DNA of 64,000 nt from Ulota crispa (lineage: Eukaryota; Streptophyta; Bryopsida; Orthotrichales; Orthotrichaceae). The stretch's first letter is position 1; each line of letters opens with the position of its first letter. Position numbers and translations under genes: made by a program. The notes under the pieces were generated by a model that worked only from the letters and a program-made list of their open reading frames with translations, searched no databases and was not told the DNA's origin. The stretch lies in the NCBI GenBank assembly GCA_963920765.1, contig OY987248.1:811001-875000 (forward strand). Reading direction: 5' to 3'. Positions 1-64,000 of this stretch are shown one piece after another.

Positions 1-1207
1 AAATATTGCAAACTTCAAGGTATCCATAATTTTTTCCCAAAAAAAAAAAAAAACCAGGTGGATTAAAAGAGAATCATAACATTTGCTAACCAAGTTTGGG
101 AATTCCTTTTTAACTAAAGAAATATGCCTCCCCAGATACTTGGGGAGGTTTTAGTTTAAAATCCCTGGAAGCTGTTTGGTGAAGGCCTTGAGCCGATGAT
201 GGTCATTTGCTAGGAGATCCTCATATTAGGGGAGGAAAAGGGACCCAAGGAAGGGTTAACAATGTTATGATCGGAACTGTATGATACCTAGTTTTTTTTT
301 TTAAAACTCCCCCTTCTCCTGGACCCGCCAGGAGAACTTCCAGGGCATGTTATGAATATTATCTGTTGTCTTGTGTAAGAAAAAGGAGCCTAAAACTTCG
401 GAAAAGTAATTGAAGACAGATGCTACCTGCCCATGACGACAAAATCGGCCCCAGAAAACGTACCCGAAGAGCCGTGCTGGTACAATGGCAAAGCTCTACC
501 ATGACGGCACGTGGCGAGATGCCACTTGGCGACACCGCACATAACTTCTTCTAAGGGCCCATAACGCTGCCACCTCAGCAATCGTCTCACTTGATTCCCT
601 CCCTTTGCTGAGTTTGCTCCCGTCCTCGAAATTTGTTCTCCAGATCCAACTACCCCTGCTCCGTCGAGCTCCTAGCTTGGTCCCTTCTCGAGTGTGAGGC
701 CGCAAGATCGATTTTCCTGCGGCGGTGACTAAAGCAAAGGTACGAGAATCTTGCACGGATACATGTTGAAATGCGCGCACAGATTTTGAGGTGCTGCAAT
801 TCGGACACTATTGATTAAGATTAGGTTTTTCTATGGTCGGGTTGAAATGACGTTCACAGGGCTCCCGCCTGGCACCATTGCAACTCTATGAAGTGCTGGT
901 GCAGTGCCGTCTGATATTCCGGCACACTTTTATCTCTCCTGAGGAGTTTAGTGTAGTGCTTTGATCAATTGGAGTCTTGATTCTGGTCTCAGAAGAGACC
1001 GGAGCTCGATTTGGTGATCGGCGAGCTGCTCTCGCTTGGTCTTGATTTCAGGAGTAGGAGTGGAGTTTTTATCTGTGATTGATAATACTCGTGGATGAGT
1101 TAAAGAATGAGTGGAATGGTTGATTGAGAGGTCAGAATTTCAGTCCACGAGCTGAATTGTGGTGCTTGTCTGTGTAGTCTGAGAGAGAGTGAGTACAACC
1201 CTAGGCT
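1..1207. promoter_or_regulatory. 5' flank and probable leader of the synaptotagmin-like gene
   Basis: No coding region is recognised here. The last few hundred bases are presumably promoter and 5' leader of the gene starting at 1208. If the leader reaches back past 1090 it contains two tiny upstream ORFs: 1095-1103 (Met-Ser-stop) and 1107-1127 (six codons). No convincing TATA box was found. The minus-strand ORF at 496-780 has no recognisable domain and is treated as chance. Confidence 0.4.
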
Positions 1208-4200
1208 ATGGCGCAAGCTCAGCGCGGTGCTGTGCCACCCCAGGACGCTGCGGCGAGGGAAGCGCTGTTGCCGAAATCGGCAATGGAGAAGTCGAATGAG
1301 ACCGCGAGGAGGAAACAGGACGACACGGATCGGAACGCGAATCAGGGGCTTGGCGTGACGGGGTTGCTGCGGAACCCTAGGAATCGGTTGTACTTGGCCA
1401 CGCTAGTGGCATCGACGCCGTTCGTCGTCAGCTTCATCTCCTACGTGAGCCAGTTCTCGGTCTTCGGCCAGTTCGTGATCGGCATTCTGTGCGGCTTGTG
1501 TCTGCAAGGGGTGTACCTCTTGTATTGCTTGCATCGTACTCACCAACGCAAGAACCGGGTCCGTCTACTCTTGCTTTAATCATATATAACTCGTCTATCA
1601 TGAGCACAGTACTTGCCCTTCACTACAAGACCTTCAGAACATGTTTCTAAAATAATCGTTTTGGAACGCTCAAAGAAGGAAGTAAAACCAATACTCTCTT
1701 TCTTATCTGAACTTTGAATTTCTGGCCTAATTTACTACTCCCTCTGTCCCTCTAAAAACGTCCGGAAAGCTTCCTTGCAAAGGATTAACTGTGTCTTTAG
1801 TCTTTGTTTGTGCTAGTGACACATGCATTCTAGAATCAATATACTATTTATCAAATGTATGCAAAATCTCCAGCTTTGATGTTGCCGTTTGAGCACCCAA
1901 ATTCCATGCAAAAAGTACCATATTTGTGTATGCTGCGAGCTCCTTATTATTGATGACTTAAAGATTAGTAGCAATAATGGTACCTCATGTGAGCAAAGCC
2001 AAGCTTGCTAGGAGAGGAATGCTCTCTAATTGCTTAACTTGCCCACATGAGATCATTGAATATGGCAATCAGCAAAAAGGGAGCTTTTTAGTGGTACAAG
2101 AACTGTGTCCAATTTGGAGCTTTTTAGAGGGGCAGAGGGAGTAATGGATAAGCCAGCATGGATTTTACATGTTGTAGTTTATGTTTGTAATAGTGCACTA
2201 ATTCTCGAGATGTTGATAATCGTTGATGTGTAACAGCGTGGACTGCTCGAGTGTGCAGACTGTGAAAATAGCGCAAATGGCGACCCTGGACGCTGACCAG
2301 ATCAACATAATTCTGCCCACAGAGGAATCCTTCCCCAGATGGATTTCATTCACCGATTTTGAAAAGGTAACAGCTCTTTCACATGAATGATTTCCCCCTT
2401 TTTTTCATTACGTTTTAGAGCCTGAATCATTTGGGCGAACGCTGTTGTTTCATGACGCTCTGTGCTAATCAGTGAATTTACACGTGATTGAGATCTTTCA
2501 ATTTTATAACGATTTCTAATTACCGTTGATTTGGACAGATGGACTGGATGAACAGGGTCATGACTAAGCTCTGGCCATATATCGATGAGGTGAGCGTTAA
2601 CTCCCAATAGATCTAGTCAGAGGTCCAGATTGGGCTTTATGAGTTTTTATCACTTTTGATTGATTGAAATTGGAATTATTTTTGGTTCATCTTTACTAAT
2701 TTTAGACCAATACATGTTCCATATTGAATCTAGTGACATAAAATTTGATTTCGTTTGAATTGTATTTTCCGCGACATGGTCAATCAAATAGGTCAGTTTG
2801 TAAATATAAGACGTGGAGTCTTTAGGGGTTAACCCCGTGCAGCATCGGATTGAATCGAACTGCTCTGCGGATTCACCTGAAAGCAGCAGAAGAATCTTTT
2901 GTAAATTAAAACCATCCATTAACTGTTTCTTGTGGCTACAGGCAGCCGCAGCTGTAGTCAAAGAGACGGTTCAGCCGATTCTGGACCAATATGCAATGGG
3001 AATCATCCAAAAGATTACTCTTAAGAAGGTTCAGTTTGGCAACAAAGCTCCCCAAATTACTGGTACGTTAGCTGCAAGTCTGATATGCTCTTGTAAGTAG
3101 TGACTCGCTTTTTTTAGGTCATCAGCGTACCACATTGCTCTTTCTGAGTCATGACTAACTCCCGATTTGTGTGAGTGGTGCAGGTGTCCGTCTTAGTCCA
3201 GGTTTAGAGGACGAGACTGTCCTCGAGATTAAGGTGAGCTGGCAGACACATAAAGAAGGCGTGGTCCTTTCCGTGGATTTTCCCGGCCCCAACTACCAAG
3301 TACAGGTATTGGTTCTCAGCATTGGTTACTTTGGGGTTGTGTGTTTCCACTTTGCATGAAACTACCCGTATCCATTACATTTTTTGGCCCAGCATTACTA
3401 ATGAAATAACAAGTTAATATAACTGATGTCCACTTTGATGTGTTATGATCCCCATTGAATTTGGGATTTATTAATGTTTGTGAAAAGCTATTTGAAGCTG
3501 TTCTTGTAGCCTATTGCAGCGAAGGACGTCGTTTATGCTGGATTCTACAAAATAATGGATACGCTAATTATCTGACAGGAGCATATAATCTCTAGGTGCT
3601 TAATGAAATGAATAAAAGTTTGTCTTTGAGCTACATCATGTATCGATGGTCTGTTTAAATTGTCGTGGCTGGTATCAATTCTAATAATGTAAACTATGCG
3701 ATTGGTTGCAGCTCAAGAACTGGCATTTGGACGGAACTGCCAAGCTCATCTTCAAGCCCTTAACTGGCACTATTCCCGGGTTTGGCGCTGTTTTGGTGTC
3801 GTTGACCGAACCAGTAAGTATTATAAAGCTCCACTACATGGCCTTATAGTTTAGCAGTTTTGTGAGAATGATCATGTGTGCTTTTCTCTATCTCAGTGCA
3901 CCCGATAGCTCAGGGTTTAGTTAGGTTTCAACTCTGTGCGCCTTGGCTTTAGAACCGAAGTGGTTAATAGTTTGCTAATAACTACCTTTGCAATGGTTCC
4001 ATCTGAGCAGCCAGATTTCGATTTTGATCTGAAATTCCTGGGCGGAGATATCGGTGCTTTACCAGGAGTGGAGAAGATGATTGATGTAAGTTTACTTTTC
4101 TTGTGTGGGGTTAGTAAGCTAGTTGTGTCATTACTCCAGGCCTCGACTTTCAATGCATGTAGAGAGTCTCAAGTTCATGAAACATATATGCCTACACTTT

Positions 4201-6062
4201 TATGTGACCTCTGCAGACCTTGCCTTTGTGCAGAGCTCTATCAGGACCGCTTTGATGGACTCTTTGGTTTGGCCAAGCCGTATTGTGGTTCCTATGATGC
4301 CCGGTGATTTCAGGTATTTGCAACAAATTGGGTTAGGAGACCAAACCACTGCAAACAAATTGTGACTTCGTGTTGTTTTTTGGAAGCTCACTGCTCAACA
4401 TTTATTTTTAAGCACATTATTGATAAGGGTTTATTACAAGAGACCCTTCCACCCCATTAGATTGACAAGTTCTTAATGTTAAATCAATGAGCATTGGCTT
4501 AGTGTCCACACATTGAGTTGATGTGAAGTGTCGTACGCGGTGTTAGTGTGGCGTCACCGTCTTTGGCTTTAACCTGGTATTACATCTGCAACTATTTAAT
4601 AAGCGCTAAGATAACATTATCTTAACTTTCTCGCGATATTGACCAAATGCGGGGTAGCATGTAGACATGAATTTACCATAATAACCTTCTCACTCTAATT
4701 GGGGATCTTTTGAGATGCTCCTGATTTTCATTTTGACCTTAACAACATATGTGTGTCTGGGTTGGGTGATGTTGCAGCTTCTTGGAGCTGCATGCCGTTG
4801 GCGAACTGCACGTGACGTTGATTGGTGGCAGGAATATTAAGAATACCGAGCTTATTGGCAAGGCAGACCCCTTTGTAGTCTTATATGTGCGCCAGACCAA
4901 GGACAAAACCAAACGCACCAAAACCAAGAAAAATACACTCAAACCGACCTGGAACGAAAGCTTTCAGCTTGAGGTATGTGCTTATCTCATTAAAATTAGA
5001 AGTATGCATAGAGTCAACGTTAGTGCACTTCGAGATATGATCTGGTTTTGAACAATTCTGCCCTGCTTGCTATCATGAAGGTGGAAGACCCAGAATATCA
5101 GCATCTGACTCTCCGACTGATGGACGATGAGTCTCTTGAGAAATCAGAGTACATTGGTCAAGCTGAGTTGAGCATTGCAAAGGTAACGTTTCCAACATCT
5201 CACACTTTGGTTCCTCCCACTCGTTTCATGTATTGATAATTTTGACACTACATCATACTTTTTGTCACGTCAAATTTCAGGTCATCTGTGAGAGGATATT
5301 ACTTGCGTCACTTTAGTATATCCAGAAGTAATCTTTTCGAGAGACGTGTAGATAAGTAGAGAGATCACTTGTGAGTACAAGAGCCAAATCCGTTGAGGTC
5401 AAATTTTTACCACGGTCTATGGAAATCGTAAATAATTTTAAAGCCGGAGGTTGTAGACCTGACAGTAGATAAACCCATTTTTCATCCGAAGAGGAGTGGC
5501 CTTGTACATTTAGCCAATTCATGCTTACATCACATGCTAATTGAAGACTAACCAGAAGTCTGAGAAGATGGTTGCTGCTGGTAATAGGCAAGAAAAAGAG
5601 ATTAGTATAAGGGTCCCAAAAGTGTCCTCTTTGTTAAGTGTTTAAGTTGAACACCTACTTGAACTTAGTACTTTCTGCTTTAGGTACTTGGTATTCTTGA
5701 AGCTGAGTGGTATTTCTTTTGTTTACATCTTTTCTCAGTTCAGAGCAAACGTGGAGCACGAGCTGTGGTGTGATATCTTGGAGGACCCGGAGTCACACGC
5801 ACGGGACCAAATCCGGGGGAGCCTGCACATTAAAGCGACCTGGAAACCGTACTCTCGGGAGAAAATTGCGGAGAAGCGGGGTTACAATGAAACCGAGAGG
5901 AAAATCCAGGAAGAGCAGGATATTTTAGCTGCCACTGAGCAAGGAGAACAGAAAACAGCCGGGGATGCACCCAAGCAGGCAGGGAATGTCACCCAGCATC
6001 CTGCTGAGAACCCCAGGGCACCTGGTCCCACGGCTGATTTGCCTAATCCCGATGCAAATTAG
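1208..6062 (+). CDS. Synaptotagmin-like SMP/C2 protein, CLB1/SYT7 type
   Basis: Eleven coding exons give 543 residues: 1208-1558, 2259-2366, 2539-2589, 2942-3062, 3184-3305, 3712-3813, 4011-4085, 4234-4313, 4778-4973, 5081-5182 and 5739-6062. Every junction is GT-AG and keeps frame. Residues 1-60 are polar. Residues 61-80 and 84-108 are hydrophobic and look like an ER membrane hairpin. An SMP lipid-transfer domain (about 135-335) follows, with the family signatures FPRWISFTDFE, LWPYIDEAA and GGDIGALPGVEKMID. A single C2 domain starts near 342 (GELHVTLIGGRNIKN, GKADPF). Plant proteins of this family tether the ER to the plasma membrane or bind lipids. The order SMP, one C2, then a charged tail resembles Arabidopsis CLB1/SYT7 more than the two-C2 SYT1 group. 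The C2 acidic loops look incomplete (DDESLEKSE), so calcium binding may be weak. The tail (about 455-543) is low-complexity. The start ATG has a good context (CTATGG) and precedes the membrane segment. Confidence 0.88.
1738..2141. mobile_element. Stowaway-type MITE in intron 1
   Basis: The element begins CTCCCTCTGTCCCTCTAAAAA and ends in its near-perfect inverse (TTTTTAGAGGGGCAGAGGGAG). It is flanked on both sides by TA (1736-1737 and 2142-2143). CTCCCTCYGTCCC termini with a TA duplication are the hallmark of Stowaway elements, the non-autonomous partners of mariner-like transposases. It is 404 bp long and lies wholly inside intron 1 (1559-2258) of the synaptotagmin-like gene. No coding capacity. 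Confidence 0.88.
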
Positions 6063-6208
6063 AATGATCTTATGTAGCGTTTTTGGGGTTTAGCGTCTTG
6101 CGTTGAACCATCACAGGTTACAGGAGCAGTCAGTGCGTCCCATAACCATGGAGAGTTACTGCATGTAAAGTTTTATGTTTTGCGGAATGAGCATAAATTC
6201 GCATCATC

Positions 6209-6214
6209 AATAAA
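6209..6214 (+). terminator. Candidate poly(A) signal of the synaptotagmin-like gene
   Basis: A canonical AATAAA lies 147 bases after the stop codon, within a T/A-rich 3' region. This is a plausible 3' end, but plant poly(A) signals are loose and the position is inferred. Confidence 0.45.
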
Positions 6215-6819
6215 TGTACAGGTTTTCACTCTTTAGGGCGAGCATTCGATCTACTTCACGCTCCTTCTACGGACCAGTGTTCCCAAATATGCCTTTCATA
6301 ATTGGCTAAAAACACTACTAAATGTGCTTACAGACGCAAACAACACTGATACTCTCATTTTTTGTAGCTTATCAGAAACTGATGTACAGGGTTTGCCTAT
6401 ACTCCTCATTGCCTCTGCTTTTGGAACCAGAAGCTCGCACTTGGACACAATTACACCCTGAATTCAGTCCTTGCAGTGGAGACCATGGCATGGCTCTCTC
6501 TCATTACTCCTGCGCCCACCTGACAAGCCACATGGATGTGCATCCCAACAACTAATAAAAACAAAAACATCGTGAAAATACGTACTCTAACCAGAAGTAG
6601 AAATTTTTGAAGTCCTGGCTTGTTGTTGTTGTGAGATGGTGCATGTGGGTGTGCACGGCCATTCGGTGAAAGCCTGTCACGGGCTTGCTGCAGAGTACAT
6701 TTGTATGACAACGATGTATTCTACGTACAGTTCTGCGCTAAGACATAAATGTTTTCTGAACCCTTAGGCACATTGAGGTCAGTCATGTTCAAGCGTTCAT
6801 TTCAAGTCCCTCTTGAACC
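6215..6819. other. Intergenic spacer, probable promoter of the secreted peptide gene
   Basis: No gene is recognised. Short ORFs on both strands (for example 6322-6555 and 6451-6711 on the minus strand) lack family features. The part next to 6820 should contain the promoter and leader of the small secreted peptide gene, but no clear TATA box was found. Confidence 0.4.
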
Positions 6820-7547
6820 ATGGGCAGAATTCCAGTGTCGTTCGTCCTCACCATCTTCCTTTTCGGTAAGCACAATCTCATACTTTTGAAAGTTGTAAGA
6901 ACATACCTCCCTCCCTGGTAGAGCTCGAGATAGTGCTGCACAATCCTTTTGTGCAAAACCTGAAAAAGAAAGTGCACAATGAGAAAGACTTTGAGCTTTG
7001 ATAATTTTACATGGCGATGCAATTGAAAGCGCGTGTCACAAGGATTTGTTCATTCGAGCTGTGCAGGTCTGATGGTAGCTCCAACCATGGCGTACTCGAC
7101 CTACAGTGGAGGTCATCAGCAACAAGAGGTGCCCATACATATAATTTTCCTTTTGCCGAAGATGTGCATTTAACTCAAGCGTGTACTTATGTGGCTACTT
7201 TTTGTGTCTGCAGGTTCTTAGTCGTCGACTCTTACAAACTTCTGCTACCCCGCCTCTGCCATCTTTCAATTCAGGTAAAGCACGGAAGAGTTTTTTTTTT
7301 TCAAGCAGGGTTTCCATCACTGTACTCTGAAGCTTTGTGCAACATTGTGCTGATGAATGAAGCGTTGATGGACATGGCAGCATCAATCTGTGGAGGACTG
7401 GGACCCGTGTGCCCGGACGGCTTGCACATCGAATGCGCCGTGGGAGGCGTAGTGGGGTGCATCTGCTCCTTGGTCCGCACCTGCCAGCCCACTGTCTCCG
7501 GCTGCACGTTGTTCCATGGCGATTCCAGGACGCCCTGTGGTTTCTAA
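6820..7547 (+). CDS. Small secreted cysteine-rich peptide (111 aa, 8 Cys)
   Basis: Four exons are proposed: 6820-6865, 7067-7128, 7214-7274 and 7381-7547. All introns are GT-AG (201, 85 and 106 bases) and keep frame. The first 24 residues form a typical signal peptide (basic start, then VSFVLTIFLFGLMV, likely cleavage after TMA). A short linker with a dibasic RRLLQ at 40-44 and a Pro-rich piece (TPPLP) follows. The C-terminal domain has eight cysteines at 60, 67, 75, 83, 85, 91, 98 and 109, giving spacing C-6-C-7-C-7-C-1-C-5-C-6-C-10-C. An even cysteine count after a signal peptide suggests a disulfide-bonded apoplastic peptide. It lacks the CC pair of non-specific lipid-transfer proteins and I do not recognise the family. 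The last intron could use other in-frame acceptors (7309 is in frame but would leave a 34-base intron). The function is unknown; the gene model itself is inference from splice signals and coherence. Confidence 0.68.
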
Positions 7548-8735
7548 ACTAAAGGCGCAACCATCGGCACGCACTGAACATCAAACCAGCGCGCAATGCA
7601 ACTTCAAATGAACAAAAGCAGACACAGTGACAACAAGCATTCCTAACGCATTTTAGAGGAATCAAAGTGTCAGCCACTCAACAATCTCGCAACAAGAGCC
7701 GCTCACGTGACGAGAATCATTAAAAGATGCCAGCAGTGCCGTTGTCTTGCGTATGTGTAAGATATTTTAGGTTTGTAGTTGCATGCCCTTGATGTTGCCC
7801 GCTGTGTCGATCCAAGCAAGTGGAAGATTTTTTAGACTGGTGTGAAGTTTGGGAACAAGCATTGGCAAACTGCCAGCTTGATGAGAAGGGAATCAGAATA
7901 AGCCCATCGGCCGCACATTCCTGACGAAGCGAGAATGATGACGCCATGGTTTCGTAAGTGTATGCCTCATGCGTGATGCTCAGTCGTGATCTTAGTCGCC
8001 ACCACGCGAAATTGGTGAAGATTTGACGAAATCAGAGCTATAAAACTACATGAGCCAGGAGGGTTTCGTGACTTTCGTCTCTGGGGGTCGCTAACCCTGA
8101 CGACAGCAAGACTTAGGAATCATTCTCTTTGGATTTGGCAATTGTCATCGCTTTTTCTAAACTTGCCGGCATTTTCGCTGCTTTTTTCGTGACCTCTTCG
8201 TATGAACGTGCATCAGCGGTTGCGTTCTGCTGAGGTTGGTCATTGACGGGAGTCAAGGGCCTCGATCAGCGAACGATCCTGGCCCATCCTAGCCCATCCT
8301 GTGTGTGCCATGTATGATCCGCCCCACCTTGATGAACGCGCCAATCAGTAGCAGGGGGGCTACACTCTACACTCTACAGTAGGAGTGGTGGATATCGATG
8401 CAAAGAAAAGGGGGTAGAAAATATCAAGCAGGGGGCGAAGAGCAATGAAAAGCGCACAACAGTCCTGATCAGCAGCACTGTGGAGACTCGGGGGAGAAGA
8501 TAGCAAGGGAGCGAAGGGCAGCCAACGGAAGTCCTCTTCCAATTGCATCGCGTTGTTGGCCACAGCCACTCACTCACTCGTTCGGCCCATCCATAGCTTT
8601 GCCATCGCCGACCTATCCACCACCACTCTGGGGCTTTCATGTGTTGCTGCTGGAGTGATAGTGCACTTCTTAACACTCTCTCATAGATACCCGTTGCAAA
8701 ACTTCGGCAACGGTTTTTGAAGCTGTAGAATCCTG
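7548..8735. promoter_or_regulatory. Spacer and transketolase upstream region
   Basis: No gene is recognised. It holds the 3' end of the secreted peptide gene and the transketolase promoter and leader. A TATA-like TATAAAA sits at 8039-8045, but it is about 690 bases before the transketolase ATG, so it fits only if the leader is long or spliced. ORFs on the minus strand at 7720-7947 and 8360-8676 show no family features. Confidence 0.35.
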
Positions 8736-11700
8736 ATGGCTGCGTTGGGGTGCAATGTGTCGACGATGGCGGGTGCGCCCGCCGTCGGGGTTGCTGTGAG
8801 CGAGAAAGCCCGTCTTGGAGGAGGTGCAGGCACCGTGAGCCAGAGCTTGGGCTTGGGCAAGTTCATTGGCCTGCGAGCGGTGAGGGGCCACCAACAGAGC
8901 GATGTCGTGCAGCACGTGAAGCAGGTGAAGCAGTGCGTGCGAGTTGCTGCGGCGTCGTCGTCTGTGGAGACGTTGGAGAAGACGGACATCGCGGTGCTGG
9001 AGAAATCGGTGAACACGATCCGGTTCCTGGCCGTCGATGCGGTGGAGAAGGCGAATTCCGGTCACCCGGGCCTGCCCATGGGGTGCGCCCCCATGGGGCA
9101 CATTCTCTACGACGAGGTCATGAAGTACAACCCCAAGAATCCCTACTGGTTCAACCGGGATCGCTTCGTGCTCTCCGCTGGCCACGGTTAGTCTCTCAGT
9201 TTGCTTTCCATTGCCAATTCCACCTCTTGCTCTTTCTACGTTTCCTAAAGCCCCCTCTCTCACGTTATTCCAGAGATTGGTCCGCTGTAAACCTCGGTAG
9301 TGGCTTCTCACTGCGGTTTCTTCAACACTCACAATATTCAAAGAAACCTTCAATATCACCTTCAAATTGCTTCTATCCTGATACTCAAACCCTGGAGTAG
9401 TAATTTCTGTCCACCGCCTTCCCCAATTGCTTCCATGATCTTTTTCGAACAAGAATTGCTTCATCCGCTTGAAGAGCTTTTTTTCCAAAATTGACAAATT
9501 TGGGCTTATCTGATGAGGTTCATAACTATGCGGTTACTGTAACATACTCCCAAAGCTCGAGAGTGAGAAATTCTGTACTTGTGGGTCATTGCTTGAATCT
9601 GCGACAGGTTGCATGCTCCAGTACGCCCTCCTCCACCTCGCAGGATACGACAGTGTGCAGGTAACGTTCCTTTCTCCACCTGTGCCTTGACCATGAAGTT
9701 TGAGCGCATACTAGGTCGGCTTCGGTAACTATCCTTTCAACAATAACGAGGGCTAGCTGTGTGGAGGTCTGAAGGGATTGATGACTGCTTGTTCCGGTTT
9801 TTCAATTGCGAACGAGTCGCTCGAAATGCACGTCTTGAGCACGTTCTCTCTATAGATTTATGCTCTGGTCGTCTCCTGGGCCGCACTTCGCAAGAGAGTA
9901 TGGGAAAAAGTGAACTGGATTGCGTCATGGGGCTAACGGACCATGCGGTGTCACTGCAGGTCGAGGATTTGAAGCAATTCAGGCAGTGGGGGAGCAGGAC
10001 GCCCGGCCATCCTGAGAATTTCGAAACTCCAGGGATAGAGGTGACCACTGGCCCCCTTGGGCAAGGAATCGCCAATGCGGTGGGTTTGGCTTTGGCCGAG
10101 GCTCACTTGGCGGCTCGCTTCAACAAGCCTGATGCCAAGATTGTCGATCATTACACGTACTCTCTCTCTCTATCTCTTTTTCCATTTCCTACTGCCTTGA
10201 TGACTTAACTATGTGAACAAAATTAGTGCATAAGGTAGAAAGTATCATTTGAGTCGTATTGAAAGTTTCTTCTGACACGTACAAGTCTGATTTTTAGGGA
10301 TGAATAAAGAGATCTGCCAAATCTAAAGATATCTAATTTGAACGTACCTTTTGATAGAATTTCTGATGAATCTCAAAGTGGAAAGGTGTTAGACAAGCCC
10401 TCTTCCATTCAAAGGTGAGAGTCTGTAAGCATTGAGCGAAGTGATGCTTAACACCATTTTCACACTTGGGGGCTTTTAAGTGTTAGACCAGGTTCGGTTA
10501 TAGTAATCTCTACCGTAGATCTGAGATGGATGTTTAGGGGCAGATCATGCCATTCTACCGAGGTGTTTCATAATACAAGATATTAAAATGAAGTGTTTTT
10601 GTTCAGATACTGCATTTCAGGAGATGGTTGCAACATGGAAGGAATTTCCAACGAGGCTGCGTCACTGGCGGGGCATTGGGGCTTGGGGAAGCTCATTTGC
10701 TTCTACGACGACAACCACATCTCCATTGACGGCGACACTGCCATCGCCTTCACGGAGAGCGTGGACAAGCGGTTCGACGCTCTGGGATGGCATACCATTT
10801 GGGTGGAGAATGGCAACAACGACTACGACGCCATTCGAGGGGCTATTGAAGAGGCCAAGTCGGTCACTGACAAGCCCACCATGATCAAGGTAAGCTTTTT
10901 TAGAACTCTCAACTTTTTAGTGTTTTCTGTGGTAATGTTCTGGATCGTTAAACAGCCTGGGGTACTGGCTTTTTTAGGGCTTATTTGTTGGATTCGTAAA
11001 ATTTGCAGGTGACAACCACAATTGGTTATGGTTCACCAAACAAGGCTAATTCGTATTCCGTGCACGGATCTGCGTTGGGCACCAAGGAGGTGGATGCCAC
11101 ACGTCGGAACCTCGGCTGGGACCATGAGCCTTTCTTTGTACCCGAAGAAGTGAAGAGGTATTTGTCCCTTGGCCAGATATTTATCATCCTGTACTTAGGA
11201 ACTCCACCATCCCTTAGGATCCGACTCTATCTGAATTGCATTATTTCACAGTATGATCACTTGGATTGGTCATTGTTAAACCGTGAGTCCTTGGTCCTTT
11301 AGGGGTTATTCTATTTCTGGAATGATTGTAATTGCAGTTTACAAGAACTATGCTGACATATTGTACACCATAACAACGAGTGTCATAGTGCAAAGAGAAG
11401 TGACCTGTAGATAATCGCTGTGAAACTACGAACTTGCAAAATGTTTTTAGATTAGAAGTAGAACTTGCTCTTGTAACGGGAGTTGCTTGCTGACAGTGGA
11501 AGTGTTCCTGCAGTCACTGGAGCAAACACATTGATCTTGGCGTCAAGTTCGAATCTGAATGGAATGCATCTCTCGAAACCTACACTGAAAAGTATCCTGA
11601 AGAGGCTGCGGAGTTCAAGCAGCTTGTGAGCTTGGAGTTGCCGGAGGGCTGGGCCGCCGCTCTTCCTGTAAGTCTCCTAGTTTTCCCATTTTCTTTGCTT

Positions 11701-12807
11701 TACTACCCAATACATACAGTGCTCATCATTGACGTAAAACCTGCTGTTGTACAAATCAAAAATTTCACAACATGTTTCACCAAATTGGTTGTGTTTTGAG
11801 AGTATGAATTCGTTACGTTGACGCGGATGTGAATGGTGTAGGAATTCACCCCTGCAGACGCCGGTGACGCCACGCGCAACTTGTCGCAGCGGTGCCTGAA
11901 CGCGTTGGTCAAGACGCTGCCAGGGCTGATAGGAGGAAGCGCGGACTTGGCCTCGTCCAACATGACTTTGATGAAGATGTTCGGCGACTTCCAGAAGAGC
12001 ACACCAGCGGAGCGCAATGTGAGATTCGGCGTGAGGGAGCACGCCATGGGCGCCATTTGCAACGGCATCCTGCTGCACAGGAGCGGCCTCATCCCGTACT
12101 GCGCCACGTTCTTCATCTTCACCGACTACTTGAGACCGGCGATGCGAATCTCCGCGTTGTCGGAAAGCGGTGTGATCTACGTCATGACGCACGACTCCAT
12201 CGGTTTGGGTGAAGACGGCCCCACGCATCAGCCCATTGAGCACTTGGCCAGCTTCAGGGCCATGCCGCAGATGCTCATGTTCAGGCCAGCCGACGGGAAC
12301 GAAACCTCGGGTGCGTACAAAGTGGCTGTTTTGAACAGGACTCGGCCTTCGACCTTGGCTCTGTCCAGGCAGAAGCTACCAAACCTGCCAGGAACCTCCA
12401 TTGATAATGTCTCTTTGGGAGGATACGCCATCTCCTGCAACGCCACTGAGAACAAGCCCGACCTCATCCTCATGGCTACTGGTTCGGAGCTGGAAATTGC
12501 TGCAAAGGCTGCTGATATCATTCGGGAGGAAGGCAAGACTGTGCGTGTGGTGTCGTTTGTGTGCTGGGAATTGTTTGAGGAGCAAAGTGCCGAGTATAAG
12601 GAGAGCGTGTTGCCCAAGGCGGTTACTGCCCGTGTGTCCATTGAGGCTGGCTCCACCTTTGGATGGGAGAGATTCGTGGGTCTCAAGGGGAAAGCTGTTG
12701 GGCTCGACCACTTCGGTGCCAGTGCTCCTATCGGTGCCCTGTTCAAAAACTTCGGACTCACTGTGGAAAACCTGATTGCCAAGTCCAAGGAGGTGATGTC
12801 TGCTTAA
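8736..12807 (+). CDS. Transketolase, plastid form
   Basis: Seven exons encode 750 residues: 8736-9186, 9608-9660, 9960-10156, 10607-10889, 11009-11157, 11514-11667 and 11842-12807. All junctions are GT-AG and in frame. Transketolase moves two-carbon units between sugar phosphates in the Calvin cycle and the oxidative/non-oxidative pentose phosphate pathway, using thiamine diphosphate. Residues 1 to about 72 are Ala/Ser/Val/Arg-rich with few acidic residues, as in a plastid transit peptide (likely cut near VRVAAAS). The mature protein starts at the family's [11 protein letters not shown] region. The diphosphate-binding GDG (239-241) with the following [19 protein letters not shown] is present. 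The catalytic glutamate is E495 in [32 protein letters not shown] and the C-terminal domain follow. The length matches the plant plastid enzyme, with no break. Long minus-strand ORFs over this gene are shadows of GC-rich coding sequence. Confidence 0.96.
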
Positions 12808-15800
12808 GGGACTTACCAAGGTGGATGCGCTCTGTTGTTGTTCCCTTTTTTTTTTCACTTGCGTATATCCATATCTCTTTTGTAGAGTTGTATTAGCATA
12901 GCATAGCAGCCTGTTTAATAGCCAGAGAAAACAGACCCTTGCTCTAGTTTTCAGCTGTGTGAGGGCGTCGTTGTATCGTACGTTTTTGCGGGATTTTTTG
13001 TTGTTGTTGAAGGCGGTCACGGAATGCTCCATCCTCGCTTTTGTACAGGGGTTTGGATTTAGAAGACTGTTGTACAACATCCAATCAATCTACAAACTCA
13101 ATTTTCTCGCTGGACACTGGAGAGTTGGAGACCAATGTTTGGATTTCTGTATTTTTTTACCTTTGTGTGTGTTTTGTTTTTTTCCCTATTAATATGTGTT
13201 GAACTCCGTTTTGTATATCGGTAGTTTTGTGTGAGAGGACTTGCTACTTGTTGCTGATGTAATCGTTTCATTTTGAGGTAACAGCAATCTGGCAGGTTTG
13301 AGGAAATTGAGGTTTTGGTTGTTGGTTAGTTGTTTTTGGAAGTACGGAGAGTTTTGAGGAAAACCTGGTTTTGACAAAAACTACCTTAGCATTTAGTCTT
13401 GATGTTGACTATAGAAGTGCTCGTATTTGTGGATTGGGGTAAGTGAATGATTCAGTTTTTGAATCGTCCTTGTACAATCACTATTAAACATCATAACAAA
13501 ATTGTAACAATGAAGGTTCTGAACTTCAAGGTCTTTAGATAGTGCTACCAAAAAAACCTTCAAAAAGGTCATGTTGATTTTAAGATATTTATGATGGAAT
13601 GTGGATGAGTATGGAAGTTTTTGGCATATTTTTAGCCGCCAAAACTTCTAATGTAAAGAGTGTCCACTTTTGTGAACAAAAATGGGAAACCACTACTTAT
13701 TATGATTTAGTATTTGTTGTTACTTCAAAATTAATGATTCCCCTTCCAAATCCATGATCACAATTTCATAAACAAGCTTACAATGCAATTGTTAAAGAGC
13801 TACCACTTAATATAAAGAATTTTTGTGACTCCAATTATTGACCAAAAATCTTTATTAATGAGAGAAAAATTGACAGGGAATGAATTCTAATCCATATAAA
13901 AAAACATTCCCTATTAAAATTAGCACAAAAATATATTTAGATTTTGTTACTAGATGAATAAATTTCAATAAAAGGACCCCGTTGCCGAAGGGAGTGCCTA
14001 AGGGAAATCTTGACTTTATTCTCATCTTGATGCCTATCTTTTCAATGTGGCAACTCATCATAGGTGACAAGCTTTGTAGTGTCACTATTCATTGCACTAT
14101 TTGGTGCACAAGAAGTATCCTTGTAGTTTAACTTCCATCAAAAATAATTATAAAAAAGTGTGGAGGACATTAAAATTGTATGTTGAAACTAACTATAGCC
14201 CGCAACTTCTCCAAAAAAATGTCAAAATAGTCAAGTCTTTGTCTTTAATAGAGTTTCAATGTATCTTAAAGTTTCCTAAACACCAAAATTTGGTGCCTTG
14301 GGCATTTAGGGGTCAAAGCTGGGTCAACCTCCAATTAAAGACACAAAAAATCACAAGCATGTTGGTTGTTCTTGAAATGGAAAATCCCAAAAGCCTATGA
14401 GAGAGTTGTTGGTGGCAAACCCCTCTTTGTATTGATTTTGTACCTCAATCATTTTGAAATCATCATTTGTTGAACAATTATGCGATGTCATGTGAAGATT
14501 TCTTAGCAAAAATTAATTATTTTATGTTGGTCCTACCATCAAAATATGGTGACTCAAAAACATTGCAATAGGAAAATATTACATCTTTGAATTAATATAT
14601 GGCTAATTTTAAATGTTTCTAGCTAAGCATGAGTGTCTTGCTAGTTGTTTTGGGATAAGTGTTGCTAAACTATTGTCAACTCATACAACACCAATATTCA
14701 CATTTGGATTGAACCCAATCAATATGAAAGAAATTATGTTTGCTTACAGATACTTTCTTGCCACATGTATTATATACAATGTGTTACAATCCATTTCAGT
14801 ACACACAATAAATATATTTTTGATCATTTGAAAGTACAGCCTTATTGTAAGTAGCACATTTACCAACTAAAGAAATAACAAGGGTTGTCATTTTTCATAA
14901 CAAAGTTAAACTCTCACTTTATTTACTTAATTATATTTAATCCAATCAGGTTTAGAAAAAGATAGGCATTTTGGAGTGCCAGCTTTTTTAACATTAATTT
15001 CATACTACCACAAACCCTAAGATCTTTTTAACACATTTTCAAACAAAATTAAGTTTGCAAAAATCTCTCTTAACCTAATTGTGGAATAATAAAAAACTCA
15101 ACTAATTGACGAGATTCATGAAAATCAAGACCTACAACATCACACTATGTCCCAAGTCCTAAAGCCCATGTCATTTGAAAAGCAACACTTATGAAAACTT
15201 TGATACCAAGAAAACAAAATTTGCTCCAAAGAACTGGATGTAACAAAAATGAAAATCCAACTCAAGAACCAAGTTCTAGCAAATTTTTACATAATACATT
15301 CAAGCTCATTTTGAACCTTTTACCCTCTAGAACTTGATAGATTTGACAAAGTTGAGAATGGATCTTAAAGTGAGATTTGTGGAGTTAGAAAGTGGGATAT
15401 CATGTGAACCACCCTTTATTATCATGATATATATACAAACACGACCAAAGCGTGACAAAGTACAGCGACAGTCTCAAGTCCCTCTCCCCAAGGAAGTAGG
15501 TTGAGAGAACAGAAAAATGTGATATTACAAAAGGTGCTTTTTAGAGAAGGTGATATAAAAGAGCTGCACCTACCCGTCAGACAGGGTTTTTTTTGGGTTT
15601 TGGACCGGCAGCTTCATAACATTCAGTAGTCTGAAGAGAGGTTGCCTTTCCCTCTCTTCCGGTATCATTCATGAACTTCATCTTGACAAATAAATAGATA
15701 AGTAAATAAATAATTTTCTGACACATCTGACTCCTTCAACGCGTGTGTATTGAACTAAGCCTCCTTTTCATAAACTTTAACAAATTCAGCCAAGTTTCCC

Positions 15801-16401
15801 ATAGCTAAAGAAGGGTGTGGAATATTCCACATTATTTCATTCAAGTGGATGGAATGGTGTAGAATATTCCACACCATTCTATTGGAGGGAGGGCAGCCTT
15901 TACTAGTGCTACTGAATGTTATGTTCTTAGGCCATATGATAAATTATAGTGGTGCAGATATGGCCACACAAAAAATAAATTAAGTACAAAATTAGGTTGC
16001 AACCGCTTACATTTTGAATTGATTGTGACCAATTTATTTTTTAATTCAAAAATTGGTGTTACAAGAATGAATTTTTGAAAATATGTGTTACAAAACTAAA
16101 AAAATTATAACAAAAGAGACATTATCTCAAAGAAACTTAAGGGCAATTTGATTTTCAAATAATACAACTCCACACGGTATGAAGATCACTTTGTTTTTTG
16201 CCTAGGTTCCTAATTGACTAGTTACAAACATTAATATATTATTTTTTCTAATGGGTAGCAGGCATTTAGATTTGGAACATTGAACAACATCTAGCACCAA
16301 GACTCTTTTTTTTTTTTTTTTTCATTTTTTTGTATAGGCTTGGAGCTTGAATTAATTTTTTGTGGCTTCTAGCTTTTAGAAACCTAAAAAAAGGAGGCAA
16401 C
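12808..16401. other. Transketolase 3' region and AT-rich spacer
   Basis: The first 350 bases or so are probably the transketolase 3' UTR (T-rich, no clean AATAAA). The remaining 3 kb is AT-rich DNA without a recognisable gene. Short ORFs at 14092-14400 and 14613-14831 have no family motif. A short palindromic patch built on GGAATATTCC occurs at about 15820-15885. A T-run lies at about 16307-16323. Confidence 0.4.
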
Positions 16402-16785
16402 TAGAGAGACACCCCCAGTTCCTAGGGAGACATCTGCTATAGCCTAACCTATTAAATTTGAGATTATTATTATGTTGAAATAAAAAATAAAATCAATACA
16501 GTATTTTAGCACACATTTGCATTTGCAAGCATTGCAAACATACAACAAATATATCTCATTTGTGACATGGTCAAGAGTTAAACTTATAAATGAAAAAAGT
16601 GACTAGTATAACTCTTGACCATGTCACAAATGAGACATATTTGTTATATATTTATAACGCTTGCAAATACAAATATGCTCTAAAACGTTGTTTTAATTTT
16701 ATTTCATATTTCAATGTAATAAGAACCTCAAATTTAATAGGTTGGGCTATAGGGGTGTCTCCCTAGCAACTGGGGGTATCTCCTT
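16402..16785. mobile_element. Foldback MITE next to the DCAF4-like gene
   Basis: The two halves are inverted copies that meet near 16595, with only a short A/T spacer. The outer ends read GAGACACCCCCAGTT on the left and its complement on the right (AACTGGGGGTATCTC, slight divergence). Inner arms such as CTCATTTGTGACATGGTCAA match exactly. It is about 384 bp, non-coding, and ends 379 bases before the DCAF4-like start codon. The superfamily was not determined. Confidence 0.75.
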
Positions 16786-17163
16786 AGTCATTCCTAAAAA
16801 AAACCCTGCCCGTCACTCCTGACGCGATTGATGTCCGGAAGGGTGTCGTCATCGTCGTCGTCGTCAGCGTCGTCCTCCCGCAAATCGTCCTTTGTCCGAA
16901 ATTATCTCTGTCTGTAGCGAGAGCCTTCGTCACGCTGCGACAGAATTGCCATTTTCACCACAACATCTGCACTCACCATGCATTCTGCTGTGCCGCTCTG
17001 TCACAGCCCTTGTCCATGGTAACTTAAGCTGCTTGGCTGCGTCAACGGCGCTTGATTGATTGCACTCTAGGTCGCTCGCGCTCTTCCATTCATTATTTGG
17101 CAGCAATCTCTTTCAATTGCGTTCCCGGAGGAGGTCCTCGGGGAGGGGTTTTGGTGAGGGAGC

Positions 17164-20100
17164 ATGGCTCTCGGTATGTCCCTTCACTTTGCCTTTAATT
17201 TCACATGGAGTTCGAGTTTTTGTGACTGGAATTTGCGACATTTGAAAGGCTTGTGCTATCGGGGTTGATATGACGCACATTGAATGGAGGCTCGTACGAG
17301 TGCCTATCTTATTTGAGGTTTAGATTGTTGAGGAATATCGAATGCGGTAGTTAGAGAAAGTGTTACTGTTGTTTCTCTTTATTTATTACACGTTTGGGAA
17401 ACCCTAATTTTAAAGTTGCAAGCATGGATTGATCACTGAAATGACTGGTGTCGTGTTTATTTGTTGGAAACCGCATTATCATCATGTTATGGAGTGTTGT
17501 TATGTTATAGCTAGATCGTATCAGGAGGAATGGATTTCAATTCAGGTGTTCGCCTTGATATTTAGGTAATTAGGGTTTGGTTTAAGGTGTCTACTGGTCA
17601 CTTAAGAATAGTTCTTTGACCACTTGTGGTACTTCGATGGTGCTTATGCTTAAGCTTGAGTTGGTCGTAATGCTTGTGAAAGATTAATCTGAGTGGAGAT
17701 CGTACTTCATTTTTTATGTATTTATTGAAATTTATATTGCGTTTGATTGCAACTTGATAGTTCACATTGTTTTCCCGTGTTTCGTTATGCTTGCTTCTTA
17801 GAACTTGTAGAATTCAAGCTGGTTGAAGGGGATAGGTTAGTGTTTGAAGCAGAGGACTTTAAGCTTGAGTGATTGATCAATTGGAAAATTACTATTGTAG
17901 CATCATTGTTTATTGTAAGGAATGCTTGCTGTGTGAAGCGCTCTCGAAGGGTTTTGTCAAAAGTTGTGAGGAATCCGTCGGCCGAAGATTGGAAAATAAG
18001 TAAGGCAGCAGCTAAGCGTACATGCAAACTCGGGATGAGTGATTTGGAGTCGCAAAAGTATGATGTTTGTAATTGAAGTGAAGCTGTCCAGATTCTCTTA
18101 TGCTCCTTCTCAATTATTTCTTTCTGACTCTCTGCATCAGAGCTACCAGGATTCTACTTTGATCCTGAGTTAAACCGATACTTCCCATTATCTCGTAAAC
18201 GAGGCAGAGGCGGTGCAGTTCCATTGTGCAATGGTGCAGCGAGCTCTTCGAAGCAGGTGTGTATTAAATATTTGAGCTGTAGAAGTCATTTTGCCAATCT
18301 CAAAATTTGATCCTTCATTCATCCTACTGTTTTCATCTTTGCATGAATTAGGTTTCGGTACCTGATTTAGGAACTCTTGCCAGAACCTTAAATTCATTCT
18401 GCTAATATATTCATAGTTGCTAAGATGCTTGAAGCAATCTGTTCATTTGAACGCTCAGCCATGGATACCATCAACAATCGCTCATGACGAAGTCTCGTTT
18501 CGGAAAGTCACATTTGTAACGCAGTTGTACACATTTCTCTGTACAGGAAAATGGTAATCAAGGTTCCGGTGATGTGCAAGAGGATGAATTAAGTCCTAGT
18601 CGACATCCTGGCGTGCTACAGCTGCTTCAAGCAAGGGAGCATAATAGTGGCTTCAACAGGACCTCGTCTAGTGAACGGGAGTTTCGGCGTCAGTACTTGG
18701 AGAGCCAAGCTGCTCATCCTCAGGTGGATGTTCTGTTACGTTGACAACTCTTTCAATGTATTTATTTCTCCTTGTTTTTTGACCGGTAATCGAAGCGCTG
18801 TGTACCAATATGCTGATTGCATCACAGGTTTGGAGCTACGACGGGACAGATAAGCGGGCTGATGGCGCTTTGCAACAGTTGCGTGTGACTTGTCAAACAG
18901 TGGAGGGGGAGAAGGAAGCTGATATATTAGTTCTTGGAGGCAGCAACGGTTGTTTTGAGTAAGCTCTATCCCCGATAACTCTTATTCTATTTGAAGCTGA
19001 TGATCTTGCAAGATTGAGACCTTCAGTCAGATTTCTACTTGACTTGTCGCATGAGCGTGATATACTGTGTGTGTAGTTCCTCATGTCTTATTTAAGACAA
19101 TTTTGATTTGCAACAACTAAGATGTTGCTCGGTTTTGGATGTTTAGATTATTTGGAACTACACTGTCGAACGGAATACAAGCACTACCAGCAGACATTAA
19201 GCATCCCAGGCGATATATCCCCGCAGATGCCAAAGTTCAAGTTAGTAAGGGCGAGAGGGAGCCACCAGGGTTGTGGAATATTCTAAGCTCGCAGTTTTCT
19301 TCTCGCATTACAGCAATTAAGAGGCTTGGGGAAGGATCACCTGAGGACAATGCCTATCGTCAGCGGAGTGCCATGTACACCCTTTCTCTCCTCTGTTAAA
19401 TTTTTATAATACTCAGCATTCTTCTACAAATTGGTTTGGTGGGTTAAGGACTCTAGGGGGATTGTAAACTCGATGAAAACCAGTTTGATCACTCGTTACT
19501 TGGAGAGATTTTTAACAAGCAAGGAGCTATTTAGTTGTGTGAAAGCCTTACATTACTTTGGCTGGTTGTCCGGGTATGTAGACTCACAACGCTAGGTGCT
19601 GGAGAAGCAAGTGGATCTCTGTACGTTCTTGATTTAAAGCAAGGGCCTGAAATTCAGGATTGGGATCGAAATTATCCCTTACCGTTTCAGATTCAATTAA
19701 GAGTTAAGACCCGTGACAGCATTTGGACAGCCGAAGCCAGTCCCAATGGAATTGCAGCAAGCCTGGGTACTGATCTTCTTTCGACTTCTGGTGTCTTTTA
19801 TATCGCATGCGTAAACTCTTGCTTTAATGATATTCACTCTGGCGTCCAAGTTGAAGCTCCTGTTTTTTTAATCAAGAACACCTATAAAGAAAAATTAGTT
19901 GCTATAGTTTCTAATTGAGAATAGAGGAGATGTGTCTAAAGTGTAATGGTGAGGGCTTTGCAGGAATGGACGGAGGTGCGGGTCTTGTAGCATTGGAGAG
20001 AAGCGATGTCACCTGGCTGTGTCGGAGCAGCAGTGCTGTTTTGTCTCAGCAATTTGACAAAGAGGCAAGCGCATTTTGATCATTATGCCTGTTTTACTTG

Positions 20101-22154
20101 CTGTGGATGTAGGGTACATCTGTAGAAATACACATGAAGCTATTTTGTCTAATTGTCGGAGTGAACCTATTTCAGTATTTTTATTTGGTTTTTGTGTTTC
20201 CCAGGGTCATATACTCTTCTGTGGATTTCGAAATGGTGCAATATCAACAATTGATTTACGAAAGCCAGCTCCTAAAGAATTTAATGTGCAGCATGAAGCA
20301 GTTGTCATCAAGTCCAGTCCCGAGGGAGCTTTTCCTCCTGCAATGAAAAACCAACATCGAACGTCACATTCCAGCAGCACGCATGGAACTGTGTGTTTTA
20401 TTATACCTTTCTTTCGCTTCTGTGTTCTTTGGTTTTGACTCTCCCTTGAAACCGAGTCATACGTGAGAAGGTGTCATCTGTTCAATGATAATAGCTGGAT
20501 ATTCTGATTGCAGGGGAAGCAGAGCATCAAACGTAAGGTGGATGATCACTTTTGCAGTCACGCAAAAATCATGCGCATGGGGTCGGCAATCTGTAGGTGA
20601 GCCATAGATAGTAAGCTGCTATACACACTCCAGTGTCGCCCCTTGCCTCCTAATCGGGCACTATTGAAAGAAATAAGGTATTGCGGAAGAGTATTGATCT
20701 CCAGTAGTAATAGATCTCAAATGACATTATCATACATATCATCACATTTGATGCACCGTAAGATGCAGGAGTTAATTTATGGTTTGTACCCAGGTGTGTA
20801 TGAATTTCAGTATCCATTGCCTATGATTTACTTAAATTTCATTAATCTGTCGCCAATCAAGGTTTAATTTGCAGTATGGTGATACTCTAACTGACACCGT
20901 AGCTGGTGAAAGTTTCGAGTGATATATTGTTGATATCGCTGGCATGGATTATGTCAGTTGGTGTATGGTCCAAGGTTAACTTGGACATGTACAAGAACAG
21001 AGGTTTTGCTCTTTCATGCTTTATGCCTCCTTTATTATGTGTTCGAACTTGTACAACTTAGTAACTCAGCTGTATTGGAAATTCGATACTGAAATTGTTT
21101 GTGGTGTTTTGGCAGTTTGTTGCTTCTTCGGAATGATGAGAACTACCTATTAGCAAGTGCAATGAATGGAGTTGTAAGTTGTACTCTCTTTTCCGGTATC
21201 TGTTATCTTAGCAGCGTTTAAATTTGTGTTATACGCCATCTAATACAATTTGGCGTAGCAAATCTGTATCCTAGCAAAGTTGAAATCTATGATGCAGATT
21301 TAGTGCAGAATGGAGCTAAAGCGGATGCTTGCTCAAATGGTTGATGAATCAATCCAATGTTGTCCTTGATAGATTCAGCAATGGGATCGGCGCATGGTGG
21401 AAAATGGAGCTGTAAGAACATACGAAGGCCATAACAATACGCACACTACGTTGCAGCTTGGGGTCGATCCAACTGAGACTTTTCTTGTATCGGGTAACTG
21501 AGTGTAGCTCATATCTTTATGCGTACCTGGTGCATTGATGAAGTACAGATCCACTGGCTACGAACAGAAATCTATTTGAATAATCTCTGAGAGTCTTTGG
21601 AAAGACTAGCAACTAGAACATTTCCCATACAGCCCGTAACTTGAGTTGTGTGGGTTTTTTCCAGGTGGAGAAGATTGTGTACTTCGTATCTGGAGTTTGG
21701 CCTCTGGGCGGCTACTGCATGCAGAGAAAAATCTTAGTTCTCCTGCTACTTGTATATGTTGGCCAGCTTCTATGCGTAAGTAATCTACGCTATGAGTCAT
21801 AATTTTGATCAGTGATCTGATGTTCAGTCCTGGTAGCAGTGTTGCTCGGTAATTGATCTTTGGTAAATAATTGCAGATGCATATTCTTAATACTACCAAA
21901 ATTTATTCGATTGATGTCATTATAGTAATAAATATGGACGTTTGAGTTCAGAAGGCCCGATCGATTTTATGTTATGTGGATGTATCGAAAGATTTACTTC
22001 TAAGAAGATCTCGTTTCGTTCTTTGCATCCAGGGTTGCAAAGCCAGGGCAGTTATGGGGAGGAGTCTCCCTTCGAGAGCAACTTTAGTTGGGGTTTTTGG
22101 TTTGGCTCCTCTCCTGGCCTACATTATATGCACGGTGCAGGATCGCAAGAGTAA
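17164..22154 (+). CDS. DCAF4-like WD40 protein
   Basis: Thirteen exons encode 540 residues: 17164-17173, 18141-18256, 18547-18723, 18828-18958, 19147-19374, 19582-19766, 19964-20064, 20205-20390, 20514-20596, 21116-21173, 21379-21493, 21665-21775 and 22033-22154. The protein opens MALELPGFYFDPELNRYFP, the N-terminal signature of DCAF4/WDR21 proteins, and that match fixes the tiny first exon. A WD40 region follows (GSNGCFELFGTT, TLGAGEASGSLYVLDL, GHILFCGFRNGAISTIDLRKP, ENYLLASAMNGVQWDRRM, GGEDCVLRIWSLASGRLL). WDRR at 427-430 fits a WDxR/DWD box for docking to DDB1, so the likely role is substrate receptor of a CUL4-DDB1 ubiquitin ligase. The C-terminus SWGFWFGSSPGLHYMH is also typical. All introns are GT-AG except intron 7 (20065-20204), which starts with GC (GAG|GCAAGC). 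Intron 1 is long (967 bases). The transcript start is unknown; an ATG at 16831 opens only a 28-codon Ser-rich ORF (to 16917) and would be an upstream ORF. Confidence 0.88.
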
Positions 22155-23549
22155 AACCTGGAGGTTGGGATCCCGGTGCTACTAGGATACTCAGTACAAT
22201 TCTTTAGTGAGGTTTTCTACCAACTTACAACGACATAGCTTCTGAATATAGTTCAAGAACTTTGTGAAATGTAAGACTATTCTTTAGTGCACTTGTCATT
22301 TTCTGATAATTGCTAATTGCATTGTATTCCGTCATGTGTAGGGTGAATGTTTGTGTATAGCCTTTTAGCTGTCTGCTGAGAATTTTTGTAGTCTCTGATG
22401 TTTTTGCACAAAAATAATTGAACAATTGGTGTGTTATATTTCTCTGTGAATCTTCAGGGAAGTGGAAGTGGATCATCTGGCTAGTTTGGAGTGGGACTAG
22501 CCTGACACGAGTAGGTGAAAAATGTTCAGATGTCTTGCACAATTCTGATAGTCACCGAGCCTCGCAGTAAGTTTCTTCTCTTTCATAGGAAGTCAGTATT
22601 GGTTTCTGATTAGCGAATTCCTCTGAATTAGCTTGCTGCAGTCGTAATATGCATCGTATGGACCGATTTAAAGCGAGTGCTGTTACATTACAACCACCGG
22701 AAGTTCTGTCTTTCAGAACATTATTCGTGTTTATTATATGTAGGAAACTTTTAAGCCGGAGTCCCGTCCGTGTGTTATAAACACAAGACTGGCTACTGAG
22801 GTTCATAGGGGTGGAGGTATATGGCGGCAGATCGTAGTTGAAGATGGTCTTTGTACTATGGCCAAGGAGCAAGGTGTTCTATGTTTGAAAGATGGGAGAA
22901 AGGTTCGGTGCATTAGTGAAAATCAGTCAATTTCTTCTAGAATCCAGATTTTTAGTACTAGTTTGCCCACTCTGATAGGCTGTCAATCTTAACTGAAGAA
23001 AACCAGCTTGTCTGTCAAAGATTTGTGCCAAGAAACTTCTCACAACAGTTTCAGACTCCTGCAGTTTCTGTATACAGCTACTCATGTTCTGAAAATTTGC
23101 TTCATGCTGGGTAGGACTTCTTCAGTTAAGTGCTTTGTTTCTGTATTTTTTGAACTCTTTTGTTCTGCTTCGTCAATCTCTAGTGAAGTGCATGTTTTAT
23201 ATGATAAGACGTGTTTCACAGTAGTTACTGATTTTGGTATAAGTGTCCTTGTTCACAATTGGGATAAACTTACATTGACCAGTCAAGCTTCTTTTTTGTG
23301 TTTGGTTATATTTAGGTACTTCTAGAATGTGCACCTTCGAGAATCGGAATTGACTCTGATGTAGGGCCTGATTCAAATTTTTTACTTGCATGTGTTTTTT
23401 ATTTAATATATAATTAACATGTCTTCTGGAGTTTCTCAAGTGAAATCAATCATTTCCAACTTCGTACTGTACACTATCTCAACACTTTAGATTTATTACA
23501 TCAATTTTGATTCAAAACTTTGCAAAGTTTGAAATAAGGTCCTTGTAGT
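22155..23549. other. 3' flank of the DCAF4-like gene
   Basis: Probably contains the DCAF4-like 3' UTR. No further gene, RNA gene or transposon termini were recognised. ORFs on both strands of about 100 codons have no family features. Confidence 0.4.
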
Positions 23550-23553
23550 TTAA

Positions 23554-24169
23554 CCCCTAAATGCCCATTGAAGATAAATAAAATCTTATCAAACCACTAT
23601 TTCTGGTGTTTCCTTTTGAACACAAGTTTGTTTTGAAGTCTATTTTTAACATCAAAAATCTGATTTTGAAAATGAATGTTCATGATTTTTCTATTCAAGA
23701 TTTTGTACAAGGGTGTCCACTGCAATCTTGAGTTTTCTAGTGTTGGAAGATCTTGAATATGAGCCTCAAATACACTAGAGCTTGGAGAAAAATCCGCATT
23801 AGAAATCCATTTAAAAAAAATACAAGAATAGATTTTGAAAGCCGTAAATTGGTTGAGGTTAAACATGTAATGACCTTAACCTCATATTTTTTTGATGTCC
23901 AACTTTTTAGATTTGACATGTGAAATAAGGATTAGAAAACTTCAAGTTACTTTTGCAGTTTTAACACCCTCATGTTCAAATATTATTAATCTTTCAAACT
24001 ATAAGTGATATTGTTGAGTTCTTTTTTTTCCATGTAATCTCTAACATGTCAAGTTTAAATTTGTATGATTACAATTTTAAAAAACTTGATGAGATTTATG
24101 AAAAGGTCAGTTGATTGTTCACTTTCCTGAAAATGCCAAAAAGTTCAGAAAGGCTTGGGCATTTAGGGG
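23554..24169. mobile_element. TTAA-flanked MITE, piggyBac-like termini (616 bp)
   Basis: TTAA lies at 23550-23553 and 24170-24173. Including the TTAA, the ends TTAACCCCTAAATGCCCA and its exact complement form an 18-bp perfect inverted repeat. The interior is AT-rich and non-coding. TTAA target sites with termini starting CCC are characteristic of the piggyBac superfamily. Assignment rests on the termini alone because no transposase is present. Confidence 0.7.
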
Positions 24170-24173
24170 TTAA

Positions 24174-24542
24174 CCCTTAACCCTTGAATGGCCCTTGCGA
24201 GTTGAGCTACGAGATTGTATTTTTTGAAAACACTCTCGCAATCGAACTACTGAACAACGCATTTTTCCATATCAATATACGGTGGACATACGGCCACAGA
24301 GGGCGTTTGGGACGTTTAAGGGTACAATCGAAAGGCCCTTTGCGACTAGTATAATATGGGGTATTTTTCTTGTATTTGGAATGGATCTACACCTTCACTA
24401 CATTTGAGACCAACAAAGAAGTTGGAGAATAGATCAATGCTGTTCTAGTGAGCTACTTGAGATCCCAAATTAAAATTTCTTATTGGTAGCAAATGACAAT
24501 TATATGTCAACGTATATACTATGCCCTATGGTTGTTTAAGGG
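24174..24542. mobile_element. Short TTAA-flanked element (369 bp)
   Basis: Directly abuts the preceding element by sharing its TTAA (24170-24173) and ends at TTAA 24543-24546. Termini TTAACCCTTAA and its inverse match for 11 bases. Non-coding. It may be an independent insertion or a fragment between two others. Confidence 0.45.
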
Positions 24543-24546
24543 TTAA

Positions 24547-25318
24547 CTTTTGAACCCTTGAATGGTCCTCTACACCTAGAGGACAAGACCAAAAGTGTCA
24601 TGATTTCAAAGGCTTGTTTGAGGCATTGGATTTGAATTTTTTGATATTGCTATAAATTACAATTATGAAGGCATTCAGGTTGTCCATGCTGATGGAGTAA
24701 TGGCAAGGAAATCCAAATGTTGTACAAGTGTTGCAAGGGAATTGGTTGGGTGAAACACCATACAAGGCATGGTGGCAAGCAATGTTTTACAGGCCTCAAG
24801 TGGTCAACACCCCTTGCAAGTTTCCTTATATGTGCCTTGTGTTAACGGGAAATTTGCCAGCAAGGGTTTGAGCATGTTCTAGACCCTTATTATGGCAACC
24901 CTCAGTGATTGTGCTGGTCATTTTTTTCTGTGCAATAGCAATTTGAAACCCTAAAACTTGACACAAAAAGAAGTTCAATCTTCAATAATTTACAAGTTTG
25001 TGCATTCACATCTAATCTTGCTACTCATAAAAATTGAGATGAATTAGGGGCTTATATAATTGTGTAAAAATCATCAAATAGCAACTACCTACCAAGAAAT
25101 GAGATTTTGCCATCACATCTTGTTTGATCAAATATCATAATATCCCATTTCCCATGGTCAAATGTTCCCAAAATTTGTGGGTTGCTTTCTAAGTAAGTTT
25201 TCCATTGTTTTCAATGGTCACTTTTTGTGAATCATCTTATTGATTGAGATACAATACGTCAAAGTTGTAGGTCTTCCAAAACCCTGATCTTGGTGAAAAT
25301 GGCATGTGTGTTTAGGGG
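24547..25318. repeat. TTAA-bounded repeat, copy A
   Basis: Bounded by TTAA at 24543-24546 and 25319-25322; the right end reads TTTAGGGGTTAA. The first 450 bases align with copy B immediately downstream (shared stretches such as CCAAATGTTGTACAAGTG and AAATTTGCCAGCAAGGGTT). Non-coding and AT-rich. Confidence 0.55.
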
Positions 25319-25322
25319 TTAA

Positions 25323-25760
25323 TCCCTTAATGCCTCAAAGGTCTAAAGTGGTCTCACATGATTTCACAAGTCCCTTTGAGGCATTGGATCTAATTTCTTG
25401 ACCTTGCTATAAACTACAAATATTAAGACATTCAAGTGGTTCATGCAAGTAGGATAATGGCAAGGCAAGCCAAATGTTGTACAAGTGCCCCAAGAGTCTT
25501 GATTGGGTTGAAACACCATATGGGGCAAGGTGGCAGGTAGCATCTTACAAGATAGTCAATATCCTTTGCAAACCTACTTGCATTGGCTTTGTGGTAACAA
25601 GAAATTTGCCAGCAAGGGTTCAAGCATGTTCTAAAACCTTGTTGGAACAACCCTCACCAATTGTGCTGATCATTGTTTTACAAGTAATAATAAATGAAAA
25701 CTCTAAAACTTAACATAAAAATAAGCAAAATCTTCAATAATTTGCAAGTGACTAGCACTC
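25323..25760. repeat. TTAA-bounded repeat, truncated copy B
   Basis: A diverged direct repeat of the first part of copy A, beginning right after the shared TTAA and losing similarity near 25755. ORFs at 25441-25713 lie inside this repeat and are not genes. Confidence 0.55.
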
Positions 25761-26998
25761 AATTTATTCTTTGAGCTTTCTAGATATGTAATTTTAAATT
25801 TAGTGAAGTATTGATTGCTTCGAAGGGGTTTGAGTGAGGAATGGATATATGTGTCCCCAATCTCTATACCAAAATCAATCAGCACAAAACTAAGCTCCTA
25901 ATATCTCTAAAGGTTATAAGAATGTATGACAAACTAAACACACCACCATATTTGCAAGAATTGCTCTGAAGAGGCATAAAAACGATAACAGCCTTCAAAA
26001 TATCAATTCTCCATGGAACACTTTGTAATTCTATATCCTAAAATCCAACCTCAATACCCCCAATCTTTGATAATTTAAAATCCTAAATCCATACATTCCC
26101 AAATCCCAAATTGCAAACCCTAAAATCCTTAAATTGTAATAAACCAAAAGGGATATTTGTGTAATTAAATCCTAAAACCCACAATCCACTTTTGGTAATT
26201 AGTGTAAAATACTATGAGAACGACAAATCAAATTAGCTTGAAATGGAAACGAATTAGTAAAGAACTAAAGAAATAGAATGGTTATAGAGAAAGAATAAAA
26301 AAAAAACTTAAAATACCACATGAAATGAGCAAGCAATGCCAAAAGTAAGCTTTGAAACATTAGCCAATGCAAGTGAACAAGTTGCACTTAGAACTTGGCC
26401 AAAAAACAATCAAACCATTTTGATAGAATTTAATCTGATAGATTTTGATCTTGACCTAGGACCAAGCTCTTTTTTTTTTTTGACTTGCATTGTCACGCGT
26501 AACTAGGGGCACCTGAGACATGCACTCTTTTGAACGTGGGACCTTTTGAAAAAAGGGAAGTTGAGTAAAGGCTTATTTTTTACTTGCAAGAATGCTCATT
26601 TTTTGGCTCAACATCTTATTGAGTCATTATGTTACAAAATAACCCTAATTAAGTATTTCCAGCCAACATCCTTATTTTTAAAACAACGTTGAAACAATCA
26701 AATTTATAATTACTAAAGAGTGCATTTTAGGCATTTTTTTAGTTCAAATTTTCTCTATCACAAAGCATCATTTTTCAAAGGAAATTGGAAATTCACACAA
26801 GGGTAAGGGGGAAAAGTCAACCAAATTTTGAGGGGCAAGGGAGAGGAAAAGGGAGGGAATGGGAGGGTGAAAAGTTACCAAAATTAAAACAAAGTCAGCG
26901 GAAGGATTGGGTGAGGCATACTAGTTAGTTGACATAGAACTCCATATGAACTAATGAACAATCAAATATGTTATTTACATGATCATTTTGACCGGATT
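25761..26998. other. AT-rich intergenic stretch
   Basis: No gene or clear element ends seen. It contains several runs of 'aaatcccaaaa'-like low-complexity sequence around 26030-26190 and a T-run at about 26471-26482. Confidence 0.4.
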
Positions 26999-27848
26999 GT
27001 AGAGTACCCTAAACAAAGTATATGGAAGTTCCAGTTTTGTGCATAAAGATTTCATTTTGAAATCAAATTTAGGGATGCTTCGCTGAGATTTTGGAAAAAA
27101 AATTTGAACAAAAAGAATTCAGAATTTTTAGGTGAACAATTTTTGTTCCTAGCCAAATAGCTTATTTTGCATGCATAGTGAGTGATCAATCAACAAAGTG
27201 GAAAGTTGTACGTTCAAAGGTAACTTTTTCAAATCCCAATTACTACATCAATTACTAAGATTATGAAAGAACTTTCTAAAAGGAAACAACTCAGAACTTA
27301 CACAAGAGTAATTTTCATTTGAGGCTCAAAAGCTTATCATGCTTTTGTGGTTCAAAAATGAAGCTCAAACGAGTGGACCAAGTAGGAAGTGTGCAAATAT
27401 TTGTGTGGATGTGCAACTCTCACCCCACAAAGGCAAATGTTCCAAGGAAAACCCCATCTACTCTCCACCATGCTTGTTTGGGCTTCATTTGCAAATAAGG
27501 CATGCATGATAAGCTTTTGAGCCTCAAATGAAAATTACTCTTGTGTAAGTTTTGAGTTGTTTCCTTTTAGAAAGTTCTTTCATAATCTTAGTAATTGATG
27601 TAGTAATTGGGATTTGAAAAAATTACCTTTGAATGTACAACTTTCCACTTTGTTGATTGATCACTCACTATGCATACAAAATAAGCTATTTGGCTAGAAA
27701 CAAAAATTGTTCTCTTAGAAATTCTGAGTTCTTTTTGTTCAAATTTTTTTTCCAAAATCTCAACGGAGCATCCCCTAAATTTGATTTTGAAATGAAGTCT
27801 TGAAGCATGAAACTGGGATTTCCATATACTTTCTTTAGGGTACTGTAC
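26999..27848. mobile_element. Long foldback element (850 bp)
   Basis: Two inverted arms, 26999-27342 and 27504-27848, flank a 161-base spacer. The outermost sequence is GTACCCTAAACAAAGTATAT on the left and the inverse of GTACCCTAAAGAAAGTATAT on the right. Arms are near-equal in length and mostly identical, with scattered substitutions. Non-coding. The terminal GTACCCTAAA-AAAG motif recurs in the element at 63290-63845. Confidence 0.8.
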
Positions 27849-28199
27849 AGTATATGATAGTCATAATCAACAATTATGGTTGCAACAAGAAATATTAAAG
27901 CATAACACGTGTATCCATTAGCTTAAAAGCAATTCCATCAAAAAAGAAGAACAAAACTCAAGCTTCATCTTGGTGATCTTAGGTTTTTGATAGTTTTTTT
28001 TTGACAAAGCTGTACAATAGTTGGCTCACTGGCTCTAAAAGTGACCATGCTCTAAATACATTCCCTATTTAGGAATGAGGGACATGTTCCTTCAAATATC
28101 TACAACTATCATTGATGAAACATGTAGGCTTAAATGGTCGCTTTTAGAGTTAGTCAAGTACCTTAGTAAATTGGCCGTTCAAATTTGGGAGTTGTTGGC

Positions 28200-28620
28200 T
28201 ATAAAATGAAAGCACCCATATCCAACACTTAAGCAATTCTACAAAAAACTACAAAGAGTTTGAGGCAACAAATATTTTTCCCATGAAGGAAGATAAGAAA
28301 TATTGGCATTGCAAATTTGTCATAATTTTATTTGCAAAACTGAAGTTCCTGAAAATTTTGGGAGTCAATAAGTATTCCGGAACCATTGCCAATGTCTAAA
28401 CACTTGCAATTAAGATGATAGCCAAACTACTTTTAACTCATTACTTCCTACCTCACTTTGAGACATGTGGCATGACTTAAATGATCCCAACCTTGAAAAA
28501 AACAAAAAAACGCATTCCAAAGCACCTATCCTTGCTCATGGTGCCATGGTGGAAATAGAACACCCTACTGATTGAGTATGCAGCCTCGGAAGAAATGGCC
28601 AAATGGGTGCTTCCACCTTA
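28200..28620 (-). mobile_element. MITE with GTGGAAGCACCCAT ends, copy 1
   Basis: The right end (GGGTGCTTCCACCTTA) is intact and the left end (GAAAGCACCCATATCC) is mutated. The interior matches, in opposite orientation, the cleaner copy at 61147-61541 (for example GGAAGATAAGAAATATTG here against its complement there). Non-coding. Confidence 0.65.
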
Positions 28621-31488
28621 AACGTCATGCACTGATGCACCGTATGGTCTTGAAAATGAGAATTTGGATTTATTCCGTATTTGTTCACAAGACTCTTGGT
28701 GGACAGTGGCTGTCCACATTGACTGAAGGCACCCTGGCCTCTGTATAGCAGTACTACCAGCACGGGAAACTGCTCCAATATGGTCAAGCCTCGACAAACC
28801 TCTGAAAAGTCCTCACTCCTCAGGGTTGAGGCCATGGTTCCTCCCTTGTAAGTTATTCTGGCCTTGGCATGAACACTGGCTGGTTGTCTACCAAGCTTGT
28901 ACTGGGTGTTGCAAATCTGGTACCAGGACTGAGGGCAGCACTACCCCTGCTGCAGGTACACCTCTACCGGCCACTCCAAAGCAGGAATGTCACATTTTTA
29001 TATTTTAGTGCTCTGTATCCCGCATCCCCACCTACTAACTCATGGACATAATTTCAACCAGCCACCCATGCAAGTGATGCAATTGATGCAAGCCACGTGA
29101 CACTCCCCCCCTATAATAATAAGGAACTTTGACAATTTAAGCTTACATGCATATCTCTTGCAAAGCCATGATGACATAAGCGGTCATGAGGGGTCATGAC
29201 ACTCATTGTCCCAAACCTCAACTCCCAACTCCCAAGGCTCCATAAATTCTCATAACCTAATAGGTAGTTTGGTATGTTTGGTACAGATTACAGACCCTGA
29301 AAATTGGACTACGTTATATGTCCCAAGTTTTTGCCTTTTGGTCACTTAACAATGGCAAGTTGGCAACACCTTTTATAAAAAAATGGCATCAAGAAAGTGG
29401 GTTTTTTTTTTTCCAAGAATTGGGCTTATCAAAAACACAATCTCAAATGTTGAGCAAAGTTGTAAAAGAAAAGTTTTGTTAAGTGCTTGAGCATTTTTTT
29501 TAAATGTGTTGTTTTTTTCTTAGCAACAAGGTTAGGGATTTGGTATTAAATTAATACTTAAACGATTGAGCCTATTTCTTTGTGTCTTGTTATAAGATGC
29601 AACTTTGTTACACTTACAAAATAGATGTATTATAAAGTATGTATCTTTAAACTATCAATAAATGTGAAACCAATGTTATGTATTACAATTGTGCCTTTGA
29701 AGGGGCCTAGATGTAAGACATTGGTACATTAATAAGATAAAATTGGTTTTTGGTTTGATTGTTCATTTGGTTTTGGAATTATATATAACACAATGAAAAC
29801 ATTGTACCACGCTTCTCATTGATAGAGATGGATATTGAATTATTTGGATATAATTGCGGTTATTTAGTTTTGATGACTTTGTAATGATATACATCTCCAT
29901 CTTTGAAGTCACTTTGTTAATCTCTCATTGCTATGGAAATTGTGCTCTTCACAATCAACCACGTGTGTAAATTCTTCTTGCAAATTATGAAGTGTCTATT
30001 CATTTGCAATTAATGCTATGATCATTCTCATTGATATATTGGAAAAGTGGCACCAAATGTAGCATTGGCTTCCATGTAACATCACTACCTTAGCTAACTC
30101 TTTCTTTACATTGGTGTTTGCTCTAACCAATATCATAAATGCATTCTCTTTTGCAATATTAATAATGTTGTTAATTTTTGATAGTCATTTCAAAATTATG
30201 ACCCTTCACAATTTATTTGTTCTAAAAGTGATTTTTTATAAAAAGGTTCCAAAAGTGAAACAAACATTCACATTTAACTTGTGTAAACCTCCTTTTCTCA
30301 TGAACTCATGCAACAATAGTAAAAAAATCACACATTTATACCTAAGGGCACGTCTATGATACATAACCCCTCACAATATGGACAAGGGCATTTTTTGGAA
30401 TTGCAAGATTGCCAGCCCTTTGTTGTGCACATTCTATTGGATAATTAATGAAGAGACTAACATGCATTGGTCTAAATTTGTCAAAATTGGAAAGAATTGG
30501 CTCCATCTTGCGGTAGAAATAAATATTGTAACATGGACAAAGAGCATCTCCTGCCACCTACTTGGGCCTATCAAACAAGGTTTTGAGGGGACAATAGCAC
30601 AAAGTAGCAAGACAGGGCGTGAAGTGATGAAGTCCCCTTGCAACGCAGCATGAAGTCCCTTTTCAACAGTGCAAGGGAGCATACAAGCTACAGCCCGAAT
30701 TTCTTCTTTTTTGCTTCTATGTGCGTGTCAATTGCCAGGGGCTAAGGGCTACAAAGGGATCATTTACAAAGCTAGAATGTGCCATAAATGTGACTCAATC
30801 TAAAAGGTTTTGAGTTTGCACATTGATGAATAAACTATTGTTAGAGACTTGAAACAAAGAAGCGGTTACGGATTGAGCCCGCGGGGCTCATTTAGCGGGT
30901 GGCGGGAGATGTTATAAGAGCAACTTCAATGGTAACTCCCTACCTGAACGCGTTAAAACTATTTTAAGGTTCTTTTGTTGCACGCTTGTAAATAGTGCAT
31001 CTTGTTATGCATGACAAAACCCTATGTAGTCTGGTAACAAACACGAGAGCTAACACCAAAAAGTGGTTGACACAAGAATTGACACCAAAAGTAGCTGACA
31101 AAGAGAAGTTAGAAGTGACATGCTGTCTTGTGAATTTTAACATGGAGTGGGGTCTTTGCTTCACTTAGAGTGCACTATAACTAGTTGCAAAATAGTGCTT
31201 CAAGGCTCTCCTTTGATGCACATTCTAACTTGATACGTTGATTAGAGTTTCCATTGGATCTTTTTTTTCTTGTCTCCTCCATTATAGTGATAAAAGACTC
31301 CAATGAAGTGGCCATTGAGGCTGCTCTAACTCTAAGGCTCTGATATGACTAAGACTAAAGCTTGGTCTGACTAGCTCAGGAGTCAGAAACTTGGTGTTTT
31401 CCTTTCTCCTTAGATAGCTTTTCGCTTTTACTCTCTCCACAATCTTTTCCTTCTCCTTGATTTTTCCTTTTTTCTTTACATTTTTTTT
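28621..31488. other. Intergenic stretch without a recognised gene
   Basis: Mostly AT-rich. A less AT-rich patch at 28700-29110 has short ORFs on both strands but no recognisable domain. A 17-base palindromic sequence (TGAGCCCGCGGGGCTCA) occurs near 30874-30890. No transposon ends were identified. Confidence 0.4.
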
Positions 31489-31577
31489 CCTCCATGATTT
31501 TTCCTTTCTACCTTCCATTTTCTTCCTCCATGATTTTTCCTTTCTACCTTCCATTTTCTTCCTCCATGATTTTTTTG
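31489..31577. repeat. 36-bp pyrimidine-rich tandem repeat
   Basis: A 36-bp unit beginning CCTCCATGATTTTTCC occurs twice exactly (31489-31524, 31525-31560) and starts a third time. It gives rise to a repetitive lysine/glutamate ORF on the minus strand that is not a gene. Confidence 0.85.
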
Positions 31578-32961
31578 CTTCTAGAAGAAGCAGGTGACAC
31601 GTGGGTACGAGGTTTCTAGATCAGTACCAGAGCTGAAGCAAAGCAACCTTCAGGTGATTCCAAGTGCGGCAAAACCGAACGAGTGGCGCGGTCCGGGCGG
31701 AGGCACCTCGAAGGCTCGAACATACAGGAAGTGAGAATAAGTTACTGGTGATGAGGCAAGTCTTCGGTCATACGCTCGGCCTGCCTGACGTACCTGCCTC
31801 CCTGGACTTTACGGCAGTGCCTTTAATGGCGAGGGTACAAGGCAGTCATTCAAGCTCGGTACTTGAGCTGGGAGTAGGAGGGGCCTGACCTGCCGCTCCG
31901 TCGTTTGTACTGGACAGCCACATGCATGCAATTAAGGCGCTGCAGGGGTGATGACGCGCGTAGCGGTTGGGCTCTTCCCCGGGCCATGATGGCAACCCCG
32001 CTACAGCAAAAATGTACTAACCACACTTAAATGCACATTACGACCGCCTTCAGTGGACGCAGGCTAAGTAGATTGTCGATTAACTAACCGTCAGCGTAAT
32101 TCAAGGACACCAATGCCAGTCACAAATGCTACACGAAGTGTCATGTTTCTTTCACTGCACTGTCCGTAAAGATCTCATTAGATCAGCTGCGAAGTCTACT
32201 TACCAAGGTAGTAGAAATCATACCCATTACATACATGTGTGTGTGTCTGTATCACAAAAGCAGAGAATTGGGGACAGGAACAATTGGTTAGGTTGAATTT
32301 GGATATCGTTCAAGTATCCTTTGATGAATCATTAAAAAAATAGTACATAATACAAACCACACGTCTTTTGTGATGCTGTATGCAGTGAAAGAGAATTGTA
32401 CAGCTACACAGTTAATAAAACTAAAAATTAAAGGAACTCTCGGTCTCGCCGATATGGGGAAGTGGTGGATAAAGCTGGTGATTTGACTGATCGATCCAGT
32501 GTCGAAGCTGTTCAGTCAAAAGGGTCCTAAAAATCCTAACGCCAGTCCATGTCGTTATACTGCTGCAGTAGAGAGCATCTTCGAACTCTTGAAGCTAACT
32601 CCACTTTTTCCTGGAGCTGCAAATGGAGGTTTTCTCCCAACTCGGCTACATGAAAGAAACCTCTCGGATTCATCTTGCGGCGCCGGATGCCATTTCGTAC
32701 TCAAATGACACTCCTTCACTATCAAAGTGGACTACTTTTGTAGCCCCGTGAACTTCCAACAATGCATGTAAAATTCATCTAATGTATGCAGCAGTAAGCC
32801 GCTATGTCTAGAGTGATGTTTCTAAATCAGTAACAAAGGACCGGAGCTTTTCCCTGACTCATCTTAAAATACGAGGAAAAGCGTCGGTCCTCCGCTAAAG
32901 TCTGGCAATACTATGAATCAAATTGCAAAAAAAACCAACAGTGGAACTGGGACCCCTGGGA
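31578..32961. other. GC-richer island and 3' flank of the acyltransferase gene
   Basis: The stretch 31590-32010 is clearly GC-richer than its surroundings and starts near a G-box/ABRE-like GACACGTGGG. A 75-codon plus-strand ORF (31664-31888) has no recognisable domain. It may be a decayed exon, a non-coding transcript or regulatory DNA. From about 32020 to 32961 I see only the presumed 3' UTR and flank of the minus-strand gene. Confidence 0.35.
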
Positions 32962-34548
32962 TCACTGCAACCCGAACAATATCCGGCCAGCTCTCTGTCG
33001 AAAGTCTCGGTTATGGGGTACGATCCCGTCGTTCCCTGCCAACACATTATACTTATCCTTCCGCGTGAGATTGGTACACTTGAACCCCAGAGAATTCGCA
33101 AGCACGCGCTGGATGTAGTTTGCCACTTCGTGACTGGTCTTGCCTCCGTTGCAAGTCAGCTGCTGGGGGAGCTGGTCGAGAAATGTTACCTCGTACTTGG
33201 GACAGGGGTTCATGAAAAAGAAGAACGGGTCCATACCTTTCCACCCCCTTGCACTTGTACCATGAAACATGGTGATCTTGATGTTCATCGTCACGGGAAC
33301 AATCTGGTCCGTCAGCTCAGCGAACAAAGAACTAAACCGAAGCAGAAACGGCTCTCGGCAGGTGGTGCCTTCAGGGCACACCACGAGGTCTCCCTCGTCC
33401 AGCAAGGTCGCCATGGTGTTGGCGTCTGTGTCCCTGCAACGCGTCAGACGCACTGTGCGAATGGGCGCCAGAACCTCGGACAACCGGCTGATGCTGTAGG
33501 TCACGGCAGTGACCTTGCGTCGCACAGCAATGGAAAGAAAGATGGGGTCTAGCAAAGTGCGGTGGGAGCAAACGAAGAGAACGCCGCGCTTCTTGCTACG
33601 GATTGGACATGTCGGAGGGATGCCCTTGACGCGCACCGTAACTCCCAAAATCGCCTCCAGTGGCAACGCCCACCACATGGGCAGCATGATGCCAATGAAC
33701 ATGCGGATAACAGCGAGGACGAACCCGATGGGGCACCAGAGCATGACGACGAGCGACATCAGGGGAGTCGGGAGACAAACCAGTCGCCCGTCGTGGAATA
33801 TCAACGGCTTCAAGTACTCTTGTTTCGGTACAGCATCGACCTCCTTGTAGTTCGGCACCAGATATGCTTCTTTGCAGAGATCCATGAAGCGGAAGTCGCT
33901 GGGGCGGTCACCGAGACCCACGTCCGGTTGATCTGGTCCGAAGTACTTTTTCACAGCGCGCTCTTTGTTGCCCCCGACGAGCACCCCCGGCCCCGTAACC
34001 AGCCCGGTGGCGTACCCGCCGGCCGTGACTTGGAGCTCGGTTCCCATCACCGCCTCCACGTCCAAATACTCCTTCAAAAACGGCTCCACCATGATCCTCG
34101 GATTCGCTGTCACCACGTACCGCTTCCCGCAGGAGATGAAGACGCGGTAGCTGACGCTGTGCATGTCTTCTAAGTAGAACTTGGGCAACACACCGCGCGC
34201 CACGGACTCGATCACCGAAGCTTTCAGTCCGGCGAGGGAGACGAAGATAAGCATCCGGATGCCCACGGCCTCGGAGACGAAGTTGTACACGAGCCATATG
34301 AGGGGAGACACGAGGAGCAGAAGGATGGAGCGCAACGGACTGCCGGCCTCGAAGGCGACGAGCATGAAGTACGGGAACGAGCTCCGCGACCGGATGAGCG
34401 TCCCGTCCAAGTCCGAGACAATGCTGTGCTCGCTTCGACCTTCCACTCTGCAGGTCTCGACTTCGGGAAAGCTGTCGCTGCAGAAGAAGGTCGTGTCCAC
34501 CACGCCTGGCTCCAGCACCTTGTCCATGGCCGCCGGTGCCTTCCACAT
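32962..34548 (-). CDS. sn-2 glycerol-3-phosphate acyltransferase (GPAT4/6/8 type)
   Basis: One uninterrupted ORF gives 528 residues from the first in-frame ATG. The open frame extends 15 codons upstream from a GTG but has no earlier ATG before an in-frame stop. The seventh residue downstream (Met8, context GCCATGG) is an alternative start. The N-terminal half is a HAD-like phosphatase with DLDGT (46-50), a conserved Lys in [10 protein letters not shown] and GDRPSD (213-218). The C-terminal half is a PlsC-type acyltransferase with HRTLLDP (329-335), PEGTTCREP (392-400) and IVPVTMN. Hydrophobic segments fit ER membrane association. Land-plant enzymes of this group acylate the sn-2 position of glycerol-3-phosphate and, when the phosphatase motifs are intact as here, release 2-monoacylglycerol for cutin. 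GPAT1-3/5/7-type enzymes have degenerate phosphatase motifs, so the cutin-type reading is favoured. The start is uncertain, and an upstream exon joined at the CTTCTCAG before the GTG cannot be excluded. Confidence 0.92.
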
Positions 34549-36443
34549 CCCGGGTGCCCACGTCTGCAAGCGCGTCCCCACAAAACGAAACACTGAGAAG
34601 ACCTCCAGCTTGATCCCTCGGTACTACCCACACTCCCACTTGGCTGACTCACTGTATGTCTTCCCGGCTCATGAATTGATCAGCTCTGCTTCTACATAGG
34701 ACAAAAGCGATCCTCCAAGGCCCAATACCACATCGGCAAACAATTCGACCTGACTCTCAAAGGTATCTCCTCGCAACAACATACATCCCACCCCCGAACT
34801 CTCCACTGGCTAGTGAGCTTAGCTACTCTCATGCAGGCATGTCAGTGGTCCACTAGTCCAGAAAGTTAGACTGCAATCTGGAGATCAATGTATCAGGGAA
34901 AGTGGTGGTGACTGCTCAGATGTGAGAGATTGAAAGGGAAGGAGACCTGCAGAGGGTGATCGAGAGGGAGGAGAAGGTATGACGAGAAAAAGGCTGACGC
35001 ACATATTAACTCGGTGAGGAGAGCTCTCGCCAAACCGCCCGGCAAGGATGGTCGGCGCCGCGAGGTCGGGGTGTCACCGGGTCCCGGACGCCCCGTGAGG
35101 TGGAGATCAGCAATTAAGGGTTAATGGCCGCTGGTTACTGGTGAGGTGTTTAATTTTGCACGGGTAGTGTTTAACTTAACTTAGTACTAAGCTTACTGAT
35201 GGCTTTGATTTTGTCTTCCATCACTTACGTTATTTGGTGTGACTTCTGTCCACTTGGTTGGTGAGACCTGCTTGTCAATGATCGAGGAGAACCGTCGGTC
35301 TGTGATACAAGTACTGGAAGCCGATACGGCAGGATCAGCCAAAAGTTAGCTTGCACCTCAAACCGTGCCCCCACAAAATCTAGATGTTAGCTGGAGAATG
35401 TTCAGGGAACAATAAGCTTATTAGGACTTTGTAAACAGCCTTTGAGAAATATCCACTGAGGTAGGAGCACCCAATGCCAAAAGTGTACCCAATGGTTTTA
35501 CTCTCTACATAGGATAGTCATTGTAGAGCTTTAATCTAGGTGTAAATTAGATAGCTTATCATTTTGGATAAACTATTTGAGTATGGTTTATTTAAAATTA
35601 AGTTCTAGAATGATCATCTTATGTAGAGAATGATTGCACTTGGTACAGTGTTGGTATTAGGTGCTCCCATCTTAACATACATCTTTGTGTAGTTGTTGCA
35701 TGTAAGAATGTTCAAATGCAATCATGAGACTCTAATGTAATTGTTAGAACAAAAATTGGAAGCTCAACTTTAAAATAAGATAAAAAATATATGTAAGTAA
35801 AGAATTGTGCCTGCTAGCTAGAAAAAACTGCTAGAACTAACCATAGCACTCATCTTTAATAGATGGGATTATTTCCATGTTTGCTTAGTTGGGGGCGTTG
35901 GCTAAGCAAATAATTGGATATGAGTCTGACGCTTTTCAACAAAATAATAAGAATTTTGAAGTTAATTTTGCGATTAAGGTACAAACTACATAATGTTGTG
36001 AAATGATGAGAGAGGAGGAAAAAATAACCAAAACAAGGAATAAATTTTGGAAACATCTCGAGATAAAATTGGAGCAAAACCCTGATTTTTTGAAAACAGT
36101 GAAAAGGGAAGTATCAAAATATCTTCCTATGATTTTTTGTAATATTGAAAACGTGCCGTAGCAAAAGTGCCCCCTCCAAAAAAGTCAAACATGAAAAATA
36201 CCTTGAGATAAAGCTTATATCTTGTCATATTGCAATTGGATATTACTCGCTAGTAGTTCAAATTTGAAGCATGAAGGCGCCAGCGTAGTCTTCCATGCAA
36301 GTACACCCAACAACTTCCCTGGGGCTGGTTTCACATTGATGAGAGGAGGGTAGCAAAGTCAAACAAAGCGAGGATATATGAACTATGCAGGCTTTGTCAG
36401 TGATGCCACAACAAGCTTATGGAACGCTAACAATTGACTATGC
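34549..36443. promoter_or_regulatory. Acyltransferase upstream region and spacer
   Basis: The first several hundred bases should be the leader and promoter of the minus-strand acyltransferase gene. They are relatively GC-rich up to about 35110, then AT-rich spacer follows. No clear TATA box was identified and no other gene was seen. Confidence 0.4.
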
Positions 36444-36447
36444 TTAA

Positions 36448-36781
36448 CCCCTAAAGGATGTTGCCTAACAAATGTTTAAAGGATGTTGCCTACCAAATGT
36501 TTAAAGGATGTTGCCTACCAAGTGTTTAAAGGATGTTGCCTACCAAATGTTTAAAGGATGTTGCCTACCAAATGTTTGTATTTGTATAAGAACCATTTAA
36601 TACTTAAAGAACTGACTATATGATAAATGTTAAAAATTGTCCAAAAAATTCTAGTTGACAAGTAGTATATCTATGGCTTGACTTGAAACTTACAATTCCA
36701 ATGGGGTTCATGTCCTATCCAAATACCCCATCCATATACAACTTGAGAGTTCGAATACAAAACAGTAACATCTTTTAGGGG
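36448..36781. mobile_element. TTAA-flanked MITE with amplified end (334 bp)
   Basis: TTAA at 36444-36447 and 36782-36785. The left end is CCCCTAAAGGATGTTGCC and the right end is the inverse of CCCCTAAAAGATGTTAC. Non-coding. The left subterminal sequence has expanded into the tandem array annotated separately. Confidence 0.75.
36453..36577. repeat. 25-bp tandem repeat, five copies
   Basis: Five consecutive 25-bp units of the form AAAGGATGTTGCCTACCAAA plus TGTTT span exactly 125 bases, with only one or two substitutions. The unit starts with the subterminal sequence of the surrounding TTAA element. Confidence 0.93.
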
Positions 36782-37263
36782 TTAATATCTTGCTCAATGT
36801 TGTAAATAATTATTATATCAATTCTCTCATGATTACAATCTTGGGCTTGATATGTTGATCAAGTGAAACATAATTGTGGCCATTCAAGTGAAAAGATTAA
36901 AATCTTCACCAAGCAACACACAATAGGTTTTAGATATTTAGATTTGAGAAAATTACCATCAAAGCATTGAGTTTGGAAATTTTTTGAATTCCAATTTGGT
37001 TTCTAAAACCCTCCTATAGTCTCACTCACCATTGGAAGTGACAAAAGATTGACCAACTCCAAAGTATGGACAAGTTTTCACTTTTGTCCTTATACATAGA
37101 AGAAAAAAAATTGTATTGTGGACCCACAAATATGTTTGGTCAATGAATCTATGCCACAATATTGAACATATATGAAGCCCTTAGACAATCAACAAGCTTG
37201 ACAAAATTTTGGAAATCAAAAATATGCATGAACTATTCTTGCATGGTCTTTGCGTATCCAGCT

Positions 37264-38158
37264 TGTATAGTACTAGTTAATAAAGATAGGTAGTTACTTA
37301 TTTTGCAAGTCAAATTGTCAAAAAACTTGCACAATGTAGAGTATAGTTGGCATTTTCTTGTCTTAGCATCCTAGTTTTGTAATTATTATGCAATCTTGAT
37401 CAAGCATACCAAATTGTAGTTCCAAAAATCCTAAATCCCATTTTTGATGAATTGTTTTGTACTAAATTCACAAATTTTCATGATAAATGATTAACAGTCA
37501 TTGGTGATGAATTTGTAAGATTTGATTGCATGGGGATGTAGGTAACACCCATATGCACATCTTTCCTTGTTACAAACATCTTCAAAAGTTTTGAAATTCT
37601 TGCAATAGCACTTTTAATTTTGGGGTGATCATGACCAAATTTAGAAATATAGATATCTCTTTATGGTAAGTAGATTTTGGCATTTAACCCATACAATATG
37701 ATTAAGTTTGTACCTTTGAGCATGATAGTATGTTTATTTTGCCAAAATCTACTTACCATGAAGAGATATCTATATTTCTAAATTTGGTCATGATCACCCC
37801 AAAATTAAAAGTGCTATTGCAAGAATTTCAAAACTTTTGAAGATGTTTGTAACAAGGAAAGATGTGCATATGGGTGTTACCTACATCCCCATGCAATCAA
37901 ATCTTACAAATTCATCACCAATGACTGTTAATCATTTATCATGAAAATTTGTGAATTTAGTACAAAACAATTCATCAAAAATGGGATTTAGGATTTTTGG
38001 AACTACAATTTGGTATGCTTGATCAAGATTGCATAATAATTACAAAACTAGGATGCTAAGACAAGAAAATGCCAACTATACTCTACATTGTGCAAGTTTT
38101 TTGACAATTTGACTTGCAAAATAAGTAACTACCTATCTTTATTAACTGGTACTATACA
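37264..38158. mobile_element. Near-perfect 895-bp palindrome (foldback element)
   Basis: Left arm 37264-37682 and right arm 37740-38158 are each 419 bases and inverted, with a 57-base loop. By eye I find only two differences (ACTAGTT/ACCAGTT near the ends, TTTATGG/CTTCATGG near the loop) and no indels. Terminal sequence is TGTATAGTAC. Non-coding. Internal words GCATACCAAATT, CAATCAAATCT and CATATGCAC recur in the elements at 38150, 40160 and 63290, so this is a family. Confidence 0.88.
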
Positions 38159-39064
38159 ATACCCCTCATTCTGTTTATGTTCGGTAGCGTTTTGCCATTC
38201 ATAGGTTCTTGCATAAACTAGAGTATGATTTATATTTTCTTGCCTTGGCATCACATTTTTGTAATTCTTATGCAATTACAATTGAGCATACCAAATTTTA
38301 GTTCCAAAAAATCAACACTCTATTTTTGGTAAAAATATCCTATTAAAATCATGGATTTACATTAAAATTGATTGCAAAAAAATTGGTGATGAACATTTGA
38401 GATTTAATTGCATATTTATGTAGGAAACATCCATATGCACCTTTTTTTTATTGAAACAAATACCACTAAGTGACAATAACATGGTCTAAAAACAAATTTA
38501 CATGAGATCAATGTAGAGGTGTGGTAGGACCAAAATCTGTAAATTACATATTTCTATTTTTTGACTAGATGTTGGCTAAGTGAACATATTGCCATGCTCA
38601 AAAGTACAAATTTAGTCATATTGCATGAGTCAAATATTAAAATATGATTATATTGAAGACATGTCTAATTTACAAATTTTGGTCCTACCACCCCCCCCCC
38701 ACATTAATTTCATGTAAATTTCATTTTAGACCATGTTATTGTCACTTAATGGTATTTGTTTCAACACAAAAAGGTGCTTATGGATGTTTCCTACATAGCC
38801 ATGCAATCAAATCTCAAATATTCATCACCAAATTTTTTTTTAATCAATTTTAATGTAAATTCATGATTTTAATAGGAATCAACCTATCAAATATAAGGTG
38901 TTGATTTTTTGGAACTAAAATTTGGTATGCTCGATTGTAATTGCATAAGATTTACAAAATTGTGATGCCAAGGCAAGAAAATGCAAATCATACTCTAATT
39001 TATGCAAGTTCAGTGAATGGCAAAACATTGCCAAACGTAAACATACTGAGGGGTACTGTACTGT
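38150..39064. mobile_element. Second foldback element, diverged relative
   Basis: Inverted arms meet near 38600. Left words such as GAGTATGATTTATATTTTCT and ATTGAGCATACCAAATTTT have inverted partners on the right. It starts at the very end of the preceding palindrome (shared ACTATACAATACCCCTCA) and ends AGGGGTACTGTACTG. The arms are more diverged, with a C-homopolymer (about 38690-38700) in one of them. Confidence 0.75.
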
Positions 39065-39490
39065 TACAACAAACTTTAATACTATGAACAATACTTTGGA
39101 TTGTTTCTGTGTATCTTAAATGAGGGGACATTTTTTCAATTATGGAAAGATCCAGGGATATTTCTGATATCTTTCCTAACATGTAACATAAACAAATGAA
39201 ATAGGTAAGTTAATGAAGTTTTTTTACTACTGAAGTTCAAAATGTCGCAAATGGTATCACTAATGTCTGGTAATTAAAACTGCTTAGATTCAGTTTGAGG
39301 TGAAATATATTGTGAACAAATGTGATTACAGATTTGATCATAACTAACCGAGTATGGAGTACCGGTAAGTTACTTACTCTTGGCGTACTGAGACCACCCC
39401 CAATGCAACCAGAAAACGGACTTGGAAAATCAAGTATGACATATTCATAGTCATCAGATTATGATCTGATGGCTATAAATATGTTATATA

Positions 39491-40111
39491 GGTAGTTTAC
39501 CCTATTATCATTGGGCCTTAGACAAAAAATTAGTAAAAAATAGTTATAATATATCAGATGACATGGTTATGGTCTCATCTGAAAAATAATCAAGTCAAGG
39601 TTTTGTATCAAGTTCCAAATTCCTAAATGAGTGGAGTATGAAATAGTTATCAAGGTTACTGTTAGGTAAGGTTAAGGTTAAACTCAAATTTGAAATTGCC
39701 CTATTATCACTTCCTTACCACTTCTTTAGAGATTTTCATTGTCATACATGATAATATTTTGTAATTTTCATCTTTGAACTTCTTTTTCTTTTCCTTGACC
39801 TCTATGGTCATCCATAAGTGCTAACTTAGTTGACAATTTCCATTTATTTTTGATATTTTGCAACTAACAATGCTTTAGCTAAGGCGCGGGGGCAATAAAT
39901 TGTATATCTAACTAAGGTCTTCATAGCTAATATGCTATATCTTTTGCAAATTTAGGTCAAATGGAACAAAAATTTCACAATTAGTAAAGGACTACATGGC
40001 CTTTCTTGTAGTACTTTGTAACTTTGGATTTGAAACTAAACTCTAAAAGATATGAATTTTTGAAAATAGAAAAGTGATAATAGGAGCAGAGTGATAATAG
40101 GGTAAACTACC
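39491..40111. mobile_element. MITE with perfect 20-bp inverted ends
   Basis: The left end GGTAGTTTACCCTATTATCA is exactly inverted at 40092-40111. Total 621 bp, AT-rich, non-coding. Weaker inverted similarity continues outside it (CCCAATGCAACC at about 39400 and its inverse at about 40142), suggesting nesting with neighbouring elements. Confidence 0.65.
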
Positions 40112-40159
40112 CGTACTTGGCTTTCTAAGTTTGTTTTTTGGTTGCATTGGGTTGTCTTG

Positions 40160-40973
40160 AGTGCCCTCCAACAAGTCCTCATACACCCCATTTTACCATT
40201 CAAAGAACTTTCTTAATACTTTTTAATCATAGAAATTTGATTCTTAAGCAATCCCAATCAAGCATACCAAATTTTAATTCCTCAAAACCAAAACCCTATT
40301 TTTCGTGAATTGTTTTGTATTGAATTCATGGTTTTATATGATAATTGATTGAAAAATACTGGTTATGTATTTTTGACATTTGATTGCGTGGGTATGTAGG
40401 AAACATCCCTAAGCACTTTTTCTATGCAAAAAATAACCCCAAAAACCAAATTTTGATATAAGTCCTTTTTATGTGACTTGTAAAATGCCCAAATTTTGTA
40501 AAATGTATGTTTTTGTTTTTTAACTAGCTTTTCACCAAGTAAACACAACATCATGTTCAAAGGTACAAACTTAGTCCAAACATCCAATATAAATTGAAAT
40601 TTTTGATTATCATAGAGATGTCTTTTTTGCAAAATTTGGGCATATCACAAGTCACATTGAAATATTTTAGATCAAATTTTAGTTTCTTGAGGGGGTTATT
40701 TTTTGCATAGAAATTGTGCTTAGGGATATTTCCTACATACCCATGCAATTAAATCTCAAAAATACATAACCAATATTTTTCAATCAATCATCATGTAAAA
40801 CCATGAATTCAATACAAAAATATCATTAAAAATAAGGGTTTGGTTTTGAGGAATCAAAATTTGGTATGCTTGATTGGGATTGCATAAGAATCAAATTTTT
40901 ATGATTAAAAAGCATTAGGAAAATTCTTTGAATGGCAAAACCGGGTGTACAAGGACTTGTTGGAAGACACTGC
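40160..40973. mobile_element. Third foldback element of the GCATACCAAATT family
   Basis: Inverted arms start at CCTCCAACAAGTCCT (left) and end in its inverse (right), with matching inner words around AAGCATACCAAATTTT. The centre is near 40560-40600. ORFs on the minus strand inside it are not genes. Confidence 0.75.
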
Positions 40974-41133
40974 ACATACCACTAGGTTTCCCAAAGAAAA
41001 CAATTTGTTGCATTTGTATTAGTTCATATTTCACTTAACTTTGCACTCTTTACAAAACTTTTTTTGTTGTAAGTTGTAGCAATTTAATGAATGTAATGCT
41101 TAGAAAATTGAAGCAATAGATACACTGATTTAA

Positions 41134-42062
41134 ACTCTTGAAGGAACAATTGTTTTTATTATTTAGTTAATTTTGTGTGAAAGTCACTAAAAAGGGAATG
41201 AATAAATAGGTAGGAAAAATGTTTAAAAAAAAATTAATTGTAGGATCCTGCACTATGGGAGGTACTTGTGAAAAAAAAACAAAAACAAAAACAGCTTATT
41301 TTAGATGAAGAAGAATGAGATATTGACGGCCAAACTAGGAAAATAAGTATTTTTCCTTCCTACATTAAACTTTCACAAGCCTCTAATCACTCTTATGTAA
41401 TTGCTCTCCAAGAAGTTGGGGTTTAATTCCTCCATGTAGAAGACCATGTTAAGTATGTGTGAGAGTCTTTTCAAATGACTTGGAGGATTAAAACATTAAA
41501 TATAAATTCTTGCAATGCAGCTCATGAAATTTGCAAATACTCTTTGGTTGGCAAGTTTGGAGGCGTTACGTACCTGTCAAAAATCTGAATCTTATTGATC
41601 CAAATGGCAGAATTCAAGGAATCTTAGCCCACTACAACTTGAAATTTAAAAATAAAAAAATAAAAAATAAAAAAACCTAAATTGTTCAAAAAATAAAGTA
41701 CCAAATTTTACAAATGACATAAGGAATGGAGGGTTGGGAGTCTCCCAAGACAGGGCCACATCCACTCCACATTCCATTGCCTAGTTGTTCACACCTTGTG
41801 GCTATAAGGGTTGACCCTCTTTGGAGTCAACACCCTTACAAAAAAGAGGCCCTACCCAAAAAACCCATGCTCGCCTAATTTCAAAAAAGTCTTGATAACT
41901 TCTTCATTGAATGTTAGAATGAAGAAAAAATTAGATGCTTGTGTAGGTCTAGGAATTCTCCACCTTCAATAAAAGTTTCAAAAAATCTTACAAACTAATT
42001 TAGCTATAGGTACATGCCAAAAATCTCATTTGTCCTCCAAGGTGAAAATGATTTTTTAGGGG
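41134..42062 (+). mobile_element. TTAA element, 0.9-kb family, copy 1
   Basis: TTAA at 41130-41133 and 42063-42066. The left end is degraded (ACTCTTGAAGGAACAA) and the right end reads TTTTTTAGGGG. The interior aligns along its length with the copies at 57616 and 61843 (for example GATGAAGAAGAATGAGATAT, TTAGAATGAAGAAAAAATTA, TTTCAAAAAATC). Non-coding. Confidence 0.75.
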
Positions 42063-42287
42063 TTAAAGTGTAGTGTAAGGGCCTCATGCAAGGGCATTCT
42101 CACATCTATACCAATGGGAACAAGGATGGTGCCTAAGTAATTAGCAATGTAAACGCAAAATTGCCCTTGCATGAGGCCATCAACAAGCATAAACTTTGCT
42201 TGAAGAAAATATAGGCTACATGTCTTTTTGTTAGCAAGAGTGCCATTGTGTAATAGAATACCATTCCGCAATTTTTGTCAAATATGT

Positions 42288-42515
42288 CACTAGAAGAAAA
42301 ACAAGGATAAACGACTGCCACAAATCACAACGACTAGGTCACCAAAATTGCCTTGCAACCGCACAAACAACTGCACAACAACAGCTGCATGACAACTGCA
42401 CAACTAGAACTAGTCGTGCAATTGTTGTATAGTTGTATATGTGGTTGCAAGGCAGTTCTGGTGACCTAGTCGTTGTGATTTGTGGCAGTCGTTTATCCTT
42501 GTTTTTCTCCTAGTG
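42288..42515. mobile_element. CACTA-type MITE (228 bp)
   Basis: Ends CACTAGAAGAAAAACAAGG and an inverse ending CTAGTG, flanked by the 3-bp duplication TGT (42285-42287 and 42516-42518). The arms are about 75 bases and almost identical (GACTGCCACAAATCACAACG and inverse). CACTA ends with a 3-bp target duplication are the signature of the CACTA (En/Spm) superfamily. Confidence 0.8.
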
Positions 42516-45500
42516 TGTGTGCAATTATAAAGGCAACCAAAAAATGAATTTATTAAAGATACACTGATGTTATTCCATTAAGTATATGTGGTTCAAGAAA
42601 AAGTAGATTGAAGAATTGAGCATTCTAAATTTCTAATTACTATAGACCAAATTTTGGCCCACCTTCCTTTCAAAGAAGTTTCCAAGCCCATTATATATAT
42701 AATAGATTTCAGAACTTACACTAGGTTTAATTTTAAGGGAAACTTTTAGCCAATCTCTGCTCAATCAATAAAACTACATCAAATATGGAAGGTAGTTTTT
42801 TTCTTGGGCCTAGCTAAGATTCCAATTACATTGAGTTAGGGAAAGTGTTGCATTTTCTTGTCACATGTATTTTTAGACATATATAACTCTATCAAGCAAT
42901 TAATTTGGTCTTTTATTTGCAAAAGAATTCATTGCTTCATTGTTTGTGTCAACGTTAGACTTCAACATAATCATGTTTTTTTAAAACCATAATGCATTTT
43001 ATATTTGTGAAAAATAATGACCAACATCACTTTATTGAACTTGCAAAAGACTTGCAACATTTTCATTTAGCATGGAACATTTTTATAAAACATTGTTTAC
43101 AAGGTTGATTGATCTTATATTTGAGGGCAGACATGTTTCATTCTTGGACCAAGTTTTGCATTAGCTTAACCATAGTGTAAAGTAGAGCACACCTGAATAT
43201 GTTGAGTTACTCCAAATCTTGACCTAAAACGTGCTTAACACGTTTAGTACCACAAATTTCAATTTTGAACAAGAAATTAATGTAAATAGTCTCATGTATG
43301 AAGAAAATTATTTTACTTTATGCATCTATGTGTTCTTTGATACTTAAGTTGGTTATCAAATACTTGTATTGTGTAGGTTTTCAAATCTCTTGAGTAATAA
43401 TTTTGTAATACAAAGTAATATAATATTGAGAATTGGCACTGTTAGTGTTTTTAGTTTGTGAAAATGCAAAAAGAACCAATTGAACTTTGAGAGTACATGG
43501 TAGAAGCGCCCACATTTTCAAAAAAAAAAAAAACCTAACTATAGTGTATATGTTTGGCAATATTTAGTTTACCTAGGACTATGAAAAATTGTTTGGAGAC
43601 GGACAACGAAGGATGTCAGATGATAAAGCTCAAAAACCTCCCAAACACTATTTCAAAGAGCAAAGAATGTGTCATTTCATAAACTTAACTTTTCACTTAA
43701 AATAAATAGAGTCCATGTAGACTTCAAAAGGTGAGGTAAATGAATAAAAATAAAAGTAAATCCAAATATGTACCTAAATATAATAAACATAAAGGATTTA
43801 TAAAAAAAACCCTAATCTCCAGCTTAGGATCAACTTTGAGTTATTTGTTCCAAATTTGATCAATAAATATCAACAAACTACACTATAGAGAAGTAATCTA
43901 TAGATCATAGTCTGTAGCTTTTTGTTCAAATCACCATTTAGTTTTTCTTCTAAATCGCACTTTACAAGCATTTTTAGATTTAAAAAATCTATAGGCCATC
44001 CTTAACTTATAGAAATTAAGTTAGGCCACCCACCCTATTTGTAATACAACATACTTATTGTTCCCTTTGTGCTCCTATATACAAATTACAAAGGTTTCAA
44101 AAATTGAAACCTATGTTGTCATTGCATAATTGTTATAAATTAGCTCATACAATCTTGTTGCACAAATTGAAAAGCTTGATTCAAATACTGGTACTTTTTA
44201 GTCTTGCCATTTTCTTGTAGACAACCAAACAGAATTGTCAACTGATTGGTTTTTTGTAAACAACAAGACTTGAAATTTTGTTTGTGTTGAGGCTTAAAAC
44301 ATTTAGGTTAGAAAGAAATTGTGCCATTGTAAAAGTGTGGAAAAGTGAAAAACGAATGGGATTATTCTATAAACTATACAGTGCTTTACCTTTTCTAACT
44401 CTTTTTAAGGTTGTATTTGAATTAATTTCTCATCGTGGCTCTCTCTAACAAACAAATAGTCTCAGCTGCATGGAATCTTATCTTTGTTGAGTTAACTTCT
44501 TCCTGAATTTGGATTACGTTTCAACCTTTGCAAATACAATTTATTCAAAGGAATCAATAAAAGGTTTGGTTTTATTACTTGAAGTAGAAAAAAAAACACG
44601 ACATTTTTTTGTAATTGAAACTCTTTAAAGTTGTAAAGATGAAAGCAAATACATTTATAGGAGAAGTTACTTCGATTTGGTTGGATTGCATGCAAATTTG
44701 AGGAGGATGAATCCTTGTCATGAAAAATTAATTAAATAATTATTTATTTATTGCAGTTTAAAAATAGTCAAGAAGGGGACAAAATTTGTGACTTTTAGGG
44801 AAAATGTATTGATCAATATTATTATGAGAAAAAATCCACAAATGTGTACTATACTTTAATGTAGACATTAACCCCTAAAAGGATCATTCTCACTACAAGG
44901 AACAAAATGGATTTTGAGCAAGTTTATTCTAATCTTAAATTTAATCAATTTGTTTGGTTTTTTTTTTTTTTAAATTAAAAAGAGGTTTTGCAAGGGCTAC
45001 ACAAGGATATAGTTTTTATTGAAATCATATTTGAGGTTCAAAAGTTATAGGTGTTTTATGGGGTTTTTTCTTTTCTTTTAGGGACAAGTTGGGCATACCA
45101 TTTACCATTGACTTCTTCCTAGGGCAACCAATGAAGGCATGACCCTTCATTGCAATATGTCCAAAGTAATAGTGTATTAGATAAATAAATTTTTGTATTA
45201 GGTAAATACAAGAACTTTTAGAGTGTAATAGTTGATAGAGATTTGGTTTTTGTTTCAAATTATTCTCTTGTGGTTACCAATGAAAGTTCTCTTTCAATTC
45301 ACCATTTGAATATCTATATTTCAAATTGATTAGCCCTCAAAAATTTGGATTGCAAAAAACTCCAATGTAGTGTGAATTTCTAGCACATGTTGACTATGCA
45401 TGGCAAGTAGTAAGGTGTATTTCATGTCTATGTTGACCTTGAAAACTTGTGACAGTATGCCTAATATGATTTTGAACATGTTGAACAACTCTAGATAACA

Positions 45501-46004
45501 CCCATGTTGCAAAAAATATCCACAACATGAGGTCAAAGGGACCTAAAATATTTTGGACAAAGGTCAAAAAAATTATATCAATTTCAAATGATTGCGTCTC
45601 TCAAATTGTATGGGTTTAGGCTCAAGAAGATCTCAGCATGCCTCTTTGCATAAGTCTAATGCAAGATCTTATGGTTAGATTTGTAGAAAATAGAAACAAC
45701 TTGTTCTAGGATCAAATGACTAGAAATGGTAGTTCTTAGTATTTATGAGAGAAATTAGGCTTGGTTCGTTTAAGTGTTAAAGTTATAGTTCAAATGTACA
45801 ATCAGGTACAGTAAACTTACGATTTTTTTTTGCCTTCAGCCAACATTTAAGCAACTTCAGGAAGCCATATTTTCCTAAAAAATTGCTCAATTTTGAAACC
45901 GCAAATTGTATTGGAATCATAAAAAAGAGTACTATATGATTTGACAAACACATCAACATAATTGTACAAATGATAAAAAAAATTGGATGTTTTCTATACA
46001 CTAT
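42516..46004. other. AT-rich intergenic stretch
   Basis: No gene recognised. A solitary TTAACCCCTAAAAGG at 44868-44882 looks like one end of a TTAA element whose partner I could not find. Short ORFs here show no family features. Confidence 0.4.
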
Positions 46005-46800
46005 CTACCACCTAATACTTCCACCTCTTGCCAAAATCACCAGTTGTATCCGATTGGACATACTTGCAATAAGTGTTTGTAATTGCTCCATAGATACCTC
46101 ATCCCTTACCCTTTGAACTATGTGTATCATTTCTTGCTTGTTCTTTGGCCAGCTGTGGTAGCGTAGCAAATCCTTTAGTACCTCCCACAAGTTCTCTTTA
46201 GGATTCAAATCCAGTGAGTTAGGAGGCCAAAGTGTTTCTTTATATCGTGAGCTTTTCTCCACTCATATGAAAACTTGCCACAATAAACTGGAGCACCATC
46301 TTCCATAAGCATGAGTTGTTTGGGATGATCATGCATGAAGTAGAAGCTACTTGAAGTGCCCTTGTGTACATTGCAAACAAAATCTATTGTTGTTCTTTCC
46401 CCTTCCGGCATTATGACTATAGGACTTTTGTTAAAACCGTTGTAAGCACTCCAAACCATGACCAATGATCTACTAGATTTAAAGGTAGGTGCGAGGCAAT
46501 GGGATGCATATTCCTCATGAACCTTTTGTTGTACACAAATCTAGAAAGAGGTTTTTCTAGCTCAAATGAAGGTTCATTTGTCCAAATGACAGTTTTCCAA
46601 TCTTCTACTGCCCAATGACAATGTTTTCAAGCAAAGTCTAATCTTTTTATTTGTTGGACTATGTTAAGATAAGGTTTTTTACGTGCAATTCTATTTCCAA
46701 AACCCATTCTACATATATATTTACATATAATAATACAATGAACTTGAAATTTATGTGCAAGCATGGCAAGTGTTTGTTGGCAATCATTGTTGATTTGTCA
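46005..46800 (-). pseudogene. Decayed Tc1-type DD34E transposase
   Basis: Reading the minus strand across frameshifts gives a recognisable Tc1-like transposase. A helix-turn-helix tail comes first (LAHKFQVHC, then GFGNRIARKKPYL), then HWAVEDWKTVIWTNEPSFE, VMVWSAYNGFNKSPIV, LMLMEDGAPVY, WPPNSLDLNPKENLWEVLKD and a C-terminal SMSNRIQLVI segment. The first catalytic aspartate is replaced (WTNE in place of WTDE; codon 46576-46578). The second Asp (46298-46300) and the Glu (46194-46196) remain. They are 101 bases apart, which equals 34 residues after a one-base deletion. At least one stop and two frameshifts are present, so it is inactive. The N-terminal DNA-binding part beyond 46800 was not recognised. 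The transposon's own inverted ends were not found. Confidence 0.85.
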
Positions 46801-47716
46801 ACCCACAGAAAAAAAAACAGCAGCAAAGAGAAAGGCTTGAGTGCAAAAATGGAAGACAAAAAAAGCAAGGCACGGTGGAGCTGACAACATGATTGGAATG
46901 TAGCCCCAAAATATAGGGATGAAGGAGATCAAAAGGCCTTGCGGCAAGGAAGGTTTGAGGACCTCCACCATAAAAATTCAAATTGATTGCAGCAGCCATT
47001 GCCGCCAAAGGTGCTACCGGCAAACTTAAAAGCCAGCAGTAAATCAAGCGCTACATGTTGCAATGGGAATTTCTAAAATTCTAAAAAAAATACAAAGATG
47101 TGGAAAACTAGTCTAAGGATGAAACAACCAAATTTTGTGACCATCCATGAAATATACTACATGCAATTAACAAAAAAGTGACCACCTACCACCAAATTAG
47201 GAAGAGTGTCAAGGCAAAAATTTGTAAAATTATTGTACCCCATTGTATAATGTATAATTATTAGAGGTTGCCTCATCCAATATAAGTTTTTTTCTCAATA
47301 TTTTATTGGTTCATACTCTATGACTTTTATAGTATTGTGTTGAATTTGGATTCAATTGACCTGAATTCCATCCTTCCGTCCTATTTTGAATTAAGAGGTT
47401 CACTTCAGTTAATTCTCTTAATGAAATTTTAATGACAAGTTTATGGAAACACATAAAATTCCATCCTAAAATAGTATCCAAAATAATTTGTTATCAGTTT
47501 AAAAGAATAAAAAACCAGTTCTTAAGAAAAACTGAAACCCCATCTGATTACAAAAAAATAAAAAATAAAACTTTGGAGTTGTACACAATATAGTATTGTT
47601 TGGGAATTACTAAACCACACCCCTACTGGGACATGCAATTTGAAAAATATGCTGTTTTTTATATTCAAATTGGTCATTCATTCATGGCTTTACAGCCTCC
47701 TTGATAGAAATCAAGA

Positions 47717-47916
47717 NNNNNNNNNNNNNNNNNNNNNNNNNNNNNNNNNNNNNNNNNNNNNNNNNNNNNNNNNNNNNNNNNNNNNNNNNNNNNNNNNNNN
47801 NNNNNNNNNNNNNNNNNNNNNNNNNNNNNNNNNNNNNNNNNNNNNNNNNNNNNNNNNNNNNNNNNNNNNNNNNNNNNNNNNNNNNNNNNNNNNNNNNNNN
47901 NNNNNNNNNNNNNNNN
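47717..47916. other. Assembly gap (200 N)
   Basis: Exactly 200 undetermined bases. The round number suggests an arbitrary or estimated scaffold gap. ORFs that run through it are artefacts. Confidence 0.99.
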
Positions 47917-48236
47917 GTGGATCTTTTTGCAACATTTGTAAAAAGCAAAAATCCAAAATATAATACGTTGAAATTCAGATTTCAATCAAACTAATTTCCT
48001 AAACTTAGGAAATCAACCAAATGAAAAAAAAAGAGGATATTAGCTTACCAAAAAACTCATGTCTAGGCCATGACCAATTTAAAAAAAATCCCCCAAGTGG
48101 GCTAGAGAAGCATAGGAATTGTATTGAGTTTTTTAAAAACCTCCCTAGACACTGCCAATGACTTACACAAGAGCTTAAGGAGCATAAAACCTTTTTTTTT
48201 CAAAATAAGATAAACTACATCTCAAGATATTAATTA

Positions 48237-48756
<520 letters not shown>

Positions 48757-50667
48757 GATTTTCTAAGAGTTTGTTTCTGTATGTTGTTTCAAAATTTTGG
48801 AAAGAATTATAGAGTAAGAATTTCTTTTGAATGCATACTTAGATTGTTTGCATTTTTTTTTGTAAAGTTAAGTTTTTCCCTAAGTTATTGGAGGATTAAT
48901 AAGTTTTTTATTTTTATTTTTATGTAATACACATGCTTATACGAATACTTATTGTTTTTTTTTTTTAAGTTCACACAAAATGAGTGATTTTGAAAGAACG
49001 AGTAAAAAACTTAAGAAAATGACATGTTCAATACAACTCACATTGCATTCAATACTTTGAGTTTTTACTTTTTCTTGTTTGTTGGGACATTTCACTCTAT
49101 TTTATGAAAATATCATAGATGTTATTAAATTTATAAAAAAAAAATACAAGGTTTCCAACTAAACTGTAAGATTCTTAGCTTTTACCTTAACTACAAAATG
49201 TATATATTGTCAAATACAATATATTATTAGGTACATACAAAAATAAACATTTGGGCTATTTACCCACGTGTGCTTCTCATGTAAAAGTCTAAGAATGATG
49301 GTTGTTTTGTATACATTTTTGTGTTAAGCAATTATCATTGTAATACCATCACTACAAGGTAACAAACTCCAAATTTGACACAACCAAATTGATTAAATGT
49401 GTGTGGATTGACAAAAAATTGTCCAAATTGACAAAAATGACAGAAGTAACAATGTTCCACTGTAGTGCATGCAAGTCCAATCAAATATAACACATTTTAG
49501 TTTCATAATATTTTAATTTCAAAATTCACTATCTCTTATTGTAGATTTATAGTATTTTTTTTTCTTCTTAATATTGATAAAGAGGGTTGAAGTTAAATAG
49601 CATGCCATTTTGTGAGGCTATGGTAAAGAATCTTATATTTTTTACTTGCTAGAAATGTATGAGCTTTAGACATTTATTGTTGAGATATAAAATTGGGAGT
49701 TTGAATTGTTTTTTGGATTCAATGAGCTGGTTTTAGTCTAGAATAATGGAGGAGAGCAAAGTGAAGCACTGTCAGCATTGAGGCCAGATTATTACCATTA
49801 CATATGTTTGTGAATAGAGTTGAAACTTTTCACCTTGGCCCCACATAATGGCAAATCACCTAACCTCAGCAGAAAAAAAATATTGTTTTCTATACAATTC
49901 CTGGGTGGCCCAAACTTTAGAAACATGCTGCTGAAACAGTTGTTTTTAGAAATAGCATGTTCAAAGAGCCGGTTTCAAGGCTTGTGTGGCCCAGGTATCA
50001 AAATAACCTCACGGTTTATGAGCCTCTTACCTTAGTGCATTTAGAGCATCTCCACCAGTTGGTCGGTGGAATGACATGCCATATGGCTTGATCCGGCCCC
50101 TTCATGGAGAATTGGCTTGTTATATAATTCCCCTGTTCATCAGATTGAGTTTAAGAGGACACATTACAAGGTTTGAAATTAAATGCTATGCCAAAATTAG
50201 ATGCAATTTTTGGATGCTCCAAGCATCTTTGCCACATAGCATGGAATGCTGTAGGCATCTTTGCCACGGCAGCATGGGCAGGTCAATAGTTTAGACTTTA
50301 GAGAACTAATGGCAAATAAATTGGGGTCTCACCAACCATCAATGTAATAAATAAAAGTGTCAAAGCCATGATTCAAGCAGGCTACAAATGAAAACTACCA
50401 CAGTAGTTGAAAGTGCCTAGAGCCTTCTTTGGAGCGGTTGGGCAAAAGTTTGCCATCACCGTGTCAACATTGGACACTCTAAAATTAGAAATCACCCAAA
50501 GGCCATGGTAAATCCTAGGCCGGAGCCAAACAGTGGAGATGCTCTTATATTGTCAGTAAATAGGGTGGTTGAGCCATTAAGAAATGTCAATGATGCAATA
50601 GTCTGGTTACCTATAATCCCCCCCACCCACCCACTAAATCTGCAGTTGTTTCAACAAAGCCATTACC
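48757..50667. other. AT-rich intergenic stretch
   Basis: No gene or clear transposon ends. Short ORFs at 49820-50035 and 50076-50294 have no recognisable domains. Confidence 0.4.
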
Positions 50668-50971
50668 ATTAGGAAAAATATGGGGCCTTCAAAAGGCCTT
50701 TAAAAATGAATCGGTAGCCCCCCATTCTTTTGGTTCCCGATGTGGGGAACCAGCCTGCTGATGGCCAAAATATTTGAATTAAAAAAATCCAAAAAATAAA
50801 AATAAAAACTATTTTTATTATTTTTATTTTTTAAATTAAAAATTTCGAAAAAACTGAGGTGGCATCAATGATGCCACCTCAGCTTGCGCATGATTTTACT
50901 GGGAACTGGGTTCCTATGACTAAGGACCCCCCAAACTCAGGGCCTTATTGGGGCCCCATATTTTTCCTAAT
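50668..50971. mobile_element. MITE with 20-bp perfect ends and internal hairpin
   Basis: The left end ATTAGGAAAAATATGGGGCC is exactly inverted at 50952-50971. The interior holds a second palindrome at about 50857-50882, TGAGGTGGCATC and its complement around AAT. 304 bp, non-coding. Superfamily uncertain. Confidence 0.75.
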
Positions 50972-52951
50972 GTTTTTGGATTAAGTGCAATTTTTTTGAG
51001 TTCAGCTGCAGGCACAGGTGCATTTTCAGGAAGAAAAATAAAATAATTGACTTGATGGGTTTTGCAATTAATTGCATGGTCCGGTAGCTACAAAAGCATG
51101 AAAAATATCATGCAAAATATCCAGTTATCAACCAATTCTTTGGAGTCACTCCAGCAGCAGGGTTTTTTTTTTTGGGTGTTCTGACCAATGCTTATGTGAC
51201 TTTTTTTTGAAAATGGTTTGTAACTTGCAGGCTCCTTCCCTATTTTGTTGGAGTTGAAGGTGGCCCCTACGCATAGATTTTTGTAGCAGGATGGGATTGT
51301 TTTGTAAGCTGAAAGTGTTTATTGGTCATTTTTTGAAAGTATCCAAATAACCATTGGCATTACTTAATTATTGCATGGAATTGGATTAGGCAACACTTCA
51401 AACCATTTTAAAATGGTGACGTCAACTTTCAATTTGATAATAATTTTATGAAAGCCTAGGCTGCAACACAATTTTCATTATTGCAAATTGGCATTTTTTG
51501 AGTTTTTTTCCCTCTTTTATTTCAATAGGCTTGAAGCTCACCTTTTTCCTTTTTTTTAAATTTTTTTTTATGCAATTGGACCTTAAATTGCCCACAAAAA
51601 AAACATTGTCCAGCAGATATGAACTCAAAAGGAAAAGCAAGTGGCTGTCGGAAATACTCAACCACACTAATAAATGTCTATTTTTATTGGATATCCGCCA
51701 ATGAGTTACTTCCTAGAGCAAATAATGGGAGCAATATGATGAACTGCGAATCAAGGGTCTGCTGGAAAACAATTTATATCCTTTTTTCCTCTTCTTTTTG
51801 GACAGTTGACTAGTAAGTATCACAAAATTTCTAGTATCACTTCAAAGTTCTTATATTGTTTTGTTGTAAGCTTTATTACTCGAAAATCTTATCAAATAAA
51901 TCAATACTTAGCTTCAGCTTCATTGGATTCAGTCTTTTTGGAGCATAAAATGAATAGAAAAAACGCCGTGGATGCTCAAAAACGGATGTATATTCTGATT
52001 AGTGAAAATGCATCTAATTTTGTAGGATATGTTTTATTTTGTTCCCATACCACTTCAAAAGCTGCAAGGATAAAATCCGACTACTGAGCCTCATGTTCCT
52101 TATTCCATACCCTACTAAATTGATTAAAATTTGAATTTGAAGGTGTTCGATTAGTTGGGAACTGGGAAGGGTTGGATGCAACCACTATATAATCAATACA
52201 CTCATTCATTTGAGGTCAATGGTAACCAACAACATGAAGATTAAAAATAATAATAATAATAATAAATAAATAAATAATAAAACTTAATATGTAATTACAA
52301 CCATTAATTCATCACCATTCTACAATGTTATGATTTTATCACTTTCATGTGCAGATTACAATTTTTTACTTTATTTTAATGAGTTATATAAAGCATAATT
52401 GAAAACGAACACACAGAGGAAACAACAATCACTGAGCACAATGACATCTTTGCATAAATATATTTTCAAACCAAGTGAAGCATTATCCTACTTTTTATTA
52501 CACCGCAAATTCAATTTAGCACTTCATATTTACTATGGATTATCTGATAAAATTTACTAGTCACATTATGAATGTACACCTTACAAAAACATTGTATAGT
52601 ACATACAAACTGTACATACATCTATCTTATATGTACATGAAAGAATACATCCGCACTGTGATTGGCTGAGAGAGTGTTGTGGTGCAACTGCCAATGATCT
52701 ATTGTTAACATCTAATGCAGCCGTTCAATCTAATTGGTTAAAAGACAATGCTGTGGTATAACTTTCAATGATATGTCATACTTTGTTGTTAATCACCATA
52801 TGAGAGAAGGGTGCATGCTTAAAGTTGTTCACACTGAGTTTTAGCAAAGAACCAATAGGAGAGAGAAGGATTTATGCATAAAATGCTTTACACTAAGACT
52901 TTACTTTGAATCAAGTTGTTGCCTCTCTTGGTACAATGGGTACCTAAACTC

Positions 52952-53006
<55 letters not shown>

Positions 53007-53784
53007 CATCTATCTATCTATAATATGTATTTTTTTTGCCAAGTGGACTTTTCATAGTGTATAAATGTATAGCAACCTCAACATGACGTATGAAAAGGGT
53101 TATGTGAAAATAGAACTAATGCATATTGATTGGGGTTTTGGAACTGGCAAGGATGTTGTATTGAACACAATTTTGCAAATTGCAGAGGTCTTTTTTTTGT
53201 TAGATGAGTTTGCCTTCCAGCTTGCGTACAAATTTTATTTTCTCTAGCTTTGTAGGTCATTTTCCTCTGACACAAGGATTAGGTAAGGCAGTTGGCATAG
53301 TGAGCTTTTTTTTTGGTGTTTTTTTTAATTTTTTATTGCTTACCATTGCTTTGAATTATCTATTGAGGTTTAGGAATTTTATGAGCTAGAAGATTTCTTG
53401 ACAATAGAATTTTGGTACAAGTTAGGCCATCAAGAATTACCAAAATAGTTTTAGTAGCAAATTTACTCACAGAGAAAAACAACCTTATTGAAGACTTTTT
53501 CTGAGGTAAATCTCATTTCATATCACCTATTTTTGTATCTTTCTCAGGTTAATATTCTTCACTCATTTGAATTCAAAATACAATACAATTAGAGGGACCA
53601 GCTGTGCTCATGTTAATCCCAAATGTGGCATATGTGAAATGCGTTATGCAAAGGATTGAGCCCAAAAAGCCGCATGTCACATTGTGAAACAATGCTAGTG
53701 CATGCTGCGCAAAGAGCTACACCACATCTGGTTTTGGCATGCTTGCCATTTGACAAACATGATGTCAGCTTTTGATACACCCTT
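50972..53784. other. AT-rich intergenic stretch with microsatellites
   Basis: No gene recognised. It contains an (AAT)n/(AAAT)n tract at about 52246-52280 and a long TA-rich microsatellite at about 52952-53023. ORFs at 51498-52087 lack family features. Confidence 0.45.
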
Positions 53785-53980
53785 GGGAGGATGGAAGTTA
53801 TTTGCCCTGATTGTGCTGCCAAGCATTGGGTTAAGGAGCACGTAGAGATAGGTCCAACCAAGCAAACTAGCAATTCTCAATGTGCCGTGCACAAGGGAAA
53901 GTCAAACTCTCACCCTTGCCTCAACCTCCGCAACCTCTCTATGGGCTCTTTGAAGACCAAAGAAGTGTTCACCCACAAGA
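53785..53980 (+). pseudogene. Helitron helicase-like fragment
   Basis: The reading frame from 53791 gives MEVICPDCAAKHWVKEH, followed about 15 residues later by CAVHKGKSNSHP. This resembles the zinc-finger segment just before the Rep domain of plant Helitron proteins (C-x2-C-x-A-x-HW, then CC-x-GK-x-LP). The next residues (KVFTH-like) also fit, but the rest of Rep and the helicase are absent and upstream sequence is frameshifted. A remnant, not a gene. Confidence 0.5.
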
Positions 53981-54402
53981 CAATTATCTGTTGCATTTTT
54001 ACGTGGCACATTGCCCAACAATGAGCACATCCTTCTAGCATAGGACCAACATGGGAGAAAGGGGTACATGCGTAATGTGGTTTATAGTGAGGTTTTATTT
54101 TGAATTAGGTTGCTAGCATTTGTGAATTAATTATTTGAATATTTTTAATTGACCACATTTTGTAGTAGAATTACTAGCGCAAAATTTGTTTCTTACAAGG
54201 ATATTCTTGTTGCCTCCATTGGTACAACATGTACATAAACTAATACATAAACAAAAGATAATTTTTTATAAATAACATTAATTTGTTCCAACAGGTACAA
54301 GACCACATAGGAGGCTGGTTTGGTTGCAATCTGCCTAAAAAGGGGCAAAGAAAGTGAGAAATTTACATTAGACTAAAATAAATGAACTTTACATAACATT
54401 AA

Positions 54403-55309
54403 TCCCTAAAGGCCCAAGCTAGGTTTTCACCAAAACTGCTAGAAAGCTGCCATTTTTAGTACAAGTACCAAATTTTAGAAGAAAAAAAACATTCTTGGAC
54501 ACATGCAATCATAACATCTTGTAATACACTAGTATAAAAACGTGTAAAAAAAATTCAGAAATTTCCATCACATAAATTTTAAGATATTTGAGTTTGAATG
54601 GACAAAATGCAGGACAGCTACACTTCATAAGGTCACATTTATATAGGGATTTTTCAAAATGGTTGTAACTCTTTAGATTCATTCTTCAAGGCAAGTTGGA
54701 TACATATTTGAAAATTTTCAAATCATTTGGAATTGTACAACACATGGGAAAATAATAGTAAAAAAATGAAGTAGAGAATGATTCAAAACACTAACTTGTT
54801 AAGAATCTAATTGTGGAAATGAAAAATACAAATCCCAATGGTTGAAATGTTGAAATAAACAACCTACATCTACGTAGTACCATTTTATCTATTTTCCAAA
54901 ATATTGAGAATCAAGTAAAATAAAGGACTTTGAAGTTTATTTTAGAGTAGAGATTCCATAATTATTGGCAAATAAAATCTCCTCACATATCTTTCATCTC
55001 ATTGATCAAAATGGAATGATTCAAAGCTTTCCAAATATTCATGAATCTCCTAAACCAACTTCAAATTTATGTTTAGAAAAAATATCAAATCAAATTTGCT
55101 TGGATTGCCCACCCTAGGAAAAACATCATCTCAAGCCAAAACTTTTTACTCACAATTCCAAATGTCATGAAATTTAGCACAAAAGAAAGATGCTTCTTGT
55201 CCCCACCTTTTATTGAAATTTCTGCCTCAACGATGAAAACCTTCAATCAAAGGTACCTGCCCAAAATTGGTATGTTGCCCAAAAAAAATGTTCTTTGTGC
55301 CTTCTGGGG
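54403..55309 (+). mobile_element. TTAA element, 0.9-kb family, copy 2
   Basis: TTAA at 54399-54402 and 55310-55313. The left end TCCCTAAAGGCCCAAGC and right end CTTCTGGGG are diverged versions of the family termini. The interior matches copies at 57616 and 61843 in parts (GAAAATTTTCAAATCATTTGG region; ACATGGGAAAATAATA; AGGACTTTGAAGTTTATTTT). Non-coding. Confidence 0.75.
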
Positions 55310-55313
55310 TTAA

Positions 55314-57615
55314 GAGTGAACAAGAAAATGTGGTTTAAAGTATTTCAGCTGCATTACAAAATTGCCACTTGTGATAAAAAAAACATACATACATGAATAT
55401 TGCATAAGAAAACTATCTATTATAATCATTGCAAAAAGGAACCTTACTATTGTGTTTCTAAAGCAACTATTTGTTGGAGGCATACTTATTATTTGGTTGT
55501 AGCAATGACAAATATCATTTTTAGTGTATTTGTTTACATGCTAAGATGAGATCTATAACACTTCACAACTTTTCAAATGTGAATTTGAAATAATTTGTGC
55601 ACCCACAGTAAATCCTACTTTTTGAAATTTGAATCCTCACATTTTCTCATGTTGTGTCTCTATATGAATGATGATAAGATAGTAATGATCAATTGTTTTT
55701 CAAGAGTTAAGACCGAAGAATGTTATCATAGGTTGAAAAAGCTTAATGTCCAATTTGGATGTTTGAATGCCGAACTAACTTTAGCACAAAGGATATATTT
55801 TGCACAAAGGTAAAACGTGTTGAGAGTACCTTCTTAAAATGTGTTCTCTACACATTGGTGAAAACTAGAGTTTTCCAAGTTACTAACAAAGTGTCTGTTG
55901 ATCCCTTGAAGACTATGGAATACTCTAGAATTCCCAAATTTGCTAAGATGAGTTATTAAATGCAAATATAGAAAGAACAACTCAATGAGGACTTTCCCTT
56001 ACAAGTTGTAAAGTATGGTCCATAGATCATATTCATGTAGTTGAATCTACAAACACACTCACCTAGGTTTGAAAATAAATAATTAAATTTCCTTCTAAAA
56101 TTTATACAAAGTGAAAATCAGTAGTTTTAACAAGGTGATATTTCCTTTATTTATATAAATTTGAGTTATACTTGTAGGGGTAGCAAATGAAACCTGATTT
56201 TTGATTGCATCTCAAAACTATACTTGAAGAACTCCCGGGAGAACTCCTAACCAATCTTGTAATGATAGATTTTTAGATTGAAATAATCCCATACAATAAA
56301 TGTAGAATTGTCACAAAGAAAGTTTTAAAAATCTAGTATGAATAAATGCTAGACAACAAACACAAGAATATAGTAACATTGTTGGAAAAGAAGTTTACGA
56401 TTGTAGAGTAACTACTATGTTTTGCTAGTTGGTGCAAAATCTCCACTTTTGGTCCATAAGCGGTTACAATCAAGGTTTTTTTTTTTTTTGGCAATTTATT
56501 ATCATATTCGCAATTGTAGGATTCAAAATACACAAATGCAATGCGGTCCCCTGAGATTTCTACCTCACTTCAGAGGGCACATCTATGTAATTACTGTGCA
56601 GTTACAATGCAAAAAAAAAAAAAAAAAAAAACCTTGGTTACGATTGGGACTTTTACAAGCACCCTTCAATTGCAAGTTCAAAAGACACAACTAAAGGTGC
56701 ATTCCCACTTGCTCTTCTAAAAGAACAAATAGTGGTTGTAAAAATACTTTGCGTGGTGTGCGTTCCCACAAGGTAGGGGTATTTGAGGCCGAGCCTACCT
56801 CGCAGTCACATGGGGAGGCTTGTAAGAGCAGGTGTTAGAGACAATAGTCCATAACTTTTGGGATCAGATTGAGCTTAATTTCTCAAGAAATTCCCCGTAT
56901 CTTCAGGCTAAAGTGCCTTATTTTAATCGTTTATGGTATTTCTACCTTAGTCTAGGACTTTTGTAGTTGAAAATTCAAGCAAAAACAGAGATTTGAGAGA
57001 TTTGCGGGAGCTCCTTTGCAGTTTTTGATAATGCGAGCGCGAGGGCTGAATTACAAAAGAATGTCTGGTGACTTTTGCAAAACCTTTGGAGAGAAGAAGC
57101 CGAGAGACACAGACAGCTCCCTCCAGCGTGACAACTTATTTCTGCCAAAAGCGATTAGCAGTGTGACCCCCCCCCCTTCCCTTGATGATTACTGCCACGC
57201 TAGCAGTATTGACGTGTAAAACCAAGGTAATATGAGAATATTGAACACTTAAATTTTAAACCTAATTTCCAATCCTCCCGTTATGTTGTAACCAGCTGTT
57301 AATTTGGCTTTTTGATGAACAGTATTCCTTGCTAAATTTTTAAAACGATAAACCCAAACACCAAGTGAGAATGCAGCTTAATTCAATAAAAGTTCAAGCG
57401 ATGCTTTTTAGGATACTGCAACGGTGCAACCCCTACAAAATGCCTGGTTGATACTTTATGAATACCCCATCTTAAAATTGGATAATTGAATATTTTCATT
57501 AGGTGCAGTGATTCAAAATGTGATTTCCACAATTAATTTGAATGCCTTACATCATTGCTAAATGCATAAAGTTGAAATTTAACACCACGTTTTTTCACAT
57601 ATTTTGATCTATTTA
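55314..57615. other. AT-rich intergenic stretch
   Basis: No gene recognised. Two homopolymer tracts, T at about 56477-56490 and A at about 56611-56631, form the ends of a weak inverted structure. ORFs at 55595-55959 and 57016-57219 show no family features. Confidence 0.4.
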
Positions 57616-58599
57616 GCTCCTAAAGGACCAAGTTTTTTTTTTCTGCCAAAATCACTAAAAGCTGTCACTTCTAGGGGATGAGTAAGAATATATATTTTTA
57701 TTTATTTATTTAATTTCTTGGAAATTCAACAATACAATCTTGTCTTAGACTAGAAGAGGTACTTACGGAAAACAAATCAAGTCATTTTAGATGGAGAGGA
57801 GGGAGATATCTGAAGTAAAGGAAAAAGCTTTTTTTCCTTGCTGCCAGTAAATTTCAAAAGCTTTTGACCTCTCTTACATGAAAAAAATTGCTCTACCCAA
57901 AGTTGTGCTTTTACTTTTCTATGTTGTGATTTTTTTTTCTATGTTGTGCTTTTATTTTTCTATGTAGGAGATCAAGTTAGGTACACAATTATGGGAGAAT
58001 TTTCAAATCAATTGGAAATACACAACACATGGGAAAAAAACATTAAATAAAAAGAAGTATAGAATGAGTCAAAATACTACATTGTTAAGAATTTAATTAT
58101 TGAAATAAAAAATAAAAATCCCAACAGTTAGAATGTTGTAATAAACACTCTACTTCCTTTGGTTTAGTTTTTTTTTCCAAAATATGAAAAATTGAGTAAA
58201 ATAAAGGACTTCAAAGTTTATTTTAGAGTAGAGGTTCCATAACTGCTTGCAAACAAAAAATGCTCATAACTTTCACCTCATTGAACAAAAATGAATGATT
58301 CAAAGCTTCCCACTTATATATCAATCTAAAGAACCAGTTAAAATTTATTATATTAAAAAAATGTGAATTTTAAAGAAGTTTTTTGGGCTGCCTAGATGGG
58401 AAATCCTCCCCAAATTTTCAATTGTTTTTGCATAACTTCTTTGTCAAATGTCAAAATGAAGAAAAAATTAGATGCCCACGTGGATCTTTGAATTCCCCAC
58501 CTTCAATTAAAGTTTCAAAAAATCAAATAAATTAGCTTATCCAAAGGTACATGCCCAAAATCCCATTTGTCCCTCAAAGGGGCAATGGTCCTTTAGGGG
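57616..58599 (+). mobile_element. TTAA element, 0.9-kb family, copy 3
   Basis: The right end GGTCCTTTAGGGG is followed by TTAA (58600-58603). The left end CTCCTAAAGGACCAAG is preceded by TTAG (57612-57615), a one-base change from TTAA. The interior aligns with the other three copies. 984 bp, non-coding. Confidence 0.8.
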
Positions 58600-59190
58600 T
58601 TAAAATAAACAAAAATCAAATGAAACGGCCTAAGGTAGAGCCACCCATTCCCAACCAGGGTTCTATTCCCAACCACTAGGATGTGTTGCTTCCAACCACT
58701 AGGGTATGATGTTTCCAACCAGCCTATTTCCAAGCCTTGGAAAGCGTATTTTTTCCCTTTTTAAGATTAAGACAAATGAGGTCATGACATGTATCTAAAA
58801 AGAAAGTAGGACGTAATGAGCAAGAAAGTATTTCGGCTATGATCAGGATTAGGAGAGATTAGTGATTGTGTATGAGTTCAGAACACTTGATGCACTTCAA
58901 AATTTGTATATAGTTCAGTTTTGAGTGAAAAAATCTGAAAAAAACTTGTGTCCCAATATTTTGTACAAAGACACCAAAGAAAAATTTGGACCGCATTGTT
59001 GCTCTAATGTACTATCGTGCAGGAGCTTAAGTGATTGGGAATGGGTGGTTCTACCTTACATGTGGCCTATGTTGTTAACATGGCACATACCTGAGCAGCA
59101 TGGGTCCCAAGTCCCAAATAGACAAGTGGTAGTTGGATCTTAATAATTAGCATTACTTTAGTTGGAGCCCAAACTCACCATTTGTTTTTT

Positions 59191-59497
59191 GGGAAAATTT
59201 CATGGATACCCCTGAAGTTTGTAATATTTTCATAGATACCCTTCATTTTCAAAAATATCACAAATACCCTTGGATCAAATAAGTTAGGTGTTTTGTTATG
59301 CATGTCACTTCCTTCTCCCTTTGTGGACACACTACTTCTTTCTTGCTATACGTGCGCACAAAGAAAGAAGGGAAGTGGCATGCACAACAAAACAAATGCC
59401 TAATTTTTTTGATCCAAGTGTATTTGTGATATTTTTGAAAAAGCCTGTGTATCTATGAAAATTTTGCAAATTTCAGGCGTATCCATGAAATTTTCCC
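59191..59497. mobile_element. Mutator-like MITE with long inverted ends (307 bp)
   Basis: The outer end GGGAAAATTTCATGGATACC is inverted at the right (CGTATCCATGAAATTTTCCC). The arms run about 140 bases each and meet near 59345. Long inverted repeats suggest a Mutator-like element. The T-rich flanks (TTGTTTTTT and TTACTTTTT) could be a decayed 9-bp duplication, but this is weak. Confidence 0.6.
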
Positions 59498-60524
59498 TTA
59501 CTTTTTTATATACCCCCATGGAGTGTGCCCTCGATTTGCAACAGGAGGTTTCAAACCAGAGTTTAGTATGGGAGTTTTTGCAAGAGGAGCCTGCCATATT
59601 TTCACTCAAAATCTACATCTTTTCGCTCCAAAACCTACATTTTCTCACTCAAAATCTATGTCTTCTTACTCAAATTTACATCTCCTTGTGAGATACCAAT
59701 TTTTTGTTTTGTTTGTGCATCTAGCAAGGTGTGGAAAAATGCAAGCACTGGTTCTCTTATTTGACATAAAAACAAGTAAATTATTGTGAATAACCAAGTT
59801 TTTTCTTTTGCTAAGAGGTTTGAATTGAAAAGCATATTTAGTCGTGAATGTACCAAAAAGCTCTTAACAAAACTAAGCAAGTTTGATTCCATTAAACTAG
59901 TGATAAATTTTTTTAACAATGTTTGCAAATGTGGTTAGATTTAATAAAAGTTATATTTTTTGAAAGTAATGTACAAATTCAAAGTGACTGCATGTAAAAG
60001 TGCATGTTTAGTAATGTCATTGCTCTCTTATGCAAAAGGTTGTCATGTTTAAAAAGATTTGCCTTTAGAGTTGTAGAGAAGGAGTTGTGTAGAAACTACA
60101 CTCAAAGATTAAATGCACTATGAAAAGTTTGGCAAAAGGGACATAAAGCTAGTACCTTGCAAACAATGCTATGGATGAGAGGTTTTTGAGAATACCGAAG
60201 GTTAAGGGATGGGTGATATACTTTGGCCTTGGGCAGCAAATGTTTGATGGTTAATAAATTACACTAAAAAAAGGATAGTGACAATATTGTGGATGTATCC
60301 TTGTTTGTGATTGTTTTTTTTTGGATTTGTGCACTTATTTCCCAACTATTGGTTAGGACTTAGGACTATGCAAAAAGTGAGTTCTTTAGTGTTAAATTTT
60401 GATGTATGTAGCCTATTTAGCGTAGCTTTTTTTCACTTGAACTAATTATAAAAATTATGCATAGGATCGTTGGATTTTGGTTGACAAGTCTGCAGCCAAA
60501 CAACAGGCTTGCCAAAAGAAAATA
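59498..60524. other. AT-rich intergenic stretch
   Basis: No gene recognised. The ORFs at 59523-59928 contain repeated 'CTCAAAATCTACAT'-like units and have no domain. Confidence 0.4.
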
Positions 60525-60880
60525 CTCCCTCCGTCCCAAAATGATCTTCCTGTTGACCTTTATTTAGTGTCCTAAAATGATCTTCTTGTTGGAGGAGAGA
60601 GGGAGATAGCAACACTTGCACATAGTCCAAAAGCATGTGCATGCTAATCAATCCCATGTCCTCAAGTGAGTGGCCACCAGTGCTCTACAAAAATGCCTCA
60701 AAAATGCAATTTTCAAGCACTCTGAAACCACACTTTGAAAACTAATTTGAAACTCAAAATTTCAAAACAATAAGACGACATCAAAATCTATTCACAAGTC
60801 AAAAAATTTGAAAATGGTTATTTTTCAGCTTAATCTATAACATTTTGTGTAACAGGAAGATCATTTTGGGACGGAGGGAG
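60525..60880. mobile_element. Stowaway MITE, perfect 30-bp ends (356 bp)
   Basis: The left end starts CTCCCTCCGTCCCAAAATGA and runs 30 bases (60525-60554) that are exactly inverted at 60851-60880. Flanked by TA at 60523-60524 and 60881-60882. The terminal consensus and TA duplication are diagnostic of Stowaway. A second direct near-copy of the inner terminus occurs close to the left end (TAAAATGATCTTCTTGTTGG). Confidence 0.95.
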
Positions 60881-61146
60881 TAAAAAAATAGATGGCTAGA
60901 TTAGAGGACTTTCTAAATTTGATTTTGAAGAATTTTTTTGTAGAAGGAAAATAAAGGATTCTAGGGTATAAGGTAGGTACACCCAATGGCGTGGGTGTAC
61001 CTACCTTACCCTCAAAGTTTGAACCAACATTTGACAATTTTGGTTTCTTTCTTTTCGATGCAGTGAAGCTGCTACTCATCTGTGATACCTTTCTCAAATG
61101 ACATTCCAAATAAATCGTGGTAATGCTGATACCAGAATGTGCACCC

Positions 61147-61541
61147 TAAGGTGGAAGCACCCATATCCGATAATGCCCCATTGTCAACTAGTAGGGGTTG
61201 TTATTTCCACCGTGAGTAAGGAAAGGTGTTTTGGAATACGCTTTTCTGATTTTTTCAAGGTTGGGGCTACTTAAATCATGCCACATGTCCCAAAGTGAGG
61301 CAGGAAGTAATGAGTTGAAATTAGTATGGGAATTGCATATATCTAAACATAGGCAATGGATGTGGAACACTTTTTGACTCCCAAAATTCATAGTAATTTC
61401 AATTTTGCAAATAAAATTATGAAAAATTTGCAATCCCAATATTTCTTATCTTCCTACATGGGAAAATTATTTTTTGCCACAAATTCTTTGTAGTTTTCTG
61501 CATAATCACTTAAGTTATTGGCTATGGGTGCTTCCACCTTA
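61147..61541 (+). mobile_element. MITE with TAAGGTGGAAGCACCCATA ends, copy 2
   Basis: A 19-bp terminal sequence TAAGGTGGAAGCACCCATA is exactly inverted at the right end. If TA is the target duplication, the element proper starts AGGTGG. 395 bp, non-coding. The same family, inverted and more decayed, is at 28200-28620. Confidence 0.8.
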
Positions 61542-61842
61542 TTCCTAATAGCTTTTTAATGTAAGACATCATAAAGCCACAAAAACCAAACAACCATATG
61601 AGTTGTATGTAGCACTCCTCAATAAGTTGAAAATCTTGGTAATAAGTAGGAAGGTCTTAGAGTAAAAGATATAATTTAGAGTTATAGTTTGCCAGAAAGA
61701 AGTTCCTAGCATTGAGAATTGGCTATTAATTGATATTTTGGATCAAAAATTTATTGGTTTATGATATCTTACACTATACCAATTTTGAGAAACATATAGG
61801 AATCTGTAAATTATAAAATCAAGGTGAGGTCAAGCATGTTAA

Positions 61843-62764
61843 CCCCTAAAGGACCAAGCCCTTTTTTCTATGAAAGTCATTGAAAACTGCCTTTTTTGGG
61901 AGAATGTGTAGAAAAGTAGGAAAAGCTTTTTTGGTGATCCAACCATAGGAGCTTGCCTTAGATTATGCAAGGTACTAGTGGGACAAAAAAGGCTCATTCT
62001 AGATGCAGAGGAGTGAGATATTGACATCTGAAGTGAAAAAAAAGAAGTTTTTCCCCTGCTGCCCAATCATTTCAAAAGCCTTTGAATGCTCCTATATCAA
62101 AAAAATTACTTTACACAAAGTTGAGGTTTATTTTTTCCATGTAGAAGACCAAGTTAGGTTTGTGTGGGAGAATTTCCAAACCAATTGGAGGTGTGAATCA
62201 TACTTTGTAAATTCTTGCAATGCCAGAAGGTCTTGAAATTTGCAAATACACTAGGCAAATTTGGAAGCTTCATGTAAAATTCAAAAATTCAAACCCCATT
62301 GATCAAACGAATGAAAACCAAGGGATCTTAGCCTACTACAACTTGGGAAAAATAATAATCAAAAAACATACACTCAAATTACTCAAACATTTAAAGCACC
62401 AAATTTTACAAGGGGCAAAACAAGAATGGAGGTTTGGGAGTCCCCCAAGATGGGCACCTTCCACTCCACTCCCCTTTGCCCAAATTGTCCACGCCTTGTG
62501 CCCACAAGGGTTGACTTTATTTGGAATCAACACCCACTTATAAAGAAGAGACCTTGCCCAAAATGCCCCTTCTCACCTAGTTTTGGAAAATTCTTTATAA
62601 CTTTGTCATTGAAAGTTGGAATGAAGGAAAGATTAAATACCCATGTAGGTATTGGAAATTCCCACCTTCAACAGAAATTTCAAAAAATCACACAAATCAA
62701 ATTTGCTGTAGATACATGCCCAAAATTGATTTATCTCCCGAGGGGACAGTTGGGCCATTAGGGG
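61843..62764 (+). mobile_element. TTAA element, 0.9-kb family, copy 4
   Basis: TTAA at 61839-61842, then CCCCTAAAGGACCAAGCCC. The right end GGGCCATTAGGGG is followed by TGAA (TTAA with one change). The interior aligns with copy 1 across long stretches (CTTGTG-CACAAGGGTTGAC region; TCAACACCC) and with copy 3. 922 bp. ORFs at 62003-62761 are inside it and not genes. Confidence 0.8.
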
Positions 62765-62768
62765 TGAA

Positions 62769-63289
62769 CCCTTGCACGACTAAGATTATTTTATCTCAAA
62801 AAAATATTCATAATTGTCACCTTTAGCCCATTATTTATTTATTTATTTTTAAAATCTAACCAAAGGAACTTGCATTTAATAAACCTTAAATAAATGGTAA
62901 AAATTTCATGAATTTTGACATTATGGATCAAGAGGTATGTTCATTTGAAGTTGGCTTATAAACTTATTGATCGAGCATGCTTTGAAGAATATTTAACATG
63001 CCTTCACAAATTTTCACAGCCAGTAGGGACATGAAACACATCCTACATAAGCTTGTATTGCAAATATGTGTTAGAAATTTCCAGGATACCAAGATTTTTT
63101 GCAAACCAAATTTTCAAAACATGTTTTTGAAAGTTTTAAATCCAAAAAATAAACGGAAATATTTCAGCTTTATGGATAATCACTTAAAAAAATCTCCAAC
63201 AACTATTACAATTCAAAAACTATTGTATTAATTTTATTTGGATCATTAAATAAATTCTTTGGATGAGCTCCAATAAAGGGTCCCATCTT
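62769..63289. other. AT-rich spacer
   Basis: No gene or element ends recognised between the TTAA element and the final foldback element. Confidence 0.4.
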
Positions 63290-63845
63290 GTACTGTATAG
63301 TACCCAAAAGAAAGAGTACATAAGTCCCTCTCATGGCATCCATAAAAGTTGGTATAACAAAGAATGTAATTGGCATTTTATCCTCAGGTTTTTTGTATGT
63401 GAACCTTGTGCAATCATGATCAAGCATACCAAATTGTAGTTACTAAAACCAAAATCCTATTTTTGGTAAATTTTTTTGTGTCAAAATCATGGTTTTACAA
63501 GAAAGTAGATTAAAAAACATTGGTGATGAATTTTTGAGATTTGGTTGCATGGGATATGTAGGAGACATCCATATGCACAGCTTTGTTTCAAACAAACATT
63601 TCTAAAAAAATCCAATTTTTTTCTATAGAGATTTCAATGTTAGGGTGATTATGACCAAATTTAGTAAAATATATATTTCTTTATGGAAATTAATTTTTGT
63701 TATTTGACACATACATTCTTATCAAGTTTGTATTTTTAAACATGATGATATGTTTATTTTGCCAAAAACTAATTAATTTATAATACAAACTTCTTTGAAT
63801 CCTACAGGAGGGACTTGTGTACTCTTTCTTTAGGGTATTGTATTG
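63290..63845. mobile_element. Foldback element, fourth GCATACCAAATT relative
   Basis: The left end ACTGTATAGTACCCAAAAGA and right end (inverse ACAATACAATACCCTAAAGA) continue into GAAAGAGTAC and AAGTCCCTC on both arms. The left interior has the family words AAGCATACCAAATTGTAG and CATATGCACA. The right arm is shortened, so it is a partly deleted copy. Confidence 0.7.
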
Positions 63846-64000
63846 TGTGAGTCACTAGTATGTCTGCAAGTCCATTTCCATCATTGGAAATAGGGGGCTT
63901 CAAACATAAAATCTTGCCTTTGAACTTCTCACCTCACAGGATCTCTGCTTGCTAGTGAATTGTTTTCATTCCCTTGCACACGCAAAGTTTGAGACACCCA

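Follow-up and report, generated by a model that had tools for sequence, protein, structure and literature searches.

Elements of the piggyBac superfamily are best known from animals. The tip of T. ni piggyBac starts with CCC, and the animal piggyBac MITEs are non-autonomous TTAA elements that are moved in trans. CCC motifs are found across the superfamily, and in animals CCCTT is conserved more than any other motif (PMC10813416). In T. ni piggyBac, one end (LE) has a palindrome within bp 17-33, centred on base 25, to which cysteine-rich domains bind (PMC7351741), and in piggyBat the imperfect palindromes at one end are bound by the C-terminal domains (PMC11707139). piggyBac has previously been reported from plants (PMC2874221), and is tabulated among the superfamilies present in every group studied (PMC4438587). 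The table of the Ceratopteris genome gives it 1,230 copies and 122 kb, and that of the Stipa genome a single copy. Among titles and abstract openings of the open-licence literature on plants, mosses and bryophytes, no description was found of a plant piggyBac population like the one considered here.

Four repeats in a 64-kb window of the Ulota crispa genome (the whole stretch of 64,000 nucleotides analysed, positions 811,001 to 875,000 of contig OY987248.1) are old, gene-less copies of elements of the piggyBac kind. They are very probably non-autonomous members of the superfamily, moved by piggyBac transposases encoded elsewhere in the genome. We assign them there because of their TTAA edges, the clean empty sites of two of six testable elements, the PF13843 matches in the genome, the sister termini of transposase-bearing elements, and, in some subfamilies, a subterminal palindrome centred on base 25. 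As with T. ni piggyBac (6x67/6x68), the target is TTAA, the ends are asymmetric, and a homologue of the transposase is present in this genome. However, the host is a plant, the elements are non-coding and about 0.93 kb long, and the palindrome stems vary between subfamilies. The transposase-bearing elements are also longer, at about 5 kb instead of the 2.4 kb given for T. ni piggyBac (PMC2874221). A homologue of the piggyBat transposase of Myotis lucifugus is found as well, but the piggyBat palindromes are arranged differently, in three copies with the innermost at bp 107-120 (PMC11707139), and no TIR match is claimed. Compared with animal piggyBac MITEs, these elements have a plant host, are long, and reach a very high copy number.

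The four elements of the window and their neighbours

All four elements, each of 0.9-1.0 kb, lie where the first-pass annotation had placed them, except that one start is better set at 57617 than at 57616 (Table 1). Reading the flanks confirmed TTAA or a one-base variant at every edge. The termini are CCCCTAAAGG-like as had been noted, with varying decay, and the common orientation also holds, the main mutual matches all being plus/plus. Decay away from CCCCTAAAGGACCA is unequal among the four, the poor ends being the left of 41134 (ACTCTTGAAGGAAC) and the right of 54403. The internal alignment that had been described for all four is real, but it is uneven. The elements at 41134 and 61843 are 72.7% identical over 780 bp and those at 54403 and 57616 are 77.4% identical over 399 bp, while 57616 aligns with 41134 and with 61843 in blocks, and 54403 has only short matches to either of these two. 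The four are thus related subfamilies, and not four equal copies.

The window holds additional members besides these, including single ends. Combinations of TTAA and TIR exceed chance: when at most 3 mismatches are allowed, the window has 12 of them and 20 Markov-shuffled windows average 0.05, and with at most 4 mismatches the figures are 17 and 0.95. The left TTAA of the element at 24181 begins three bases past the right TTAA of the one at 23554. No partner end was found for termini such as those at 2832, 11309 and 14316. A transketolase gene made up of several coding pieces spans window positions 8736-12807, and the lone terminus at 11309 probably sits in one of its introns. A RAM2-like glycerol-3-phosphate acyltransferase (GPAT; PF23270) is encoded at 32962-34593 on the minus strand, in a single open frame of 543 aa. 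Together with the transketolase it points to a land plant as host.

Table 1. Positions of the piggyBac-type features described in the text (window coordinates unless a contig is named).
Feature	Position	Strand	Length	Flanks and ends
Lone terminus, between transketolase coding pieces	11292-11309			ATAACCCCTAAAGGACC read from right
Element of another subfamily of the common signature	23554-24169		616 bp	CCCCTAAATGCCC at both ends; TTAA both sides
Element	24181-24542		362 bp	CCCTTGAATGGCC / CCCTTAAACAACC; TTAA both sides
Element	36448-36781		334 bp	CCCCTAAAGGATG / CCCCTAAAAGATG; TTAA both sides
Non-autonomous piggyBac-type, subfamily A	41134-42062	+		TTAA / TTAA
Diverged copy, 68.6% identical to the L070 element	about 44868-45776	-	~0.9 kb	right TTAA at 45777-45780; left end approximate
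Non-autonomous piggyBac-type, related subfamily (like L038/L024/L031)	54403-55309	+		TTAA / TTAA
Non-autonomous piggyBac-type	57617-58599	+		TTAG / TTAA; right terminus exactly CCCCTAAAGGACCA
Non-autonomous piggyBac-type, subfamily A	61843-62764	+		TTAA / TGAA; left terminus exactly CCCCTAAAGGACCA
Transposase-bearing element	C3:13130262-13135288		5027 bp	TTAA both sides
Transposase-bearing element, 90% identical to the C3 element	C10:11524996-11530021		5026 bp	TTCA / TTAA
Transposase-bearing element	C2:15046195-15051296		5102 bp	TTAA both sides; ends paired by position alone

piggyBac transposases and the ends of their elements

The transposase domain of piggyBac (DDE_Tnp_1_7) is encoded in the same genome. 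A profile search with the Pfam piggyBac domain PF13843 gives 120 matches, with a best E of 1.3e-73 (116 candidates scored of 528), and no match in 14 control genomes. According to the earlier proposal, a TTAA-specific transposase of piggyBac type, present now or in the past, mobilises the non-coding elements. The abundance of these domains supports the proposal, as do the TTAA edges, the two of six empty sites, the sister termini, and the end anatomy of some subfamilies. Internal stops interrupt 110 of the 120 listed matches and 10 are stop-free; most of the copies are probably decayed, and introns could explain some of the stops. All three catalytic motifs (xDE, DNxx, and GVDxxDQ), and with them the catalytic DDD residues, are present in three of the loci fetched from the genome (L073, L074, and L075). 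A simple expression matches two of the three motifs in L076/L084, L078, and L086, one in L071, L079, and L080, and none in L072 and L077. A CxxC..CxxC tail, as in a cysteine-rich C-terminal domain, follows within 900 bases of the domain in 10 of 12 loci, a count in which the tail is in another frame in L075, L076, and L086, broken by a stop in L079, and found in two close relatives, L071 and L080. The L073 copy has no such tail, and the L085 hit is remote and was left uncounted. The 3' part of L073, beside its transposase copy, holds a long short-unit tandem repeat which translates as repeated HTYI.

The stop-free protein of L085 (2728-4155; 476 aa) matches the transposases of T. ni piggyBac (6x67, E 4.1e-20) and piggyBat (9c0f, E 5.8e-17), and in the alignment its DE and DN motifs coincide with the piggyBac ones. 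In its third motif, GGVNVGDQ, N replaces the catalytic D, so a stop-free frame is no proof of activity. The locus is either a decayed copy or a gene retained for another use. Elsewhere, there are pairs of transposase matches with equal or near-equal scores whose members lie on opposite strands at distances of 14 to 109 kb (G000:C7:18203169 and 18223004; C2:36765124 and 36779670; C10:676128 and 785346), hinting at inverted duplications.

Three transposase-bearing elements of about 5 kb could be delimited. In two of them (L071 and L080, 90% identical) the match stops within one base of TTAA on the right, and on the left at TTAA, or TTCA in the second. The termini are CCCCTCATCGCC/CCCTTCATTGCC in the C3 element, CCCCTCATTGCC/CCCTTCATTGCC in the C10 element, and CCCTTGACCGCC/CCCTTCACCGCC in the C2 element, all of them sister termini of the form CCCYTNANNGCC and not exact CCCCTAAAGGACC. 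Among the genome-wide matches listed, the termini form a continuum (CCCCTAAAGGACC, CCCTTAAACGACC, CCCTTTAACGACC, CCCCTCATTGCCC). The right end near the L085 gene (CCCTTTAGCGACC) follows the pattern of the non-coding termini. Two other candidate right ends depart from the signature, one near L086 (CCCTTGCATGACC) and one near L078 (CCCTATACTGCC), and these, with the N in the L085 protein, slightly weaken the piggyBac assignment. The first-pass annotation had suggested looking for a piggyBac-type DDD transposase with the same termini as the four elements: transposases are indeed there, but the few ends that are readable are sisters and not identical. Among these few readable ends of the 120 matches, no transposase gene lies within exact CCCCTAAAGGACC termini. 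Likewise, none of the eight transposase places in the first 25.1 Mb of C1 is within 6 kb of an exact TTAACCCCTAAAGGACCAAG site among the first 100 forward sites listed, and a tblastn search of 70 loci and of the window detects no trace of these transposases. A terminus 1.9 kb downstream of the L073 transposase was considered as the end of that gene's element and rejected, as it is part of a truncated non-autonomous copy. Two of the transposase genes have an element ending in TTAACCCTTTAAAGACCACACACATTTT upstream of them (L084 1-129 and L085 1-137), suggesting another TTAA subfamily near piggyBac copies.

A likeness to piggyBac confined to the tips would point instead to Kolobok or to another TTAA-targeting superfamily. 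Kolobok too makes TTAA duplications (PMC9587614), and no transposase gene with exactly these termini has been found. However, Kolobok termini read 5'-RR...YY-3' in that source whereas those described here read CC...GG, and this genome is rich in piggyBac transposases and sister termini, which makes such an origin improbable. On the piggyBac assignment, transposases encoded elsewhere in the genome would recognise the tip, and in at least some subfamilies they may also recognise the subterminal palindrome through the cysteine-rich C-terminal domain. The elements would then be excised and inserted at new TTAA sites. Different subfamilies were probably served by different transposase lineages.

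Genome-wide copies and their TTAA targets

Across the genome (275 Mb, 157 contigs), TTAACCCCTAAAGGACCAAG with up to 2 mismatches occurs 11,594+11,546 times, against 0+0 for a backwards control. For the wider signature TTAACCCYTNANNGMCC, with no mismatch allowed, the counts are 13,561+13,542 (27,103 in total), against 4+3 (7 in total) for its control, and forward and reverse are in balance. Taking two ends for each element, the count points to about 13,550 elements (13,500 in round figures), perhaps 12.6 Mb or 4.6% (roughly 4-5%) of the genome if every element were about 0.93 kb long. The figure is rough, since the count leaves out copies whose ends have decayed and includes single ends, and since some elements are shorter (616, 362, and 334 bp). 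Such a population, with transposase genes on the same chromosomes, contrasts with the low counts given for Ceratopteris and Stipa. The presence of piggyBac in plants was known before, and what is new is the scale and the register of the palindrome. We expect that annotation set up for the repeat superfamilies common in plants would fail to classify these elements.

The elements fall into several subfamilies, and in four of them the length is about 0.87-0.96 kb. Their TIRs begin with 5'-CCC, as do piggyBac termini, and are 15-16 bp long in two subfamily consensuses. Forty oriented copies, mostly from subfamily A with some others, yield a 937-bp consensus with no long open frame. Stops in all six frames of this mixed consensus and of the subfamily B consensus rule out coding capacity, in line with the earlier description of the elements as non-coding. 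Subfamily B measures 962 bp including both TTAAs, and has at least 39 long matches that are 91-94% identical to the query copy. Copies of subfamily A are 70-78% identical to 41134, with single pairs up to 88%, and from these identities to the query copies B looks younger than A. The two have about 290 bp in common at one end, at 70% identity. Subfamilies C and D are alike over their first 38 bases and otherwise differ in their interiors; their right ends (TAGGGGTTAA) are decayed, about 8 bases of the inverted repeat remaining. Eight stretches lying behind exact left termini without a near right end were checked as possible longer coding elements, and none proved to be one: six are subfamilies C and D with decayed right ends, and L067 and L068 are other copies. 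Ten ORFs from these stretches match no Pfam family at E 0.1.

The four parallel copies within 22 kb had been taken as a hint of local hopping or segmental spread, and this part of the first-pass annotation is not supported. The best pairwise matches among the four are 72-79% identical. Against 41134, 39 places elsewhere in the genome score 415-535 bits, above the 407 bits of its neighbour 61843, and the best of these places on the contig of 41134 lies at a distance of 9 Mb. The four copies differ in the ten bases read to each side of them (about 10-25 flanking bases were compared), and the further copy at 44868-45776 runs opposite to them. Density is near the genome average, from which about 6 exact signature ends would be expected in 64 kb; the window has 4. 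A local origin of the group is therefore very unlikely.

In 54 terminus pairs, T, T, A, and A are found at the respective flank positions in 43-50 of 54, with no preference in the bases beyond; the left sides of L009-L038 were chosen for TTAA and the right sides unselected, and the pairs are not independent, with a common right end or mispairing in L008, L017, L026, L032, L038, L042, and window 54403-56463. Both genome-wide search patterns contained TTAA, but the idea that the boundaries merely reflect an AT-rich genome and selection by pattern can safely be set aside, since TTAA is mostly present at right flanks and at both flanks of copies fetched by internal similarity, all unselected for TTAA, and the backwards controls gave 0 and 7.

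For empty sites, the flanks of each element were joined and compared with the fetched loci and the window, giving a junction-spanning match to another locus for 6 elements. The single TTAA anticipated at such sites is clean in two of these six testable elements, L026 and L032, and not in the other four. The L026 comparison with L005 gives an empty site with a single TTAA and close flanks. For L032, one match in L006 and another in the window each read a single TTAA, and two further matches read TTAC and TAAA. L046 has a single CCAA at its empty site in L038, and three of the six comparisons are without TTAA: L038 (AAAA, GAAG), L006 (TAGA), and L054 (gapped). Neighbouring elements with one common TTAA are also present (L012, L013). 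The edge TTAAs and the two clean empty sites correspond to the 4-bp TTAA target duplication of piggyBac.

Subterminal palindromes

At one end of subfamilies A, B, and C/D there is a palindrome centred exactly on base 25, and the stems are unrelated. The C3 transposase element has the same register at its left end, and so does L081 at its 799 end. The centre is that of the T. ni palindrome (PMC7351741), while the stems differ from it. Base 25 is the centre of the top dyad in 5 of the 17 ends examined, which places a palindrome within bp 17-33, a trait that is not universal in piggyBac. At the C2, C4, and C1 transposase loci, the ends that were read do not have it. In the element at 41134, the end that carries it in better-kept copies is the right one, and it is decayed here. 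At the other end, A and B have a dyad with its centre at base 33, in contrast to the 63-bp arrangement with an insertion described for the T. ni right end.

The test of this register is post hoc, centre 25 having been picked after A and B had been seen, and gives a P at that centre of 0/3000 for A, 0/3000 for B, 5/3000 for C/D, and 8/3000 for the C3 element. When any centre is allowed at the base-25 end, P becomes 4/3000 (A), 0/3000 (B), 250/3000 (C/D), and 720/3000 (C3), the last two not being significant. The centre-33 dyads give 0/3000 (A) and 2/3000 (B), or 40/3000 and 184/3000 for any centre. A similar second score gives 1/2000 (A), 0/2000 (B), 182/2000 (C/D), and from 475/2000 to 1900/2000 for four transposase-bearing ends.

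Tentatively, and with somewhat more doubt than confidence, these ends may reflect a radiation of piggyBac lineages in which the sequence of the palindrome has repeatedly changed and its register has been kept, at centre 25 and, in two subfamilies, at base 33 of the opposite end. If so, each non-autonomous subfamily would record a different transposase specificity, making a natural set of plant piggyBac end-and-domain pairs. If the palindromes do correspond to different transposases, a single genome would allow a direct test of how piggyBac ends and the domain that binds them have co-evolved. Over 45 single copies, the mean best dyad is 6.1 at the palindrome end and 5.8 at the other end, against 4.4 in shuffles, which indicates that the palindrome has been lost in many single copies.
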